From Gemmatimonadota bacterium (GTDB lineage: Bacteria; Gemmatimonadota; Gemmatimonadetes; Gemmatimonadales; GWC2-71-9), in NCBI GenBank assembly GCA_003222195.1, contig QHVB01000024.1:62001-126000 (forward strand): a DNA stretch of 64,000 bases. The letters are read 5' to 3'. The translations under genes and the position numbers were made by a program. Shown here piece after piece: positions 1 to 64,000 of the stretch. Under the pieces are notes generated by a model, which saw nothing but the letters and a program-made list of their open reading frames with translations, ran no database searches and was not told where the DNA came from. Position 1 is the first letter of the stretch, and every line of letters starts with the position of its first letter.

Positions 1-1
1 C

Positions 2-1720
2 GCTGGGGCGGGCGCGTTGCTTCCCGGAGCCACCATACTTCACCCGGGCACGCCGATTCTGCCGCTCACGTCGACCAGTGAGGTGTTCGTCCCGCCGCGC
101 GGCCGCGCCTTCCAGAAGTTCAGCTTCGATTTTCCGGAACCGTCGGTGGAGCTCGCGGGGCTGCGGTTCGGCTTCCTCGTGTTCACCCGCGAGAACGCGT
201 ACGCGCTCGATGCGAGTGCGATGACCGCGGAAGGATCCGCTGACGCGCTATCGCTCATCGCGACACGGCTCCTTGGGGCGGGTGGCCAAGAGCGCGCTGC
301 GGGACGTGTCAGTGCCCGGCTCCGCCGCGACGGCGATGCCACGTTGTGTGACGTCACGGCCGAGATGGATCAGCCGATCAAGGCGGTCACAACGGTCGTG
401 CGGGGGGTGCCGCGCGGAAAGCTGTCTTCCAGTGGCGGCGCCCCCTTCGATCCGCACGACGATGAGGTGCTCTGGGGCTATCCCTTCGGCGGTGGCGATC
501 TATTTGGCGACAATACCGCCTGGGGGATGGGCACGCCGCTCACGGTGGTGCAGGCTGGCGATCAGTTCATCGCGCTCTCGTCACTCGACGACCGGGTGCG
601 CACGAAACGGTTTTACTTCCAGCCTGGCGAGCAAGGCTATCGCGTCGAGCTCGTCCACGAGGTCGAAGGCTGGCTCGACCGGCGAAGCGTCCAGGTCCCG
701 ACCTGGCGTCTGGGGCGCGCGACGTCGCTCGATGGCGCAGTCGCGCCGCACTACGCGCACCTCGAGCGCGCGTATCACTTCCCCCGCTGGGAAACCCGCA
801 CCGATGTCCCGGAGTGGCTGCGGCGGACCCAGCTCGTCGTGACGCTGCATGGGATGCATTTCACCGGCTACATCTTCAACGACTACGCCCGGATGCTCGA
901 CATCCTGCGGTGGATCGCGACCCAGATTCCGGCGAGTGGGGTGCTCGCATTCATTTCAGCCTGGGACGGACGCTACTACTGGGATTATCCGACGTATCAG
1001 GCGGCGCCGCGCATGGGCGGTGAGGCCGGCTTCAAGAGACTCGTGCAGGAAGGACAGCGGCTGGGGTTTCGGATCATGCCGATGTTTGGCGCGAATGCGT
1101 CGAATCGCAAGCTCGCGAATTTCGCCAACTTCGCCGACGGGGCGACCGCACGGATTGACGGCGATCCGTTCAACTTGAACTGGGTGGACTGGGACAACGA
1201 TCGCCATCAGGAAGGCTTCGGCGTCTACATGAACCTCGGTGTCGATTCCTGGCGCCGCTGGCTCACGGCCCGAATCGCCGACGTTATCGACCGCTACGGC
1301 GTCGATGCATATTTCCTGGACATTATCGGCGGCTGGGTGAACAACACGAAAGCCGACATGCACGAAGGTGCGCGGGCGCTGATCTCTGAGCTCCGGACGC
1401 GGTACCCGCGGGTACTCGCCTGCGGCGAATTCCTGTATGACGCATTGCTCGAGTTCATTCCACTATATCACGTCTACTCACCGCACGGCGTGCCCTACGC
1501 CCGTTTCTTCTCACATCTCTCACATCCGGCCCCGGGGCGCGGCTCGTCCGGTGTGCACGAGTCGGGCTTCAACAAGTGGGATCCGGCGACGCTGTCGTTG
1601 ACCAAGCGCGAGGGACTTATTCCGACGCTGAATGTGGTGGACGACACGTTTACGAAATACCGCGATCAGATGGCCGGGGTGATCGCGCAGGCGAAAGCTT
1701 GGGGAGGGGGGCCTCCATGA
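2..1720 (+). CDS. TIM-barrel glycoside hydrolase-like protein, 5' end outside window
   Basis: The frame is open from base 2, so the N-terminus lies outside the window; a TTG at 17 is only an internal candidate start. About 570 residues are visible: a beta-rich N-terminal half followed by a (beta/alpha)8-type half with YFLDII, NLNWVDWDND and LACGEF, typical of retaining glycosidase barrels of the GH-like / DUF6259 sort. Substrate is not readable from sequence. The stop overlaps the start of the GH127 gene (ATGA), so the two are probably co-translated and act on the same plant-derived glycan. The catalytic acid pair is not assigned with confidence. Confidence 0.6.
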   Translation, partial: AGAGALLPGATILHPGTPILPLTSTSEVFVPPRGRAFQKFSFDFPEPSVELAGLRFGFLVFTRENAYALDASAMTAEGSADALSLIATRLLGAGGQERAAGRVSARLRRDGDATLCDVTAEMDQPIKAVTTVVRGVPRGKLSSSGGAPFDPHDDEVLWGYPFGGGDLFGDNTAWGMGTPLTVVQAGDQFIALSSLDDRVRTKRFYFQPGEQGYRVELVHEVEGWLDRRSVQVPTWRLGRATSLDGAVAPHYAHLERAYHFPRWETRTDVPEWLRRTQLVVTLHGMHFTGYIFNDYARMLDILRWIATQIPASGVLAFISAWDGRYYWDYPTYQAAPRMGGEAGFKRLVQEGQRLGFRIMPMFGANASNRKLANFANFADGATARIDGDPFNLNWVDWDNDRHQEGFGVYMNLGVDSWRRWLTARIADVIDRYGVDAYFLDIIGGWVNNTKADMHEGARALISELRTRYPRVLACGEFLYDALLEFIPLYHVYSPHGVPYARFFSHLSHPAPGRGSSGVHESGFNKWDPATLSLTKREGLIPTLNVVDDTFTKYRDQMAGVIAQAKAWGGGPP

Positions 1721-3579
1721 AACGTCGCGACTTTATTTCGTCTCTGACCGCAGTCGCAGGGCTGGCCGCGGTGCGCGTCCCGATGATCGACGGACCACCG
1801 GCGCCGCTCGCCCGCCCCTTCGATCTCGATCGAGTGCGGCTCCGCCCCGGACCGTTTCTCGATGCGCTCGAAGTGAACCGCCGCTTCCTCCTGGCCCAGG
1901 ATGAGAACCGCCTGCTGCACATGTTCCGCATCACCGCTGGTCTACCCTCGACTGCAGAGCCCCTCGGCGGGTGGGAAGCGCCGGTGAACGAGCTGCGCGG
2001 CCATTACGTGGGCCACTACCTCTCCGCGCTCGCCAAGATGTCGCGTACTCTGGGCGACTCGGACATCAAGGCGCGCGGTGACCGGATCGTGACTGAACTC
2101 GCAAAGTGCCAGCAACAACTCGGCAACGGTTATCTGAGTGCATTTCCCGAGGAGTTCTTCGATCGCCTGCGCGATGGCAAGCCGGTGTGGGCGCCGTTCT
2201 ACACGCTGCACAAGATCATGGCCGGCCTGCTCGACATGCACACGCTCACGAACAACCCGCAGGCGCTCGATGTGCTTCAGGGCATGGCGCGCTGGACCGG
2301 ACGCTGGGCGCAGCCGCTCGGCGATGAGCACATGGCCCGCGTGCTCGAGCGCGAGTACGGCGGCATGAACGAGATGTTCTACAACCTCGCGGCGGTGACG
2401 GCACGTGATGGTTACAAGGATCTTGCCCACCGCTTCGATCACGAGCGCTTCTTCGCTCCACTCGCGCAAGGACGCGACGAGCTAAAGGGGCTCCATGCCA
2501 ACACCAACATCCCCAAGGTGGTGGGCGCGGCGCGCCGCTACGAGCTCACCGGCGAACTGCGCTATCGACGTATTGCCGAATATTTCTGGCGGCAAGTGAC
2601 GACGCAGCGCGCCTACTGCACCGGCGGCACGTCGAATGGCGAGGGCTGGAACGCGGAGCCCGCCGTGCTGTCCACCGAGCTGTCGGGCTATACGCAGGAA
2701 GACTGCACCACCTATAACATGCTCAAGCTGACCCGCCACATCTTCGGCTGGACGGCGGACCCAGCCTGCGCTGACTTCTATGAACGCGCGCTGTTCAACG
2801 GCATCATCGGCAGCCAGCATCCGCATGACGGAGAGAAGCTGTACTACGTGAACCTCGCCGCGGGTCTCTGGAAGCTGTTCGGGACACCCGGGCAGGACTA
2901 TTGGTGCTGCACGGGAACGATGAGCGAGTCGTTCTCACAGTTCGGGGATTCGATTTACTTCCACGACGACGCCGGCGTGTACGTCAATCTCTTCATTGCG
3001 TCCGAGCTGAACTGGTCGGAGCGCGGCGTCCGGCTGGTGCAGGAGACGCAGTTTCCTGAAGAAGAAGGCACGACACTCCGAATCCAGACCGCGAAACCGG
3101 TTCGGTTTGCGCTCCGCATCCGCGTACCGTACTGGGCGACGCACGGCGGAACCGCGGCACTCAACGGCCGCACCCTCGACGGCTTCGCTGGTCCGGGCGG
3201 TTACTTCGTGCTCGAGCGCACTTGGCGCAACGGCGACAGCGTTGCGGTCAAACTGCCGATGAGCCTCCACCTGCACCCGATGCCGGACGATCCGACACTC
3301 GCGGCGGTGATGTACGGTCCGCTCGTGCTCGCGGGACGCTTAGGGACTGACGGCCTGACTCCAGACGTGCTGCGCGCTGAGCCGACAAAGCCGCGTACCA
3401 TACCGGAATACAAGGGTCAGCCGATCCCACCGCCGGAGTTGCGCGCCCAAGGCGCTGAGCGCCTAGCGGGACGGGGTCTCGAGTTTCGGGCCGCCGGCGA
3501 GAAAGGCGCGGTCACGCTCGTGCCGTTCCACACCATCTTCGATCAGCGCTACGCGATCTACTGGAGGCTCACGACTTGA
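1717..3579 (+). CDS. GH127 beta-L-arabinofuranosidase (DUF1680), Tat-exported
   Basis: Predicted to release beta-L-arabinofuranose from arabino-oligosaccharides or hydroxyproline-linked glycans. The start at 1717 overlaps the upstream stop, has a G-rich Shine-Dalgarno, and gives an RRDFI twin-arginine signal; protein is 620 aa, normal for the family. Family landmarks: Glu309 in GGTSNGE, the Glu328-x-Cys330 pair in QEDCTTYN, and Cys397-Cys398 in YWCCTG. By analogy with characterised GH127 enzymes (HypBA1), one Glu and three Cys bind zinc and one Cys is the nucleophile. The 3' end overlaps the convergent GH3 gene by 22 bases. Substrate specificity inside GH127 is inferred. Confidence 0.88.
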   Translation: MKRRDFISSLTAVAGLAAVRVPMIDGPPAPLARPFDLDRVRLRPGPFLDALEVNRRFLLAQDENRLLHMFRITAGLPSTAEPLGGWEAPVNELRGHYVGHYLSALAKMSRTLGDSDIKARGDRIVTELAKCQQQLGNGYLSAFPEEFFDRLRDGKPVWAPFYTLHKIMAGLLDMHTLTNNPQALDVLQGMARWTGRWAQPLGDEHMARVLEREYGGMNEMFYNLAAVTARDGYKDLAHRFDHERFFAPLAQGRDELKGLHANTNIPKVVGAARRYELTGELRYRRIAEYFWRQVTTQRAYCTGGTSNGEGWNAEPAVLSTELSGYTQEDCTTYNMLKLTRHIFGWTADPACADFYERALFNGIIGSQHPHDGEKLYYVNLAAGLWKLFGTPGQDYWCCTGTMSESFSQFGDSIYFHDDAGVYVNLFIASELNWSERGVRLVQETQFPEEEGTTLRIQTAKPVRFALRIRVPYWATHGGTAALNGRTLDGFAGPGGYFVLERTWRNGDSVAVKLPMSLHLHPMPDDPTLAAVMYGPLVLAGRLGTDGLTPDVLRAEPTKPRTIPEYKGQPIPPPELRAQGAERLAGRGLEFRAAGEKGAVTLVPFHTIFDQRYAIYWRLTT

Positions 3580-5747
3580 ATTCTACGCCGTAGGCGGATA
3601 TCGGCTGATGACGCACCGATGGCCAGCTCGACCGGTTCCTGTTCCACGACCCAGCGGTGCGTGTCGGGACTCCAATACGCCAGTGAGGATGCCGGCAGCG
3701 CGAACTCCACCGTTCGCGTCTCACCCGGTTTGAGCGTGATTCGCCGGAAGCCGCGGAGGTCCTCAATCGGTCGTTCCACGCGCGACCCGAGGTGGCGAAC
3801 GTAAAGCTGCGCGACTTCGTCTCCCGCCCGCCGCCCGGTGTTTGTCACATCCACTCGAACGATCAGCGTGTCCGCGGCTCGAAGTCTCGCCGAGCTCGTG
3901 CGCAGATTCCTGTACGCGAAGGTGGTGTAGCTCAAGCCATCGCCGAACGGGTACAGCGGCGTCCCTTTGAAGAAGCGATAGGTGCGTCCCGCCATTCGGT
4001 AATCATCGAACGGCGGCAGGTCATCCACGCTCGTGTAGAACGTCACCGGCAGCCGCCCCGCGGGGTTGTAATCGCCGAAGAGCACGTCGGCCAGCGCGCT
4101 GCCCGCGGCCTGCCCACCGTACCACGCTTCGACGATCGCGGGCACGTGCTCTTGCGCCCAGTTCACGGCGACCGCGCTGCCACTCATCAGCACGAGCACC
4201 GTGGGCTTGCCGACCGCAACGATCCGCTCGAGCAGCCGTTCCTGCGCGTCGGGCAGGTCGATGCGGGTGCGATCGCCGCCGAGGAATCCGGGAGTCTCGA
4301 CTGACATCTCCTCGCCTTCGAGCTGCGCTGTCAAGCCCAGACACAGCACGACCACGTCCGCTTGCTCCGCCGCCCGCGCCGCCTCGGCGAACCCTGAGTC
4401 GCCGGGCACAACCAGGTCCGAGCCGCGGGCGTAGCGCACGCGCGTGCCGGGTGACACGGCCTCACGAATGCCCCGCAACGGGGTAATCGAGTCGGCGGGC
4501 GAGCCTTCATAATTGCCCAGCAGCATGCGCCGGTCGTCCGCGTTCGGCCCGATCACGGCGATCGTGCCGACGTCCTTGCGAAGCGGTAGCAGGCTGCCGG
4601 CATTCTTCAGGAGCACGATGGACTCGCGCGCCACCTGGCGGGCGAGCGCGCGGTGCGCCGGCTGGTCGAGCACGCTGAACGGGATCTGCGCCCAGCGCAC
4701 GCGCTCCGGCGGGTCGAACATGCCGAGCCGGAAGCGGGCGAGGAACAGCCGTATGACCGCGGTGTCGATCGCCTGCTCCGTGATCAGTCCCTGTCGCACG
4801 GCAGCTACGAGGTTCGCGTAGACGTTACCGCACTCGAGGTCCGTTCCCGCTTTCACAGCCAGGGCCGACGCGGCGGCGGCCGTCGGTGCGACCTTGTGGC
4901 GCTCGTAGATGTCGTTGATGGCGCCGCAGTCCGACACGACATAACCCGAGAAGCCCCATTCGCCGCGCAGGATGTTGTGGAGCAGGAGATCGCTCCCGCA
5001 CGCGGGACTCCCGAGCACGCGGTTGTAGGCGCACATGAGCGAGTAGGCGCCGCCCTCGCGCATGCCAGCGGCGAAATGCGGCAGGTAACTCTCCCGTAGG
5101 TCGCGCTCGCCCACGACGGCGTCGAAGGTGTGGCGCGCGGGCTCGGGCCCCGAGTGCACGGCGAAATGCTTCACGGTCGCGACGGTCTTCAGATACCTGG
5201 GGTCGTCGCCCTCCATGCCGCGGATGAACTGCACCGCGAGGCGGCCGGTGAGGAATGGGTCCTCCCCATACGTCTCCTGACCTCGGCCCCAGCGCGGATC
5301 CCGGAACAGGTTGATGTTCGGCGACCAGAACGTGAGCCCCTGATAGCGCTCGCGCGAGCCATGGCGCACGTACTCGTGATGCTTCGCACGAGCTTCATCC
5401 GAGATGACGGTCGCCATCCGGTAGATCAGGGAATCGTCCCACGTGCCGGCGATCCCCATCGCCTGCGGAAACGATGTCGCGAGCCCAGAGCGCGCGACGC
5501 CGTGCAGTGCCTCGTTCCACCAGTTGTATCGGGGAATGCCAAGCCGGTCGATCGGCGGCGCGACGTCCTGCATCTGCGAGACTTTTTCCTCGAGCGTCAT
5601 GCGCGAGACGAGATCGGCCGCACGACGCTCGAACGGCAGGTCGGGATTCTGATAGTCCGGCGTCTGCGCGCACAGCGGCGTGGCGACGACCGCCAGCCAC
5701 ATCAGGTTATGCGCGCGAGGCCACCAGGCGTTTGCGGAAGCGGTCAT
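3558..5747 (-). CDS. GH3 beta-xylosidase / beta-glucosidase / arabinofuranosidase family enzyme
   Basis: Secreted GH3 exo-glycosidase of 729 aa. The ATG at 5747 gives a signal peptide ending in PLCAQ; a later ATG at 5702 is possible but would remove the charged n-region. Order: GH3 N-terminal barrel with KHFAVH and nucleophile motif VVSDCG, the GH3 C-terminal alpha/beta sandwich, then a fibronectin-III-like tail (VRVDVTNTG...). The three-domain form without a PA14 insert and the ALHGVARSG segment fit the xylosidase/arabinofuranosidase branch. It follows xylB with a 41-base overlap, linking extracellular xyloside cleavage to xylose catabolism. Specificity is inferred. Confidence 0.88.
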   Translation of the reverse strand: MTASANAWWPRAHNLMWLAVVATPLCAQTPDYQNPDLPFERRAADLVSRMTLEEKVSQMQDVAPPIDRLGIPRYNWWNEALHGVARSGLATSFPQAMGIAGTWDDSLIYRMATVISDEARAKHHEYVRHGSRERYQGLTFWSPNINLFRDPRWGRGQETYGEDPFLTGRLAVQFIRGMEGDDPRYLKTVATVKHFAVHSGPEPARHTFDAVVGERDLRESYLPHFAAGMREGGAYSLMCAYNRVLGSPACGSDLLLHNILRGEWGFSGYVVSDCGAINDIYERHKVAPTAAAASALAVKAGTDLECGNVYANLVAAVRQGLITEQAIDTAVIRLFLARFRLGMFDPPERVRWAQIPFSVLDQPAHRALARQVARESIVLLKNAGSLLPLRKDVGTIAVIGPNADDRRMLLGNYEGSPADSITPLRGIREAVSPGTRVRYARGSDLVVPGDSGFAEAARAAEQADVVVLCLGLTAQLEGEEMSVETPGFLGGDRTRIDLPDAQERLLERIVAVGKPTVLVLMSGSAVAVNWAQEHVPAIVEAWYGGQAAGSALADVLFGDYNPAGRLPVTFYTSVDDLPPFDDYRMAGRTYRFFKGTPLYPFGDGLSYTTFAYRNLRTSSARLRAADTLIVRVDVTNTGRRAGDEVAQLYVRHLGSRVERPIEDLRGFRRITLKPGETRTVEFALPASSLAYWSPDTHRWVVEQEPVELAIGASSADIRLRRRIQVVSLQ

Positions 5748-7197
5748 AGATGGGCTCGTACGTTCTGTGGATTTCTGGGTTCGCTGGCGTGGGCGGCTGG
5801 CGCGTGAGGGTCCGCCGTGCCGCGGTCTCGAGATCGGGAAACGCTCCTGCCCCCACCGCCGCGAGCAGCGCCGCGCCGTAGGACCCGCCCTCTTCACGAT
5901 TGACGGTCGTCACGGGAAGGCCAAAGACATCTGCCTGCAACTGCCGAATAAACGCGCTCTTCGCACCGCCGCCCGTCAGCACTAGCTGACCGGGGGCGAG
6001 CCCCAACTCCTGGAGAATGGTGAGTGAGTCGCGCAGTGCGAAGCACACGCCCTCGAGTACGGCGCGCGTCAGATGAGCACGCGAGTGTGCCAGACTGAGG
6101 CCGGTGAACGCGCCACGCAGGGACGCGTCCCGATGCGGCGTCCGCTCTCCCTGGAGGTAGGGAAGGAACGTCACGCCGTCGGCACCGGGTGGCACGTTTG
6201 CCGCCTCCGCAACGAGCTGCGCGTCTCGACCCCCCCCCCCATCCGGCAGCTCGCGCGCGCACTGATCGCCATACCAGGCAAACGCTCCGCCGGCCGACAA
6301 GACGACGCCTATCACATACCACACGTCGGGGGTGACGTGACAGAAGGTGTGCGCTCGCAGTTTGGGATCCACGCGCGGCTGCGCCGTGGGCGCCAGTACG
6401 GTCCCAGATGTGCCCCAGCTCGACACCGCGTCACCGGGACTGATCGCGCCCACGCCCGCCGCGCCGCACGCATTATCCGCGCCGCCCCCCACGACCGGTG
6501 TGCCGGCGGCGAGCCCTGTAACGGCGGCAGCTTCCTTGGTGACCTGGCCGAGCACTTCTGCCGATCCAGCCACCGCTGGAAGCAGTGATGGCGCGAGATC
6601 GACCGCGTCGAGAATCTCCCGGCTCCAACGCATGTGAGCGGGATCGAACATGAGCGTGCCGGAGGCGTCGGACGGCTCCGTCGCGATCGAGCCCGTCAGA
6701 CGCAAGCGCACGAAATCCTTGGCGAGGAGCACCGTGGCGAGTCGCGCGAATGCCGCCGGCTCGTGATTGCGCAGCCACAGCACCTTGGGCAGGGTGAAGC
6801 CTTCCAGCGCGGGGTTGCACACCCAGTTCCGCAGCTGCGTCTCGCCGCCGGCGCGCGTCTCGATCTCTCGGCACTCGGCCGTCGTTCTGCCATCGCACCA
6901 GAGTAGCGCCGGCCTGATCACCGCACCGCGCTTGTCGAGAAAGACGGACGAGTGCATCTGGCCCGAGACTCCAACGGCCGCGACTCGAGCGTTCGGCCGC
7001 TGGTCGACCACAGCCCGGATCACCGTGCGGCTCGCGTCCCACCAAGCCTCGGGATCTTGCTCCGCCCAGCCTGGTCGCGGGGTGTCGAGTGACAGTGGAG
7101 CGGTCGCCACGGCCGCGACGCCGCCGTCTACGCTGATGAGAATGGATTTGACGCTGCTCGTACCGACGTCGAGGCCGAGAAACAGATCAGCCGCCAC
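5707..7197 (-). CDS. xylB: Xylulokinase
   Basis: FGGY-family kinase of 496 aa, ATP + D-xylulose to D-xylulose 5-phosphate. N-terminal FLGLDVGTSSVKS phosphate loop, central GGGADNACGAAGVG and C-terminal LTGGGAKSAFIRQL adenosine region are all present and the length is normal. It lies 2 bases downstream of xylA and overlaps the GH3 gene. An 11-base homopolymeric C tract on the plus strand (6230-6240) encodes DGGGGR on this strand; length changes there would frameshift the gene. Confidence 0.95.
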   Translation of the reverse strand: MAADLFLGLDVGTSSVKSILISVDGGVAAVATAPLSLDTPRPGWAEQDPEAWWDASRTVIRAVVDQRPNARVAAVGVSGQMHSSVFLDKRGAVIRPALLWCDGRTTAECREIETRAGGETQLRNWVCNPALEGFTLPKVLWLRNHEPAAFARLATVLLAKDFVRLRLTGSIATEPSDASGTLMFDPAHMRWSREILDAVDLAPSLLPAVAGSAEVLGQVTKEAAAVTGLAAGTPVVGGGADNACGAAGVGAISPGDAVSSWGTSGTVLAPTAQPRVDPKLRAHTFCHVTPDVWYVIGVVLSAGGAFAWYGDQCARELPDGGGGRDAQLVAEAANVPPGADGVTFLPYLQGERTPHRDASLRGAFTGLSLAHSRAHLTRAVLEGVCFALRDSLTILQELGLAPGQLVLTGGGAKSAFIRQLQADVFGLPVTTVNREEGGSYGAALLAAVGAGAFPDLETAARRTLTRQPPTPANPEIHRTYEPIYDRFRKRLVASRA

Positions 7198-7199
7198 GC

Positions 7200-8357
7200 T
7201 TAGCGCACTCCCAACAAGAGCTCCATGGTGAGCTGATCGAGTCGCTCGTACGCGTAGCCGCGCGAGCGCAGCGCCGCGAGATCGAACTTCGTGTTGCGAA
7301 GCTCCTCGAACGGGACACGCGCGCTGCTCTTACCTCCGTCGAGATTGGTGAGCAACTGCTGGATCTCGGGATCCGCATTGAAGCGCACGACCTTGTCCTT
7401 GAGGATCAGGTAGGTGCGCATGCTGCCGGCGGCAAAGTCCCAAACGCCCGCTTCATCCTCGGTTCGGTACGCATGGCTATCGAAATGACGCATACCCGGC
7501 CACTTGGAGTCTTCGAGCAGCTTGACGAGGAAAAACGCTCCCTTGGGGTCGTCGCTGCCAAAACGAAGATCCTGGTCGAAGCGGCCAACCTGCTGGCCGT
7601 TCAGATCGATGTGGAACAGTTTGCCCGCGTCGATCGCCTGTGCGACCGCATGGGAGAAGTCGAGCCCGGCCATGCGCTCGTGGGCCACCTCCGGATTGAC
7701 GCCCACCATCTCCGGATGGTCCAGCGTATAGATGAAGGCGAGCATGTGACCGGTGGTCGGCAGAAAGATGTCGCCCCGCGGTTCATTCGGCTTTGCCTCG
7801 AGCGCGAAGCGCAGATCGTAGCGCTGTGACCGCACGTATTCGCACAGGTAGTTGATGGCGTCGCGATACCACGCTAGTGCGGTGCGCGGATCCTTGGCCG
7901 CGTTGGTTTCGACGCCTTCTCTTCCGCCCCAGCACACATAGGTGGTGGCGCCGAGCTCGACCGCGAGATCGATAGCGGCCAGCGTTTTTTGCAGCGCATA
8001 AGCACGTACGCGCGAGTCACTGCTCGTAAACGCGCCGTCACGAAATGCCGGGTCCGAGAAAAGATTCGTCGTGGCCATCGGCACTTTCATGCCCGTGTCG
8101 CCGAGCACCTGCTTGAACTCGCGCACGATCCGGTCGTGCTCGGCTGCGGACGACCCAGCCGGTACGAGATCGTTGTCGTGCAGATTGACGCCATAGGCGC
8201 CGAGCGCCGCCAGTTTGCGGACGATCGCGGCCGGAGTGAGCGGCGGCCGCACCGGATCGCCAAAGGGGTCGCGTCCGGGATTTCCTACCGTCCAGAGCCC
8301 GAAGGTGAAATGATCCTCCGGCCGGGGCTGAAAAGCATCCTTGCCGCTTCGCACCAT
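7200..8357 (-). CDS. xylA: Xylose isomerase
   Basis: Converts D-xylose to D-xylulose with two divalent metal ions. From the ATG at 8357 the protein is 385 aa, matching the short actinobacterial-type class; an upstream start at 8429 would run across the divergent galT start and is rejected. Conserved features: active-site His in [15 protein letters not shown], the metal-binding [12 protein letters not shown] segment, DLNGQ and FDSHAYR. It is followed 2 bases later by xylB, forming a xylA-xylB-GH3 operon. The divergent start region with galT (8358-8405) must hold both promoters. Confidence 0.95.
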
Positions 8358-8405
8358 CCCGGCGATACTCGGCTCGCTTTGACGGGTTGTCAAACGGAGG
8401 CACGC

Positions 8406-9476
8406 ATGGTGTGGGAACAGCGTTGGCATCCGCTCCGGCGGGAATGGGTCATCATCTCATCCCACCGCAACGAGCGGCCCTGGCAAGGGGAGCGCGTCTC
8501 GGAATCGGCGCGTCCCCTGCCGGCCTACGTCCCCGACTGTTACCTCTGTCCCGGCAACGGGCGTAGCTCGGGACAACGCAATGCCCAGTACAATGGCGTG
8601 TATGTGTTCGACAACGACCATCCCTGCGTCGGTCCCGGCGCACCCGCCGTCTCGGCACCTCCCAGCGTCATCTATCGGACTAGCATGGCGAGCGGCCGCG
8701 CGCGGGTCGTTTGCTACACGCCGCACCACGACCTCACGCTCGCCCAACTGCCCGAGTCTGAAGTGCTCGGTCTCCTGCAGGCACTGCAAGCGCAGTATCG
8801 CGAGCTCGGCGCGCAGGCGGGTGTGCGTCACGTGCTGGTATTCGAGAACAAGGGGGAAGTCGTCGGTGTCAGCAATCCACACCCGCACTGCCAGATTTAC
8901 GCGACCAACTTCGTGTTCAAGACCATCGAGCTCGAAGCCGCAGCGCAGGCGGCGTACCTGGCGGAGCACGATCGACCGCTGTTTCAGGACATCCTTGCCG
9001 CCGAGGAAGCGGACGCAAGGCGACTACTGGTGCGGCGCGACCTGGCACTCTCGTTCATTCCGTATTTCGCGCGCTATCCGTACGAAACGTTCGTCGCGCC
9101 GCGTGAGACACGCGCGAGCCTCGCGCATCTCAGCGCCTCCGAGCTCGGCGACTTTGCGATCGTGCTACGCGAGACGCTGATCCGGCTCGACAACCTCTGG
9201 CAGATGTCGTTTCCATACGTGATGGTGCTGCACCAGGCGCCCACAGACCAAGCGTATTCAGGGTTCCATTTCCATATCGAGATCCACCCGCCACTGCGCA
9301 AACCGGGTCTCCTCAAATATCTCGCGGGACCGGAGATCGGCGGCGGGAATTTTCTGAACGACACGGCGCCTGAAGAAAAGGCGGCGGAGTTGCGTGCGGT
9401 CTCGAACATTCATTACACACAGGGCGGCGAAGGGCGGCGGAGGGCGGCGAAGGGCGGCGATGGCGAGGGCAGCTGA
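8406..9476 (+). CDS. galT: Galactose-1-phosphate uridylyltransferase family protein
   Basis: GalT-family HIT-fold nucleotidyltransferase, about 356 aa, expected to swap UMP between UDP-glucose and a sugar 1-phosphate. ATG at 8406 is preceded by CGGAGG (8395-8400). The N-terminal zinc-site region CYLCPGN and the active-site NPHPHCQ (family HPH) are visible, as is [10 protein letters not shown] near the C-terminus. The last residues are low-complexity (Gly/Arg) because the gene ends in a four-copy 10-bp tandem repeat. Because the operon ends in an arabinokinase-like kinase rather than a canonical galactokinase, L-arabinose 1-phosphate may be the acceptor; that is inference. Confidence 0.85.
9421..9460 (+). 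repeat. Four tandem 10-bp repeats across galT 3' end and next start codon
   Basis: Four consecutive decamers AGGGCGGCGA / AGGGCGGCGG fill 9421-9460. The last base is the A of the ATG of the downstream gene, so the repeat supplies both the galT C-terminal codons and the upstream ribosome-binding context. Ten is not a multiple of three, so gain or loss of a unit changes the galT reading frame. Confidence 0.9.
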
Positions 9477-10470
9477 GGTGGCCACGGCTGAGGGCCTTCT
9501 CGAGCCGATTCTGGCGCTGCACGATTCCATCCGCGACACCGTCGTGGACGCGTGCACGAGGCAGACGCCGGAGCAGCTCGCGATCAACGCGACTGGGTCG
9601 AGCGACGCGGGCGACACGATCTACGCCATAGATCGCGTGGGCGAAGAGGCGCTGGTGCGTGGGCTAAGCGAGTTGGCGCGGAACGAACCGGTGTGCGTCG
9701 TGGCTGAGGGAATCCCGGATCCGCTCATTCTGCCGCGCGGGGCGCGCGAGAGCGACTGTCGCTGGCGCTTGCTGGTGGATCCGCTCGACGGCACGCGCGG
9801 CCTCATGTATCAGAAGCGTAGCGCCTGGATCCTCACCGGCGTCGCGCCCAACCGCGGTGCCGCGACAAGGTTATCGGACATCGTGCTCACCGTGCAGACC
9901 GAGATCCCGCTGCTGAAGCAGCACCTCTCCGACCAGCTCTGGGCGTCACGCGGCGCCGGAGTCGAGGCCCGGCGATGGAATCGCGTGTCGGCGAAAGCCG
10001 AGCCACTCACGTTGCGACGCTCGGGCGCCGTCACGATTGCGCACGGTTTCGCGACCGTCGTGCGCTTCTTCCCCGGAGCACGAGAGATCCTGGGCGCCAT
10101 CGATGACGAAGTCGTTCAGGCGCTGGTCAAGCCCGAGCCGCGCCGTGCGTCATGTTTCGAGGATCAGTATGCCTCGACCGGCGGCGAGCTGTACGAGCTG
10201 ATAGCGGGCCACGACCGCTTCGTTGCGGATCTGCGTCCGCTGGTGAAGTCGGCGAGCCCCCCCTTGTGCTGCCACCCCTATGATTTGTGCACCGCGCTGA
10301 TCGCGCGCGAGGCGGGTGTGATCATCACCGATCCCTCGGGGGCAGCGGTGGATGCGCCGCTCGACTTGACTACCGATGTGGCGTGGGTCGGATACGCGAA
10401 TGAGGCACTGCGTCACGCGATCGAGCCCGTGCTGCAAGGCGCGCTGCGCCGGCGCGGGCTCCTCAGGTGA
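9460..10470 (+). CDS. Inositol monophosphatase-superfamily protein
   Basis: Lithium-sensitive-phosphatase fold (IMPase/FBPase superfamily), 336 aa, cytoplasmic. The metal-binding signature VDPLDGTRG and an upstream Glu in VAEGIPDP are present. The usual C-terminal WD-x-AAG motif is replaced by [13 protein letters not shown], so the substrate site has diverged and a standard inositol-phosphatase role should not be assumed. It starts inside the decamer repeat (17-base overlap with galT) and its stop overlaps the next gene (GTGA). Position between a uridylyltransferase and a sugar kinase suggests sugar-phosphate turnover or nucleotide-sugar salvage. Confidence 0.78.
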
Positions 10471-11813
10471 ATTGGTTCCAGCCTTCGATCGACCTGCTGC
10501 ACTCGTTGCCCTCCGCGTCCGATACCCGCCTGCGCAGTTTCTTTTCCCTCGCACGCCCCATCTGCATCGCGCGGGCGCCGGGCCGACTCGACGTCATGGG
10601 CGGAATCGCCGACTACAGCGGTGCGCGCGTGCTCGAGCTGCCGCTCGCGTGCGCGACGTTTGCGCTCGTGCAAAAGCAGGACGCGCCGCGCTGTGAGGTC
10701 GCCAGTCTCAGGGGCGATCGATGGGATTTCTTCGCGACGGAGCTTCCCTGGGTTCGCGAAGCTCAGGCGGATCGCTGGGCGACCTACGTCGTTGGCGTCG
10801 TGCAGGCGCTGCTCCCGACGGAAACGGCCAGGTCTGGTCTGCGGATTCTGATTCACTCCTCCGTACCGGAAGGCAGAGGCGTCGCGTCCTCCGCCGCGCT
10901 GGAAGTCGCGGTTGCCGCCGCCGTCGCCGCGAGCTCCGACATTCGCATCGAACCGGCCGACCTGGCGGCGCTGTGCCAGCGCGTCGAAAACCACGTCGTG
11001 GGCGCACCGTGCGGGATCATGGACCAGATGACGAGCGCGTGCGGCAAGCGCGACCGGTTGCTGCAACTGCGTTGCCAGCCAGGCACAATCGAAGGCTACC
11101 TCGAGGTTCCTTCAGGGTATCGATTCTACGGCATCGATTCCGGGATCAGCCATGCGGTCTCGGGGGCCGACTACGGGACCGTCCGCACCGCCGCGTTCAT
11201 GGGACTGCGCATCCTCACGACCGAAACCCCATGGCGAGGCCGCTATCTCGCCGATCTCACGCCGGTGCAGTTTTCGCAGTTCGCTCCTTGCCTGCCGGAG
11301 GAAATGACAGGCGGCGAGTTCCTCGAGCGCTACGGCGACATCAGCGACACCGCCACCGTCGTGGATCCCGACCGCCGCTATCCCGTGCGCCGCGCGTCAG
11401 AGCACCCGGTCGGCGAACAAGCGCGCGTGGACCGCTTTGCAGAGTTGCTCGCTGCGCTCCCGCGTCAGCCCTATGTCGCGACCGAGTTGGGCGAGCTCAT
11501 GTACGGTTCACACCGGAGTTACAGCGCCTGCGGACTCGGCAGCGATGGAACGGATCGTCTCGTGGAGCTCGTGAGATCCGCGGGGCCCGAGCGTGCTCTA
11601 TTCGGCGCGAAGATCACGGGTGGCGGCAGCGGTGGAACAGTTGCGGTCTTCGGAACGAGCGAGGCAGAAGGTGTGGTGCGGGACCTCGCTGCCCGCTATG
11701 CAGCCGAGACCGGCCGCACGGCACGCGTCTTCGCGGAATCAGGGCCGGGGACGGCGGAAGCGGGAGGCCTCAGTGTCCGGGGCATGCCCCCGGCGTTAGT
11801 CCACCCGCACTGA
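10467..11813 (+). CDS. GHMP kinase resembling plant L-arabinokinase
   Basis: Sugar 1-kinase, 448 aa, GTG start overlapping the upstream stop. The substrate motif reads APGRLDVMGGIADYSG in place of the galactokinase GEHTDY signature; with VVGAPCGIMDQMTSACG, GIDSGISHAVSGADYG and ACGLGSDGTDRLV it matches the C-terminal kinase domain of plant ARA1 L-arabinokinase as I know it. The ATP loop SSVPEGRGVASSAA is intact. Expected product: L-arabinose 1-phosphate, feeding UDP-L-arabinose synthesis with the neighbouring uridylyltransferase. A galactokinase role remains the alternative. Its 3' end overlaps the convergent propeller gene by 44 bases. Confidence 0.8.
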   Translation: MNWFQPSIDLLHSLPSASDTRLRSFFSLARPICIARAPGRLDVMGGIADYSGARVLELPLACATFALVQKQDAPRCEVASLRGDRWDFFATELPWVREAQADRWATYVVGVVQALLPTETARSGLRILIHSSVPEGRGVASSAALEVAVAAAVAASSDIRIEPADLAALCQRVENHVVGAPCGIMDQMTSACGKRDRLLQLRCQPGTIEGYLEVPSGYRFYGIDSGISHAVSGADYGTVRTAAFMGLRILTTETPWRGRYLADLTPVQFSQFAPCLPEEMTGGEFLERYGDISDTATVVDPDRRYPVRRASEHPVGEQARVDRFAELLAALPRQPYVATELGELMYGSHRSYSACGLGSDGTDRLVELVRSAGPERALFGAKITGGGSGGTVAVFGTSEAEGVVRDLAARYAAETGRTARVFAESGPGTAEAGGLSVRGMPPALVHPH

Positions 11814-14800
11814 GCTGGCCGAGGTTGTGCTGCTTCAGGAGCGCATTGAACGCCGTGAGCTGCGCGCCGGTGATGCCCTTCCACGTCGCGAGCGCCGTCC
11901 CCAAGTCCTTGCACGCCGCCGCGTAAGCGGCCAGCATCGCCGGTGTCGGCGCCATGTCACCGTTCTCGAGCGCGTTGATCTGACCTACGAGGGTGTTATT
12001 CACCCCCACGAAGGTCGGCGGCGGCGGACCGCCGGGCCGGAAGCCGCCTCCTCCAAACCCCCCGCTACGCTCCGGATCGCCACCGACTGCGGCGAGGGTC
12101 GAGTCGAAGGTCTTTGCGGCAGCAATGACCGCGGCGGGATAAGACGTGGCAGTATCGCCGCTCACAGCCGTGCGTAGCTCCGCGACCTGGCGGTATGCAT
12201 CCCAGGCTGTCTGCATCGCGGTGGTGATCTTCGTCTGCAGCGCGTACTGCACCACGACGTCGGCGGTCGTTGCGGGCGAGCGCGGATCGTTCACCACCGT
12301 CACCCGCTGCGTATAGCTCTTCCCGTCGACGGCGAGCCTGACGGTATAGACGCCCGGCGGGACGAGCGGACCTTGCGGTGACGGCGGCGTGAGACCCGGA
12401 TTGGCGTTGATCTCGAACGAATGTGAGAACGCCGCCGGCGCATCGGCGCGCACGTCCCAGTTCACGCGGTTCAAACCCGCGCCCTTCGGCAACACGAACG
12501 GCGGGGCGAGCCACCAGTTGGGCTCCGGCGGCTGCGCCGCCTCTTTCACCGGCGGGGTCGGCGCGCTCGTCATGTGCCGGACTACGGTGCCGCCGGGAGC
12601 CAACACCTCGAGCGTGATCTCACCGGTCGGGGCCGACGCCAGATAGTACGTGATCAGCCCGCCCTCGGGCGCGTTCGGGGCGTGCGGCACATCGGGCTGG
12701 AAGGGCGTGTCGGCACCGACGTTGCTACGCACCCGCACGGCGTCCCCCGGTGCGAACAGATGCACCCGCTCCGCCGCGGTGGCGGCCGTCATCTGGCGCA
12801 GCGGCGCGATGTCGTCCAGCACCCAGATGCCGCGCCCGTACGTCCCCACGATCAGGTCGTTGCCCTTGATCGACATGTCGCGGTACGACGTGTTGGGCAG
12901 ATTCTGCTGTAATGACTGCCAGTGGTCGCCGTCATCGAACGAGACGTATACGCCGCTCTCGGTCCCGGCGAACAACAACCCGCGCTGCTTGAGATCCTCC
13001 CGGATCACCCGCGCGAAGCTGCCGCTCGGCTGATTGGTGGCAAACCCGTTGGTGATCAGTGTCCACGTCTTGCCCGCGTCGCGGGTGCGGTAGAAATACG
13101 GCGTGTAATCGCCCTGTGTATGCAGGTCGACCGCGGCGTACGCCGCCCCCGCATCGAAGTGCGACGCGTCGATTGCGAGCACGTCGGCGCGACCCGTGAC
13201 GCCGGGAAGATTGGGAATCGACACATCCTCCCACGTCTTCCCCTCGTCCGCAGTGAATTTGATCAGGCCGTTGTTCGTCCCTACCCAGATCACGCCGCGC
13301 TTCACGGTGGAGAGCGCCATGGACTGGATCGCGCCCCCGATCAGATATCCCGGCTTGCCACGCAACGAGTCCGGCGTGGGCACCGTGTCTTTGGGGAAGC
13401 CCAAATCGGGGGAGAGCCTGGTCCAATGCACGCCGCCGTCGGTCGTCGACATCACGACGTTCAGTCCGGCGATCAGCTCGCGTGGGTTCCACGGCGCGAA
13501 TGCCAGCGGTTGCGAGATAGAGGTCCGGGCCCGCAGCGCGGGATCGACGTTGGGGCTCACGTTGATCCATTGCTCGCTCGGGTAGGTGATCTTCACGATG
13601 CCGCTGCCGCTCGCGTACACGACGTTGGGGTTCAGCGGATCGGGGGCTTCGCTGCCCCACTCCCATCCCGGCACCGGATTCCAGTCGAGCGGCGTGACGG
13701 CGCCCTGGTTGCCGCGGACGCGAGTGCGGATCGCGCCGGCGTCCTGCTGCGAGGCGTAGATCCAGTAGGGCCACGAGTTGTCGGCCGCGATGTGGTAGAC
13801 CTGCTCCGTCGACTGATTGAACCACGAGCTCCAGGTCTGGCCGCCGTCCAGCGTCACCACCGCCCCCTGATCGAGTCCCATCAGCATGCGCTGCCCGTTG
13901 GTGGGATCGATCCACAGCTGCTGCGGATCGTCGCCGCCCGGGGCACCTTTGAAGCCGGTGAAGGTGTTACCGCCGTCGGTCGACTTGTACATCGCAGTGT
14001 TGACGGTGTAGACGACGTCGGAGTTCCGGGGATCGACGTAGACGCCGCAGTTGTAGCCGCCCTGGCCGTTGGCGATGCGCCGGTCGGCCGCGTCCATCTG
14101 CCGCCACGTCGTGCCGCCGTCGTCGGAGCGATACAGGCCGAAGTTGCCGATGAGGTACATCCGCTGGGCGTTGGTGCCGATCGCGATGGCGACCGATGTC
14201 CGCCCGATGAGCCGGGGCAACCCACCGCCGGTGATCTCGTGCCAGGTACCGCCCTCATCGGTCGACTTGAACAGCTTCGTCTGCGAGATACCCTGCGCCG
14301 CTCCCGCGCCCGCCCCACCACCACCGCCACCGCCGATCGCGCCGTAGCGCGCCGGTCCGGTCGGCGGCGTCGCGTAGTGGCGCACCGTGGTGGCGAGCAT
14401 GATTTCGGGATGGTCGAAGGCCCAGGTGATCTTTTGCGCGCCGGTCGAGTCGTCGACGTACAGCGTCCGGGTCCAGGACTTGCCGCCGTCGGTGGAGCGG
14501 TAGACCCCGCGCGTGTCGGACTTCTTGTGGACGTCGCCCTGGGCGGCGAGCAGCACCACGTTGGGATCCCTGGAGTCGACGAGGATCGAGGGAATCTGCT
14601 TCGTCTGATCGAGGCCCAAGTGTTGCCACGTCTTGCCGGCGTCGGTGGACTTGTAGACGCCGTTACCCTCGTTGATGCTGCCGCCCGTGATCAGATCTCC
14701 CATGCCGACGTAAATGATGTTGGGATCGGAAGGCGCCACCTCGATCGCGCCGACCGACGACGCCTCGACGGCGTCGAAGATCGGATACCAGGTCTCGCCG

Positions 14801-15051
14801 GCGCTGGTCGTCTTCCAGGCGCCGCCCATAGGCAGGCCGATGTAGTAGACGCCGGGCTGGCCAACGGGCGCGGAGACGGCGGAGACGCGGCCAGCGCGGA
14901 ACGGGCCGAGGTTGCGCCAGGTGAGACCGGACAGGAGCGATGGGGGAAGCGGGACAGGGAAAGGGGGAAGGGGGATGGTGCCGAGCACGAGAACGAGCAG
15001 CGACGAACGCGCGATCATGGTGAGACCCTCGAAGTGAAGGATGCCCTTCAT
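11770..15051 (-). CDS. Sortilin/BNR-repeat beta-propeller protein (VPS10-type), secreted
   Basis: Large secreted protein of 1093 aa built from many BNR/Asp-box units (for example STDGGKSW, STDEGGTW, TRDAGKTW) forming one or two beta-propellers, then a C-terminal region with LNRVNWDVRADAP and an alpha-helical tail. ATG at 15051 overlaps the upstream stop (ATGA) and is preceded by GGGAGGA; an ATG at 15018 (MIARSSLLVLVLG) would give a cleaner signal peptide. An Ala/Gly-rich stretch with a poly-Gly run lies near residue 240. Family members are annotated as glycosyl hydrolases but no catalytic function is established. It is co-transcribed with the DUF5916 gene. Confidence 0.85.
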   Translation of the reverse strand: MKGILHFEGLTMIARSSLLVLVLGTIPLPPFPVPLPPSLLSGLTWRNLGPFRAGRVSAVSAPVGQPGVYYIGLPMGGAWKTTSAGETWYPIFDAVEASSVGAIEVAPSDPNIIYVGMGDLITGGSINEGNGVYKSTDAGKTWQHLGLDQTKQIPSILVDSRDPNVVLLAAQGDVHKKSDTRGVYRSTDGGKSWTRTLYVDDSTGAQKITWAFDHPEIMLATTVRHYATPPTGPARYGAIGGGGGGGAGAGAAQGISQTKLFKSTDEGGTWHEITGGGLPRLIGRTSVAIAIGTNAQRMYLIGNFGLYRSDDGGTTWRQMDAADRRIANGQGGYNCGVYVDPRNSDVVYTVNTAMYKSTDGGNTFTGFKGAPGGDDPQQLWIDPTNGQRMLMGLDQGAVVTLDGGQTWSSWFNQSTEQVYHIAADNSWPYWIYASQQDAGAIRTRVRGNQGAVTPLDWNPVPGWEWGSEAPDPLNPNVVYASGSGIVKITYPSEQWINVSPNVDPALRARTSISQPLAFAPWNPRELIAGLNVVMSTTDGGVHWTRLSPDLGFPKDTVPTPDSLRGKPGYLIGGAIQSMALSTVKRGVIWVGTNNGLIKFTADEGKTWEDVSIPNLPGVTGRADVLAIDASHFDAGAAYAAVDLHTQGDYTPYFYRTRDAGKTWTLITNGFATNQPSGSFARVIREDLKQRGLLFAGTESGVYVSFDDGDHWQSLQQNLPNTSYRDMSIKGNDLIVGTYGRGIWVLDDIAPLRQMTAATAAERVHLFAPGDAVRVRSNVGADTPFQPDVPHAPNAPEGGLITYYLASAPTGEITLEVLAPGGTVVRHMTSAPTPPVKEAAQPPEPNWWLAPPFVLPKGAGLNRVNWDVRADAPAAFSHSFEINANPGLTPPSPQGPLVPPGVYTVRLAVDGKSYTQRVTVVNDPRSPATTADVVVQYALQTKITTAMQTAWDAYRQVAELRTAVSGDTATSYPAAVIAAAKTFDSTLAAVGGDPERSGGFGGGGFRPGGPPPPTFVGVNNTLVGQINALENGDMAPTPAMLAAYAAACKDLGTALATWKGITGAQLTAFNALLKQHNLGQLSAGGLTPGACPGH

Positions 15052-17255
15052 CCGCTCCTCCCAAATTGGCGCGTGTACTTCACAATCAGCGATCGGGCCT
15101 GCGGGCGAGTCCATTGGAAGAAGCCGTCCGCCTCCTGTCCCTCGTTGAAGACCACGAACAATCCCGTGCCGGCGGTGCTGAGCCACCCGAACCGCGCGTT
15201 CGCGGTCCACGCGCGCGCCTGGTTGCTGTACTGCACGAGCGTTTGGAACATGATGCGGGGCGTAAAGAAGTACGCGATGCGCGGCGCGATCAGGACGCGC
15301 GTGAAGTTCCCCTGATCGAGGCGCACATCGTTGTACTCGGTGAGCAGCGAGGCCGACAGCGAGCTCCCGTGCCGCGCCGCGAGCGTCACACTGCCGCCAC
15401 GACGCGACCCATTGTAGAACCCGCCGACGTCCGCGCGCAGCAACAGTGAAAGCGGGGCGCTCGGGTTGGTCCCGAAGTCGAAGCCCATCGAGGTGTAATC
15501 GTATGATCCAACCGGCAGCGTCACATTGCGCGCGATCGCGAACGGCTGCTGCAGCCCCTGATGCTCGATATTCACCTCGGGGCCGACCGTGGCACCGCTG
15601 GCGAGATACCACTCGGTGATGTCGATGTGGATGCGATCTTCCTGCCGATAGCCGTCGAGCCCGTAATAGCCCCGGTAGCCCACGTGCGGGTGCCAGTCCT
15701 TGAACAACTTGCTGTTCAGATACCGCTTCTTCCACATCACAGTCGTCTCGAAAAACCGATAGCCGCCACGCCGATTCAGGAAGCCGACCTCAGGATCGAA
15801 GTCCCGCCCGACCTGAATGATGCGCGCGAGGTTGCTCCAGGAACCCGTCTCGTAGCTGAGCCGCGCGCTGTACGCCTTCGCGTCGCCGTCGGGGCCGGGC
15901 GTGGCGGAGGCGGCGCCCCACCAGTCGATCGTCCAGGCATCGCGAATGCCGATGCGGCCGTCCACGCCGGCGACGCGATTCCAGTCTCCAGGGTGCGACG
16001 TCGCCGCGCGCTGCACGGCGATCACGCCAACGTGCGAGCGGGCGGCGAGCTCCCGCTGGAGCCGCACCACGGAGTAGGACGTCGCCGCCTGCACTGTGGC
16101 GCGGTCCGTGAAGATCTGCAGCGCGCCCACGGTGAAGTCACCGACCCGTCCGGTGAGCCGGCCGCCGCCCAGGATCGGCACGGGCTGGCCGAGCGTGTCG
16201 ATGCCGATGCGACGGGTGAAAAAGAGGTCAACAGCTTGCGGTGTGCCGGCTGAGAAGGTACCGGCATTTTCGAGAAAGAAGGGGCGTTTTTCCGGAAAGA
16301 AGAGCGGAAAGCGCGTGAGATTCGTGCGCTGCTCGTCGACCTCCACCTGTGCGAAGTCGGTGTTGTAGGTGAGATCGAGGGTGAGGCTGGGTGTCACGCC
16401 GTATTTGATCTCGCCGCCGACGTCCCCGCGTCCCTGCGCGGAGGGGTCAATCGCGTAATTGCGTTCCACCCCGGTCAGCGCGTAGGGCGTCACGGTCCAG
16501 ATCCGCTGCGACGGCACGCTGATCCCCGACAGCGTTCCCGCGTGCGAAATCTTCATCAGGCTGAACTGGCGCGGGACGAATGACCAGAACGCCTCTTCGT
16601 TCTTGCGGCGGATACTGCGCACGAGATTGAGTCCCCACGTCTGCAGCTTGCCCGAACCATACCGCAGCGTCGTGAACGGGATGCGAAATTCGGCATACCA
16701 CCCCGCCGAGTCCATCGACGTGGCGACGGTCCACGTGCCGTCCCAATTGAGGTTGAACCCTCCGAGCGAACCCGCCATCACCCGCGTTTGGCCAGGGAGC
16801 TGGATGCCGCCACCTTCTCCTTCGTTGACGACCTGTGCGTCATACTCGATTCCCGCCGGCGTGGTCGTGAAGACAAAGCCGTTCTGCCGATCGTGGTAGG
16901 TATCGAGCACGATGCCGAAGTAATCGCTCTTGGAGATGTCGCCGTCGCGGACCTTCTCGCCACCGACGATTCCTGTTGGGTCACTGTCGTAGAGCCAGGC
17001 GCCCACGTACAACGCTTGCCCGTCGGTGAGGATGCGTACTTCAGTGCGCTCGGTGATCGGCGCGCCTTCGTGCAGCTCGCGCTGGATGAAACCGGTGACC
17101 GGCGTCGCCTCGAGCCACGCCGGATCGGTCAGCCGGCCGTCGATGACGGGCGGTGTTGCGACGACGTGGGCGGTGGCTGTCGGCGGAGTCTGACCGGCCG
17201 GCAGGCCCCGGGCGAGTGGGAGCACTAGGAGCAGCGCGACCACGAGACGGCGCAT
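15048..17255 (-). CDS. DUF5916 protein with N-terminal CBM9-like domain
   Basis: Secreted or outer-membrane protein, 735 aa. ATG at 17255 gives signal peptide MRRLVVALLLVLPLARGLPAG. A CBM9-like sandwich follows (PPVIDGRLTDPAW, GFVFTTTPAG, WYAEFRIPF), then the DUF5916 region with FPLFFPEKRPFFLENAG and alternating beta strands compatible with a barrel. Function is unknown; carbohydrate contact is suggested only by the CBM9-like fold. It shares a promoter region (17256-17465) with the divergent Kelch lipoprotein gene and leads into the propeller gene by a 4-base overlap. Confidence 0.85.
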   Translation of the reverse strand: MRRLVVALLLVLPLARGLPAGQTPPTATAHVVATPPVIDGRLTDPAWLEATPVTGFIQRELHEGAPITERTEVRILTDGQALYVGAWLYDSDPTGIVGGEKVRDGDISKSDYFGIVLDTYHDRQNGFVFTTTPAGIEYDAQVVNEGEGGGIQLPGQTRVMAGSLGGFNLNWDGTWTVATSMDSAGWYAEFRIPFTTLRYGSGKLQTWGLNLVRSIRRKNEEAFWSFVPRQFSLMKISHAGTLSGISVPSQRIWTVTPYALTGVERNYAIDPSAQGRGDVGGEIKYGVTPSLTLDLTYNTDFAQVEVDEQRTNLTRFPLFFPEKRPFFLENAGTFSAGTPQAVDLFFTRRIGIDTLGQPVPILGGGRLTGRVGDFTVGALQIFTDRATVQAATSYSVVRLQRELAARSHVGVIAVQRAATSHPGDWNRVAGVDGRIGIRDAWTIDWWGAASATPGPDGDAKAYSARLSYETGSWSNLARIIQVGRDFDPEVGFLNRRGGYRFFETTVMWKKRYLNSKLFKDWHPHVGYRGYYGLDGYRQEDRIHIDITEWYLASGATVGPEVNIEHQGLQQPFAIARNVTLPVGSYDYTSMGFDFGTNPSAPLSLLLRADVGGFYNGSRRGGSVTLAARHGSSLSASLLTEYNDVRLDQGNFTRVLIAPRIAYFFTPRIMFQTLVQYSNQARAWTANARFGWLSTAGTGLFVVFNEGQEADGFFQWTRPQARSLIVKYTRQFGRSG

Positions 17256-17465
17256 TGATCCTCGTACGGTTCGGTGGCGACAAAAAGGCGCAAACGGGCG
17301 CCGGTGTTGCAAGCTGAAAGATTACTCACCGCGCCGATCTGCGCAGTAGCGGTGGGGATTGAGCCAGGAATACGGACGCTCGTTCCACATTAGAGCAACG
17401 TCGCGCATTCCCGTTACCACCTCAGCAACGCAGGAGTCTTTAGTCTCTCCACCTGGAGTTTGCTG

Positions 17466-18911
17466 ATGCGCGTTCGCGGCTGGCCGTCGGTTGCGATTGG
17501 AATTCTTCTGGCAGGGTGCGGCGGAAGCAGTCCGACTGGCCCATCGGGTCCCCCCGTCGTAACAGCTGTTAACGGTGCCACGCTGCCGAGTGGTCCCACC
17601 GGCAGCACCATTCTCATCGAAGGATCGGGGTTCGGAAGCACGCCCACCACGGTATCGGGCACAGTGCTGTTCTCGAATGGAACAGGTGGTACGATCGCTG
17701 CGACCATCGCGAGTCCGAGTGACTGGGGTGACACGTTCATCATCACCACCGTTCCGAGCGGCGCCGCCACCGGGAACCTCGTCGTCCAGACCAGCAAGGG
17801 CAGCAGCACGCCAATCACATTCACCCTTTCAGCCGGCGCACCGTTCAGTCCATCGGCGATTTCCTGGACGAGCACGAGTGCGCTGCCCGTCGGCCTGAGT
17901 GGTCATGAGGCGGCATTCGTCGAGATCCGCGGTGCGACCACGACGCGAGTCGTGTACGTCGTCGGCGGAGCAGACAGCACGCGCGTTCCGCGGTCGACTG
18001 TGTACTATTCGACCGTGGGACCGACGGGCACACTCGGCGCCTGGACGGCCACGACAGCGTTGCCGGCCGCTCGCGCCTTTTCCCAAGCCGTAGTTGCCAC
18101 AGGAGCGAACTCGAGCGTCAGCGGAGCTGGGTATCTCTATGTCCTCGGTGGCGCAACGGATTCCACCGGGACGCCGAGCGCGACGATTTACCGTGGCACG
18201 ATCGCGTCCGATGGGACGATCAGCGGTTGGACCACGCTCTCGACTGCGTTGCCCGCTCCCCTGCATTCGTTCGGTGCCGCAATCTTCTTTGGCAGTCTCT
18301 ACATCTGGGGCGGCGCCACGACCGGAAACGTTCCGGTGAAGACCGTGTATCGCTCGAGCATCGATGCTGCCGGAGCGCTCGGCGCCTGGCAGGCTGAGGC
18401 GGCGTTACCCACCAGGCGGGCGTATTTCGCTTCCGGCTCGTTCAGCGGCTACCTCTATGCCGTGGGCGGCGACAGCGGAACGGTCACCCCGAACGACGGC
18501 AGTCTCACGGCCACCCGCATGGATCAGGTCGCATACGCGAAGATCGACTTGAAGACTCGCGACATTACCGCCGCCGGCTGGGTGGTCAATGGCACCGCAC
18601 TGGGGAAGACGCGCTCGAAACACACGGCGGGGATTGCGAGCGGAAGCGTCCTGGTCACCGCGGGACTCTACACCGGCGCGGCCACCGGGTCATCGGAGAA
18701 CACCTACGCGACGATCAACGTCGACGGCAGCGTGGGCAGCTTCGGTGGCGCGACGGGATCGAATACGATCCAGTCCCGGGGCGGCGGCAACGTTTTCAAT
18801 CAGGCCGAGGCGGGTTATACCGACGGCAACGGCGCATTCCACGTGCTCGTTGCCGGTGGCGACGACGTCAGCGCGCCAGGCACCAAGCACAAGACGGTGT
18901 TCTTCAATTAG
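17466..18911 (+). CDS. Lipoprotein with IPT/TIG domain and Kelch-like repeats
   Basis: 481-aa surface lipoprotein. ATG at 17466 has GGAG 7 bases upstream; the lipobox is LLAGC. A TIG/IPT immunoglobulin-like domain follows (TAVNGATLPSGPTGSTILIEGSGFG), then repeated Kelch-type blades with VYVVGGADS, LYVLGGATDS, LYIWGGA and LYAVGGDSG, enough for a beta-propeller. Such proteins bind ligands or partners outside the cell; no enzyme motif is seen. It is monocistronic. Confidence 0.78.
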   Translation: MRVRGWPSVAIGILLAGCGGSSPTGPSGPPVVTAVNGATLPSGPTGSTILIEGSGFGSTPTTVSGTVLFSNGTGGTIAATIASPSDWGDTFIITTVPSGAATGNLVVQTSKGSSTPITFTLSAGAPFSPSAISWTSTSALPVGLSGHEAAFVEIRGATTTRVVYVVGGADSTRVPRSTVYYSTVGPTGTLGAWTATTALPAARAFSQAVVATGANSSVSGAGYLYVLGGATDSTGTPSATIYRGTIASDGTISGWTTLSTALPAPLHSFGAAIFFGSLYIWGGATTGNVPVKTVYRSSIDAAGALGAWQAEAALPTRRAYFASGSFSGYLYAVGGDSGTVTPNDGSLTATRMDQVAYAKIDLKTRDITAAGWVVNGTALGKTRSKHTAGIASGSVLVTAGLYTGAATGSSENTYATINVDGSVGSFGGATGSNTIQSRGGGNVFNQAEAGYTDGNGAFHVLVAGGDDVSAPGTKHKTVFFN

Positions 18912-18938
18912 ACCGAGAGAGCAGCAGAGAATGCAAAA

Positions 18939-18964
18939 GGGCCGGCTCGAATGAGCTGGCCCTC
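18939..18964 (-). terminator. Rho-independent terminator of the 18979-19977 gene
   Basis: An 11-bp stem (AGGGCCGGCTC / GAGCTGGCCCT, one G-T pair) with a GAAT loop; on the minus strand it is followed by TTTT (18935-18938), the classical arrangement for the minus-strand lipoprotein gene ending at 18979. It may also stop the convergent Kelch gene, but there is no U tract on that side. Confidence 0.8.
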
Positions 18965-18978
18965 GGGATCATCGAGGG

Positions 18979-19977
18979 CTAACGGAGGCAGCCGATCCGA
19001 GTCTTGGCCACGACCACATCGTCGAACCACACGGTTCCAGCGCTCGGGTCCGTGATGTAGTTCTGCAGCCAGATGTGGTTCAGTTGCAGCGCCGCGCTGC
19101 TCCGGAACTGGATGTCCAGCGGGCCCGGCACGGTGGGCGAGAAGTTGCATTGCGAGCCGTCGGCACCAGCCGGGCAGTAATGGTCCTGCACCCAGTACCC
19201 GATCGCACCGGTCTCAGGAAACCGCTGGACCAGGACGTCATTCTTCCATACTTCGAGCTCGGCCCCTGCCGCCGATCCCATGTCGGTGTTGAGGTTGGCG
19301 TGCACCTCGAAGCACGCCCACCAGTCGTCCTCTACGGTGAAGGCGTTCCGGCTCACGAGGGCGTTCCCCCAGTATGCGCCGCCGCAGCTCGAGCACGTGT
19401 GCATCTTCATCCAGTAGTTGTAGAAATCGAAGCGCAGGTTGGGAGAGGCGCCCCACACCGGCTCTAGTCCAAAGGAGACGCGGTCGTCACCGACAGGTCT
19501 AATCCCCGCCTGCGGGTTGGGCCAGTTACTGGGAGGGTTGTAGCCGCCCAACCAGACGCCGGTGTGATGCCACGGAGCGCCAGCCTGATACTTCACGTAC
19601 CAGCGCACGTACAGCTCATCGAATCCGGATCCGTCGGGTTTGAGCAGCTTCTTGTACAGGTCGGTGGCGTCGTCGGCGCTCGCGGTTGAGCCACCGGCTG
19701 TGAGCCTGATCGATGCCGCACCGCAACTCTTCGACGGCTTGTCAGCGACCAACGCCATGCTACCCGCGTTCTTGTAGTCGTCGTAGCGCGCGGTTATTGC
19801 AGCCACCGAACTCGCTTCGAAGTCTTCGTGCCAGACCACATCCGGATCATTGCCTATTCCCTGATCGCAGGGGTAGCGGTCGGCTAAGAGGCTGCCCGAA
19901 GGCTTGTTCATGTCCGAGCAGGCTGCGAGCCACAGCGAGGCTCCCAGGAGGATCCGCCTGCGGCATCCGTCTGTCAT
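18979..19977 (-). CDS. Lipoprotein with predicted jelly-roll (polysaccharide lyase-like) fold
   Basis: 332-aa lipoprotein; ATG at 19977 gives a lipobox ending LAAC. The mature part has a beta-rich pattern with DEDFEASS-like opening, RWYVKYQAG, WHHTGVWLGGY and VWFDDVVVAK, which resembles concanavalin/jelly-roll polysaccharide lyases and LamG-like proteins. Several Cys pairs (CSSCGG) may form disulfides. No catalytic residues can be assigned. It stands alone, with its own terminator. Confidence 0.6.
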   Translation of the reverse strand: MTDGCRRRILLGASLWLAACSDMNKPSGSLLADRYPCDQGIGNDPDVVWHEDFEASSVAAITARYDDYKNAGSMALVADKPSKSCGAASIRLTAGGSTASADDATDLYKKLLKPDGSGFDELYVRWYVKYQAGAPWHHTGVWLGGYNPPSNWPNPQAGIRPVGDDRVSFGLEPVWGASPNLRFDFYNYWMKMHTCSSCGGAYWGNALVSRNAFTVEDDWWACFEVHANLNTDMGSAAGAELEVWKNDVLVQRFPETGAIGYWVQDHYCPAGADGSQCNFSPTVPGPLDIQFRSSAALQLNHIWLQNYITDPSAGTVWFDDVVVAKTRIGCLR

Positions 19978-20074
19978 GGAGCAATGGTTACGTCTGGGCT
20001 GCCGCGGATGACGGTGACAAGTCTCACGCACCGCCGGGCTACAGGGACGGAGCGGCCGCGCGCGTCTGTGATGA

Positions 20075-20119
20075 TTGCCCCTCCCGGGATCGAACCAGGA
20101 CTCTCCTGATCCGGCGTGC
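20075..20119 (-). pseudogene. tRNA-Gln 3'-half remnant (possible attachment site)
   Basis: Bases 20075-20112 match 42412-42449 of the intact tRNA-Gln at 37 of 38 positions: 3' acceptor strand, T-arm, variable loop and the 3' anticodon stem. A further GGCGTG is also shared, but the 7 bases holding the anticodon are missing and no 5' acceptor strand follows. It cannot form a tRNA. Such 3'-end copies are typical of element integration at tRNA genes, or of a decayed duplicate. Confidence 0.75.
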
Positions 20120-20193
20120 GCGTCTGCCCATAGACTTGCAGAGGGTCCTGAGACGGTCTAACGTCTGCACCGACAAATTCACCAGGGCGGGCC

Positions 20194-20448
20194 GTGCCGG
20201 ACGCCGTCAAATCGCGCTACGTCATCCAGCTCGAGCGGCCGGGCGAGCGTGTGGACATGGAGTTCGTCCGCGCTCTGCTGGGCGGCACCGGGGTCGAGCT
20301 CGACGCCGGGTACGGGCCTGTTCCCGTCAACCCCAGCCTCGGGCGCTTCGTGGTGCGCGGCTTCGCGTCACCCGAAGCTCGCGCGGTCGCCGAGCGGATC
20401 CCGGGCGTCAGGTTTTTTGTCGACGCCCGCCAAGAACCGGCCGGCTGA
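20194..20448 (+). CDS. Small protein resembling an I9-type protease inhibitor/propeptide
   Basis: 84-aa ORF with GTG start and an AGGGCGGG ribosome-binding context. The pattern is strand (SRYVIQLE), helix (MEFVRALLGG), strand (GRFVVRGFAS), helix (PEARAVAERI), strand (VRFFVD), which is the order expected for subtilisin propeptide/I9 inhibitors; identity is weak and the assignment is inference. It converges on, and overlaps by 41 bases, the subtilase gene on the other strand. If real it would be an autonomous inhibitor of that protease. It has no signal peptide. Confidence 0.45.
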   Translation: MPDAVKSRYVIQLERPGERVDMEFVRALLGGTGVELDAGYGPVPVNPSLGRFVVRGFASPEARAVAERIPGVRFFVDARQEPAG

Positions 20449-21766
20449 GTCGTTTCAGACGCTTCGTGCCGAGGCCGAGCGCGCGCGTCGCGGCGGCGGC
20501 GTCGATCACTCCGTAACCCAGGTCGTAGTCCCAGCCGCGCCCGGCCAGGTCGCGGGCGCTGCGCTGCAGTGCGCCCTTGAGCTGTGCGGGCGTGAGCGCC
20601 GACGCGGGGAGGCGCTGGCGCAACGCCGCGGCGACGCCCGCGGCCACGGGGCTTGCGGCCGAAGTGCCCCCGTCCACCGGCTGGACGCCCGAGCCCGCGA
20701 AGTGGCTGAAGCCGGCGAGGTCCGGCTTGCGGGTGTGGAGCCCTCCCGGTCCCTGCGACGAATAGCCGAGGCGTCGATCGGTGACGGTGACGGCGGCGAC
20801 GGTGACGACGTCGGGATGGGAATTCGCGCCGTGGATGCTCTGGCCCGGACCGGTGTCGGCGGTGCCGCAGCGGTCGTCGGGGCAGGGCTTGCCGCAGTTG
20901 CCCGCGGCGAAGAACACGTCGGCGCCCGCCGCGACCAGGCCGCCGGTGATCTGATTGAACGGATGGTCGGGGTTGGCGCTGTAGTTCTCGGGCGAGCCGA
21001 TCGGGGCGTCTTCGGAGCGGTCGAACATCCCCCAGCTGTTGTTCACCACCCAGCGGCCCGGATTCGCGTTCACCCGTTCGATGAGGTCGGCGAAGGCGGC
21101 GATAGCGTCCGACAGGAACGCCGACCACGTCCCCGCCTGGGTTCGCAGCAACGCGTAGTCGTAGATCTTGGCCTCCGGAGCGGCGATGCGCACATCGTAG
21201 GCCACCATCGTCCCGTGATCGGGCTTGGCCGAGCCCGGCACGTAGTCCGACCCGGGGGCCCAGCCGCCGGCCACGGGGATGCGGCTGCCGTCGATGCCGG
21301 TATCGACGACGGCCACGTGGACGCTTTTCCCGGTCAAGCCGTGCGCGCGCAGGGCTGACACGCCGACCCGGCGCGCCACGTCGTCCGCCGTGCCGACAGC
21401 GCCGCTGCCGCAATAGGCGGAGGGGAAGACCGACACGGCGGGGTCGGCGAAGACGCCAACGACATCCATCCCGCGCTCTCGGCGCAGGCGGTGCACGGCC
21501 TCTTCGTCGTCGAAGATCGCGCGCACGGCGTAGGTGTCGATCGGCCCACCCTCGGCGCGCGCATAGCGGAATCCGCGGGCGGCTGGCCGCTCGGCAGGTG
21601 AGCCTAGACGACCGGCAACGCGCACGGGATGGTAGGTGTCGTCGAGCGCAAAGCCCGGGACGTGAAGCAGCTTCTCCAGGTCCGCGCCGGCGAGGCCGAA
21701 TGACCGGCTCCGCCAGGCGCGGTGCAGCGACTCGCCCTTACCGACCAGCAGAATACGCCGCGGCAT
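20408..21766 (-). CDS. Subtilisin-family (S8) serine protease without signal peptide
   Basis: 452-aa S8 protease with a full triad: Asp in VAVVDTGID, His in DHGTMVA, Ser in GGTSAASPVAAG; oxyanion Asn is probably that of FFAAGNCG. The first 120 residues resemble a propeptide. No secretion signal is visible, so an intracellular role or activation inside the cell is likely. It is the third gene behind the SNF2 helicase and zinc-cluster genes (66-base gap), so it may be a co-regulated effector. Confidence 0.85.
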   Translation of the reverse strand: MPRRILLVGKGESLHRAWRSRSFGLAGADLEKLLHVPGFALDDTYHPVRVAGRLGSPAERPAARGFRYARAEGGPIDTYAVRAIFDDEEAVHRLRRERGMDVVGVFADPAVSVFPSAYCGSGAVGTADDVARRVGVSALRAHGLTGKSVHVAVVDTGIDGSRIPVAGGWAPGSDYVPGSAKPDHGTMVAYDVRIAAPEAKIYDYALLRTQAGTWSAFLSDAIAAFADLIERVNANPGRWVVNNSWGMFDRSEDAPIGSPENYSANPDHPFNQITGGLVAAGADVFFAAGNCGKPCPDDRCGTADTGPGQSIHGANSHPDVVTVAAVTVTDRRLGYSSQGPGGLHTRKPDLAGFSHFAGSGVQPVDGGTSAASPVAAGVAAALRQRLPASALTPAQLKGALQRSARDLAGRGWDYDLGYGVIDAAAATRALGLGTKRLKRLSRPVLGGRRQKT

Positions 21767-21832
21767 CGGCGGACCTCCCGAGTGGCGTGGTCAGGGCGCT
21801 GGGGTCCCATACCCGGAACTACGGCCAAGGAT

Positions 21833-23836
21833 TCACCTGCGCCGTTTCGACCCGAGCACCGAATGCCTCACGATCCGGTCCGGCACCGTGTCTCCATGTC
21901 GCAGAGTGAAAACTGTCTTTCGCGTCAACCCGAGATCGAGCTCCACCACGAAATGGCTGCGGTCGCGGGCGATCCGCCAGGCGCGTGACGCCTTGGGCGC
22001 ACGGCCCGTCACCGCCCGAGCAGCGGTGACCACCTCCTCCGGCGGGTCGCCGATCGTCGCGAGCTGCGCGCACGTCGCGCAGCGGTGGGACTGCTGGTCT
22101 AGATCGGCCGTGCACACCTGACGGCCGCAATGAGCGCAAGCGGCGCGATGCTGCGCGCAGGCGCCTTTGCCACACACGGGACACGCCTCCACTTCATCCG
22201 ATGCGAAGATCGCCGCCGGCTCCTCTGCGCAGTCGGCCCGGTGCGCCCCGCAGACCAGGCGCCGCGATGCGTCGGTGCGGTGCAGGTGGCGCGAGCAGTG
22301 CACGTGCCCATCCACCACACACACGGCCTGATGCGCCGTGCAGACGGACTTGCTGCAGCTCGCGCACTGCGTCACCTCGTCGACGCCCACGGGCTCGTTG
22401 GTCCCGCCCTCGCAGTAACGCACGCACGTGGTGCACAACCGGCGGCTGCCCTTGGGCGCGTCAGGCCGGCTCTGCTGCGCGTGGCGATTGCAGACGAGCC
22501 GCCCGCAGCTGCCGCAGGCCTCGAGACAGGCCGAGCAGGCGGGGTGGTCAGCCTCCGCGCACACGCCCTCGTGCTTCGAGCAATGGTCCATCCGGCACGA
22601 CGGACAGACGCGGGCGTGCTCCGCGCAGGCGGGCTGCTCATCGATCCTGCAGCTGGCAATGCCATGGTCGGCGCAGAAGTCTTCGGCGCACACGGAGCAC
22701 CGCGTCGAGCAGGCGTCACAGGCGCAGTGCCCCTCCTCGTGCCGGCACACAACAAGCTCTGACGGGGGCCGGCCGCAATGCGGGCACGCCACCGTCCACG
22801 CAGCCGTTCCAGCGAGCGGCCGCTGGGCCGCGAGCTTGCCGCGTCGGCCACGCGCCGATCGCAGCTCCCACTCGACGCGCTGCACCAACACGTGAGCCTC
22901 GACGAGCTGGAGCGGGTGCACGATCGCCTTGACCTGGTGGCGGCGCACCTCCTCGGTCCTCCGCCGCTCGTGCAGGGCGGTGATCGTACGTTCTTCTTCC
23001 GAGTCGGACTTGTCCGCGAGGATGGAAGCGAAGTACCGGTCAAGCCGATCGAGCTCCGTGGCGACCTCTTTTTCCGCGACAGTCTGCCGCGCGGCAACCC
23101 GTTCGGCGCTCTTCTCCCGCAGGTTGCCGAGCAACAGCTTCAGCATCTCGTCGGGCTCGCGCGGCAGCACGGGGGCGGCGGCGGGGATCACGCCCGCAGC
23201 GGCGGCTTTCACGCGGCGCGCCTCGAGATCCTGGAATAAACGGGCGACGTCGTCGCTCGAGCGCGTACCCGTCGACAGATCGAAGACGTCGCTCTCGACC
23301 ACGGCTTCTTCGACTGCGGCGCCGGCGCGCAGCACGACGCGGGCCACGAGCCGTCCGATGGGATGCGCCGCCAGGCCCACGCTGCTCTGCCGTGCCGTGC
23401 CGTCCCTCACGGGAACCGGAGGCGCTACACTCGGTGCGACATCCTCGTCGTCCGCGGCGACGGGAGACGGCGGCGGGATCATACCGAGCGAGAGGCGGCC
23501 CGCCCTGGTGCGGATCGCCTCGATCAGATGCGTGAGGAACGGGCTGCCGAGCACGGCGATCTCGGCGGCGGGGTTCCGCTCCAGGGCATCGAGGGAGAGG
23601 GCCAACCGCACTGACTCGCGGCCCTGGAAGTGGGCGCGCTCGGCGGGCGGCAGCTTCAGTTCGCGAAGATCAGAGCCTTTTTCGAGCAGCTTGACCCCCG
23701 CAAGATCGCAGTAGCGCTCGACGAACGGCCGGATGCGCGCGTCGGCGAGGGGGTCCGCCTCCGCTGCCTCGGGCGCCGGCGCGGGACGCTTGGCCTTGCC
23801 CTGAGGCTTGGGCTGCGGCTTGCGACGGCGTGTCAC
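21833..23836 (-). CDS. Zinc-cluster protein, putative partner of the SNF2 helicase (YqhG-like N-terminus)
   Basis: 667 aa, GTG start overlapping the helicase stop. A basic N-terminal tail is followed by a region (FVERYCDLAGVKLLEKG...) that resembles the YqhG family paired with SNF2 helicase YqhH in Bacillus; that relation is tentative. Residues about 330-620 carry roughly six repeats of the form CxxCx4CxxHx4C (for example CSVCAEDFCADHGIASC and CPSCRMDHCSKHEGVC), a B-box or treble-clef-like zinc array. The C-terminus returns to a globular region. A role in recognising nucleic acid or protein for the helicase is inferred. Confidence 0.65.
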   Translation of the reverse strand: MTRRRKPQPKPQGKAKRPAPAPEAAEADPLADARIRPFVERYCDLAGVKLLEKGSDLRELKLPPAERAHFQGRESVRLALSLDALERNPAAEIAVLGSPFLTHLIEAIRTRAGRLSLGMIPPPSPVAADDEDVAPSVAPPVPVRDGTARQSSVGLAAHPIGRLVARVVLRAGAAVEEAVVESDVFDLSTGTRSSDDVARLFQDLEARRVKAAAAGVIPAAAPVLPREPDEMLKLLLGNLREKSAERVAARQTVAEKEVATELDRLDRYFASILADKSDSEEERTITALHERRRTEEVRRHQVKAIVHPLQLVEAHVLVQRVEWELRSARGRRGKLAAQRPLAGTAAWTVACPHCGRPPSELVVCRHEEGHCACDACSTRCSVCAEDFCADHGIASCRIDEQPACAEHARVCPSCRMDHCSKHEGVCAEADHPACSACLEACGSCGRLVCNRHAQQSRPDAPKGSRRLCTTCVRYCEGGTNEPVGVDEVTQCASCSKSVCTAHQAVCVVDGHVHCSRHLHRTDASRRLVCGAHRADCAEEPAAIFASDEVEACPVCGKGACAQHRAACAHCGRQVCTADLDQQSHRCATCAQLATIGDPPEEVVTAARAVTGRAPKASRAWRIARDRSHFVVELDLGLTRKTVFTLRHGDTVPDRIVRHSVLGSKRRR

Positions 23837-25986
23837 GCGGTGTCCACCTGGATGTCTACGAGCACCAGAGGCAGGTGCTCCACCTGCGCCACGAGGGTGA
23901 TCGCGCGTCCCGAGCTGCTCATGCCGGTGAGCCTCACCAGCTCCCCGTATTGGGGATGACTGCCAGCCGGCTGGGGCATCGTGATGCCCCCGATCGGCTC
24001 GATCGACTCAAGCGCCTCGAGCACCTCGGTCACGTGCACGCCGAGGCGCCGGCGCTTCGCGTCCCACCCCGCGGCCTTGGTGACCTGGCTCGTGCCGAGG
24101 CCCAGGCGCAGGCGGCCAGGAACGGAGAGCGTCTCGAACCGTCGCTCCAAGCGGGTCGCGTTGTCGTCGGGCGCGATGAGTGAGTTCAGCTGTTCTTGTT
24201 CCTTGCCGACGGCGCTGCTCTTCTCGATGTCGGCGCCGATCGTCTCGACCCGGCGCGCGAAATCCTCTTCGTTGTCGGCGGCGAGCCATTCGTCGGCGAG
24301 CCGGCCCTCGAACGTGTGGGCGCCGCCGAACTCGCCGAGGATCAGGTCCAGCTCCCCGACGACCAGCTCGAACAGCTTGATCTTGCGGTCGAGCAGCTCG
24401 AGGATGTACGACTCGATCGTCCCGGCGGCGGCAAGGTTCACGATGTGCACCTCGCGCGTCTGCCCGATGCGATGCAGGCGCCCGATGCGCTGCTCGACGA
24501 CCATCGGGTTCCACGGCAGGTCGTAGTTCACGAGCACGTTGCAGAACTGCAGGTTCCGTCCTTCGCTGCCCGCGCGGGTGGCGATCAGGACGCTGCGCTC
24601 GTCCTCGTGGAAGGCGCGGATGCGTTTGTCCCGTTCGGGCGTCGCGTGCGCCCCCCAGTAGACGATAGGCTTCCGGCCCAGGGCCTGGACCCGCTGCTCA
24701 ATCAGCTGAATCGTGGGCCGGTGATCGCTGAAGACCACGACGCGGTCGGGCGTTTCCTTGAGCACGGCGGTCAGCACGTTCAGCTTGGCGTGCGTCTTGA
24801 TCTTCTGCGCCCGCTGGGCGAGCTGGCGCGCGATGGTGCGGTACTCGGGGCTGATGCGCTCGCTCTCCGCGAGGTGCTCGAGCGATTCGGCGAGCGCCTT
24901 CGCGGAGGAGCACAGCCGCTGGCGCAGGTGGATGACCGCGAGCTGCAGGATGCCCTTCTTGGTCAGCCGCCGGCGGGGCGCTTCTCCCCCGTCTTCCGTC
25001 TCTTCTTGCTCGGCCGGCTGGACGAAGCCTTCCCGGTAGAGGCGGCGCAGGAACTGCGTGGTCCGATCGTACAGGTCCCGCTCGGCGGTCGTGAGTTTCA
25101 CCTCGGGGTGCCGGGGGCGGCGTGGCGGCAGGTTCAGGTCGTCGACGACGCTCGAGCGCCGAGTGCGGATCATCACCTCGTGCGTCAGCGCGCGCAGGGC
25201 TTCGGGATCGCGGGGCTGGCGGTGGTCGCCGGCGACCAGGTGCTCGGCGCGAAACTCCTCCCAGGTGCCGAGCTGTCCTGGCCGCAGCAGGGTGACGAGG
25301 TTGTACAACTCGCGCAGGTCGTTCTGGAGCGGCGTCGCCGTGAGCAGCAGGATAAAGTCGCGCTCGATCCTCTCGATGAACTGGTAGGTGGCGCCGCGGT
25401 GGCTCTTGATCTTGTGCGCCTCGTCCACGATCACGAGGTCCCAGTGGTGGCGCAGGATCTCCTCGGCGTGGCGGCGCGAGCGCGCGCGGTCGTGCGACAC
25501 GATCGCCTTCGTGACGCGCTGCCAGTCGTCGGGGTCGGTCGGCGCGTCGAAGCGCTCGAAGAACTTCTCCGCCAGCTCTCCCTGCCACTGGCCCACGAGC
25601 GAGGCCGGCGTGAGGATCAGCGCGCGGCGGGCGAGCCCGCGGATCGCAAGCTCCTTGTAGATGATGCTCGCCTCGATCGTCTTGCCGAGGCCGACTTCGT
25701 CAGCGAGGATCGCGCGGCCGCCCATCTGCCGCAGCACGCGCTGGGCGACGTCGATTTGGTGGGGCAGCTCCTTGATCGCGTTCGCGTCGAGCGTGATGAG
25801 CCGGTCGAAGCCCGGCACGAGCGCGATCCGCTCGGCCTCGCGCCGCAGGTCGTACCAGGCGCGGTCTGTGGGGGGCCCCTTCAACTGCTCGGCGAAGAGC
25901 TTCAGGGACCGCTCGTCGACCGCCCAGGTTTCATCGCGCGGAGCGGAGGAGCTGAGGGTCGGGGGGGGGAGGTGGGGAGTCGTCAC
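23833..25986 (-). CDS. SNF2/RapA-type helicase-like ATPase
   Basis: Superfamily 2 translocase of about 718 aa. Motifs: I ADEVGLGKTIEAS, II VDEAHKIK, III LTATPLQN, V ATRAGSEGRNLQ, VI EQRIGRLHRIGQ, so both RecA lobes are intact. Start is uncertain: the GTG at 25986 is the first near the conserved WAVDERSLK segment, but has no good ribosome-binding site; the frame stays open to 26421 through a 70-bp repeat, with an ATG at 26136 inside it. A 9-base G run (25961-25969) lies just inside the N-terminus. First gene of a three-gene operon with the zinc-cluster and subtilase genes. Confidence 0.85.
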   Translation of the reverse strand: MTTPHLPPPTLSSSAPRDETWAVDERSLKLFAEQLKGPPTDRAWYDLRREAERIALVPGFDRLITLDANAIKELPHQIDVAQRVLRQMGGRAILADEVGLGKTIEASIIYKELAIRGLARRALILTPASLVGQWQGELAEKFFERFDAPTDPDDWQRVTKAIVSHDRARSRRHAEEILRHHWDLVIVDEAHKIKSHRGATYQFIERIERDFILLLTATPLQNDLRELYNLVTLLRPGQLGTWEEFRAEHLVAGDHRQPRDPEALRALTHEVMIRTRRSSVVDDLNLPPRRPRHPEVKLTTAERDLYDRTTQFLRRLYREGFVQPAEQEETEDGGEAPRRRLTKKGILQLAVIHLRQRLCSSAKALAESLEHLAESERISPEYRTIARQLAQRAQKIKTHAKLNVLTAVLKETPDRVVVFSDHRPTIQLIEQRVQALGRKPIVYWGAHATPERDKRIRAFHEDERSVLIATRAGSEGRNLQFCNVLVNYDLPWNPMVVEQRIGRLHRIGQTREVHIVNLAAAGTIESYILELLDRKIKLFELVVGELDLILGEFGGAHTFEGRLADEWLAADNEEDFARRVETIGADIEKSSAVGKEQEQLNSLIAPDDNATRLERRFETLSVPGRLRLGLGTSQVTKAAGWDAKRRRLGVHVTEVLEALESIEPIGGITMPQPAGSHPQYGELVRLTGMSSSGRAITLVAQVEHLPLVLVDIQVDTA

Positions 25987-26540
25987 GCCGTGGCTCGAGA
26001 AGTCGGGGACGCAATATGGAAGCGGGCCCCCCCGCCGCGCCACCCCACCGTCTTGGATTCGGTCGATAATGAAACGCTTGTAAAATGCTTGCAGAGAGTT
26101 CTGGTCGACTCTCGTGATGAGTGCGTAGAAGAGCATCTGAGCGGCTCGGTCGCTCAGCGCGGCGACGCGGTTGACGAGCAGCGTCGTCGGGCAGGTTGGT
26201 CTCACGTACGGCGCCAGTCGGATGAGCTCGCATGGTCGGTTTCTTAGGGAGTTTGGTACTCGCAGCCCAAATAATGGAAGAGTCCCGCGGGCCGCCAAGG
26301 TAACACCCGGATCCACGCTCTTGCGTGCACGCAACGGCACGCACACATCACCTGGTCGATCGTGCGACAACGGCGCACGCTTCCACCGAAACGCGCCAGA
26401 GCGTATCACGCGCCGTCGCACGATCTTCGATGGGTCCTGGCGTGTCGCAGCACATCGCGCGACGTGGGCATATGTCTTGCGCCACCTCGCCTCGTACTCA
26501 GCCCTGTCAACAGCACGTCAATCGCGATCACTACAAGACG
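25987..26540. other. Divergent intergenic region between helicase and GH-GT2 operons
   Basis: 554 bases between the chosen starts. It contains the 70-bp repeat and must hold both promoters. The minus frame remains open through most of it, but codon use and lack of conserved features argue against coding. No RNA gene or clear promoter box was recognised. Confidence 0.5.
26071..26140. repeat. 70-bp direct repeat, left copy
   Basis: Matches 40053-40122 at 67 of 70 positions, same orientation, 14 kb apart. It contains a small inverted repeat GAGAGT / ACTCTC with an 8-base loop. Read on the plus strand it can encode ETLVKCLQRVL and on the minus strand LITRVDQNSLQAF, so it might be a fragment of a lost gene. 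It marks the left edge of the glycan/export operon block. Confidence 0.9.
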
Positions 26541-29125
26541 ATGAATCTGTTTCCACGATTTCTCGACCGATCGCTTCGGCGGCAGGTAATCGAGCTACCT
26601 GGAGTTGCGGCTGCGAACCTGCCTGCCTCGACACCGAGTCCTGCCCCGACTGCGCGACCTTGCGTACGCGGCAAGTTCCTGTTCGTCGGCGACGAGAAGC
26701 TCTACATCCGCGGCGCCACCTACGGCACGTTTCGTCCACAACCGGACGGCAGCGAGGTCCCCGCCGCCGACGTCGTCGAGCGTGACTTCGCACTGATGGC
26801 GGCGACCGGCTTCAACGCGGTGCGCACCTACACCGTGCCTCCGCTCTGGCTACTCGACGCGGCGCGGCGTCACGGGCTTTACGTGATGATCGGGATCCCC
26901 GTCGAGCGCTACATCGGGTTCATCGCCGAGCGCCGGAAGCGTGGCGAGCCCGAGATCGAGGACATCGTGCGCACGGCCGTGCGCGCCACCGCCGCGCATC
27001 CGGCCGCCTTGTGTTACGCCATCGGCAACGAAATCCCAGCTCCCGTGGCGCGCTGGTTCGGCGCCCGGCGTGTCGAGCGCTACCTCCGGCGCCTCTACCG
27101 CGCGGCGAAGGCTGAGGCACCCGACTGTCTCGTCACCTACGTCAACTATCCCTCGACCGAGTACCTGCGGCTCGGGTTCCTCGATTTCCTGTGCTTCAAC
27201 GTGTACCTCGAATCGCAGGAGCGCCTCCAAGCGTATCTCGCCCGGCTCCACAACCTCGCGGGGGAGCGGCCCATCGTCATGAGCGAGCTCGGCCTCGACA
27301 GCCGGCGCAACGGCGAGCACCAGCAAGCGCGTACGCTCGACTGGCAGGTGCGCAGCGCGTTCGCCTCCGGCTGTGCCGGCGCCTTCGTCTATGCGTGGAC
27401 GGACGAGTGGCACCGCTCGGGCGAAGACGTCGAGGATTGGGACTTCGGGCTCACGCGACGCGACCGCTCACCGAAGCCCGCCCTCCGCGCCGTTCAGGAC
27501 GCGTTCGGCGAGGTACCGCACGTCCCGACTCTTCCCTGGCCCCGCGTGTCCGTTGTTCTGTGCACGTTCAACGGGTCCCGGACGCTTCAGGAGTGTCTCG
27601 AGGGGCTGGGGCGCCTCGACTATCCCAACTATGAAGTGATCGTGGTGGACGACGGCTCCACGGATCACTCGGCCGACATCGCCCGCCGCTATCCGGTTGC
27701 CGTGATCCAAACGCGCAACCAGGGCCTGGCCCTCGCACGTAACGTCGGTCTCCAGGCTGCGACCGGAGACATCGTTGCCTACATCGACGACGACGCGTAC
27801 CCCGACCCGCACTGGCTCACGTATCTCGCGGCGACCTTCATGAGCACCACGCACTGCGCGGTCGGCGGTCCCAACATCGTTCCCCCCGACGATGGGCCGA
27901 TCGCCCAATGTGTGGCGCGCGCGCCGGGCGGGCCCGTGCACGTCCTCCTCAGCGACCGCGAAGCCGAGCACATCCCGGGCTGCAACATGGCGTTCCGTAA
28001 GGTGTGCCTCTCGTCCATCGGTGGGTTCGACGGTCAGTTCCGCGTCGCGGGTGACGACGTAGACGTCTGCTGGCGGCTGCAGGCTCGCGGCTGGACACTG
28101 GGCTTCAGCCCGGCCGCGGTCGTCTGGCACCACCGCCGAAATTCGGTCCGCGCGTACTGGAAGCAGCAGCGTGGCTACGGGCGGGCCGAAGCGATGCTCG
28201 AGCGCAAGTGGCCCGAGAAATACAACGGCCCCGGACACGTCCGCTGGGCGGGCCGAATCTACGGACAGGGGCTCACCGCACGGCTTAGCTGGCGACGCTC
28301 GCGCGTGTACCACGGGATCTGGGGTGCCGCGCCATATCAGTCGCTGTATGAGCCGGCGTCCGGACTGCTCGGCTCGGTCGCCCAAATGCCCGAGTGGCAC
28401 CTCATCACCGCGATACTCGCGGGCATCACCGTCCTGAGCGCTGTGTGGAGCCCGTTGCGGTTCGCGCTCCCGCTGCTCGCCGTCGGCGTGCTGGTGCCAG
28501 TGGCGCAGGCCGTCGTCAGCGCGACGCGCGCCTCGTTCCCGGACACAACCCGGGCGACGCGCCTGTGGAAGCGGTTGTTGACCGGCATGCTGCATCTCGT
28601 GCAACCGATCGCGCGCCTGTGGGGGCGGCTCAAGGAAGGCCTAACTCCCTGGCGCTGCCACGGCAGCCTGCGCCCCGCCCCGCTCTGGCCCGTCACGACC
28701 GCACTTTGGAGCGAGCAATGGCACGCCCCGGGCGCGCGTCTGCACCAGGTGGAAGGGGCGCTGCGCGGCGCGGGGGCCTGCGTGCTGGAGGGCGGCCCGC
28801 ACGACCGCTGGGACCTCGAGGTGCGCGGTGGATTCCTGGGCGCGGCGCGACTGCTCATGGCCGTCGAAGAATTCGGCGGCGGGCGGCAGCTGGTGCGACT
28901 GCGGTCGTGGCCCACCATCCCAGCCCGCGGGCCAATCCTCACCATCGCGCTCGCTGCCCTGGCCGCCGCTGCGCTTCACGATCACGCGTGGGTCCCGGGC
29001 GCGCTCATCGGCTTCGGCGCCATGCTGCCTCTGACAAAGGCGCTGGAGGAAAGCCTGGTCGCGATGGCAACGGTGCGCTGCGCCCTTCGTCGCTTGCGGG
29101 ACGGGAACGGGCAGGAGCGGTCCTG

Positions 29126-29126
<1 letters not shown>
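26541..29126 (+). CDS. Fusion: glycosidase-like TIM barrel + family-2 glycosyltransferase
   Basis: 861 aa from the ATG at 26541 (weak ribosome-binding site; an earlier start is possible). Residues about 50-310 form a GH2/GH5-like barrel with candidate acid/base Glu in YAIGNEIP and nucleophile Glu in IVMSELGLD. Residues about 330-600 are a GT2 domain with VSVVLCTFNG, VVDDGSTD, AYIDDDAYPD (DxD) and GDDVDVCWRLQ. The C-terminal third has hydrophobic segments (SAVWSPLRFALPLLAVGVL and near LTIALAALAAAAL) suggesting membrane attachment. It opens the seven-gene operon and overlaps the ABC gene (TGATG). Building and trimming of one glycan by one polypeptide is inferred. Confidence 0.8.
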
Positions 29127-30843
<1,717 letters not shown>

Positions 30844-30859
<16 letters not shown>

Positions 30860-31851
30860 GCCGCGCACGGCCGCGGGCCGTGCTGTGGGGCAACCTGCAA
30901 TGGCATCCCGCTGCAGAGGCATGGGCCGCGTTCGCGGCCGATGAAGTCACAGCGACGCCCGAGATCATAGAGGTGCTGCGTAAAGGGAAGAAGTCGGCGA
31001 CCTACCGTCTCGTTGGCGCGGGGCCGTCCGGCGAGTCGATCATCGCGCAGCGCTCGCAGCCAGCGCGCGCGTCCATCGAGCGCACCGTACACGAAGACAT
31101 CCTCCCTCATGTGCCCGTCCCCGCGCCGCGCTATTACGGCTCATGGACAGAGTCGGGGTCGGAAGAATTCGTCTGGATCTTCGTGGAGGACATGGGCGAC
31201 GACCGATTTGCAGCCATGGACCCCGTCCACCTCACCTTGGCAGGACGTTGGGTGGGGGCTTTGCACGTTGCAGCGGCGGAGATCCCGGCCGCCCGGAGAT
31301 TGCCGGACGGAGGGCCCGGCCGCTACCTGCGTCACCTTCACTCCGGGCGCGATACGCTACGGCGCAACCTCAAGAACCCCGCGCTCGATCCCGACGGCAT
31401 CGCGCTTCTGGATCAGGTCGTCGCGAGCCTGGACACCATCGAGCGAGCTTGGAGCCGGTTCGAGAACGCGTGCAACGCCTTTCCCCGGACGCTGGTACAC
31501 GGGGACATCCAGCGGAAGAACATCCACGTGCGGAGCGGCGCCACAGGGCCCGAGCTGTGCCTGATCGACTGGGAGACCGCGGGTTGGGGTCTCCCGGCAG
31601 TGGACCTGCCGAAGCTCGATCTGACAGCCTATCACAGCGTGGTGGGTGCGGTCTGGCCCCACGTGCGGCTCGACGACGTGCACCGGGTCGCGGCCGTCGG
31701 GACCGCGCTGCAGCAGGTGGCGGGGATTGACTGGGTGAGTCCAGAGCTGGGCGACGAGCGACCCCTGTGCGTAGTCCGGCCCTTGTCGTGGTTGCGCGTC
31801 TACCACGGGCGGTTGATTCACGCCCTTCACGAGCTCGGGGACCTGACATGA
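30844..31851 (+). CDS. Aminoglycoside-phosphotransferase-fold kinase 1
   Basis: 335-aa APH/choline-kinase-fold protein. Catalytic loop LVHGDIQRKNIHV and metal-binding LIDWET are intact; the N-lobe includes RKGKKSATYRL. The family phosphorylates hydroxyls on small molecules such as amino alcohols, sugars and amino acids. Being embedded in a glycan/export operon, it more likely makes an intermediate than confers resistance. Overlaps the ABC gene by 16 bases and the next kinase by 4. Confidence 0.85.
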
Positions 31852-32924
31852 TCGCCCTACGCAGGCGCACAGATTCCCGTCACACGATCCCCGGCACCGC
31901 GGAGCCCGGATGGTCGGAGCTTTGCGACGTCCTCGGACACGTCCTGCCTGACGGCGCGCACGACCCGCCGATCGAGCTGGAGCGCCTGAAGTCTCGCGTG
32001 TACCGCCTGCGTGTTCCCGCGAACGGGAACGGCAGATCGTTGTCCTTCGTGGCGAAGCGATACGACCCCTGGCTCGCTCGCCGCAACGAGCTCGTGTTGC
32101 AGAAGTGGCTGCCGGCTCTGGGTCTCGACGACCGCGCGCCGCACCTCGTCGCTGCCGCCGCAGAGCGTCATGGTACGACCGTCTGGCACGTCTACGAGGA
32201 CCTCGGCGAGACCGCGCTCGATCCGGCGCAGCCCGATCCGCAGCAGGTCGGCGCCGTCGTGGATTTGATCGCCGAACTGCATATGCGCGGGGCGGGCCAC
32301 GCCGTGGTGCCAGAGTGCCGGCATTTCTGCGGCAGCCTGGGCGCCTCATTCTTCGTCGCCAATATCCGCGACGCGATCGGCGTGCTCGAGGCGCTCGCCC
32401 CGCCGCAGGTCCAAGCCACGGCCGAGCAGGGCGAGTTGCGTGGACGCTTGCTCGCCCACTTGTACCGTCTCAGAGACGACCTGCCCGACCGCGTCGCCCT
32501 GCTCGAGTCCCTCGGCGGCCCCGACACGGTACTCCACGGAGACCTCTGGACGACGAACACGCTCTTGTGTCACTCGGGGAACGGCGGCGGGCCAGGTGTG
32601 ACGTCGCGACTGATCGACTGGGATCACGCGGCGGTCGGGCCTATCAGCTACGACCTCTCGACGTTTCTCTTCCGCTTTGCGAAGCCCGATCGCCCCTGGA
32701 TTCTCGACCTCTACCGGCGGGCAGTCGCGCGCGCCGGCTGGCAGCTGCCGGCGACGCAAGATCTGAACGCCCTGTTCGAAACCGCGGAATACGCGCGATA
32801 CGCCAATCGGATCATCTGGCCAGCGGTAGCCCTGCTCAAGGACGGCGCCACGTGGGGCTTCGATCAGCTCGCGGAGGTCGAGCGCTGGTTCAACACGCTG
32901 GAGCCGGCGCTCCCCGAGTCATGA
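31848..32924 (+). CDS. Aminoglycoside-phosphotransferase-fold kinase 2
   Basis: 358 aa from the ATG at 31848 that overlaps the previous stop. Catalytic VLHGDLWTTNTLL and RLIDWDHAAVGP motifs are present; the N-lobe carries YRLRVPANG and FVAKRYD. It differs clearly from kinase 1, so the pair probably acts on two substrates or two steps rather than being a recent duplication. Substrate unknown. Confidence 0.85.
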   Translation: MIALRRRTDSRHTIPGTAEPGWSELCDVLGHVLPDGAHDPPIELERLKSRVYRLRVPANGNGRSLSFVAKRYDPWLARRNELVLQKWLPALGLDDRAPHLVAAAAERHGTTVWHVYEDLGETALDPAQPDPQQVGAVVDLIAELHMRGAGHAVVPECRHFCGSLGASFFVANIRDAIGVLEALAPPQVQATAEQGELRGRLLAHLYRLRDDLPDRVALLESLGGPDTVLHGDLWTTNTLLCHSGNGGGPGVTSRLIDWDHAAVGPISYDLSTFLFRFAKPDRPWILDLYRRAVARAGWQLPATQDLNALFETAEYARYANRIIWPAVALLKDGATWGFDQLAEVERWFNTLEPALPES

Positions 32925-34105
32925 CGACGGTCGTTGTCTCGTCCTTCGACGTCGCGAACTATCCCGAAGGGGGCGGGCACTTCTGGGTCTACATGCAGTA
33001 CGTCCAGGCCCTCCGGGGATTGGGATGTGACGTGTGGTGGCTCGAGCAATTCCGGCCCTGGAAGGATCCCGACCGGAACGCGCAGGTGCTCGCGGCCTTT
33101 CGAAACCGTCTAGAGCGTTTCGGGCTGGGGAACCGCGCGCTGCTGTACGCGATCGAGCCCACAACGCAGGCCGATGCGCGGGTCGCGTTCTTGACCGCGC
33201 CGCCGCAGGAGGAACAGTCGATCCTGCGCCGTGCGGACCTCGTGTTGAACTTTCACTATGGCATCGACCCGCGCCTCCTCTCAGGAGCACGCCGGACCGC
33301 GCTCGTCGATATCGACCCAGGTCTCACCCAGCTGTGGATGAGCAATGGACAGATTCAAGTACCGCCGCACGACGTCTACTTCACGATCGGCGAGACAGTC
33401 GGCACTCCCGACGCAACGTTCCCAGATTGCGGGCTCACCTGGCTGCACATCCATCCCCCCGTATGTCTTGATCTGTGGCCTTACGTGCACGATCCGCGCT
33501 GCACGACGTTCACCACCGTCGCCGGCTGGTGGTCCGGTAAGTGGGTCAAAGTCAAGGAAGAAGGGCGGGAGGTGTGCCATGACAACAACAAACGCATCGC
33601 GTTTCTCGAGCACGCCGATCTCCCTCGCCTGACCTCTCAGCCGTTAGAGCTGGCGCTCCTGATGGCAGCCGACGACGGGGATGACCTGGCGCTGCTTCAG
33701 CAACGTGGCTGGCGCGTGCGCCACGCACGCGAGGTGGCAAGCTCGCCTGACGCGTACCAGGCCTACATCCAGCAATCTCGCGGCGAATGGAGCTGCGCCA
33801 AGCCGTTCTTCGTGAAGCTGCAAAACGCCTGGGTGAGCGATCGCACGACGTGCTACCTCGCGAGCGGCAAGCCCGTCGTCGTGCAGCACACCGGACCGAG
33901 TGATTACCTGCCGCATGGCGAAGGGATGTTCCGTTTCCGAACCACCGCCGACGCGGCAGCCGCGCTCGACGCCATCAACTCGGATTACCCGCGCCATTGC
34001 CGCGCCGCGCGCGAAATCGCGGAGGCGCACTTCGACGCGCGACGCATCCTGAGCGGCATCCTCGACACGGCACTAGCGCCCGCGACGGAGGCGCTCCGCG
34101 CATGA
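32921..34105 (+). CDS. Glycosyltransferase-like protein (GT-B type)
   Basis: 394 aa, ATG overlapping the upstream stop. N-terminus VVVSSFDVANYPEGGGHFW followed by Rossmann-like strands, then a C-terminal half with YLASGKPVVVQHTGPSDYLP, the position where GT-B enzymes bind the nucleotide sugar, and a short GTA-like end. No signal peptide or membrane helix. No close family is recognised; glycosyl transfer is inferred from the fold pattern and operon. Confidence 0.62.
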   Translation: MTTVVVSSFDVANYPEGGGHFWVYMQYVQALRGLGCDVWWLEQFRPWKDPDRNAQVLAAFRNRLERFGLGNRALLYAIEPTTQADARVAFLTAPPQEEQSILRRADLVLNFHYGIDPRLLSGARRTALVDIDPGLTQLWMSNGQIQVPPHDVYFTIGETVGTPDATFPDCGLTWLHIHPPVCLDLWPYVHDPRCTTFTTVAGWWSGKWVKVKEEGREVCHDNNKRIAFLEHADLPRLTSQPLELALLMAADDGDDLALLQQRGWRVRHAREVASSPDAYQAYIQQSRGEWSCAKPFFVKLQNAWVSDRTTCYLASGKPVVVQHTGPSDYLPHGEGMFRFRTTADAAAALDAINSDYPRHCRAAREIAEAHFDARRILSGILDTALAPATEALRA

Positions 34106-34962
34106 GTGGCCCGCGCATCGGGGTGCTGCTCCCCACGTATTCACAGCACAGCACCAGTCAGATGCCGAGCGTGCTCCGCACGCTCGCGGACCTGGGAGCC
34201 ACGGTGGACGTGATCGTTCCCCCGGCCCCCGATCGACCCGTCGAGTTGTCGCGTCTCCGCGTCGAGCACGATCTGTACGTGCTCTGGAAGATCAGCGGAC
34301 TCGCACTGAGCCTCGCGGGGGCGCTTCACGAGCTGGGCGCGACCATCGTGAATCCCTACCCCGCCTTGGCCGCGCTGCGCGACAAGATCGTCGCCACTCG
34401 AATCCTCCAGGCCGCCGGCGTGCCGGTGCCGGCCACGTACGTCGCGACGGGCACCGACGCCTTGCTTCCCCTGCTGGAGGACGGGCCGATCGTGGTCAAG
34501 CCGTATCAGGGCGCGGGCGGCCACGACGTCCAAATCGTCCGGAGCGGCGCCGACCTCGTGAACCTCGAACTCGGACGCCGCGCTGGGCGTGATCCCATCT
34601 TCGCGCAGCGCTATCACGAGTCGCAAGGAGGCCGCGACCGGAAGCTGTACGTGATCGGCGATCGGTGCTTCGGAGTCATGAAGGTGTTCCCCCGCCGCAC
34701 GGCCGAAGAGAAGCAAGGCGAGCCATTCATGGTGTCGGCCGAGCTGCGCGACTTCGCGTTCCGGTGCGGCCGCGCGTTCGGCGTGGAGCTGTACGGGGTG
34801 GACATCATCGAGAGCGGCGGTGTGCCGTACGTCGTGGACGTGGGCGTCACTCCCGGCTACAAAGGAGTGCCCGACGCGCCCCGGCTCGTGGCGCGGTACC
34901 TGTACGCCGCCGCGATCCACGCGGCGCGCGGCGAGCAGGTGGCGAGCGGGATGGCGTCATGA
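34102..34962 (+). CDS. RimK-like ATP-grasp ligase
   Basis: 286 aa. N-terminal IGVLLPTYSQHS Rossmann part, the ATP-grasp segments DKIVATRILQAAGVPVP, VVKPYQGAGGHDVQ and VYGVDII-like YGVDIIESGGVPYVVDVGV. The last part holds the usual metal-binding acidic residues. ATP-grasp ligases join a carboxylate to an amine or thiol, so the operon product may carry an amino-acid or peptide group. Overlaps both neighbours by 4 bases. Confidence 0.85.
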   Translation: MSGPRIGVLLPTYSQHSTSQMPSVLRTLADLGATVDVIVPPAPDRPVELSRLRVEHDLYVLWKISGLALSLAGALHELGATIVNPYPALAALRDKIVATRILQAAGVPVPATYVATGTDALLPLLEDGPIVVKPYQGAGGHDVQIVRSGADLVNLELGRRAGRDPIFAQRYHESQGGRDRKLYVIGDRCFGVMKVFPRRTAEEKQGEPFMVSAELRDFAFRCGRAFGVELYGVDIIESGGVPYVVDVGVTPGYKGVPDAPRLVARYLYAAAIHAARGEQVASGMAS

Positions 34963-37900
34963 GCGGCAGGTGGGTACTCGTGTTGGTGGCCGCGGCGCTC
35001 GCGCCACGTCCGGCGGTGGCGCAGGTCGGCACCACGACCGACATCATCAACGGCACTGTGCTGCAGCCCGGCGGCCAGCCGCTCGCGGGCGCCGTGGTCG
35101 AAGCCACGTCGGTCGAGACGCGCATCACCCGCCAGCACGTCACGGACTCGCGCGGCCGGTTCAGGATCACGTTTCCCGACGGCGGGGGCCGCTACGAGCT
35201 GACGGCGCGGTACATCGGGATGGCGCCGGCGCATATCAGCGTGGCCCGCCGCCAGGAAGACGACCGCGTCGAGGCGACGATTCAGATGGAGCTCGCTACC
35301 GCGACCCTGACCCCGGTCACGGTGACGGCGCGCACCGGCGCGCCCTCCGACCGCGTGGGCGCCGGGGCCAGCGAGCGGAGCTTCGACCCCGAAAAATTAA
35401 GCCGCCTGCCCATCGACCTCTCCGACCTCAACGCCATCGCCGGGCTCCAGCCCGGCGTGATCGGCATCGCCGGGACGGACTCGAGCGCCACCGCGTTCTC
35501 CGTCGCCGGCCAGCGGCCCGCCGCCAACGCCGTGATGCTCGACGGCGTCGCCCTCGGCACGGCGAGCATCCCGCAGGACGCGCTGCGCTCGGTGCGCGTC
35601 GTCACCAACGCGTACGATGTCGCGCGCGGGCAGTTCTGGGGCGGCATCGTCACCTCGACCACCCGCGGCGGCACCAACATCCCGCAGGGTTCGTTCACCT
35701 ACATCGGGCAGGACCGCGCGCTCTCCTGGGGCGAGGCAACCGCCTCCCCCTTCGGCCAGGGAGCCACGCAGAATCAAGTGAGCGGCGGCATCGGCGGGCC
35801 GCTCGTCCCCAACCGACTGTTCGTGTTCGCCGCGCTGCAGACACGCTGGCGGTCGCAGGCCCTGCCCTCGCTCACGAGCGCCGACGCGTTGACGCTCGCG
35901 CGCCTAGGCGTGAGCCCCGACTCGGTCGCCCATTTCCTCTCCTTGGCGTCGGGATCGGGCGTCCCCATGACCGTGAGCGGGATTCCGGACGACCGCGCCA
36001 GCGCCGCCACGCTGGCGTTGCTGCGGCTCGACTGGCAGGTGAACAACGTACACACTCTCACTTTGCGGGCCGACGGCAGCATGGAGACCCAGGAGCCGGT
36101 GCGCATCGGATCGCTCGCGCTGCCCGCGACCGGCGGTACGCGCCGCACGCGCGGCGGCGGCGTCATGGTGGCGCTCACGTCCGCGCCCGGACCGTTCGTC
36201 AACGAGCTCCGCGCCTACGCCGCCCGCCAGCGGCGCGACGCGACGGCGTATCTCGCCCTCCCGGCCGCTCTCGTCGAGGTCTCGTCCGACCTGCCGGACG
36301 GGATCCATGGGCTCACGACCTTGAGCTTCGGCGGCAACAACGGGCTGCCGCAGTGGAACGACGACCGCACGCTCGAGATCGCCGACGAGCTCTCCTGGCT
36401 CCCTGGCACCACCGCGCACCGCTTCAAGCTCGGCCTCGACGTGATCGGCACCCGCATGCACGACAACGAGACGCCCGATCAGCTCGGCACGTTCTTCTTC
36501 CCGTCGCTCGCGGCGCTCGCCGCCGGTAGCCCGTCGGCGTACACGCGCACCGTGGCGCCCCTCGGACAAACGGGCATCGTGTGGAACGACGCCCTTTACG
36601 CCGGAGACACATGGCGGCCCGTGCCCGGGGGGGTGTTGCAGCTCACGTACGGCGTGCGCCTCGAGCACGTCGGCTTCGGTGGGATGCCTATCTACAACCG
36701 GGCCGTCGACTCGCTGTTCGGGGTCCGCACCGATCGCCTACCGACCGAGACGCATGTCTCGCCGCGCATCGGGTTCACCTGGACGTTGGACGGCGGCGGT
36801 GGGCACGCCGCCACCTTCCTTCGCGGCGGCGCGGGGGACTTCCACGGCCTCACCCCCATCGGCCTCTACGCGGCCGCCCTGGGGGCGCCCGGACTGGCGA
36901 GCGCCGAGCAGCAGGTCGTGTGCGTAGGCGCCGCCGCTCCCCGGCCGAACTGGTCCCTCTACTTGCAGGACGCGACGACCATTCCGTCCGCCTGCGCCGA
37001 CACGAGCGACGCGGTGACGAGTACTTCCCGACCGGACGTGACGGCGTTCGAGGGGCGTTACCGCGCGCCCGGCGCCCGCCGCGCATCGCTGGCGCTGGTG
37101 CGGCGGCTCGGCGCCGACTACTGGGTCACGATCGAGGGCGGCTACGCCCGCGGCGTCAACCAGTACGGCCTGCGCGACCGCAACCTCTCCACGACGCCAC
37201 AGTTCACGCTCGCCGACGAGGCGGGGCGGCCGGTGTACGTGCCGCTCGGTTCGATCGTCCCCGCGACCGGCGCCGTGGCCTCCACGGCGTCGCGCCGTGA
37301 TCCCGCGTTCGGCCACGTGCTGGTGCTGGAATCGGGCTTGCAATCGGTCACGAAGCAGCTGGGCGTCACGCTCACTGGCGCCACGCGCGGCGGGCGCGCG
37401 ACGTTCCGCGCTGGATACACGTTCACCCGGGCGCGCGACCAGTCGTCGTTCTCCTGCTGTGCGGCGTCGCGGGGCTTCGCGTCGCCCACCACCGCGGGCG
37501 ATCCCAACGTACTCGATTGGGGCACCAGCACTCTCGAGCGCCGCCACGCCTTCGTAGGCACCGTCTCCGTCGCGATGACGCGCGCCTTCGAGCTCGACGC
37601 CATCGCGCGGCTCACCTCCGGCGTTCCGTTCACGCCGATCGCCGGGTCCGACATCAACGGCGACGGCGCCCGGAACGATCGGGCCTTCGTCTTCGATCCG
37701 GCGACCGCAGCCGACACCGCCGTGGCGGCAGCGATGCGGATGTTGCTCGCCCGAGCGCCGTCGTCCATCGCCGGCTGTCTCCGCTCGCAGCTCGGCCGCA
37801 TCGCCGCGCGCAACTCGTGCACCGGCCCCTGGCAACCGTCGCTCGACCTCCAGCTCAATTGGCGGCCGCAGTGGCCGTCCGCCGACCGCCGCCTCACCCT

Positions 37901-38507
37901 CTCGCTGGTGACGATTAACCTGCTCGGCGGGCTCGACGAGTGGCTGCACGGCGTCTCCGGCCTGCACGGGTGGGGATACGCCGTCGCTCCCGATCCCGTG
38001 TTGCTCGCCGTGACCGGATTCGATCCCGCGAGCGCGCGGTTTCACTACACCGTCAACGGACACTTCGGGTCGGTGGCGAGTGCCTCGGGAGGCGTGTCCG
38101 TGCCGCTCCAGATCGGCCTGCGCGGCCGCTACACGCTCGGTCCCGGACGTGTGCGCGCGCGCCCGGCCACGGCACCTTCACGCCCCCGGACGGCCCGCGC
38201 CGTGCCGAGCCTGCCGACCAACCCGGTCACGGCCATCCTGCAGCTGCGCGACTCGCTGCACTGCACGCCCGAGCAGGTCGCGGCGTTGACGGCGATTGCC
38301 GACTCGGTCGACGCGCAGGATCGCGCCACCGCGGATTCGATGCTGGTGATGGTCCGCGCGGGGGCGCAGGCCGATTCCGCCACTCTCGCGGGGGCGCTCG
38401 AGCCGCTCGTGGCGGCGGCGCGCGAACGCGCGCGAGCGGCGCTGGCGCGCGCGCGTGAGGTCCTGACGCCCGACCAATGGGCCAAGATCGCTGGTCCGGA
38501 TGAGTAG
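34959..38507 (+). CDS. TonB-receptor-like outer-membrane protein with C-terminal Spy/LTXXQ-like tail
   Basis: 1182 aa. Signal peptide MSGRWVLVLVAAALAPRPAVAQ, carboxypeptidase-regulatory-like domain (INGTVLQPGGQPLAGAVVEA), plug-like region (ANAVMLDGVALGTASIPQDAL), then a long beta-barrel as in OmpA-type TonB-dependent/oligopeptide transporters. After the barrel, about 90 helical residues (LRDSLHCTPEQVAALTAI ... REVLTPDQWAKIAG) resemble the Spy/CpxP LTXXQ family, an unusual addition. No TonB box is recognised. ATG overlaps the ATP-grasp stop, making it the last gene of the seven-gene operon; a role in export or recapture of the product is inferred. Confidence 0.8.
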   Translation: MSGRWVLVLVAAALAPRPAVAQVGTTTDIINGTVLQPGGQPLAGAVVEATSVETRITRQHVTDSRGRFRITFPDGGGRYELTARYIGMAPAHISVARRQEDDRVEATIQMELATATLTPVTVTARTGAPSDRVGAGASERSFDPEKLSRLPIDLSDLNAIAGLQPGVIGIAGTDSSATAFSVAGQRPAANAVMLDGVALGTASIPQDALRSVRVVTNAYDVARGQFWGGIVTSTTRGGTNIPQGSFTYIGQDRALSWGEATASPFGQGATQNQVSGGIGGPLVPNRLFVFAALQTRWRSQALPSLTSADALTLARLGVSPDSVAHFLSLASGSGVPMTVSGIPDDRASAATLALLRLDWQVNNVHTLTLRADGSMETQEPVRIGSLALPATGGTRRTRGGGVMVALTSAPGPFVNELRAYAARQRRDATAYLALPAALVEVSSDLPDGIHGLTTLSFGGNNGLPQWNDDRTLEIADELSWLPGTTAHRFKLGLDVIGTRMHDNETPDQLGTFFFPSLAALAAGSPSAYTRTVAPLGQTGIVWNDALYAGDTWRPVPGGVLQLTYGVRLEHVGFGGMPIYNRAVDSLFGVRTDRLPTETHVSPRIGFTWTLDGGGGHAATFLRGGAGDFHGLTPIGLYAAALGAPGLASAEQQVVCVGAAAPRPNWSLYLQDATTIPSACADTSDAVTSTSRPDVTAFEGRYRAPGARRASLALVRRLGADYWVTIEGGYARGVNQYGLRDRNLSTTPQFTLADEAGRPVYVPLGSIVPATGAVASTASRRDPAFGHVLVLESGLQSVTKQLGVTLTGATRGGRATFRAGYTFTRARDQSSFSCCAASRGFASPTTAGDPNVLDWGTSTLERRHAFVGTVSVAMTRAFELDAIARLTSGVPFTPIAGSDINGDGARNDRAFVFDPATAADTAVAAAMRMLLARAPSSIAGCLRSQLGRIAARNSCTGPWQPSLDLQLNWRPQWPSADRRLTLSLVTINLLGGLDEWLHGVSGLHGWGYAVAPDPVLLAVTGFDPASARFHYTVNGHFGSVASASGGVSVPLQIGLRGRYTLGPGRVRARPATAPSRPRTARAVPSLPTNPVTAILQLRDSLHCTPEQVAALTAIADSVDAQDRATADSMLVMVRAGAQADSATLAGALEPLVAAARERARAALARAREVLTPDQWAKIAGPDE

Positions 38508-38585
38508 GAGGAGGTGGCTGGGCTCAGGGGACGGCCGACCCGCCACCGCCGGCGAACGAGTACGAGATTCTCGGGAGAGATCAGG

Positions 38586-39599
38586 ATGAGCGGTGGGGAT
38601 CGCCGGATTCCCGTCGGCGCGGGAGCACCGATATTCGTGCCCTGTCGCACGGGAGGTTATCTGATCCGTGACTTCGACCCCAAAGGTGGCGTTGTCGGCC
38701 GATATTTCCGGACAGGTGCGGATCTCAAGAACGTGGCGTTCCGGGCCTCCGGCAGCCGGCAGTTGGACAAGGAGCATCTCAAGGCGACACTGGCAGAGGT
38801 CGCCAAGCTCGTTCCGCAAGACGGACGCATATACCTCGTCGACCTGCGCGAGGAATCTCACCTCTTCTTCGATACCAGTGCCTTCTCGTGGTATGCCGAC
38901 AAGAACTTCGCGAACGTCGGACAGCCGCTCGCCTGGATCCAGGCCGACGAACTGACCCAGATCGACAAGATCACGAAGGTTCCGACAACGCGGGTGTTCT
39001 CGATCGCGAAGGACGCAGAGGGTCGTGTGACGCCGACCGGCTCCGCCGAGGTCACCGTCCGGTCGGCCGAGACCGAAGAGCAATTTGCGGCGGGGCTGCG
39101 GATTGGTCGCACGGTCGAGTACGTCCGCCTGCCGGTGACCGACCATTGTCCGCCTCGCGGCGACACACTCGTTCGATTCATCGATCTGCGCCAGCGGATC
39201 GATTGGGATCGAGATTGGCTCCATTTCCACTGCCGCGGCGGCTCCGGACGCACCGCCATGTTCCTTGCAATGTACGACATGCTGTCTTGGGCCCGTTCGG
39301 GCCCGGGCGGCCCGGAGTTTCCGCCCCTCGAAGCGTTCGCGCGACGTCAGTGTGAGCTCTTCCCGTATTGCCTCAACCCGGACGGATGCAGCGGGTGCGA
39401 TGACGCGGTGAGGGGTGCGGCGCGGCGCTCGGGGCATGACTGGAAATACGCCACGGGGCTCGCCCGCTGGCGTTTCCTGGAGGCGTGGCATGATTCGATC
39501 GGTACCCTCCCGGAGGAGCGCTACGGCACCAAAGAGCCGCGATCGAAATCATCGTGGAGAAGCCCCCGCCAGGAGAACCTGAGGGGGGCTGGGGGCTAA
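38586..39599 (+). CDS. Protein-tyrosine-phosphatase-like inositol polyphosphatase (PTP-like phytase)
   Basis: 337 aa, no signal peptide from the ATG at 38586. The P-loop is HFHCRGGSGRTAMF (HCxxGxxR) and upstream LREESHLFFDTSAFSWYAD matches the DLRQESHG...SW signature of PTP-like phytases. TDHCPPRGD may supply the general acid. These enzymes strip phosphates from inositol polyphosphates; a cytoplasmic location would be atypical for the secreted phytases. It follows the operon by 78 bases, so co-transcription is possible. An inverted repeat CCGGCT / AGCCGG at 39638-39656 could end the transcript. Confidence 0.75.
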   Translation: MSGGDRRIPVGAGAPIFVPCRTGGYLIRDFDPKGGVVGRYFRTGADLKNVAFRASGSRQLDKEHLKATLAEVAKLVPQDGRIYLVDLREESHLFFDTSAFSWYADKNFANVGQPLAWIQADELTQIDKITKVPTTRVFSIAKDAEGRVTPTGSAEVTVRSAETEEQFAAGLRIGRTVEYVRLPVTDHCPPRGDTLVRFIDLRQRIDWDRDWLHFHCRGGSGRTAMFLAMYDMLSWARSGPGGPEFPPLEAFARRQCELFPYCLNPDGCSGCDDAVRGAARRSGHDWKYATGLARWRFLEAWHDSIGTLPEERYGTKEPRSKSSWRSPRQENLRGAGG

Positions 39600-39701
39600 C
39601 TCCGTGATGGGCCTGGGTACTCCTCACGCACGATCCCCCGGCTTGTGAAGAGCCGGACCGCATACACAAAATTCTCCTAACCACGTTGAGATGGGGGTCA
39701 T

Positions 39702-40028
39702 CTGAAGACCTGCCGCACGCTCAGCGTCGCGCTGGTCGCCGTCACGCTTTCACTCGTCCGTCCAGCGGCGGCGCAGCAATCGGATACAACGCGCGAACTG
39801 TCCGCGTACGAAGAGCTGCAGCTCTTCTCCAGTGTGCTCAATCACATCCGGGTCAATTACATGGATTCGGTGCGGTACCACGAGCTGATGCGCGCCGCTA
39901 TCGACGGCATGCTGCACAGCCTGGACCCGCACAGTTACTACTTGTCACGGCGCAACTGGGAGAAGCAGGCCGACCTCAAATTAACCGGGAATGGCGTCCC
40001 GACGAGCATCGGCGCCCTGTCGGTCTGA
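39702..40028 (+). pseudogene. Truncated S41 C-terminal processing protease
   Basis: In frame from a CTG at 39702 the product begins with a good signal peptide (LKTCRTLSVALVAVTLSLV..AAAQ) and continues with LFSSVLNHIRVNYMDSV and GMLHSLDPHSYYLS, the N-terminal segment of S41 peptidases. It stops at 40028 after about 108 codons, before PDZ and catalytic domains. No ATG, GTG or TTG is in frame upstream. A gene fragment, ending 24 bases before the 70-bp repeat. Confidence 0.7.
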
Positions 40029-40052
40029 CATCCTTGCCCGCTCGTGCCCGGA

Positions 40053-40122
40053 GAAACGCTGGTAAAATGCTTGCAGAGAGTTCTGGCCGACTCTCGTGAT
40101 GAGTGCGTAGGAGAGCATCTGA
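40053..40122. repeat. 70-bp direct repeat, right copy
   Basis: Second copy of the 26071-26140 sequence, 67 of 70 identical. It lies between the broken S41 gene and a zinc-ribbon ORF. The three differences are non-synonymous in the minus frame and one of three synonymous in the plus frame, so coding constraint is not evident. Confidence 0.9.
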
Positions 40123-40157
40123 TCTACGAAGAGCCGCCGCAGGTGCGGCGGAGATGA

Positions 40158-40565
40158 CTAGCGGCGCCGAGAACGCCCGGAGCGAGGCGGGGCGTCTCGA
40201 CGACTCAGGTTCGAGTGCAAGTACTGCTCATCCCACCCGACTGGGAACACCCCGCGACACCTCGGGCAAGATATCGTCTGGGGCGAGCCGCGTAGCAGCG
40301 CACGAGACTTGCAACTCGGACATACTCCGTACCGCTCGCCCCAGCTCTTCGGCAATCGTACCGCATTGGTGGGGCGAGGGACGATCGTCCAGCGGCGTGG
40401 CAGTTCTCCACGGACATCGAGCAGTGACAGCGGCAGGGTTACCGGCTTCCGGTTGACGTCTACTACGACTTCATCCGGGAAGAACTCGGTGACGCGATAC
40501 CATGCGCCGCGGCGCAGCGGGTAGGGACTTTCGACCTTCAAGCGCGCCCATTCTAGCTGTGTCAT
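40158..40565 (-). CDS. Small zinc-ribbon protein, function unknown
   Basis: 135 aa from an ATG at 40565 (the frame extends to an ATG at 40610). A beta-rich first half (RGAWYRVTEFFPDEVVVDVN) is followed by CPSCKSRALL...ISCPRC, a CxxC-x14-CxxC type zinc ribbon. The C-terminus is basic (SRRDAPPRSGRSRRR), suggesting nucleic-acid contact. No recognisable family. The 264 bases upstream (40566-40829) show nothing. Confidence 0.5.
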   Translation of the reverse strand: MTQLEWARLKVESPYPLRRGAWYRVTEFFPDEVVVDVNRKPVTLPLSLLDVRGELPRRWTIVPRPTNAVRLPKSWGERYGVCPSCKSRALLRGSPQTISCPRCRGVFPVGWDEQYLHSNLSRRDAPPRSGRSRRR

Positions 40566-40829
40566 CGACAGCACCGCCTTACCAATCGCGTGAACCAGCC
40601 ACGCTAGCAACGCATGGGTACTGCAAGCGGTGTGCCCTTGGAGGAGGTGGCGGCAGGAGATGTTCTCTGAGGCACGCTGCGCTGGTGCCCGCGGTCGGTG
40701 TGCCGCGGGGACTCAACATGTTCATGTGGCGGGCCTGCGGCCACAGCAACTCTGGTCAGCGGGTCGGTGGTCGCCGACGGTGCTCCTGTACTCCGACTGC
40801 ACCATACATCGCCGCCGGACGAAGGAGCC

Positions 40830-42170
40830 TCACAACGACTTCAAGAACTCGATGATTGCGTCCTGCTCGCTGGGCGGCAATTGCCTGAAGCGGCGCGCTT
40901 CCGCATGGGCCTCGCCGCCGTGGCGCAAGATCGCGTCGCGGAAGGTACGGGAAGCCGCGTCATGCATCAATCGCGGACGCAGGCGCACGCCCCATAGGGG
41001 AGCGGTCCGGATCTTGTTGCGACCGCGTGCGACGCTGTCCAGCACGAACTCCTTCCACAGAATCTCATAGACCCTGCGGCCGTAGTGCTCCGACATCGCG
41101 ATCGCGATCCCGTCCCCCGTCCCGACGTCGTGCAGCAGGAAGTCTCCGAACGGATGAAACACCTTGTCGCCGAGTGCGGGTGGAATCGTGAACGTGCCGC
41201 CGTTGATCACCGTGCCGGCCGGGGCCGTCGTCAGGGTGGCGACGTGGCACAACGCGCATCCGATGCTGTCGAATAGCGCGGATCCTCTCACGGCCTTCTG
41301 GGTCGCCGCAAGCTCCCGGTCGCGCGCGGGGGCCTTGCTAGCTCGCATGAAGCGCGCGAAGCGATCGATGTCCTCGAGCCCCGTCGAGTCGGGCGTAGAG
41401 TTGGGCTCGCCGGCCGTGTTGCACAGATCCGTCACCTCCGTGGGAAAGAGCCGGCTAGTGATCCCCATCTCGTTCAAGTAGGCGTCGCCGGCGAACGACA
41501 GGAGGCTGGCGTGCTGATCTTTCCAGCCGAACCGCCCGACGCCCGACTGCCCGGGAGCTTCCACGATCGGGACGCGCAGCGCCTGTCCGTGGATCCGGCC
41601 GCGCGTGGCCCGGCGCTGTTCCCGCGCGAGGCCGATCAGCGTCTCGTCGGCGACGGTTTCCACCAGGCCGTCACCCAGCAGATTGAGGGCGAGCCGCGTC
41701 GTGCGAATGGTCTCCGTGTCCGGTACCCGCTCTTGAATCTCCGAGTCGGGGAACTCGGCATTCGGGCAGATGGCGCGGTCGTTGACGTGCGTGCGTCCCG
41801 AGATCACGACCTGCCCGCGCGCAATCGGGATGTCCGCATTGCGAAACTGTCCCTCGGGACCGAGGTGGCCCACGCGCAATTCCGTGATCTGGCTCGGGCC
41901 GCCGGAGGTGGGGTTCTGGTGGCACTCGCGGCAGGACTGGGCGTTGTAGAGCGGGCCCAACCCGTCGCCGATCTCCTCGACTTCGTCGAAGGTCGTCTGA
42001 TCGGCCTCATGGGTCGAGTCATCGACGACGCCGTTGCTCTTGTTGTCGAAGGCGCTGGGCGCCTCTGACGCGGATGGGCCGGGGACCGGCGGATGAAACG
42101 GCTGAGAAGGCACGGTGACGCTACACGCTGCCAGGGTAAGCGCCGCTGCTGCGAGCGAGAGATTAGCCAT
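40830..42170 (-). CDS. Di-heme oxidoreductase (DHOR) family lipoprotein
   Basis: 446 aa; ATG at 42170 gives lipobox LTLAAC. Two heme-c sites: CRECH near residue 85 and CALCH near residue 300; the family (putative peroxidase/thiol oxidoreductase) is normally di-heme. Membrane-anchored periplasmic electron transfer or peroxidase activity is expected; substrate unknown. Monocistronic; the 5' region 42171-42376 shows no other feature. Confidence 0.85.
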   Translation of the reverse strand: MANLSLAAAALTLAACSVTVPSQPFHPPVPGPSASEAPSAFDNKSNGVVDDSTHEADQTTFDEVEEIGDGLGPLYNAQSCRECHQNPTSGGPSQITELRVGHLGPEGQFRNADIPIARGQVVISGRTHVNDRAICPNAEFPDSEIQERVPDTETIRTTRLALNLLGDGLVETVADETLIGLAREQRRATRGRIHGQALRVPIVEAPGQSGVGRFGWKDQHASLLSFAGDAYLNEMGITSRLFPTEVTDLCNTAGEPNSTPDSTGLEDIDRFARFMRASKAPARDRELAATQKAVRGSALFDSIGCALCHVATLTTAPAGTVINGGTFTIPPALGDKVFHPFGDFLLHDVGTGDGIAIAMSEHYGRRVYEILWKEFVLDSVARGRNKIRTAPLWGVRLRPRLMHDAASRTFRDAILRHGGEAHAEARRFRQLPPSEQDAIIEFLKSL

Positions 42171-42376
42171 CACGGCCTCGGTCAATGGTGGGGTGATGCA
42201 GGTTGCCCGAGAGCGAGTAACAGTGCTGTGAGTGACGTCACTTGCACGTGGGCGAAATGCCAAATCAATCTACCAGGAACCCTTCAGGCGATGCGCTACG
42301 TGCTGATGCGAGTCAGGGACACGGCGTTAGGCGCGTCGGAGCCCCCGGATCACAGCTTGGAACGGCCGCGGAGGAA

Positions 42377-42405
42377 GCGCGATGGGACCGAACATCCCAT
42401 CGCGC
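42377..42405 (-). terminator. Terminator hairpin downstream of the tRNA pair
   Basis: Perfect 11-bp stem GCGCGATGGGA / TCCCATCGCGC with a 7-base loop. On the minus strand it comes 7 bases after the tRNA-Gln 3' end and is followed by TTCCT, a weak U tract. It may also form part of the divergent region upstream of the di-heme gene. Confidence 0.65.
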
Positions 42406-42412
42406 GTTGCAT

Positions 42413-42484
42413 TGCCCCTCCTGGGATCGAACCAGGACTCTCCTGATCCAGAGTCAGGCGTGTTGCCAGTTACACCAAGGGGCA
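42413..42484 (-). tRNA. tRNA-Gln (CTG anticodon)
   Basis: 72 bases folding into a full cloverleaf: acceptor TGCCCCT / AGGGGCA, anticodon stem CCTGA / TCAGG with loop CTCTGGA (anticodon CTG), T-arm CCTGG TTCGATC CCAGG. CCA is not encoded. It lies 7 bases after tRNA-Ala, so the two form one transcript. Its 3' half is duplicated at 20075. Confidence 0.95.
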
Positions 42485-42491
42485 GCGATTA

Positions 42492-42564
42492 TGGAGCTGA
42501 GGGGGCTCGAACCCCTGACCTCCTGGGTGCGATCCAGGCGCTCTCCCAGCTGAGCTACAGCCCC
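42492..42564 (-). tRNA. tRNA-Ala (CGC anticodon)
   Basis: 73 bases with acceptor GGGGCTG / CAGCTCC including the G3-U70 alanine identity pair, anticodon stem CCTGG / CCAGG with loop ATCGCAC (anticodon CGC), and T-arm AGGGG TTCGAAC CCCCT. CCA is not encoded. First gene of the tRNA pair. Confidence 0.96.
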
Positions 42565-42618
42565 GCGAGGGCCCGGAACATAACCTCTCGCTCTTTATTC
42601 TCCAAGCAACACGACCCA

Positions 42619-43869
42619 GTGCGCAAGTCTCTCCAAACCGCTCGTGTCGGGCTCGTCGTCCTCACGCTCATCAATCTTTTCAACTACCTCGATCGCTGGA
42701 TCGTCGCGGCGCTCGCCGAGAGCATGAAACACTCCGAGCTCCGCCTCTCCGATACGCAGCTGGGCGCGTTGATGACCGGGTTCTTGATCGTATACACGCT
42801 CACCGCGCCGCTGTTTGGGTTGCTGGGCGATACACGGTCACGCAATCGCTTGCTCGCCGTGGGCGTCGCCATCTGGAGCCTCGCCACTGCGCTGGCGGGA
42901 CTCGCGCGCAGCTATGCCGGACTGTTCGCGGCGCGCGCGGCCGTCGGGATCGGAGAGGCGGCGTACGGTACCATCTCACCCGCGCTCCTCGCGGACTACT
43001 TCCCGCGCCAGCAGCGCGGGCGCGTGTTCGCCGTGTTCTTTGCCGCCATCCCGATCGGCTCCGCCCTCGGCTACATCGTCGGCGGGCTGGTCGACCGCTA
43101 CTTCGGGTGGCGTCAGGCGTTCTTCGTCGCCGGCGTGCCAGGCCTCGTGCTGGCGGCCTTCGCGTGGCAACTCTACGACCCGCCGCGCGGCGTTCAGGAC
43201 GCCCCCCCCGCCCCCCCCGCCCCCCCCGGTGAACCGGCGGGCAACCCGCGCGGGGCATATCGGATCCTGCTCCGCAACCGGCCCTATCTGCTCACCGTCC
43301 TGGGTTACGCGGCCTACACATTCGCGATCGGTGCGCTGGCATTCTGGACCCCGACGTTCCTGGAGCGCGTGCGCGGCATCCCCAAGGCCCACGCGACCGT
43401 GCAGTTCGGCGCGATCGTGGTCGTCACCGGATTTCTCGGGACCTATCTGGGCGGCTGGCTTGGCGACCGCCTGTTGCGCGTCACGCATCACGCGTACTGG
43501 TGGCTCTCCGGTATCACCACGTTGCTCGCGGCGCCACTCACATTGCTGGCGTTGGCCGCGCCGCAGCCGCCGCTGTACTGGGCCGGCATCATCGGCGCCG
43601 AGCTGTGCCTATTCGCCTCCACCGGACCGATCAACTCCGCCATCGTGAACGTGGTGTCGCCGCACATGCGCGCCACGGCGGTCGCCGTCAGCATCTTCAC
43701 CATTCACATCCTCGGCGATGTGCCGTCCCCGTCGCTGGTAGGGATTATCTCGGATGCGCGCTCGCTGGGCGAGGCCGTCCTGATCATTCCGGTGGCCGTG
43801 CTGCTGAGCGGGGTAATCTGGACCTACGCGGCTACTCGGCCGGCCGCTCCAGCGGCCCATCCTTGTTAG
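42619..43869 (+). CDS. MFS transporter (spinster-like)
   Basis: 416 aa, GTG start chosen because the frame upstream runs through the tRNA genes. Twelve membrane helices are predictable; the MFS loop motif appears as GLLGDTRSRNRLLAVG and NYLDRW sits in helix 1, as in spinster/hexuronate-type carriers. A loop near the centre carries an (APP)3 linker encoded by three GC8 repeats. Substrate unknown; neighbouring rnz is 11 bases downstream. Confidence 0.85.
   Translation: MRKSLQTARVGLVVLTLINLFNYLDRWIVAALAESMKHSELRLSDTQLGALMTGFLIVYTLTAPLFGLLGDTRSRNRLLAVGVAIWSLATALAGLARSYAGLFAARAAVGIGEAAYGTISPALLADYFPRQQRGRVFAVFFAAIPIGSALGYIVGGLVDRYFGWRQAFFVAGVPGLVLAAFAWQLYDPPRGVQDAPPAPPAPPGEPAGNPRGAYRILLRNRPYLLTVLGYAAYTFAIGALAFWTPTFLERVRGIPKAHATVQFGAIVVVTGFLGTYLGGWLGDRLLRVTHHAYWWLSGITTLLAAPLTLLALAAPQPPLYWAGIIGAELCLFASTGPINSAIVNVVSPHMRATAVAVSIFTIHILGDVPSPSLVGIISDARSLGEAVLIIPVAVLLSGVIWTYAATRPAAPAAHPC
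43201..43227 (+). repeat. Three 9-bp GCCCCCCCC repeats inside the MFS gene
   Basis: Three perfect in-frame copies of G followed by eight C encode Ala-Pro-Pro three times in a cytoplasmic loop. Slippage of one C would frameshift the gene, gain or loss of a whole unit would not. Confidence 0.9.
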
Positions 43870-43880
43870 ATTCGCTCCCC

Positions 43881-44810
43881 ATGCTCACCGTGACATTCCT
43901 TGGGACCTCGGCCGCCCGGCCCACCGTCGAGCGCAACGTCTCCGGCCTCGCCATTCATCGCGAGGGCGAGACGCTGCTCTTCGAGTGTGGTGAAGGCACC
44001 CAGCGCCAGATGATGCGCTACGGGGTGAGCTTTGCGCTGTCGGAAATCTTCTTCACCCACTTTCACGCCGATCATTTTCTCGGTGTCATCGGATTGATCA
44101 GGACGCTCGGCCTGCAGGGGCGGCCGGAGCCGCTGTTTTTGTATGGCCCCAAAGGAGCGAAGAAGGTATTGAGCACCGCGATGCAGCTCGGCGTCGAGCG
44201 GGTCCCATTCCCCATCGAAGTCACCGAAGTGAAGGCCGGCGATACTTTGAAAAGCGCAGCGGCGAGGGATGGCTACGACATCCATGCATTCCCCACTGAG
44301 CATGGCGGCGGTCCCTCAATCGGCTACGTCCTAAAAGAGCATGAGCGTCGCGGCCGGTTTGACGTCGAGAAGGCACGTGCGCTCGGGATTCCTGAGGGCC
44401 CCCTGTGGGGCAAGCTCACGAAAGGCGAAGCGGTGCACCTGTCCAACGGTCAGACGGTCCGACCGAGCGACGTCATCGGTCCAGCACGTCCGGGACGGTT
44501 AGTAGCGTTCACCGGTGACACCCGGCCGTGCGCGGCCACGGTGGACGCGGCACAAGGCGCGGACCTCTTGATTCATGAGGCAACGTTCGGCGAAGAGGAG
44601 CGGGAACGCGCGCGCGACACCGGGCATTCGACGGCGAAAGAAGCGGCGCAGATCGCGCTCGCGTCAAAAGCGAAACGCCTGCTGCTGTCGCACGTTTCAG
44701 CGCGCTACTCGATCAGTGCCGATGAATTGGCCAAGGAAGCTCGCGAAGTATTTCCCAACGCGAGTGTCGCCAAAGACGGTATGGAGGTCGACGTTCCATT
44801 TGCCGAGTGA
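43881..44810 (+). CDS. rnz: Ribonuclease Z
   Basis: 309-aa metallo-beta-lactamase-fold tRNA 3' endonuclease. Motif II THFHADHFLG, FTGDTRPC, LIHEATFGEE and LLLSHVSARY give the full zinc site, and the length is normal for the bacterial short form. It would remove 3' trailers of tRNAs such as the two nearby, which lack encoded CCA. ATG at 43881, 11 bases after the MFS gene. Confidence 0.95.
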   Translation: MLTVTFLGTSAARPTVERNVSGLAIHREGETLLFECGEGTQRQMMRYGVSFALSEIFFTHFHADHFLGVIGLIRTLGLQGRPEPLFLYGPKGAKKVLSTAMQLGVERVPFPIEVTEVKAGDTLKSAAARDGYDIHAFPTEHGGGPSIGYVLKEHERRGRFDVEKARALGIPEGPLWGKLTKGEAVHLSNGQTVRPSDVIGPARPGRLVAFTGDTRPCAATVDAAQGADLLIHEATFGEEERERARDTGHSTAKEAAQIALASKAKRLLLSHVSARYSISADELAKEAREVFPNASVAKDGMEVDVPFAE

Positions 44811-44956
44811 ACCAGCAGCCGTGACTGCGTAGAAAACAGTCGGGTCGTCAGCGTAGCAGCAAGGCGCAGAACGACTTCCTGTGGCAGGCGGGGTTGACAC
44901 TGAGGATGTAACGCATCACCACGGCCCATGAGGCGGGCGATTATATTCCCCGCCCC

Positions 44957-45400
44957 ATGGGACCGGTGTCATTCACCTACTCAGCCAGAGTACCAGCTCC
45001 AATCGACAAGGTGTTCGCCCTCATTTCCGATCCCATGCGAATGCCGGAGTGGCTGCCGCGCTGCGTGGCGGTCAAGGCGACGACGAACGACAGAGTGGGT
45101 AAGGGAGCGCGCTACAAGGTCACGTTCCAGCGCGATACCAACCGTCACGAGTCGGTCATCGAAATCATCGATTTCGCTCCGCCACACACGTTCGGCTGGG
45201 TCGAGATTTACCATCGTGCGGGCTCGAAGACATTCTTTGCTCTGGGCTGGGAGGGCGGGTCCACCAAGGTCTCGCTGAAACACATCTGGCACCCAACGGG
45301 CTTTCGGTCCTGGCTCAACGGCCAGTTCTATCGGCGGCGCAATGCGCATCGGATGTTCGAGGGGCTGATCAACAATCTCCGAAACGCGTTGACTCGGTAA
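44957..45400 (+). CDS. SRPBCC (START/polyketide cyclase-like) family protein
   Basis: 147 aa with the helix-grip fold pattern: VSFTYSARVPAPIDKVFALISDPMR-type start (positions 5-30), VEIIDF-like central strands and a long C-terminal helix. These bind hydrophobic ligands; no specific role can be given. It ends one base before the convergent mlaD stop. The 146 bases upstream hold no other feature. Confidence 0.7.
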   Translation: MGPVSFTYSARVPAPIDKVFALISDPMRMPEWLPRCVAVKATTNDRVGKGARYKVTFQRDTNRHESVIEIIDFAPPHTFGWVEIYHRAGSKTFFALGWEGGSTKVSLKHIWHPTGFRSWLNGQFYRRRNAHRMFEGLINNLRNALTR

Positions 45401-46291
45401 CTAGAAGAGTCGAACCCTGATGAGCCCCGGCTTCACGTACTTGTCCGGGTGCTCCTTGAGGTCGGTCAGCAACGCGGTCAGTGATACCGAGAGCTCGTGC
45501 AGGTCGTGATACATCATCGTGTCAGACGCCATTTTCCCCAACGTCCCTTGGCCCCGATTCATGCGGCTCAGCAGCGTATCCAGGGCTGAGGTGGTGTGCC
45601 CGAGGTGATCCGTCAAGCGCGCGAGATTCTTCGAGATCGAGTCGATATTCGCGCCCGTCCCTGATCCTAGCATCGAGTCCACGCGCTCCATCACGCGCTC
45701 GGTCGCCTGCAGTGTGCGCGTCGTCTGCTTGATGAACGGGCCTTCGGGCGCGTTGGCGAGTGTAGTCATCGCCCGCTGGGTGACGACCAGTGTGTTGTGG
45801 ATGTCTTCGCCCAATCGATCCGAGACGATGTTCGCCGCATTCTCCATCAGCTCGTTCGCGCGGTTCGCGACGCCCTGCGCTACGTCGGTGATGTCGGGCG
45901 AATTGGATCCGGTGATCACGCGACCACGCGCCAGCATCTCCTCGCGCGAGCCCGGGTTGTAATCGATGAACTTGGCGCCGAACAGATCCAGCGCCGCGAC
46001 CGCGGCGCTGGCGTCGATGTGGGGCGCCACATCCTTCGTCAGCTCGAGCGTCACGCGCACGCTCTTGACGCGCTCCAGCGCCACGCGCGCCACCCTGCCC
46101 TTCTTCACGCCGGAGACCAGGACGGGATCGCCCTGCTTCAGGCCGGCGACGCTCTGGAACATCACGTCCACGGAGATCCCGCCGGCGCGCAGCGACCGCC
46201 CCGTCAGGTAGAACATCCCGACGAGGAAGACGGCGACTCCGATCAGCACGATCGCGCCGACTCCGACTTCCTGCTTGTACGTGAGGTCCAT
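45401..46291 (-). CDS. mlaD: MCE-domain lipid transport protein MlaD
   Basis: 296 aa: one N-terminal membrane helix (VGVGAIVLIGVAVFLVGMFYL), an MCE domain (GISVDVMFQSVAGLKQGDPV, VSGVKKGRV) and a long helical tail. Periplasmic subunit of the Mla phospholipid transporter. The stop of mlaF and this start overlap by 1 base. MlaB and MlaC are not in the window. Confidence 0.9.
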   Translation of the reverse strand: MDLTYKQEVGVGAIVLIGVAVFLVGMFYLTGRSLRAGGISVDVMFQSVAGLKQGDPVLVSGVKKGRVARVALERVKSVRVTLELTKDVAPHIDASAAVAALDLFGAKFIDYNPGSREEMLARGRVITGSNSPDITDVAQGVANRANELMENAANIVSDRLGEDIHNTLVVTQRAMTTLANAPEGPFIKQTTRTLQATERVMERVDSMLGSGTGANIDSISKNLARLTDHLGHTTSALDTLLSRMNRGQGTLGKMASDTMMYHDLHELSVSLTALLTDLKEHPDKYVKPGLIRVRLF

Positions 46292-47085
46292 TATCGCCCG
46301 CCTATTCGCCTTTCCTTTGTCGGAACCTCATTCGCCTGGATCACAGCCATCTCGAGGTCCCGCTCCAGGAACTGTTGCACGACCGGGTCTTGGGACGCGA
46401 TAATCTCCTCAGCGGTGCCGACGGCCCGGATCTTCGCCTGCGCGAGCAGCGCGATCCGATCGGCGACGCGAAACGCCCCACGCACGTCGTGCGTGACGAC
46501 AACGCTTGTCACGCCGATCTCCTGCTGGAGCCGCTCGACCAGGGAATCGATCACGTCGGCGTTCACCGGATCGAGTCCCGACGTCGGCTCGTCGTACAGC
46601 AAATATGTCGGCTTGCCCGCGATCGCACGGGAGATGCCCACGCGCTTCCGCATGCCGCCGGAGAGCTCCGACGGGAATTTGCGGCTCACGTCCTCGCTCA
46701 GGTTCACGAGCCGCAGACACTCCTTCACGCGCTGAATGCAGTAGTCCTTGTCGGCATACAGCTTCTCATCGGTGATGCCCAGACGAATGTTCTCGAAGAC
46801 ATCCATCGAGTCGAAGAGCGCGCCGTTCTGAAAGACGTAGCCGATACGGCTGCGCAGCGCCGCCAGCTGCTTGCGGCCGAGCAGAGGCACCTGCTGTCCG
46901 TCCACCCAGACCTCGCCCGAATCGGGCTTGATCAAGCCGATGATGTGCTTGAGCAGCACGCTCTTGCCGACGCCCGAGGGACCGAGCAGCGCGACCGTCT
47001 CACCCTCGGCCACGAAGAAATCCACTCCGTCGAGGACGACGTTGTCCACGAATCGCTTGGAGACCTTCTTGAGCTCGATGCTCAT
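46291..47085 (-). CDS. mlaF: Mla ABC transporter ATPase
   Basis: 264 aa: Walker A LLGPSGVGKSVLLKH, Q-loop VFQNGALFDS, signature ELSGGMRKRVGISRA, Walker B YLLYDEPTSGLDP, VVTHD. Start at 47085 overlaps the mlaE stop by ATGA. It powers phospholipid movement between inner and outer membrane with MlaE and MlaD. Confidence 0.95.
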   Translation of the reverse strand: MSIELKKVSKRFVDNVVLDGVDFFVAEGETVALLGPSGVGKSVLLKHIIGLIKPDSGEVWVDGQQVPLLGRKQLAALRSRIGYVFQNGALFDSMDVFENIRLGITDEKLYADKDYCIQRVKECLRLVNLSEDVSRKFPSELSGGMRKRVGISRAIAGKPTYLLYDEPTSGLDPVNADVIDSLVERLQQEIGVTSVVVTHDVRGAFRVADRIALLAQAKIRAVGTAEEIIASQDPVVQQFLERDLEMAVIQANEVPTKERRIGGR

Positions 47086-47882
47086 TTCGCGGTCCCCAGG
47101 ATGATCTTCGTGAGAATCGTATCGAGCATCAGCACGGTCACCGACGACGCCACCACGGCCTGCGTCGTCGCCCGCCCCACCCCCTCGGCGCCCTGCTGCG
47201 TGTTGAAGCCGATGTAGCAAGGAATGATCGTGACGGCTCCGGCGAAGGCGTAGGACTTGATCAGGGAATACCACAGGTCCAGCGGCCTGAAGAAGTAACG
47301 GGCGCCGAACTCGAAGTCCGCGTAGGTCAGGCCGAGCGAGGACTTGGCGGTGATGAATCCCACCACGATGCCGAAGCCGTTCGCCAGCATCACCAGCGCG
47401 GGGATCGCGATCACCCCCGCCAGGATCCGCGGCAGGAGCAGGTGCGTAACGGGCGAGCGGCCCAGGCTCTCCAGGGCGTCGATCTGTTCAGTCACCCGCA
47501 TGCTGCCCAGCTCAGCGGCGTAGCGCGCTCCGATCCGGCCCGCCAGGATCAGGCCTGTGAGCACGGGGCCCAGCTCCAGAATCATCGATTCCGAGATGAT
47601 GCCGCCCGCTACATAGAGGGGGAGCTGGCCGGTGAACTGGTAGCCGGCCTGAAGACTTGTTACGGCCCCGGCGAACCCCGCGACCAGCAACACGATAAAC
47701 GCGCTGCCATACCCGACCGTGATCGTCAGGTCCAACGTGCGGGGGACCCAGACGCGCCATTCGAGAATGCCCCGGACGAGGTCCAGGAGCATAAAAAAGA
47801 AGCGCCCCGCGTGGCTGGCGCTGCGCAAGGACCACCGCCCGACATATCGCCGCAGGTCGAGGGCGGCGGTGAATGCTCTCAT
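47082..47882 (-). CDS. mlaE: Mla ABC transporter permease
   Basis: 266 aa with five to six membrane helices and the MlaE/YrbE signature ELGPVLTGLILAGRIGARYAAELG. First gene of the mlaE-mlaF-mlaD operon, divergent from mutY with only 21 bases between start codons. Confidence 0.94.
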   Translation of the reverse strand: MRAFTAALDLRRYVGRWSLRSASHAGRFFFMLLDLVRGILEWRVWVPRTLDLTITVGYGSAFIVLLVAGFAGAVTSLQAGYQFTGQLPLYVAGGIISESMILELGPVLTGLILAGRIGARYAAELGSMRVTEQIDALESLGRSPVTHLLLPRILAGVIAIPALVMLANGFGIVVGFITAKSSLGLTYADFEFGARYFFRPLDLWYSLIKSYAFAGAVTIIPCYIGFNTQQGAEGVGRATTQAVVASSVTVLMLDTILTKIILGTAK

Positions 47883-47903
47883 GGACCTGTATCTTGTGTG
47901 GCT

Positions 47904-48548
47904 ATGAGCTTCACGCGCAAGCTGTTAGCCTGGTACAAGCGCAACGCACGCGTCCTTCCGTGGCGCGAAACGCGTAATCCCTATGCCATCCTCGTGTCGG
48001 AGTTCATGCTGCAGCAGACACAGGTGAGCAGGGTGTTGGACTACTATCCCCGGTTTTTGAAGCGCTTTCCGACGATCGCTTCGCTGGCACGCGCCCGACC
48101 CAAGGCGGTAATGGAAGCTTGGGATGGCTTGGGTTATTACGCGCGTGCTCGCAATCTCCACAAGCTGGCTCGCGAGGTGAGCGGTCAACATGACGGGGTC
48201 CTGCCCGACAGTCCCGAGGACTTAAGGACACTACCGGGTGTCGGGCAGTACACAGCCGGAGCGGTCGCGTGCTTCGCGTATGAGAAAGGCGTGCCGACGG
48301 TTGACACGAACGTCAGGCGAGTGCTCGAGCGCGTGTTCGCGCCGCGGGACGTCTGGGAGCTCGCAGCGAACCTGGTGCCGAAGAACGGCAAGCGCGCCTG
48401 GCGATTCAATCAGGCGCTGATGGAGCTCGGCGCATTGGTCTGCACCGCCAGAAAGCCGAAATGCCCCGAATGCCCGGTCAGGAATGATTGTTTAGCAGTT
48501 CGCTCAGGGGAGCGAACTCGTAGCCCGCGTGCCGCCCGTCCTCAATAA
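47904..48548 (+). CDS. mutY: A/G-specific adenine glycosylase, short form lacking the MutT-like domain
   Basis: 214-aa HhH-GPD glycosylase. Catalytic Glu in MLQQTQV context, helix-hairpin-helix LPGVGQYTAGAV, catalytic Asp in TVDTNVRRV, and an iron-sulfur loop C-x6-C-x2-C-x5-C (CTARKPKCPECPVRNDC). Removes adenine opposite 8-oxoguanine or G. The C-terminal 8-oxoG recognition domain of full MutY (about 350 aa) is absent. The last 71 bases overlap the convergent deacetylase gene. Confidence 0.88.
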   Translation: MSFTRKLLAWYKRNARVLPWRETRNPYAILVSEFMLQQTQVSRVLDYYPRFLKRFPTIASLARARPKAVMEAWDGLGYYARARNLHKLAREVSGQHDGVLPDSPEDLRTLPGVGQYTAGAVACFAYEKGVPTVDTNVRRVLERVFAPRDVWELAANLVPKNGKRAWRFNQALMELGALVCTARKPKCPECPVRNDCLAVRSGERTRSPRAARPQ

Positions 48549-49122
48549 TCCCCGGTAACGCGTGGGCCGTTTGCATGCGATCCCCTTCAGGGTCGTAGCC
48601 GTCGCCGTCATGTAAGAGCACAATCGCACCCGGCCTCAGTCGTTTGCGAACGCGTCGCCGAATTTCCTCCACGCCGGGTTTCGCCGTGTCGAACACGCCA
48701 AACGTCCACCCGAACACCGTATAGCCAAGCTCGCGCGCCGCCGTACGCAGATACGGACTCCGGTATCCGTGCGGCGCCCGAAAGGCCCGCGGCCGCTGCC
48801 CCGTCGCCCACTCGATCGCGTTATGTGCGACTTCGAGCTGATGGCGCAGCCGCGTTCGCCCGACAAGGTGGAGCTTCACATGATTGTGTGTGTGATTCCC
48901 CACCATGTGACCTTCGCCCACGACCCGCCGCGCCAGCTGCGGGAACCGCCGCACATGATCGCCCACCATGAAAAACGCCGCCGGCACGCGCTCCGCGGCG
49001 AGTGTGCCGAGGATCGCGTCCGTCGCCCGCTCGTTCGGACCGTCATCGAAAGTCAAATAGACGCGCCGCCGGCGTGGACCGCGCTCGATCGAGGGTCCGA
49101 AGATCAAATCGAGCCCCATCAT
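48478..49122 (-). CDS. Polysaccharide deacetylase (NodB/CE4)
   Basis: 214 aa. NodB motifs: VYLTFDDGPNE (catalytic Asp and metal Asp), GNHTHNH (metal His pair), FRAPHGYRSPY, and VLLHDG near the end. No signal peptide, though the start is a double ATG at 49122/49119 overlapping the GT4 stop. Last gene of the twelve-gene operon; likely de-N-acetylates an amino sugar on the operon product. Confidence 0.88.
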   Translation of the reverse strand: MMGLDLIFGPSIERGPRRRRVYLTFDDGPNERATDAILGTLAAERVPAAFFMVGDHVRRFPQLARRVVGEGHMVGNHTHNHVKLHLVGRTRLRHQLEVAHNAIEWATGQRPRAFRAPHGYRSPYLRTAARELGYTVFGWTFGVFDTAKPGVEEIRRRVRKRLRPGAIVLLHDGDGYDPEGDRMQTAHALPGIIEDGRHAGYEFAPLSELLNNHS

Positions 49123-50249
49123 CCGGTCACCCGCCTGTACACCGCAAGCACGCGTTGCGCGACCGCGGGCCACGCGTGGCGCTCGGCGACCTTGCGGCCC
49201 TCGGACATCATCACGTCGCGCCGCGCGGTATCGTCGATCAAGGCGTTCACGGCGTCGCCCCATGCGGCCGGATCGCCGGGTGGGGCGAAGACGGCTTGCG
49301 CCTGGCCGGCGAGATCGCGGAACGCAGGAATATCCGAGACCACGAGCGGTGTGCCGCACGCCATGGCCTCGAGCAGCGTCACGCCAAACGACGCGCGTGT
49401 GGTCGGGCACAGATAGAGATCAGAACTGCGATAGTACGCGGGCCGATCGCCATTCGCATAGCCGGCGAAGTGCACGGACGGCCCGAGCCGCAGGCGGCGC
49501 GCGGCGCGCTCGAGCCGCGAGCGCCACGGTCCATCGCCCACCACGGTCAAACGGGCAGCGGGATGCCGCTCCAGAATGCGCGGCATCGCCGCGAGCACCG
49601 TGCCGAGGTCGTTGCGCGGCTCGATCCGTCCCAGCCAGAGAAGCTTCGGCGCGCGCCGCTCCGATCGTCCCCGGCTTTCCCCTGCCGCCAGGCCGGGACG
49701 GAAGAACGTCGTGTCCACGCCGTTGGGGATGATCTCCCAGCGGGCCGTGAGGTAGCGTGACATCGCGTCGCGCGCGACGTTGCTGACGGCGATGGTCGCG
49801 GCGTGGCGATCGAGCATACGCTGCAACGGTTTCCGCAAGATGCGGAGGCCGACCGAGCGCGGGAACCACGTGTGGAACGTGGCGACCACGGGAATCCCGG
49901 CTCGCCACGCCGCCCGGGGAGCCACAATGCCGAGCGTGGGATTCAAACCGCCGTGGACGTGCACGATGTCAAATCGCTCGGCACGGAACAGTGCTTCCAG
50001 CTGGCTGGTGAGACGCCACCCGACGGTCACCCTCGCGACGCCGCCATTCGCGTAGATGACGAGACTCTGACCAACCCGCCGCACGTACGGCGGATCGACG
50101 TGGCCGTGCATGCGCATGTGCGAGGTCACGATCGTCGCCCGATGGCCCAGACGTTCCAGCTCGCCGGCGAGGTGGTGCACATGCTCGGGCACGCCGCCGA
50201 GCTGCGGATAGTAGTCCTCCGCGACCAGGGCGATGCGCAGCGGCGTCAT
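49119..50249 (-). CDS. Glycosyltransferase family 4 (GT-B)
   Basis: 376 aa. N-terminal acceptor domain with EDYYPQLGGVPEHV, then donor domain with LLWLGRIEPRNDLGTVL, SDLYLCPTTRASFGVTLLEAMACGTPLVVSD (E-x7-E region). Similar to phosphatidylinositol mannosyltransferase-type retaining enzymes. Next to two CDP-alcohol phosphatidyltransferases this supports transfer of a sugar to a lipid headgroup. ATGA overlaps on both sides. Confidence 0.9.
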   Translation of the reverse strand: MTPLRIALVAEDYYPQLGGVPEHVHHLAGELERLGHRATIVTSHMRMHGHVDPPYVRRVGQSLVIYANGGVARVTVGWRLTSQLEALFRAERFDIVHVHGGLNPTLGIVAPRAAWRAGIPVVATFHTWFPRSVGLRILRKPLQRMLDRHAATIAVSNVARDAMSRYLTARWEIIPNGVDTTFFRPGLAAGESRGRSERRAPKLLWLGRIEPRNDLGTVLAAMPRILERHPAARLTVVGDGPWRSRLERAARRLRLGPSVHFAGYANGDRPAYYRSSDLYLCPTTRASFGVTLLEAMACGTPLVVSDIPAFRDLAGQAQAVFAPPGDPAAWGDAVNALIDDTARRDVMMSEGRKVAERHAWPAVAQRVLAVYRRVTG

Positions 50250-51097
50250 TTTGCCCTTTGGGCCAGGCGTTCCAGGGCCGATACGACCGCCGCGGGACGC
50301 TCCTCCTGCAGGTAGTGCCCGGCGCCGGGCTGGCTGTCCACCGCGAACGATAGGATCGCGTGGTTCAGCAAAGCGACCTCCGACGGCGGCACGTCGCCAT
50401 CGTGGTGCGCTGTACCTACGACCAAGGTCACGGGACACGCGATCCCGCCGAGACGCGGTGCGAGCTTCACCGGCTCGCGCGCGCGCGACATCGCCAGAAA
50501 GGCTCGCAGCGTGGCGTCGAAGTCACGCTCCTCACCGAGCGTGTAGCCCTGGACGACGCCGTCGGTCACCCATGATCGGTCGCCGGAAGATTCGAGCAGC
50601 ATGCCGCGAATCTTGCGGCGGATGAGGTTAATCCCGCCGAACAGCTTTATCCACGGGACGTAGCGCATCGCGCTGCGGAACACCGGCGTCGTCGCCTCTT
50701 CCGTCGGCCCCCCTTCGAGCGACACGATGCCACGCACGAGATCGGGTCTCTCGAGAGCGAGCCGGAACGCCATCGCGGCGCCGAGCGAATGGGCGAGCAC
50801 GAGCACGGGGCCGGAGCCCAGCGAATCGAGCACGGCCGCGAGGCGACGCGACTGCGCGTCGAGCGAGTAATCGGCTTTGGGCGGCCGGCTCGAGAAGCCG
50901 GTGCCGAGTGGCTCGATGACAATCGGCCGGAATCCTCGGGCGGCGAGGAGCGGCAGGACTTTCCGGAAGGTAAAGGCCGCACCGAACAGACCCGGCACCA
51001 GCGCGACCGGCCGACCGTCACCGGGCCAGGCTTCGACGTGCATCGTTTCCGCGGGGGCGACGACGACGTAGGGATGCTGCGGCCCGTCTCCAAGCAT
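50246..51097 (-). CDS. Alpha/beta-hydrolase
   Basis: 283 aa. Oxyanion-side LVPGLFGAAFTF, nucleophile elbow LAHSLGAAMA, and catalytic His in GAGHYLQEE. An ester or thioester hydrolase; in this operon deacylation of a lipid intermediate or acyl transfer is plausible. Its start shares one base with the stop of the upstream CDP-alcohol transferase. Confidence 0.8.
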   Translation of the reverse strand: MLGDGPQHPYVVVAPAETMHVEAWPGDGRPVALVPGLFGAAFTFRKVLPLLAARGFRPIVIEPLGTGFSSRPPKADYSLDAQSRRLAAVLDSLGSGPVLVLAHSLGAAMAFRLALERPDLVRGIVSLEGGPTEEATTPVFRSAMRYVPWIKLFGGINLIRRKIRGMLLESSGDRSWVTDGVVQGYTLGEERDFDATLRAFLAMSRAREPVKLAPRLGGIACPVTLVVGTAHHDGDVPPSEVALLNHAILSFAVDSQPGAGHYLQEERPAAVVSALERLAQRAK

Positions 51098-51702
51098 TAC
51101 GGGATCTCGAGGCGCGCCGCACGCGACGCGACCGTGTTCAGGTCACCGCCCAGCGCGTCCATGTTGCGTTGAAAGCGGCAGTCGATGATGAGCAGTCCCG
51201 CGACGTACGCCGCAAGATTCACGATGAAGATGATCGAGAAGATGAGCGGATATGGGGCCCAGATTCCGAAGTAGAGCGCGAAGCGCTTCACGCCGGGATC
51301 GAGGCGCGAGCGATCGACGACCGTCGTGAGCAGCAGCACCGCGACCGACGCGAGCAGCGCCAGCCGCAGCGACACCAGCCCCCCCGCGGCGCAGCCCACG
51401 AAAATCGCGATCTCCGACGCGCGATCGAGCCACGTGTCCAGCCGATGCCCCGCTGCGGACACGAGCCCGAACTGCCGCGCGATGCCGCCGTCGAGCGCAT
51501 CGAGGAGTTGCCCGATGGCCATGAGCACCAGCGCGGGGACAACGCGGCCGGTCGCGAACACGGCGCCCGCGGCAACGCTCACCCCAAACGCGGCCCAGGT
51601 CACCTGATCGGGCGACAGCCCGAGAGTGACGTGCACGAATCGCAGGACCGGGCGAATGCCGCGGTCTACAGCGGAGCCAAGAACAGGAGCAAATTCATAC
51701 AT
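51097..51702 (-). CDS. CDP-alcohol phosphatidyltransferase (first of two)
   Basis: 201 aa, six predicted membrane helices. The family signature DGxxARx8Gx3Dx3D is exact: DGGIARQF...G...LDTWLD around residues 70-95. Joins a CDP-activated lipid (or alcohol) to an alcohol, releasing CMP. It overlaps the upstream DUF457-like gene by 37 bases. Substrate not determinable. Confidence 0.9.
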
Positions 51703-52103
51703 AGCAACACCACAATGAGGATTGCTTCTTTCGCCTTATCAGAGACCCCGACGAGAAACCCCTGCGTCACGAGCGGCGAGTACGGATACCACGGCATCTT
51801 CTCGTAGCCGACGCTGTAGTCCATCGCGAGGTGAATGACGAAAAAGATCGCCGGAACCCACGTCCCCAGGAAGAAGCACAGCGGGAGGATCCACAGCAGC
51901 GCGACCGGCTCCTGCAGCGACGTCCGCCAGTAATAGCCTCTTTCATTCTTCAACCCAATAGCCTTCAAGTAGAAAGGAGCCTTGATGACGTGATCGAGGT
52001 CGACGCCGACGCCGAAGACGTACGCCAGCACGACATCACTGCCCGTGAGCTTCAGGAGGCGCACGCCGAGTGTCGTGGCGAGCGCATGCGTGACGATCGT
52101 CAT
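51666..52103 (-). CDS. Small membrane protein, YdjM/DUF457-like metal-dependent hydrolase
   Basis: 145 aa with four hydrophobic segments. The His/Asp pattern [20 protein letters not shown] and HLAMDYSVG resembles the predicted membrane-bound metal hydrolases of the YdjM (DUF457) family. Overlaps both neighbours in the operon. Function within the pathway unknown. Confidence 0.6.
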
Positions 52104-53104
52104 GTGGCCGGCTCACTCGCCGACGCCGGACTCGGCCCCACGATCAAGACGAGCAGCAATCCCGCGGCGATCCACGCGAAGTCCCGGACACGACTGACGA
52201 TCGAGGTATACAGTCCGAGCAGGGGATCGAGCCCGAACAGGTTGAAGAGCGCGTAGAAGCTGCCCTCGCGAGCCCCGATTTCGAACGGCACCATGAACAG
52301 CACGTTCCCCGCAATGGCCTCGAGCCCCCCGATCGTGAACGCCAGCAGGTAGTCAAGCCGGAATCCCAGGCTGGCGACGATCAGCACGATCTCGAGCATG
52401 AAGATGCAACGGCTCAGATACTCGAGCAGGATCGCCTGCACGAACCGCTTTGGCTGGTGGTGATAGAAATCGGTGATCTGCTGATCCAGCTCGATCAGCA
52501 GCGCCCGTTTCGACTCGAGCCGCGCGCTCAGACGGCGGATCAGCGGAATTTTGCTCATCCAATTCAGGATGCGCTCGAGCAGGCCACTGCGGTGGGCCGA
52601 CAGGAGCAGCGCGATGATGAGCAGCAACACGGCGCCCACAATGCCCAGAACCACTTGGACGACGACCGGCGTTGCGCGCGGCAGCAGGGCGAACGCGAGG
52701 ACGACGGCGGTAAGCCAGACGAGCACATAGGTAAACGAATGCAACATCCGGTGGAGAATGACCGAGCCGGCCGCGCGCCGCTTGCCGAGCCACGGCGCGA
52801 CGGCCGCGGCGCGGAACGGCTCACCGCCCGCGTTGATGAGCGGCGTGAGAAAGTTGAGCGCGCCCGCGGATACGAGCACGGCGTACGTGCGCCAGTACGG
52901 CGGCCGGCCCGAGTCTCCCATCGTGAGCTGCCAGGCGAGGGCGCTGCAGGCGTAGACCAGAGCGTAGAGCAGGACGATCGGCACGAACATGAAGCCGGTG
53001 CGTCCGGCATCGGAGACGAGCTGGCCGACGCCGATCTGCGCAACGAGATATCCGAATACCGCTGCACCGAGGAGAAAGCAGGCGAGTTGCAGCGGCCGGC
53101 TCAT
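52100..53104 (-). CDS. UPF0104/AglD-type membrane protein (LPG-synthase-like flippase domain)
   Basis: 334 aa, eight or more membrane helices, with the family core LNFLTPLINAGGEPFRA and VPFEIGAREGSFYALF. The family includes the flippase half of lysyl-phosphatidylglycerol synthase. Likely moves the operon product, or a lipid-linked precursor, across the inner membrane. ATGA overlaps at both ends. Confidence 0.85.
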   Translation of the reverse strand: MSRPLQLACFLLGAAVFGYLVAQIGVGQLVSDAGRTGFMFVPIVLLYALVYACSALAWQLTMGDSGRPPYWRTYAVLVSAGALNFLTPLINAGGEPFRAAAVAPWLGKRRAAGSVILHRMLHSFTYVLVWLTAVVLAFALLPRATPVVVQVVLGIVGAVLLLIIALLLSAHRSGLLERILNWMSKIPLIRRLSARLESKRALLIELDQQITDFYHHQPKRFVQAILLEYLSRCIFMLEIVLIVASLGFRLDYLLAFTIGGLEAIAGNVLFMVPFEIGAREGSFYALFNLFGLDPLLGLYTSIVSRVRDFAWIAAGLLLVLIVGPSPASASEPAT

Positions 53105-54102
53105 GCGACCGCGGCGTACGAGGCCTCGAGCACCGCCGCGACCTGGACGATATCGGCCATCGGCCGGGCGCTGTCGCCCGTATCGAGCGTGGTCGCGAAA
53201 TCGTGGAACAGCTCCGCAAACCATTTGGCATACGACGCTTTGTCGAGATCGACGGTGTGATCGAACGACTCGGTGTGGCCGTCGCGCTCGAGCGTGAGCA
53301 TGCCGCCGCTCCACGTAATGCTCCCCCGCTCGCCGATGAAGCGGATCTCAGTCTCACGCCGCCGCGCGGCCCACGTGAGAAACATCGTCGCCATCCGATC
53401 GGGATAGCCGAACACAAGCTGCGCCGTGTCTTCGACGTCGTAGCCGTCATGCCGCAGCCGGCCGGTCCAGGCACGCACGGATTGCGGCGGACCCGCCACG
53501 TCCAGCAGCTCGTAGACCAGGTGCGTGCCGTGATCGAGCAGCACGCCGCCCCGTCCATCGGCGCGACGTCCCCGCCAGGGCACGGGCGCCTGACCGGCGC
53601 CAGGATCGGCGGCGAGACGATATACCCGGAACTCCGCCAGATACCAACGTCCGATCGCGCCCTCGTCGAGCCACTGCTTGAGACGGCGCCACACCGGATT
53701 GAAGCGATATTGATGGCAGGGCATCACTACGCGGCGCGCATCGAGCGCCGCCGCGGCCAGCGTGGCCGCCTCGGCGCGATTCACCGCGACCGGCTTTTCG
53801 CACAGGACATGGTAGCCCTGCGACAGTGCCCACAGCGACAGCTCGAGGTGAGACGACGTCGGGGTGCAGATGTCGACGAAGTCGACGGGGCCGAGGTCCG
53901 CCAGCTGATCGGGACGAGACAGGAGCGGAATCCCGGCGAACGACGCCGGCGCGTGCGGCGCGTCGTCTACGATCCCGACGATCCGCAGTCGCGACGCCAC
54001 CTTCGGATCGGCTTGAAACGCGGGCAGGTGGCCGGAGCGCGCGATGCCCCCGAGGCCGAGGAGCACGCCACGATAGACGCGAGCGTCAGGCGAGTTGTGC
54101 AT
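53101..54102 (-). CDS. Gfo/Idh/MocA-family oxidoreductase
   Basis: 333 aa. NAD(P)-binding GVLLGLGGIARSGHLPAF, catalytic Lys in VLCEKPVAV and substrate domain with HQYRFNP and LLDHGTH. Family members oxidise inositol or sugar hydroxyls, which would create a ketone for the neighbouring aminotransferase. Overlaps the upstream CDP-alcohol gene by 17 bases. Confidence 0.88.
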   Translation of the reverse strand: MHNSPDARVYRGVLLGLGGIARSGHLPAFQADPKVASRLRIVGIVDDAPHAPASFAGIPLLSRPDQLADLGPVDFVDICTPTSSHLELSLWALSQGYHVLCEKPVAVNRAEAATLAAAALDARRVVMPCHQYRFNPVWRRLKQWLDEGAIGRWYLAEFRVYRLAADPGAGQAPVPWRGRRADGRGGVLLDHGTHLVYELLDVAGPPQSVRAWTGRLRHDGYDVEDTAQLVFGYPDRMATMFLTWAARRRETEIRFIGERGSITWSGGMLTLERDGHTESFDHTVDLDKASYAKWFAELFHDFATTLDTGDSARPMADIVQVAAVLEASYAAVA

Positions 54103-54937
54103 GGAATTTCGGCTCGCGCTCGTGCGCCAGAATGAGGACGACCAGCACCAGATTCAGGGGCACGACGACGATCCAGCAATACGCCGCGGGCCAGTGTGGC
54201 ACCGCGGTCAGCGCCAGCAGCAGGAAGCGAATGTTCTGCGCGATCAGCGCGCACCCCCGCACCACCCAGCGCTGTCGCTCGGCCCAGGAGCGGCGCAACG
54301 AGTCGGGCACCTCACGCCCCGAATACGCGCGGGCGAGCGCTGTCGTGCGAGGGAAAAGCAACGCCTGCCGGCGCGTGTAGTCGCCGTAGATCCAGGAAGA
54401 GATCCGCCCCCACCACGAATCGCCGCTCTCGACACTCGTCTGCTCGGGGACGTCGAGCTCGTCACCCTCTCCGATCGCGAAGCGCAGATACGCCTGGCGA
54501 ATGAAGTCGGCTGCGGCCGCCTGGTAGGAGTGAGAGAACAGCGCGGCCATCGCCAGCGCGACTCCACCCCAGCCCCAATGTCCGGCATACAGGCGGGCGG
54601 CGAGATGCCCATACAGACTGACGAAGCGGCCACTGTCGGCGAGGCCATCGAGGATCCTGCCCATGCGGGTCGACGTGCCACGCAGGCGTGCGAGCTGCCC
54701 GTCGACGCTGTCCAGCAGGTCCGACACGATGAACAGCAAGACGCCGCACGCGTTGACCCAGGCGCTGCGGTACCAGAACAGGTGACCCGCGAGCACGCCC
54801 AGCACCAGGCTCGCGAGCGTCACGGCATCGGCCGAGATGCGCGTCGGCAGGAGCGCGGTCGCCACGCGCCACCCCAGCGGCCGGAAGAAGCGCCGATCGG
54901 CCCATTCTTCTACGACGGGTCCCTTACTTGCGTACAC
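54086..54937 (-). CDS. CDP-alcohol phosphatidyltransferase (second of two, DIPP-synthase-like)
   Basis: 283 aa. Exact signature spanning DGQLARLRGTSTRMG and LDGLAD, within multiple membrane helices. The N-terminal VVEEWADRRFFRPLG and TLASLVLGVLAG resemble di-myo-inositol-phosphate phosphate synthases, which use CDP-inositol; that resemblance is from memory. A soluble insertion follows (residues about 150-220). With the nucleotidyltransferase two genes on, a CDP-polyol donor is likely. Confidence 0.88.
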   Translation of the reverse strand: MYASKGPVVEEWADRRFFRPLGWRVATALLPTRISADAVTLASLVLGVLAGHLFWYRSAWVNACGVLLFIVSDLLDSVDGQLARLRGTSTRMGRILDGLADSGRFVSLYGHLAARLYAGHWGWGGVALAMAALFSHSYQAAAADFIRQAYLRFAIGEGDELDVPEQTSVESGDSWWGRISSWIYGDYTRRQALLFPRTTALARAYSGREVPDSLRRSWAERQRWVVRGCALIAQNIRFLLLALTAVPHWPAAYCWIVVVPLNLVLVVLILAHEREPKFHAQLA

Positions 54938-56243
54938 GCGCGCCGGCCTCCTCGAGCACCGCTTTCATCGTGGCGAGAGCCTCCATCGCCTGTTCGTCCG
55001 TGATGACGAGCGGCGGGTTGATGCGCACTTCGGGATTGTAGATCATCGCGATGACGCCGCGCGCGAGCAACGTGTCGAAAATCCAGCGCGTGACCTTCTT
55101 ATCGAGCAGCTTCCGCGTGCCGGGCACCACGAGATCCATGCCGATCATCAGGCCGCGGCCGCGCACGTCGCTCACGATTGGAATCTCGTCTTCCCAGCGC
55201 TGCATCTCGGCGAGCATCAGCGCACCGAGCCGGCGGCTGTGCTCCACGAGCCCTTCTTCCACGATCGTGCGGATCGTGACGTGCGCCGCCGCGGCCGCGA
55301 GCGGGTTGCCGCCGTAGCTCGACGAGCTGCCGCTCGGATTGGCCCACGGCTTCGAGAACGCGATCGGCTCGCGGATCACGAGGCCGCTGACTGGAAACCC
55401 GCCGCCAAATCCCTTGCCGACGAGCAACACGTCGGGCACGACGGCGTCGTGCTCCACGGCGAACATCTTGCCCGTTCGCCCGAAGCCGGTGATCATCTCG
55501 TCGCAGATCAGGAGCGCGCCGATCTCGGTTGCGAGCGCGCGCAGCGCGCGCAGGTAGCCCGGCGGCGGCACGACGTTGCCGGCCGTCCCCTGCACCGGCT
55601 CGACGATGATCGCGGCGATGTCGTTCGTCGTTTCGAGCGCGATCTTGGACCGCACGAAATCGACGCAGTGCCACTCGCAGGACGGGAACGTCTTGCCGAA
55701 CGCGCAGCGCGCGCACGAGGCGTACGGGGTCGAGTAGTTGCCGGGGGCCAGCGGCCCAAGGCCGTGCTTGAAGCTGCCCGACAAGAGCGGCAGGACTCCT
55801 CCCGTCTTGCCATGGAAGCCACCCCAGAATCCCATCATTTCGTGCCGACCGGTGGCGGCTTTCGCGAGCCGCACCGCCGCTTCGACCGCCTCTGCACCAC
55901 TCGAGTAGAGCTGCGTGCGGTTCAAGTCCCCGGGCGCGAGCTCCGCAATCAGCTTGACGAGAGCGGCCCGATGCTCGGACGTAAAGCTCCCCACGTGCAC
56001 GCGCTCGAGCTGTCGCGACATCTCGGCGACATACCGTGGATGGGCGTAGCCGAGGCTGGCCACGCCGACGCCGGCGAGCAGGTCCACGTAGCGGTTGCCG
56101 TCCACGTCCCACAGCACGGCGCCCTCGCCGCGATCCATGCACAGCTTGCTGAAGAGCGCGACGCTCTGGGTGCCGGGCGCGAGGTATTGCGCCTCGAGCT
56201 CGAAGATGCGCTGCGACTGCAATTGGATATCAAGGTCGGTCAT
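54924..56243 (-). CDS. Class III PLP aminotransferase with inserted Cys cluster
   Basis: 439 aa. PLP Lys in DVLLVGKGFGGGFPVS, SSGAEAVEAAVR, ICDEMITGFGRTG and VEPVQGTAG are canonical. An insertion around residues 175-195 has C-x2-C-x8-C-x3-C (CARCAFGKTFPSCEWHC), a likely metal or iron-sulfur site not found in standard ornithine/GABA enzymes. Expected to aminate the product of the Gfo/Idh dehydrogenase. Confidence 0.88.
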   Translation of the reverse strand: MTDLDIQLQSQRIFELEAQYLAPGTQSVALFSKLCMDRGEGAVLWDVDGNRYVDLLAGVGVASLGYAHPRYVAEMSRQLERVHVGSFTSEHRAALVKLIAELAPGDLNRTQLYSSGAEAVEAAVRLAKAATGRHEMMGFWGGFHGKTGGVLPLLSGSFKHGLGPLAPGNYSTPYASCARCAFGKTFPSCEWHCVDFVRSKIALETTNDIAAIIVEPVQGTAGNVVPPPGYLRALRALATEIGALLICDEMITGFGRTGKMFAVEHDAVVPDVLLVGKGFGGGFPVSGLVIREPIAFSKPWANPSGSSSSYGGNPLAAAAAHVTIRTIVEEGLVEHSRRLGALMLAEMQRWEDEIPIVSDVRGRGLMIGMDLVVPGTRKLLDKKVTRWIFDTLLARGVIAMIYNPEVRINPPLVITDEQAMEALATMKAVLEEAGARVRK

Positions 56244-57073
56244 GCCTGTGTTCCGTTCGCGGCCTTTTCGTCGATATAGGCGGCGATCGCCTCTGCAGCG
56301 GCGATGCGCACGGGAGCAAAAGAAGGCCAGTCGTTGAGATCGATGAGCACCGGCGTATCGGGCTCAGGGAACGCGACGTCGCCGCCAAACACCTCGAGCC
56401 CCACGGCGCGTGCCGCCGCGAATACGAGCTCCTTCAGCCGTTCCTCCGAGATGTCGACCCGGCCTGGATCGGCGGCATACCACGAGAAAAAGCGCCCATC
56501 AGCAAGGGCGTAGAACTTCACGATCGGGCCACCGACGTGCGCTTGCAGCGCCACGCGCGTGACGCCGCGCCGCGCGAATCCCGCGATCGCGTCCGTCACA
56601 CCCGCTTCCTTGGCCGCCACGACGTCCGCGCTGGTCTCGGCGTGCACGTCGCCGCGCTTGACCCACACCGGCCGTCCATCCCCGTTCAATTGATGGACCA
56701 GCGGCATCAGGGCTGCGGGCTCGGCGGTCGGAACGATCAGCGTGCGGGGGAAGGCGACGCCGGCGGCCGCCATGTGTCCGACCAGCCGGTGACGGTGACA
56801 GTTCAGAACGCTTTCCGGCGGATTGACGGCCAACGCCTCCCGCGGCACCAGGTCGAGCAGACGCTCGGACGCCGCGGGACCCTGGCACATGTTCACGTAG
56901 AGATCGGCGGCTGGGAGCCGGCCCGCCGCAACATCCCCTTCACCCATGCGCGTGACCAGCCAACCGCGCCGTTCCAGCCCGGCGATCGTGTCGTCGAGGA
57001 TCGCCGTGTCGTTGCTGCGATGCTGTGCCGGCGAATACGTGGGGCTGCGGTAGAGGGCGACGAGACGTTTCAT
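56240..57073 (-). CDS. ATP-grasp ligase-like protein
   Basis: 277 aa. N-terminal Rossmann part, VNPPESVLNCHRHRLVGHM, WVKRGDVHAETSADV (ATP-binding Lys) and VLIDLNDWPSF (metal-binding Asp and Asn) outline an ATP-grasp fold of the RimK sort. Would form an amide or ester on the aminated intermediate. ATGA overlap with both neighbours. Substrate unknown. Confidence 0.75.
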   Translation of the reverse strand: MKRLVALYRSPTYSPAQHRSNDTAILDDTIAGLERRGWLVTRMGEGDVAAGRLPAADLYVNMCQGPAASERLLDLVPREALAVNPPESVLNCHRHRLVGHMAAAGVAFPRTLIVPTAEPAALMPLVHQLNGDGRPVWVKRGDVHAETSADVVAAKEAGVTDAIAGFARRGVTRVALQAHVGGPIVKFYALADGRFFSWYAADPGRVDISEERLKELVFAAARAVGLEVFGGDVAFPEPDTPVLIDLNDWPSFAPVRIAAAEAIAAYIDEKAANGTQA

Positions 57074-57771
57074 GACTTGGCGCTCGCGGCCAGCCAGCGT
57101 TCCGCCGCTTCGAGGTCGCTCTTGTGGTCGAGATCGATGATCCGCGGCACTTCGACCGTCGCCACTGGGGCCTTCAGCTCGACCAGCAGCCGGAGGAAGG
57201 CGCGCATGCGATGGAGCGAAGCGACCGCGACAGAAGCGAGTCGCCGCGCGACCGGACTCAAGCCATACACGCCGCCCGTGACGAGTAAGGACACGCCCGC
57301 GGGAGGCGGGGTGTCGAGGATCCCGGTGGCAAAACCCTGCGCGTCGCGCGTCACGTACAGCGGCAATTCATCGTCCACGAACGGCGTCACCGCGAGCGCG
57401 GCGGCCGCTCCTTCGTCGAGACACTGAGTCACACCGCGGTACAGGCGGCGCCAGTCGGCGGCCGGCATCACCGTATCGACCATCGCGCAGAACACCGGAC
57501 CGGGCGGCACGACCGCGAGACCGGCGACCAGTGTGTGCAGGGAGGACGGCGTCCGGCACGTCCGCACAATCGCGGGCACCGGGGCGGGAAGGTCAACCGA
57601 TATGCCGTCGCGAACCATGCAGGTGATCGAGTCGCAGCCCAGGCCGGCGAACGTTTCGATCAGATTGACGAGCTGTGGGCGGCCCGCGACCTCGACCAGC
57701 GCCTTGGGCGTCTCGACGCCATCGGCAGCCAGACGAGAGCCGCGACCCCCAGCCAAGATCAGTCCGCGCAT
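57070..57771 (-). CDS. MobA/NTP-transferase-like nucleotidyltransferase
   Basis: 233 aa with LILAGGRGSRL and TPKALVEVAGRPQL, the nucleotide-binding signature of sugar-phosphate and inositol-phosphate cytidylyltransferases. Active Asp in AMVDTVMP. Next to CDP-alcohol transferases the most economical reading is synthesis of a CDP-polyol, as in the inositol-1-phosphate cytidylyltransferase / DIPP synthase pair. Shares one base with the HAD stop. Confidence 0.82.
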   Translation of the reverse strand: MRGLILAGGRGSRLAADGVETPKALVEVAGRPQLVNLIETFAGLGCDSITCMVRDGISVDLPAPVPAIVRTCRTPSSLHTLVAGLAVVPPGPVFCAMVDTVMPAADWRRLYRGVTQCLDEGAAAALAVTPFVDDELPLYVTRDAQGFATGILDTPPPAGVSLLVTGGVYGLSPVARRLASVAVASLHRMRAFLRLLVELKAPVATVEVPRIIDLDHKSDLEAAERWLAASAKS

Positions 57772-58460
57772 CACGAGTCGAGCACTCTGCCAAGGTCCGA
57801 CAATGTTTGCAAGCGCACCGTTGGAATGCCTGTTTCCCGCGACTTCTCCGTTTCGGGCGCGAGCCACGCAGTCGACAGGCCCAACGCCGCGGCGGGACGG
57901 ATGTCCGACTCGAAGTTGTCGCCGACCATCCAGGCCGGCTCCGAGACGAGTCCGGGCCAGCTGAGTGCATGCTGAAACAGGCGCGGGTCCGGCTTCGTGA
58001 TCCCGACGCGTCCTGAATCGGCAACGACGGAGAAGAAACGCATCACGCCAAGCTCTTCGAGGCAGCGCTCGAGATTGCCGGTGAAATTCGAAACGACCCC
58101 TAAGTGATACGACTGGTGCAGCCGCTCGAGCAGCTCTTCGTTGCGGCGCACGGTCGTGCATGTCGAGGAATGAAACTGATCGGCGATGGCCCGGGGCGAA
58201 AGGCCGGCACCATCGGATAGCCGGGGTAATAACAAGGCGGTTTGAGCGTCTACCATCGCGCGGAATCCCAGCCTCTCTATCCCTGAGAGCCGCTCGAGAG
58301 CTCGGTCCGACTCACGAAACGACCGGTCGAACGCCGCGAACGACTGTTTACCGCCTGCCGCGCGATACGCGGCGTGAAAGCGAACGCTCCAACGGGCGCC
58401 GTCCGCGTCCAGCGTCCCACCGAAATCGAAAAGTACCAAGCCGCGCACTCGTGCCCACAC
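57771..58460 (-). CDS. HAD-superfamily phosphatase
   Basis: 229 aa, GTG start. Motif I VLFDFGGTLDAD (second Asp replaced by Gly, as in some subfamilies), motif II VVSNFTGN, Lys in GITKPDP, motif IV MVGDNFESDIRPA. Cytoplasmic phosphatase, probably acting on a phosphorylated precursor or product such as a phosphodiester-derived monophosphate. First gene of the twelve-gene operon; a later GTG at 58448 is an alternative start. Confidence 0.82.
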   Translation of the reverse strand: MWARVRGLVLFDFGGTLDADGARWSVRFHAAYRAAGGKQSFAAFDRSFRESDRALERLSGIERLGFRAMVDAQTALLLPRLSDGAGLSPRAIADQFHSSTCTTVRRNEELLERLHQSYHLGVVSNFTGNLERCLEELGVMRFFSVVADSGRVGITKPDPRLFQHALSWPGLVSEPAWMVGDNFESDIRPAAALGLSTAWLAPETEKSRETGIPTVRLQTLSDLGRVLDS

Positions 58461-58480
58461 CCCGGCTCGAAAGAGGGAGG

Positions 58481-58508
58481 AGTATGTACGGGGTGTTTCC
58501 CCTCAGAA
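58481..58508 (-). promoter_or_regulatory. Possible promoter of the twelve-gene operon
   Basis: Minus strand: TTCTGA, 16 bases, CATACT, starting about 50 bases upstream of the HAD start. The spacer contains GGGGAAACACCCC, an imperfect palindrome that could be an operator. Weak match; no other candidate was better. Confidence 0.3.
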
Positions 58509-58557
58509 CGACCCGTAGAGGGGGGGTATGGTCACGGAGTTTAGAAAGAGGTACGGC

Positions 58558-59010
58558 CTACCGGAAGATGGTCCCCGCGCCGAGGGCCAAGAGGGCAAGT
58601 ACCCCGGCAAGAGTCGCAAAAATGGCCTGCCGGCGACGCAAACCCGTAAAGGCTTCAGGCAGCTCGCCTCGGGCGTCGACCTGCAGCCTGCCGAGCCGGG
58701 CCGCGGTAGGGGTCACGACCCCGATGACCACAACGGCCCCGAGCAGGCCGAACGTTTGCATCGCCATGAGCCAGGTGGGAACTGTGGAGCTCTTGAAGTA
58801 GGGCACTGACAACACGATACCGCTCACCACCACCAGCACGGCCCCCGGGCCGATCAGGTTGCGCGCGACGACGCTCATAACGCGATAGACCGCCAGGCGA
58901 TGGTCGGGCGGGAGATACTTCGCGGTGATCCCGCTGAGCATGACGGCGAGACCACCGCCCAGCCAGGCCACGAACCCCATGACATGGAGGAACAGCCAGA
59001 AGCCTCTCAC
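58558..59010 (-). CDS. Small integral membrane protein (DUF2269/CopD-like)
   Basis: 150 aa with four membrane helices, opening FWLFLHVMGFVAWLGGGLAVM as in CopD/DUF2269 membrane proteins. Conserved His and Trp near the start may bind a metal or heme. GTG start overlaps the DUF2203 stop. Last gene of the nadE operon. Confidence 0.65.
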   Translation of the reverse strand: MRGFWLFLHVMGFVAWLGGGLAVMLSGITAKYLPPDHRLAVYRVMSVVARNLIGPGAVLVVVSGIVLSVPYFKSSTVPTWLMAMQTFGLLGAVVVIGVVTPTAARLGRLQVDARGELPEAFTGLRRRQAIFATLAGVLALLALGAGTIFR

Positions 59011-59420
59011 GTGCGGCTCAAGACTTCGGGCAATGGCTGCCGCCCTGCGAACCCCGCCTCCAGCTCGTGCCAGTGCGTGATCCGATCCTCACCGAACTTC
59101 CAGCACCACAGGATTTCGCGCTCGTCCAGCCGGCCGTGGAAATCCACAAGCCCGAGGTCGAATCCCTTGAACTCGCAGCCGATCTCCCCGAGCTCGCCGA
59201 GGAAGCCGTTGATCTTCGCCGCGACGGCGTCGATCTGGGCCTTCAGGTCGATCTGCTCCTTTGACTCGCCCCAATCGGGCCGCGCCTGCGCCGCCACCAG
59301 CTCGTAGCGGGCAACGAGATCCTTCCACTCCGGGTAGACCGCCCTGATGTCCTGGACGACGCGCTTGACTAAGGGGAGCGTCCGGTTGGCTTCGGCGAGC
59401 GTGAAGAACTTGTGCGCCAC
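59007..59420 (-). CDS. DUF2203 family protein
   Basis: 137 aa; opening FFTLAEANRTLPLVKRVV and the later VDFHGRLDEREILWCWKFGE are typical of the DUF2203 family. Mostly helical, cytoplasmic, function unknown. GTG start shares one base with the stop of the CBS gene. Confidence 0.8.
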   Translation of the reverse strand: MAHKFFTLAEANRTLPLVKRVVQDIRAVYPEWKDLVARYELVAAQARPDWGESKEQIDLKAQIDAVAAKINGFLGELGEIGCEFKGFDLGLVDFHGRLDEREILWCWKFGEDRITHWHELEAGFAGRQPLPEVLSRT

Positions 59421-59821
59421 TACCCCACCACGATTCCCTGAACTTCTTCAGGATGCGGAATGAACCCGACCACCTTCTTGTCGCCGTTCAGCACCACGAT
59501 GGTCGATCGAATGTGGTGATCGGTCGCGTCCACCTGCTTCGCGATCTTGAATCCTTTCAGCTCGGTCTCAGGCTTCACTATCGGCGTATCGGTACGGACG
59601 TGATCAGCGGCGGAGCAGTCGGTTGGATCATGACCGGCACCGACACACCGCGCGACGATATCACGATCTGAAATCGTGCCCATGTAATGCCGGTCCTTCG
59701 GATTGTCGACCACGGGGACGACCGAGATGTTCTTGACCCGCATGAGGGCGGCGACTTCAGAAGACGTAGCACCTGCGGCAGCAACCACCGGATCGGCAAT
59801 CATCACTTCCGAGGCTCGCAT
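59420..59821 (-). CDS. CBS-domain protein
   Basis: 133 aa with a CBS pair: first SEVAALMRVKNISVVPVVD and GTISDRDIV, second with STIVVLNGDKKVVGFI. Such pairs bind adenine nucleotides. It lies 4 bases after the patatin gene and probably senses energy charge. Confidence 0.85.
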   Translation of the reverse strand: MRASEVMIADPVVAAAGATSSEVAALMRVKNISVVPVVDNPKDRHYMGTISDRDIVARCVGAGHDPTDCSAADHVRTDTPIVKPETELKGFKIAKQVDATDHHIRSTIVVLNGDKKVVGFIPHPEEVQGIVVG

Positions 59822-59825
59822 GGAG

Positions 59826-60701
59826 TTATCCTAAGGCTTTCTTCGTGGCTTGGTAACCCAGCTCCACATATTCCTGCACTCGATCAACGGCGAACGTCGC
59901 CTCACGTTCGGCGACTGCGCGCACATAGATGAGCCTCGGCCCATCCTCCGGCCAGTCGGCGAGCGCTCGCTCCGCCTGCTCCGCCATCATGATGCGCATC
60001 GCCTCGCCGTGCGTCCGCACGACGCGCGGGATCCCCGCGGGAACGGGCGCGCCGGGGGGGGGCGGTTGCGGCTGATCGCCGTTCATGACCGGTCCGCCGC
60101 GCTCATCGAATCCTGGACCGACATTCACGGCGACGAACAGATCGGCGTGCGGCTCGAGCTCGCGCGCCGGGCCCAGCGGCAGCACCGCGCGCAAGCCGCC
60201 GTCACCAAGACGCCGGCCGTCTGCCTCGAGCGGCGGGAAGTAGAGCGGTAAGGCGCACGAAGCGTACAACGCGTCCGCGAGCTCGATGTCGGGGGGGCCA
60301 CGCTTCGGGCGGGGGCCGCCGAGCAGGAGCAGCTCGCCACTATCGAGATCAACGGCGGTGACGGTCAGTGGGATGCGCAAGTACTCGAAGCGCGTCTGGG
60401 GCACGATGCTGGCGATCGCCTTGCGCAGCGCGGAGGCGGGAAACAGGCTGCGGGCGAACAGGCCCATCAGCAACACGAACGGGTCGAACGGGGCGACGTC
60501 CTTGCGCCGGATGCCCATCGCGCGCCGCCGCACTTGATCGAACGGCATGCCGGCGCCGAGTGCCGCGCCCACGACGGCACCCATCGAGGTTGCGACGATG
60601 TGACTGGGGATCAGATCCGCTTGCTCTAGCGCCCTGAAGGCGCCCGCGTGCGCAAGCGCCTTCGCTCCGCCACCCGACAAAACCAGTACGACCTTACTCA
60701 C
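59826..60701 (-). CDS. Patatin-like phospholipase
   Basis: 291 aa. Oxyanion loop LSGGGAKALAHAG, nucleophile elbow ATSMGAVVGA and catalytic Asp in GDGGL. Acyl hydrolase, RssA/YchK-like, no signal peptide. It overlaps the thioesterase gene by 8 bases. A poly-C run in the minus sequence encodes a Pro-rich linker (QPPPPGAPVP). Confidence 0.88.
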   Translation of the reverse strand: MSKVVLVLSGGGAKALAHAGAFRALEQADLIPSHIVATSMGAVVGAALGAGMPFDQVRRRAMGIRRKDVAPFDPFVLLMGLFARSLFPASALRKAIASIVPQTRFEYLRIPLTVTAVDLDSGELLLLGGPRPKRGPPDIELADALYASCALPLYFPPLEADGRRLGDGGLRAVLPLGPARELEPHADLFVAVNVGPGFDERGGPVMNGDQPQPPPPGAPVPAGIPRVVRTHGEAMRIMMAEQAERALADWPEDGPRLIYVRAVAEREATFAVDRVQEYVELGYQATKKALG

Positions 60702-61188
60702 CCCGGCCTTGGTCGTAGCGGCGTTCCATCACCCGTTTCGCCCGCCGTTTGGCCGCCCGATCGTAGCGCCGTTTCTCGTCAGGAGTCTCGGGCACGATCG
60801 GCTCGACTTCCGTCGGCCGGCCGTCTTGGTCGAGCGCGACGTACGTGATATAGCACGAATTCGTATGCCGCTTGTCGCCCGTCAGCACGTCCTCGGCGAG
60901 TACCTTGACGCCGACCTCCATCGAGGTGCGGCCCGCGAAGTTCACCCGCGCCATCGCGGTCACCAGGTCGCCGACATGAATTGGCTCGCGGAAGTCGACT
61001 TTGTCGACCGAGACGGTGACACACTCACGGTGCGCGTGTCGAATGGCGGCGACCGCGGCGACGCGATCCACGAGCGCCAGGATGTGGCCGCCGAACACGT
61101 TGCCCATGATATTCGCATGATGCGGCATCATCAGCTCCGTGAGCACAGACTCCGATTCACGCGGATGCCGGCCCTTCTTCTCGGGCAT
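60694..61188 (-). CDS. Acyl-CoA thioesterase (hot-dog fold, YciA/ACOT type)
   Basis: 164 aa. HotDog features PHHANIMGNVFGGHILALVD and VDKVDFREPIHVGD, followed by a charged tail. Hydrolyses acyl-CoA. Start shares one base with the nadE stop (TGATG). Confidence 0.87.
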   Translation of the reverse strand: MPEKKGRHPRESESVLTELMMPHHANIMGNVFGGHILALVDRVAAVAAIRHAHRECVTVSVDKVDFREPIHVGDLVTAMARVNFAGRTSMEVGVKVLAEDVLTGDKRHTNSCYITYVALDQDGRPTEVEPIVPETPDEKRRYDRAAKRRAKRVMERRYDQGRGE

Positions 61189-62993
61189 CAGTAATCCACC
61201 GGTCGCAGGTAGAACTCACCGATTGCGGTCTGGGACAGGACCGCAACCGTCGGCAGCCGCCGCTTCCAGTGCGTCGAGTCGAGCCGCTTCCGGACGATCT
61301 CCACCTCTTCCTTAGTAAAGCCCCGCGGGGAGGGGGGGGACTCCTCGCCGCGGATCAGGTGATAGAGAATCCGGTCGGCGTGCAGGTATGAAACGCCAAG
61401 GTCGCCTTCATCTGTCTGGCCCTTGATCAGGTCGGCGGTTGCGGGTTTGCCCACGATCTCCTCGGGCACGCCGACATGGCGCGCCAGAGCCCACACCTGC
61501 GTCTTGAACAGGTCACCGAGCGGGTTCACCGGCGGCGCGTCGTCGCCATGCCAGGTGAAATAGCCGAGCAGCCGCTCCGACTTGTTGCTGGTGCCGAGCG
61601 GCAGCGCGTTGTGCTTGGCGGAGAGATCGAACAGGACGATCATCCGTTGACGCGCCATGATATTGCCGAGACGGTGCGGGTCGTGGTTCCCGACTTGCTT
61701 CAGGAGGGCATCCACAGCGTCCGAGATGTCGATCGTCAGCGACGGAATGCCGAGCTTGTCGATGACGAGCTGCGCGTGCTCGAGGCTTTCAGGGCTCGAC
61801 GTGCGGTAGGGCATGCGCACGCCGACGACGTTGTCTTTGCCCAGCGCTTCGGCCGCCAGGAACGCGGTAAGGGCGGAATCCACGCCGCCGGAGAGCCCGA
61901 CGAGGCCCTTCTTGAAACCGCGGCGGCGGACCACTTCATCCTTGAGAAAGCTGACCAGCCACTTGCGCGTGAGCTCGGGGTCGATGGCGAGGGGGTCTTC
62001 GTCCCGCTCCTTGCCGGCTACGATGTCGACGTGGGTCGTGCGTCGTGCGTCGTGCGTGGGAGTGCCGTTTGTCACCGGGTCAAACTTCACCTTCTCGTTC
62101 TGCTTCTCGCCGCTCAGGCTTCGAGTCAGCACGGGCAGGGCACTTTGTAAATCGGCCAGCAGCGGCGAATCGGAGCGCGCGGTCGTCAGCGAGTCGAGAT
62201 CGATATCGGCGGTGAGCAACGCTTCCTCGAACAGCGGGCCGCGCGCGATGACTCGGCCGGTCGGATCGATCACCGCCGATGCGCCGGGGAAGCCCTTGCC
62301 ACCTTCGAACCCGACGAGATTCGCAAGGGCGACGAACACGCCATGCTCTTCGGCGATACCGCGGACGATGCGCTCCCAGCGCACGACAGAGGCAGGGAGC
62401 GTCTCGCCCCCCCCCTCACAGTCCTCCGCCTCGCCCAGCCCGCGCGCCGGCGACGCGCTCGGCACGATGACCAGCTGCGCGCCCTCGAGGGCGGCGACGG
62501 TCGCGGCCAGAGAGTGCCAGGCGTCCTCGCAAATCAGGATCGCGGCCTTCCCACCCCAACTCGTCTCGAACGACCGCACGCCTTCCTGCCCACGATCGAC
62601 GAAACGCTCTTCGTCGAAGACGCCGTAGGTCGGCAGGAATACCTTGCGGTGCACGTGCCGCACCTCGGGCTTCTTCTCGTGGAGCGTGACATACAGGGCG
62701 GAGTTGTAGATATGGTTCTGGAAGCGCTCGTAGAACCCCACGACGACATCGATCGCAGGCCCCTGATAGGCCGCGGCGAGATCGCGCGCCAGCGTGCCGG
62801 CGGTGACCGCGAGCTCCTTGACTCCGCCTTCGACGAAATAGCCCGACGTCGCCGTCTCGGGAAAGACGACGAGGTCGGGCTTGGGATCGAGCTGCGCCGC
62901 TTGCGTGACGACGGCGCCGATTCGAGAGACGTTGTCGGCGTACTCACCTTTGGTCGGTCGGAACTGGGACAGCGCCAGGCAGATGTGCGGCAT
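61188..62993 (-). CDS. nadE: Glutamine-dependent NAD+ synthetase
   Basis: 601 aa. N-terminal nitrilase-fold glutaminase with Glu (VVFPETAT), Lys (VFLPTYG context) and Cys (ILICEDAWH); C-terminal synthetase with ATP loop GLSGGVDSAL and YFTWHGDDAPPVNPLGD. Makes NAD from deamido-NAD. A low-complexity linker sits between domains. First gene of the nadE-thioesterase-patatin-CBS-DUF2203-membrane protein operon; divergent from the fluoride riboswitch. Confidence 0.95.
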   Translation of the reverse strand: MPHICLALSQFRPTKGEYADNVSRIGAVVTQAAQLDPKPDLVVFPETATSGYFVEGGVKELAVTAGTLARDLAAAYQGPAIDVVVGFYERFQNHIYNSALYVTLHEKKPEVRHVHRKVFLPTYGVFDEERFVDRGQEGVRSFETSWGGKAAILICEDAWHSLAATVAALEGAQLVIVPSASPARGLGEAEDCEGGGETLPASVVRWERIVRGIAEEHGVFVALANLVGFEGGKGFPGASAVIDPTGRVIARGPLFEEALLTADIDLDSLTTARSDSPLLADLQSALPVLTRSLSGEKQNEKVKFDPVTNGTPTHDARRTTHVDIVAGKERDEDPLAIDPELTRKWLVSFLKDEVVRRRGFKKGLVGLSGGVDSALTAFLAAEALGKDNVVGVRMPYRTSSPESLEHAQLVIDKLGIPSLTIDISDAVDALLKQVGNHDPHRLGNIMARQRMIVLFDLSAKHNALPLGTSNKSERLLGYFTWHGDDAPPVNPLGDLFKTQVWALARHVGVPEEIVGKPATADLIKGQTDEGDLGVSYLHADRILYHLIRGEESPPSPRGFTKEEVEIVRKRLDSTHWKRRLPTVAVLSQTAIGEFYLRPVDY

Positions 62994-63015
62994 GTGGGAA
63001 AGATATTAGCTTACA

Positions 63016-63068
63016 GCAGGCGATGGAGTTCGCCTCAAACCGCCCTTTTCGGGCTGATGACTCCTACC
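63016..63068 (+). promoter_or_regulatory. Fluoride riboswitch (crcB motif)
   Basis: The conserved core is present: GGCGATGGAGTTCGCC (63019-63034), AAACCGCC pairing region, then GGCTGATGACTCCTACC (63052-63068). These are the strings that define the fluoride aptamer. It sits 28 bases upstream of the crcB TTG start, so fluoride would switch crcB on at translation or transcription level. The ATG at 63057 lies inside the aptamer and is not a start. Confidence 0.93.
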
Positions 63069-63095
63069 CGAACCATCCACGGCAGGAGTTTTTCT

Positions 63096-63470
63096 TTGAC
63101 AATCCTCTATATCGCGCTCGGGGGCATCGCCGGTACGCTCTCGCGCTATGGACTCGAGGGGTGGATCCAGAGCCGCACCGCGACTGGCTTCCCGCTCGGC
63201 ACACTCACAGTCAACATTTGCGGCTCGCTCCTCCTCGGCTTCATCCTGCGCGTCGCCACCGGCACCACGCTGATCTCCCCCGATGTTCGCGCGGCTCTGA
63301 CGATCGGGTTCTGCGGCGCTTTCACCACGATGAGCACTTTCAGCTATGAGAGCGTCGCCTTGCTCACCGACGGCGACTACCTGCGCGCGGCGCTCTACAT
63401 GAGCGCGACCATTCTCGGCTGTGTGGCCGCCGTGATGCTCGGAACGGCGCTCGGCAGCAAACTCCTGTGA
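63096..63470 (+). CDS. crcB: Fluoride exporter CrcB/Fluc
   Basis: 124 aa, TTG start chosen because AGGAG (63083-63087) is 8 bases upstream and the upstream ATG lies in the riboswitch. Four membrane helices; signature GGIAGTLSRYGLEGW, NICGSLLLGF and GFCGAFTTMSTFSYE (Fluc Phe box and central Na+ site). Fluoride channel working as a double-barrelled dimer. Confidence 0.95.
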   Translation: MTILYIALGGIAGTLSRYGLEGWIQSRTATGFPLGTLTVNICGSLLLGFILRVATGTTLISPDVRAALTIGFCGAFTTMSTFSYESVALLTDGDYLRAALYMSATILGCVAAVMLGTALGSKLL

Positions 63471-63477
63471 GGTCTCG

Positions 63478-63822
63478 ATGACAGAACAGTTCCGCGGCGA
63501 GCGCACGCTGATGCGGGTCTTCATCGGCGAAAACGACAAGTACCACGGCAAGCCCCTTTATGAGGCGTTGCTCGAGCGCTTTCGCAGCAAGGGGCTCGCG
63601 GGGGCGACGGTCCTGCGTGGCGTCGCTGGTTTTGGGGCGTCCAGCAAGATGCACACGGACAAAGTGCTGCGGCTTTCGGTCGACCTGCCGCTGATCATCG
63701 AGGTCGTCGAAACCGATGATACGATTCGGTCCGTTCTGCCCGATCTCAGTGAGATGATTGGTGGCGGGTTGATCACTCTGGAGAAGGCGAACGTGATCCT
63801 CTACCGACCGGGATCCAGCTAA
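63478..63822 (+). CDS. DUF190 family protein
   Basis: 114 aa with LMRVFIGENDKYHGKPLYEALL and GATVLRGVAGFG, the DUF190 signature (PII-like fold). It commonly accompanies crcB and here follows 7 bases after it, under the same riboswitch. Role in fluoride tolerance is inferred. The 3' end overlaps the permease gene by 50 bases. Confidence 0.9.
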   Translation: MTEQFRGERTLMRVFIGENDKYHGKPLYEALLERFRSKGLAGATVLRGVAGFGASSKMHTDKVLRLSVDLPLIIEVVETDDTIRSVLPDLSEMIGGGLITLEKANVILYRPGSS

Positions 63823-64000
63823 GACCCCACGCGGCCACCAGGACTCCGACGGCGATCGCGACCAGTCCCGGTTGTGCGAGCGCCGTTCCCACGAGCAGCG
63901 CGAGATACACGGCGATGAAGAGCGCGGGCACGAGCGGATACAATGGGACGCGGAATGGCGCCGCGGGCTGCCGCGCCCGCAGCGGAAACAGCGCCGCGAT
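63773..64000 (-). CDS. Amino-acid permease (APC superfamily), C-terminal part only
   Basis: 75 codons visible; the start lies beyond the window. The frame reads RARQPAAPFRVPLYPLVPAL followed by two hydrophobic helices, typical of the end of basic amino-acid/polyamine-type APC permeases. Stop TGA at 63773-63775. Confidence 0.75.
   Translation of the reverse strand: MAALFPLRARQPAAPFRVPLYPLVPALFIAVYLALLVGTALAQPGLVAIAVGVLVAAWGLSWIPVGRGSRSPSPE

Follow-up and report, generated by a model that had tools for sequence, protein, structure and literature searches.

A three-gene operon in the genome of a Gemmatimonadota bacterium, encoding a GalT-family uridylyltransferase, a phosphatase and a sugar 1-kinase, probably serves a Leloir-type catabolic route for L-arabinose that would end in xylulose-5-P. 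The genes, their families, their conserved linkage and their co-occurrence across genomes were observed directly, and from these we infer every substrate and the order of the reactions. With slightly less assurance, we favor the broader view of an undescribed bacterial pathway. In this view, a pentose counterpart of the Leloir pathway that ends with a dedicated xylose-1-phosphate phosphatase turns L-arabinose into D-xylose, is present in at least six phyla, and replaces AraBAD in the arabinose-using Pyrinomonas methylaliphatogenes. We regard the gene set as a variant of the Leloir pathway and not as something different in kind. L-Arabinose is one of the major sugars of plant cell walls. If the route is real, it would explain growth on arabinose without araA in little-studied soil phyla, via UDP-sugars and free xylose, and would assign roles to three gene families that currently carry the labels galactokinase, GalT and inositol phosphatase. 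It would also provide a specific arabinokinase of use in making UDP-L-arabinose.

Gene organization of the operon and its surroundings

We analyzed a stretch of 64,000 nucleotides (the window), in which positions 8406 to 11813 hold three tightly packed plus-strand genes. The GalT frame that the original prediction had placed by the kinase was confirmed at 8406..9476, with GGAGG immediately 5′ of its ATG at 8406. Its product matched both GalT Pfam domains (PF01087 and PF02744), scored 277 bits against TIGR00209 (cut-off, 102) and carries the active site HPHCQ (HPH-Q pattern); we propose that it exchanges Ara-1-P with UDP-xylose or UDP-glucose. The second gene (9460..10470), whose start overlaps the end of galT by 17 bases, encodes a phosphatase of the IMPase/FBPase superfamily, a candidate D-xylose-1-phosphate phosphatase. 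The third (10467..11813) begins with GTG, overlaps the phosphatase gene by 4 bases and encodes a GHMP sugar 1-kinase, the putative L-arabinokinase. Scans for promoters and terminators found no match.

Divergent from galT on the minus strand is the gene for the xylose isomerase XylA (7200..8429; TIGR02631, 556 bits against a cut-off of 447). Judging by the starts of its relatives, ATG 8357 is its likeliest start, which would leave a gap of 48 bases to galT. Farther away on the same strand follow the xylulokinase gene xylB (5707..7197; TIGR01312, 538 bits against a cut-off of 380) and a gene for a GH3 glycosidase resembling xylosidases and arabinosidases (3558..5897; PF00933/PF01915). The top NCBIfam match of the latter was Xyl3A, at 894 bits under its cut-off of 1250, and its real start probably lies farther downstream on that strand than 5897. 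Beyond these genes, on the plus strand, lies the gene for a secreted enzyme similar to GH127 beta-L-arabinofuranosidases (1576..3579; PF07944, 371 bits), with a likely start at 1717 (MKRRDF). The original prediction had put GH127 beside the operon; it is in fact 5 kb away, with the opposite-strand GH3, XylB and XylA genes in between, and belongs to the neighborhood only. The same prediction had overlooked both the phosphatase between GalT and the kinase and the divergent XylA and XylB. Directly upstream of the window, the contig (locus L029) encodes a GH2 glycosidase and a sodium:solute symporter.

Relationship of the kinase and GalT to the galactose enzymes

Both Pfam GHMP domains (N and C) of the kinase scored above their cut-offs, and its score against the TIGR00131 galactokinase model was too low for membership (144 bits; cut-off, 226.65). 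The motifs GGIADY and GAPCGIMDQM and the coordinates are as originally predicted, and the galactokinase GEHTDY box is indeed missing, its place being taken in the alignment by GGIADY. Across 56 aligned kinase sequences, LDVMGGIADYSG and GAPCGIMDQM were invariant or nearly so and GEHTDY was lost in every one. The positions of Glu43 and His44 of human galactokinase are occupied by Gly46 and Ile47, while the equivalents of the galactokinase Arg, Asp46, Asp186 and Tyr236 are retained. In galactokinase, Glu43 and His44 hold the C6 hydroxyl of the sugar, a group that L-arabinose does not have. The change to Gly and Ile fits the loss of this contact.

In a phylogenetic tree, a 100/100 branch separated 57 kinases from 9 GalKs, some of the GalK branches being long; the kinase was not nested in GalK, the placement that had been named as contrary to the prediction. 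The same genome encodes a separate, canonical galactokinase with GEHTDY (TIGR00131, 253 bits, above the cut-off). The AF2 model of the operon kinase (pLDDT 91.6) has the fold of human galactokinase (TM up to about 0.85 by target length). On balance, it is best read as an L-arabinose 1-kinase separate from GalK. The closest solved protein is AbGHMP (PDB 9ULX, 383 bits; also 9ULY), a member of the same kinase family whose structure was solved by others. It groups in the tree with the Acidobacteria loci L061 and L064, whose operons contain GalT, phosphatase, kinase and GalE. Given this solved relative, the kinase may be partly characterized elsewhere. In the open-access papers searched we found no such bacterial pathway and nothing on AbGHMP. 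Among plasmids, the matches were ordinary galactokinases only.

The GalT of the window is the only one of its type found in the genome. In a tree built from a small sample, kinase-linked and GalK-linked GalTs were split by a 97/99 branch. We considered a residue of the GalT sugar site as a marker, at the position of E. coli Gln323. It is Phe here, but Phe also occurs in the GalK-linked GalT of Pyrinomonas, and the residue is not diagnostic.

The phosphatase, xylose isomerase and the proposed pentose route

The phosphatase matched PF00459 at 30.9 bits (cut-off, 27), and its metal-ligand pattern of E83, D107, D110 and D275 (E, DxxD, D) was invariant in 41 phosphatase sequences. The best fold matches of its AF2 model (pLDDT 89) were fructose-1,6-bisphosphatases, with a TM of about 0.72. 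Among 298 Gemmatimonadota genomes, this subfamily occurred in exactly the 13 genomes that bear the kinase and in no other. XylA was found in 11 of these 13, with contig-end fragments in the other two, compared to 11 of the 285 kinase-free genomes. Fisher P values for co-occurrence with the kinase ranged from 1e-12 to 1e-16; these overstate the evidence, since the relatives share ancestry, and overstate its independence, since XylA is part of the same neighborhood in some genomes. XylA lies on a different contig from the kinase in five genomes, so that its co-occurrence is not merely linkage. Among 50 kinase genomes from many phyla, 30 had XylA above the family cut-off, and several more had matches with scores typical of the second kind of XylA.

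L-Arabinopyranose is D-galactose minus C6, and its C4 epimer is D-xylose. According to our model, the kinase would convert L-Ara and ATP to beta-L-Ara-1-P, and GalT, primed by UDP-Glc, would turn Ara-1-P and UDP-Xyl into UDP-Ara and Xyl-1-P. GalE would then epimerize UDP-Ara to UDP-Xyl, the phosphatase would release D-xylose from Xyl-1-P, and XylA and XylB would carry xylose through xylulose to xylulose-5-P. The kinase, GalT and a 4-epimerase are all present in the source genome, where GalE is unlinked to the operon (C94:1810-2775, 379 bits). As in the galactose Leloir pathway (GalK-GalT-GalE-GalM), there are a GHMP 1-kinase, a GalT-family transferase, a GalE-type 4-epimerase and sometimes a GalM-like gene nearby. 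Unlike in that pathway, the operon kinase falls outside GalK and is accompanied by an IMPase-family phosphatase and xylose isomerase, neither of which galactose catabolism requires. No mutase is known to feed xylose-1-P into metabolism, and hence the pentose route would need both. The phosphate of beta-L-Ara-1-P has the same axial orientation as that of alpha-D-Xyl-1-P (PMC5974040), and the plant GalE-type enzymes UGE1/3 epimerize UDP-Xyl and UDP-Ara (PMC5897480).

We rejected action of the phosphatase on Ara-1-P as futile. In one genome (G143, L027:9034-11454), phosphatase and kinase are fused in a single reading frame of 806 residues, a natural arrangement that is hard to reconcile with a phosphatase undoing the kinase.

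The bacterial routes known for L-arabinose are AraBAD and the oxidative route. AraBAD would share substrate and end product, xylulose-5-P, with the proposed pathway, which differs from it by phosphorylation at C1 and epimerization on a UDP carrier. The absence of araA from the window, already pointed out in the original prediction, extends to the whole source genome (99.79% complete), in which PF02610 had no match. We dropped this absence as statistical evidence; alone it is uninformative, since only 10 of the 298 Gemmatimonadota genomes have AraA. As to the oxidative route, neither the source genome nor that of P. methylaliphatogenes K22 has an extra IlvD/EDD paralogue for arabonate dehydratase; each has a single gene of this family, assumed to be IlvD itself.

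Distribution across phyla and alternative readings

A genome scan recovered 80 relatives of the kinase, most of them from metagenome bins, in Gemmatimonadota, Acidobacteriota, Planctomycetota, Chloroflexota, KSB1, Myxococcota and others. Within 9 kb of the kinase at 84 loci, counting short contigs and the many loci cut by contig ends, we found GalT at 75, the phosphatase at 61, GalE at 23, XylA at 12 and XylB at 6. Ten further kinase genomes have the phosphatase unlinked, and another 13, mostly of Planctomycetota, have none of this subfamily. Related operons in other phyla also carry GalE, sugar ABC transporters and GH51 arabinofuranosidases, with GH51-type C-terminal domains confirmed nearby. 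The order at L046 is GH51-GalT-phosphatase-kinase-GalE-XylA-GH127, and L058 and L061 are similar. GalE of L046 (417 bits) is above the equivalog cut-off, XylA of L061 scored 547 bits, and the ABC ATPase of L058 had AraG as its top profile with a score under the cut-off. A GalB-type GH2 beta-galactosidase occurs near some operons, above the cut-off in L037.

In P. methylaliphatogenes K22, GalT, phosphatase, kinase, GalE and transporter genes lie together (L082) with GH51 nearby, and the organism has a second GalT-GalK pair besides. K22 has XylA, and no AraA was found in its genome. With AraA missing and one IlvD/EDD gene, neither known arabinose route appears complete from its gene content. The genome paper reports growth on arabinose (enantiomer unstated) and xylose and leaves galactose unmentioned (PMC4644332).

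It is quite unlikely, in our judgment, that these are galactose Leloir operons with a divergent second galactokinase, next to which the phosphatase and the xylose genes are incidental neighbors. GalT and GalE are classical partners, and such an operon would also accommodate the GH2 enzymes, the single GalT of this type in the source genome, and the Aquisphaera insulae locus described below, where a phosphohexomutase stands beside kinase and GalE. Nevertheless, the source genome already has its own canonical GalK and Pyrinomonas a full second GalT-GalK pair, GEHTDY is gone from all 56 kinases, and the kinase co-occurs exclusively with the phosphatase and strongly with XylA. The same duplication in Pyrinomonas, with a dedicated GalT for each kinase, and the separation of the two GalT groups in our small sample also speak against a promiscuous C4-epimerizing module for galactose and L-arabinose, in which GalK and the operon kinase share GalT and GalE. 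We regard such a module as about equally unlikely, even with one such GalT for two kinases in the source genome and with GH2 and arabinosidases both nearby.

Similarly unlikely is a plant-like salvage, in which kinase and GalT supply UDP-L-arabinose for glycan synthesis and not for growth. Its first step would be that of plant ARA1 plus USP (PMC5897480), but the operons hold glycosidases, sugar importers, XylA and XylB, not arabinosyltransferases, and the phosphatase would waste the product. The operon kinase further differs from the plant system in being single-domain, in its partnership with a GalT exchange instead of the UTP-dependent USP, and in its apparent catabolic fate; its GHMP motif is presumably the same as that of ARA1. 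Of the original proposal of salvage via arabinose 1-phosphate, the 1-kinase remains the preferred reading, whereas the phosphatase and XylA, linked or unlinked, point to catabolism via UDP-arabinose, UDP-xylose and free xylose and not to salvage into a nucleotide sugar. Several findings count against the pentose Leloir route that we prefer: the planctomycete genomes without the phosphatase, the phosphohexomutase of A. insulae, which fits galactose, the GH2 genes, and the one such GalT of the source genome, which may serve the real GalK as well. XylA could, in addition, act weakly on arabinose. Given these misfits, the use of galactose, or of both sugars, is conceivable in some lineages at least.

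In A. insulae (L068:6842-9377), the phosphohexomutase gene lies between kinase and GalE, and the genome has no phosphatase of this subfamily, which hints that the downstream route differs in Planctomycetota. Four loci labeled Actinobacteria, Singulisphaera or Gemmatimonadaceae (L045, L101, L105 and L109) carry kinases resembling those of other phyla and are probably mis-binned contigs or the result of gene transfer. At 17-1720 of the window, a secreted protein that looks glycosidase-like by eye had no Pfam, NCBIfam or PDB sequence match; it is kept near related operons (L033, L037 and L027) and is possibly an undescribed glycosidase family. Elsewhere in the window, two adjacent minus-strand tRNA genes lie at 42412-42564, and a long minus-strand run of lipid/polysaccharide-type genes, assigned by eye, spans 48478-58448 (CDP-alcohol transferase-like, nucleotidyltransferase, aminotransferase, ATP-grasp-like and glycosyltransferase). 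A fluoride riboswitch (63010-63073; Rfam, 66.9 bits) precedes a small DUF190-like gene at 63478.
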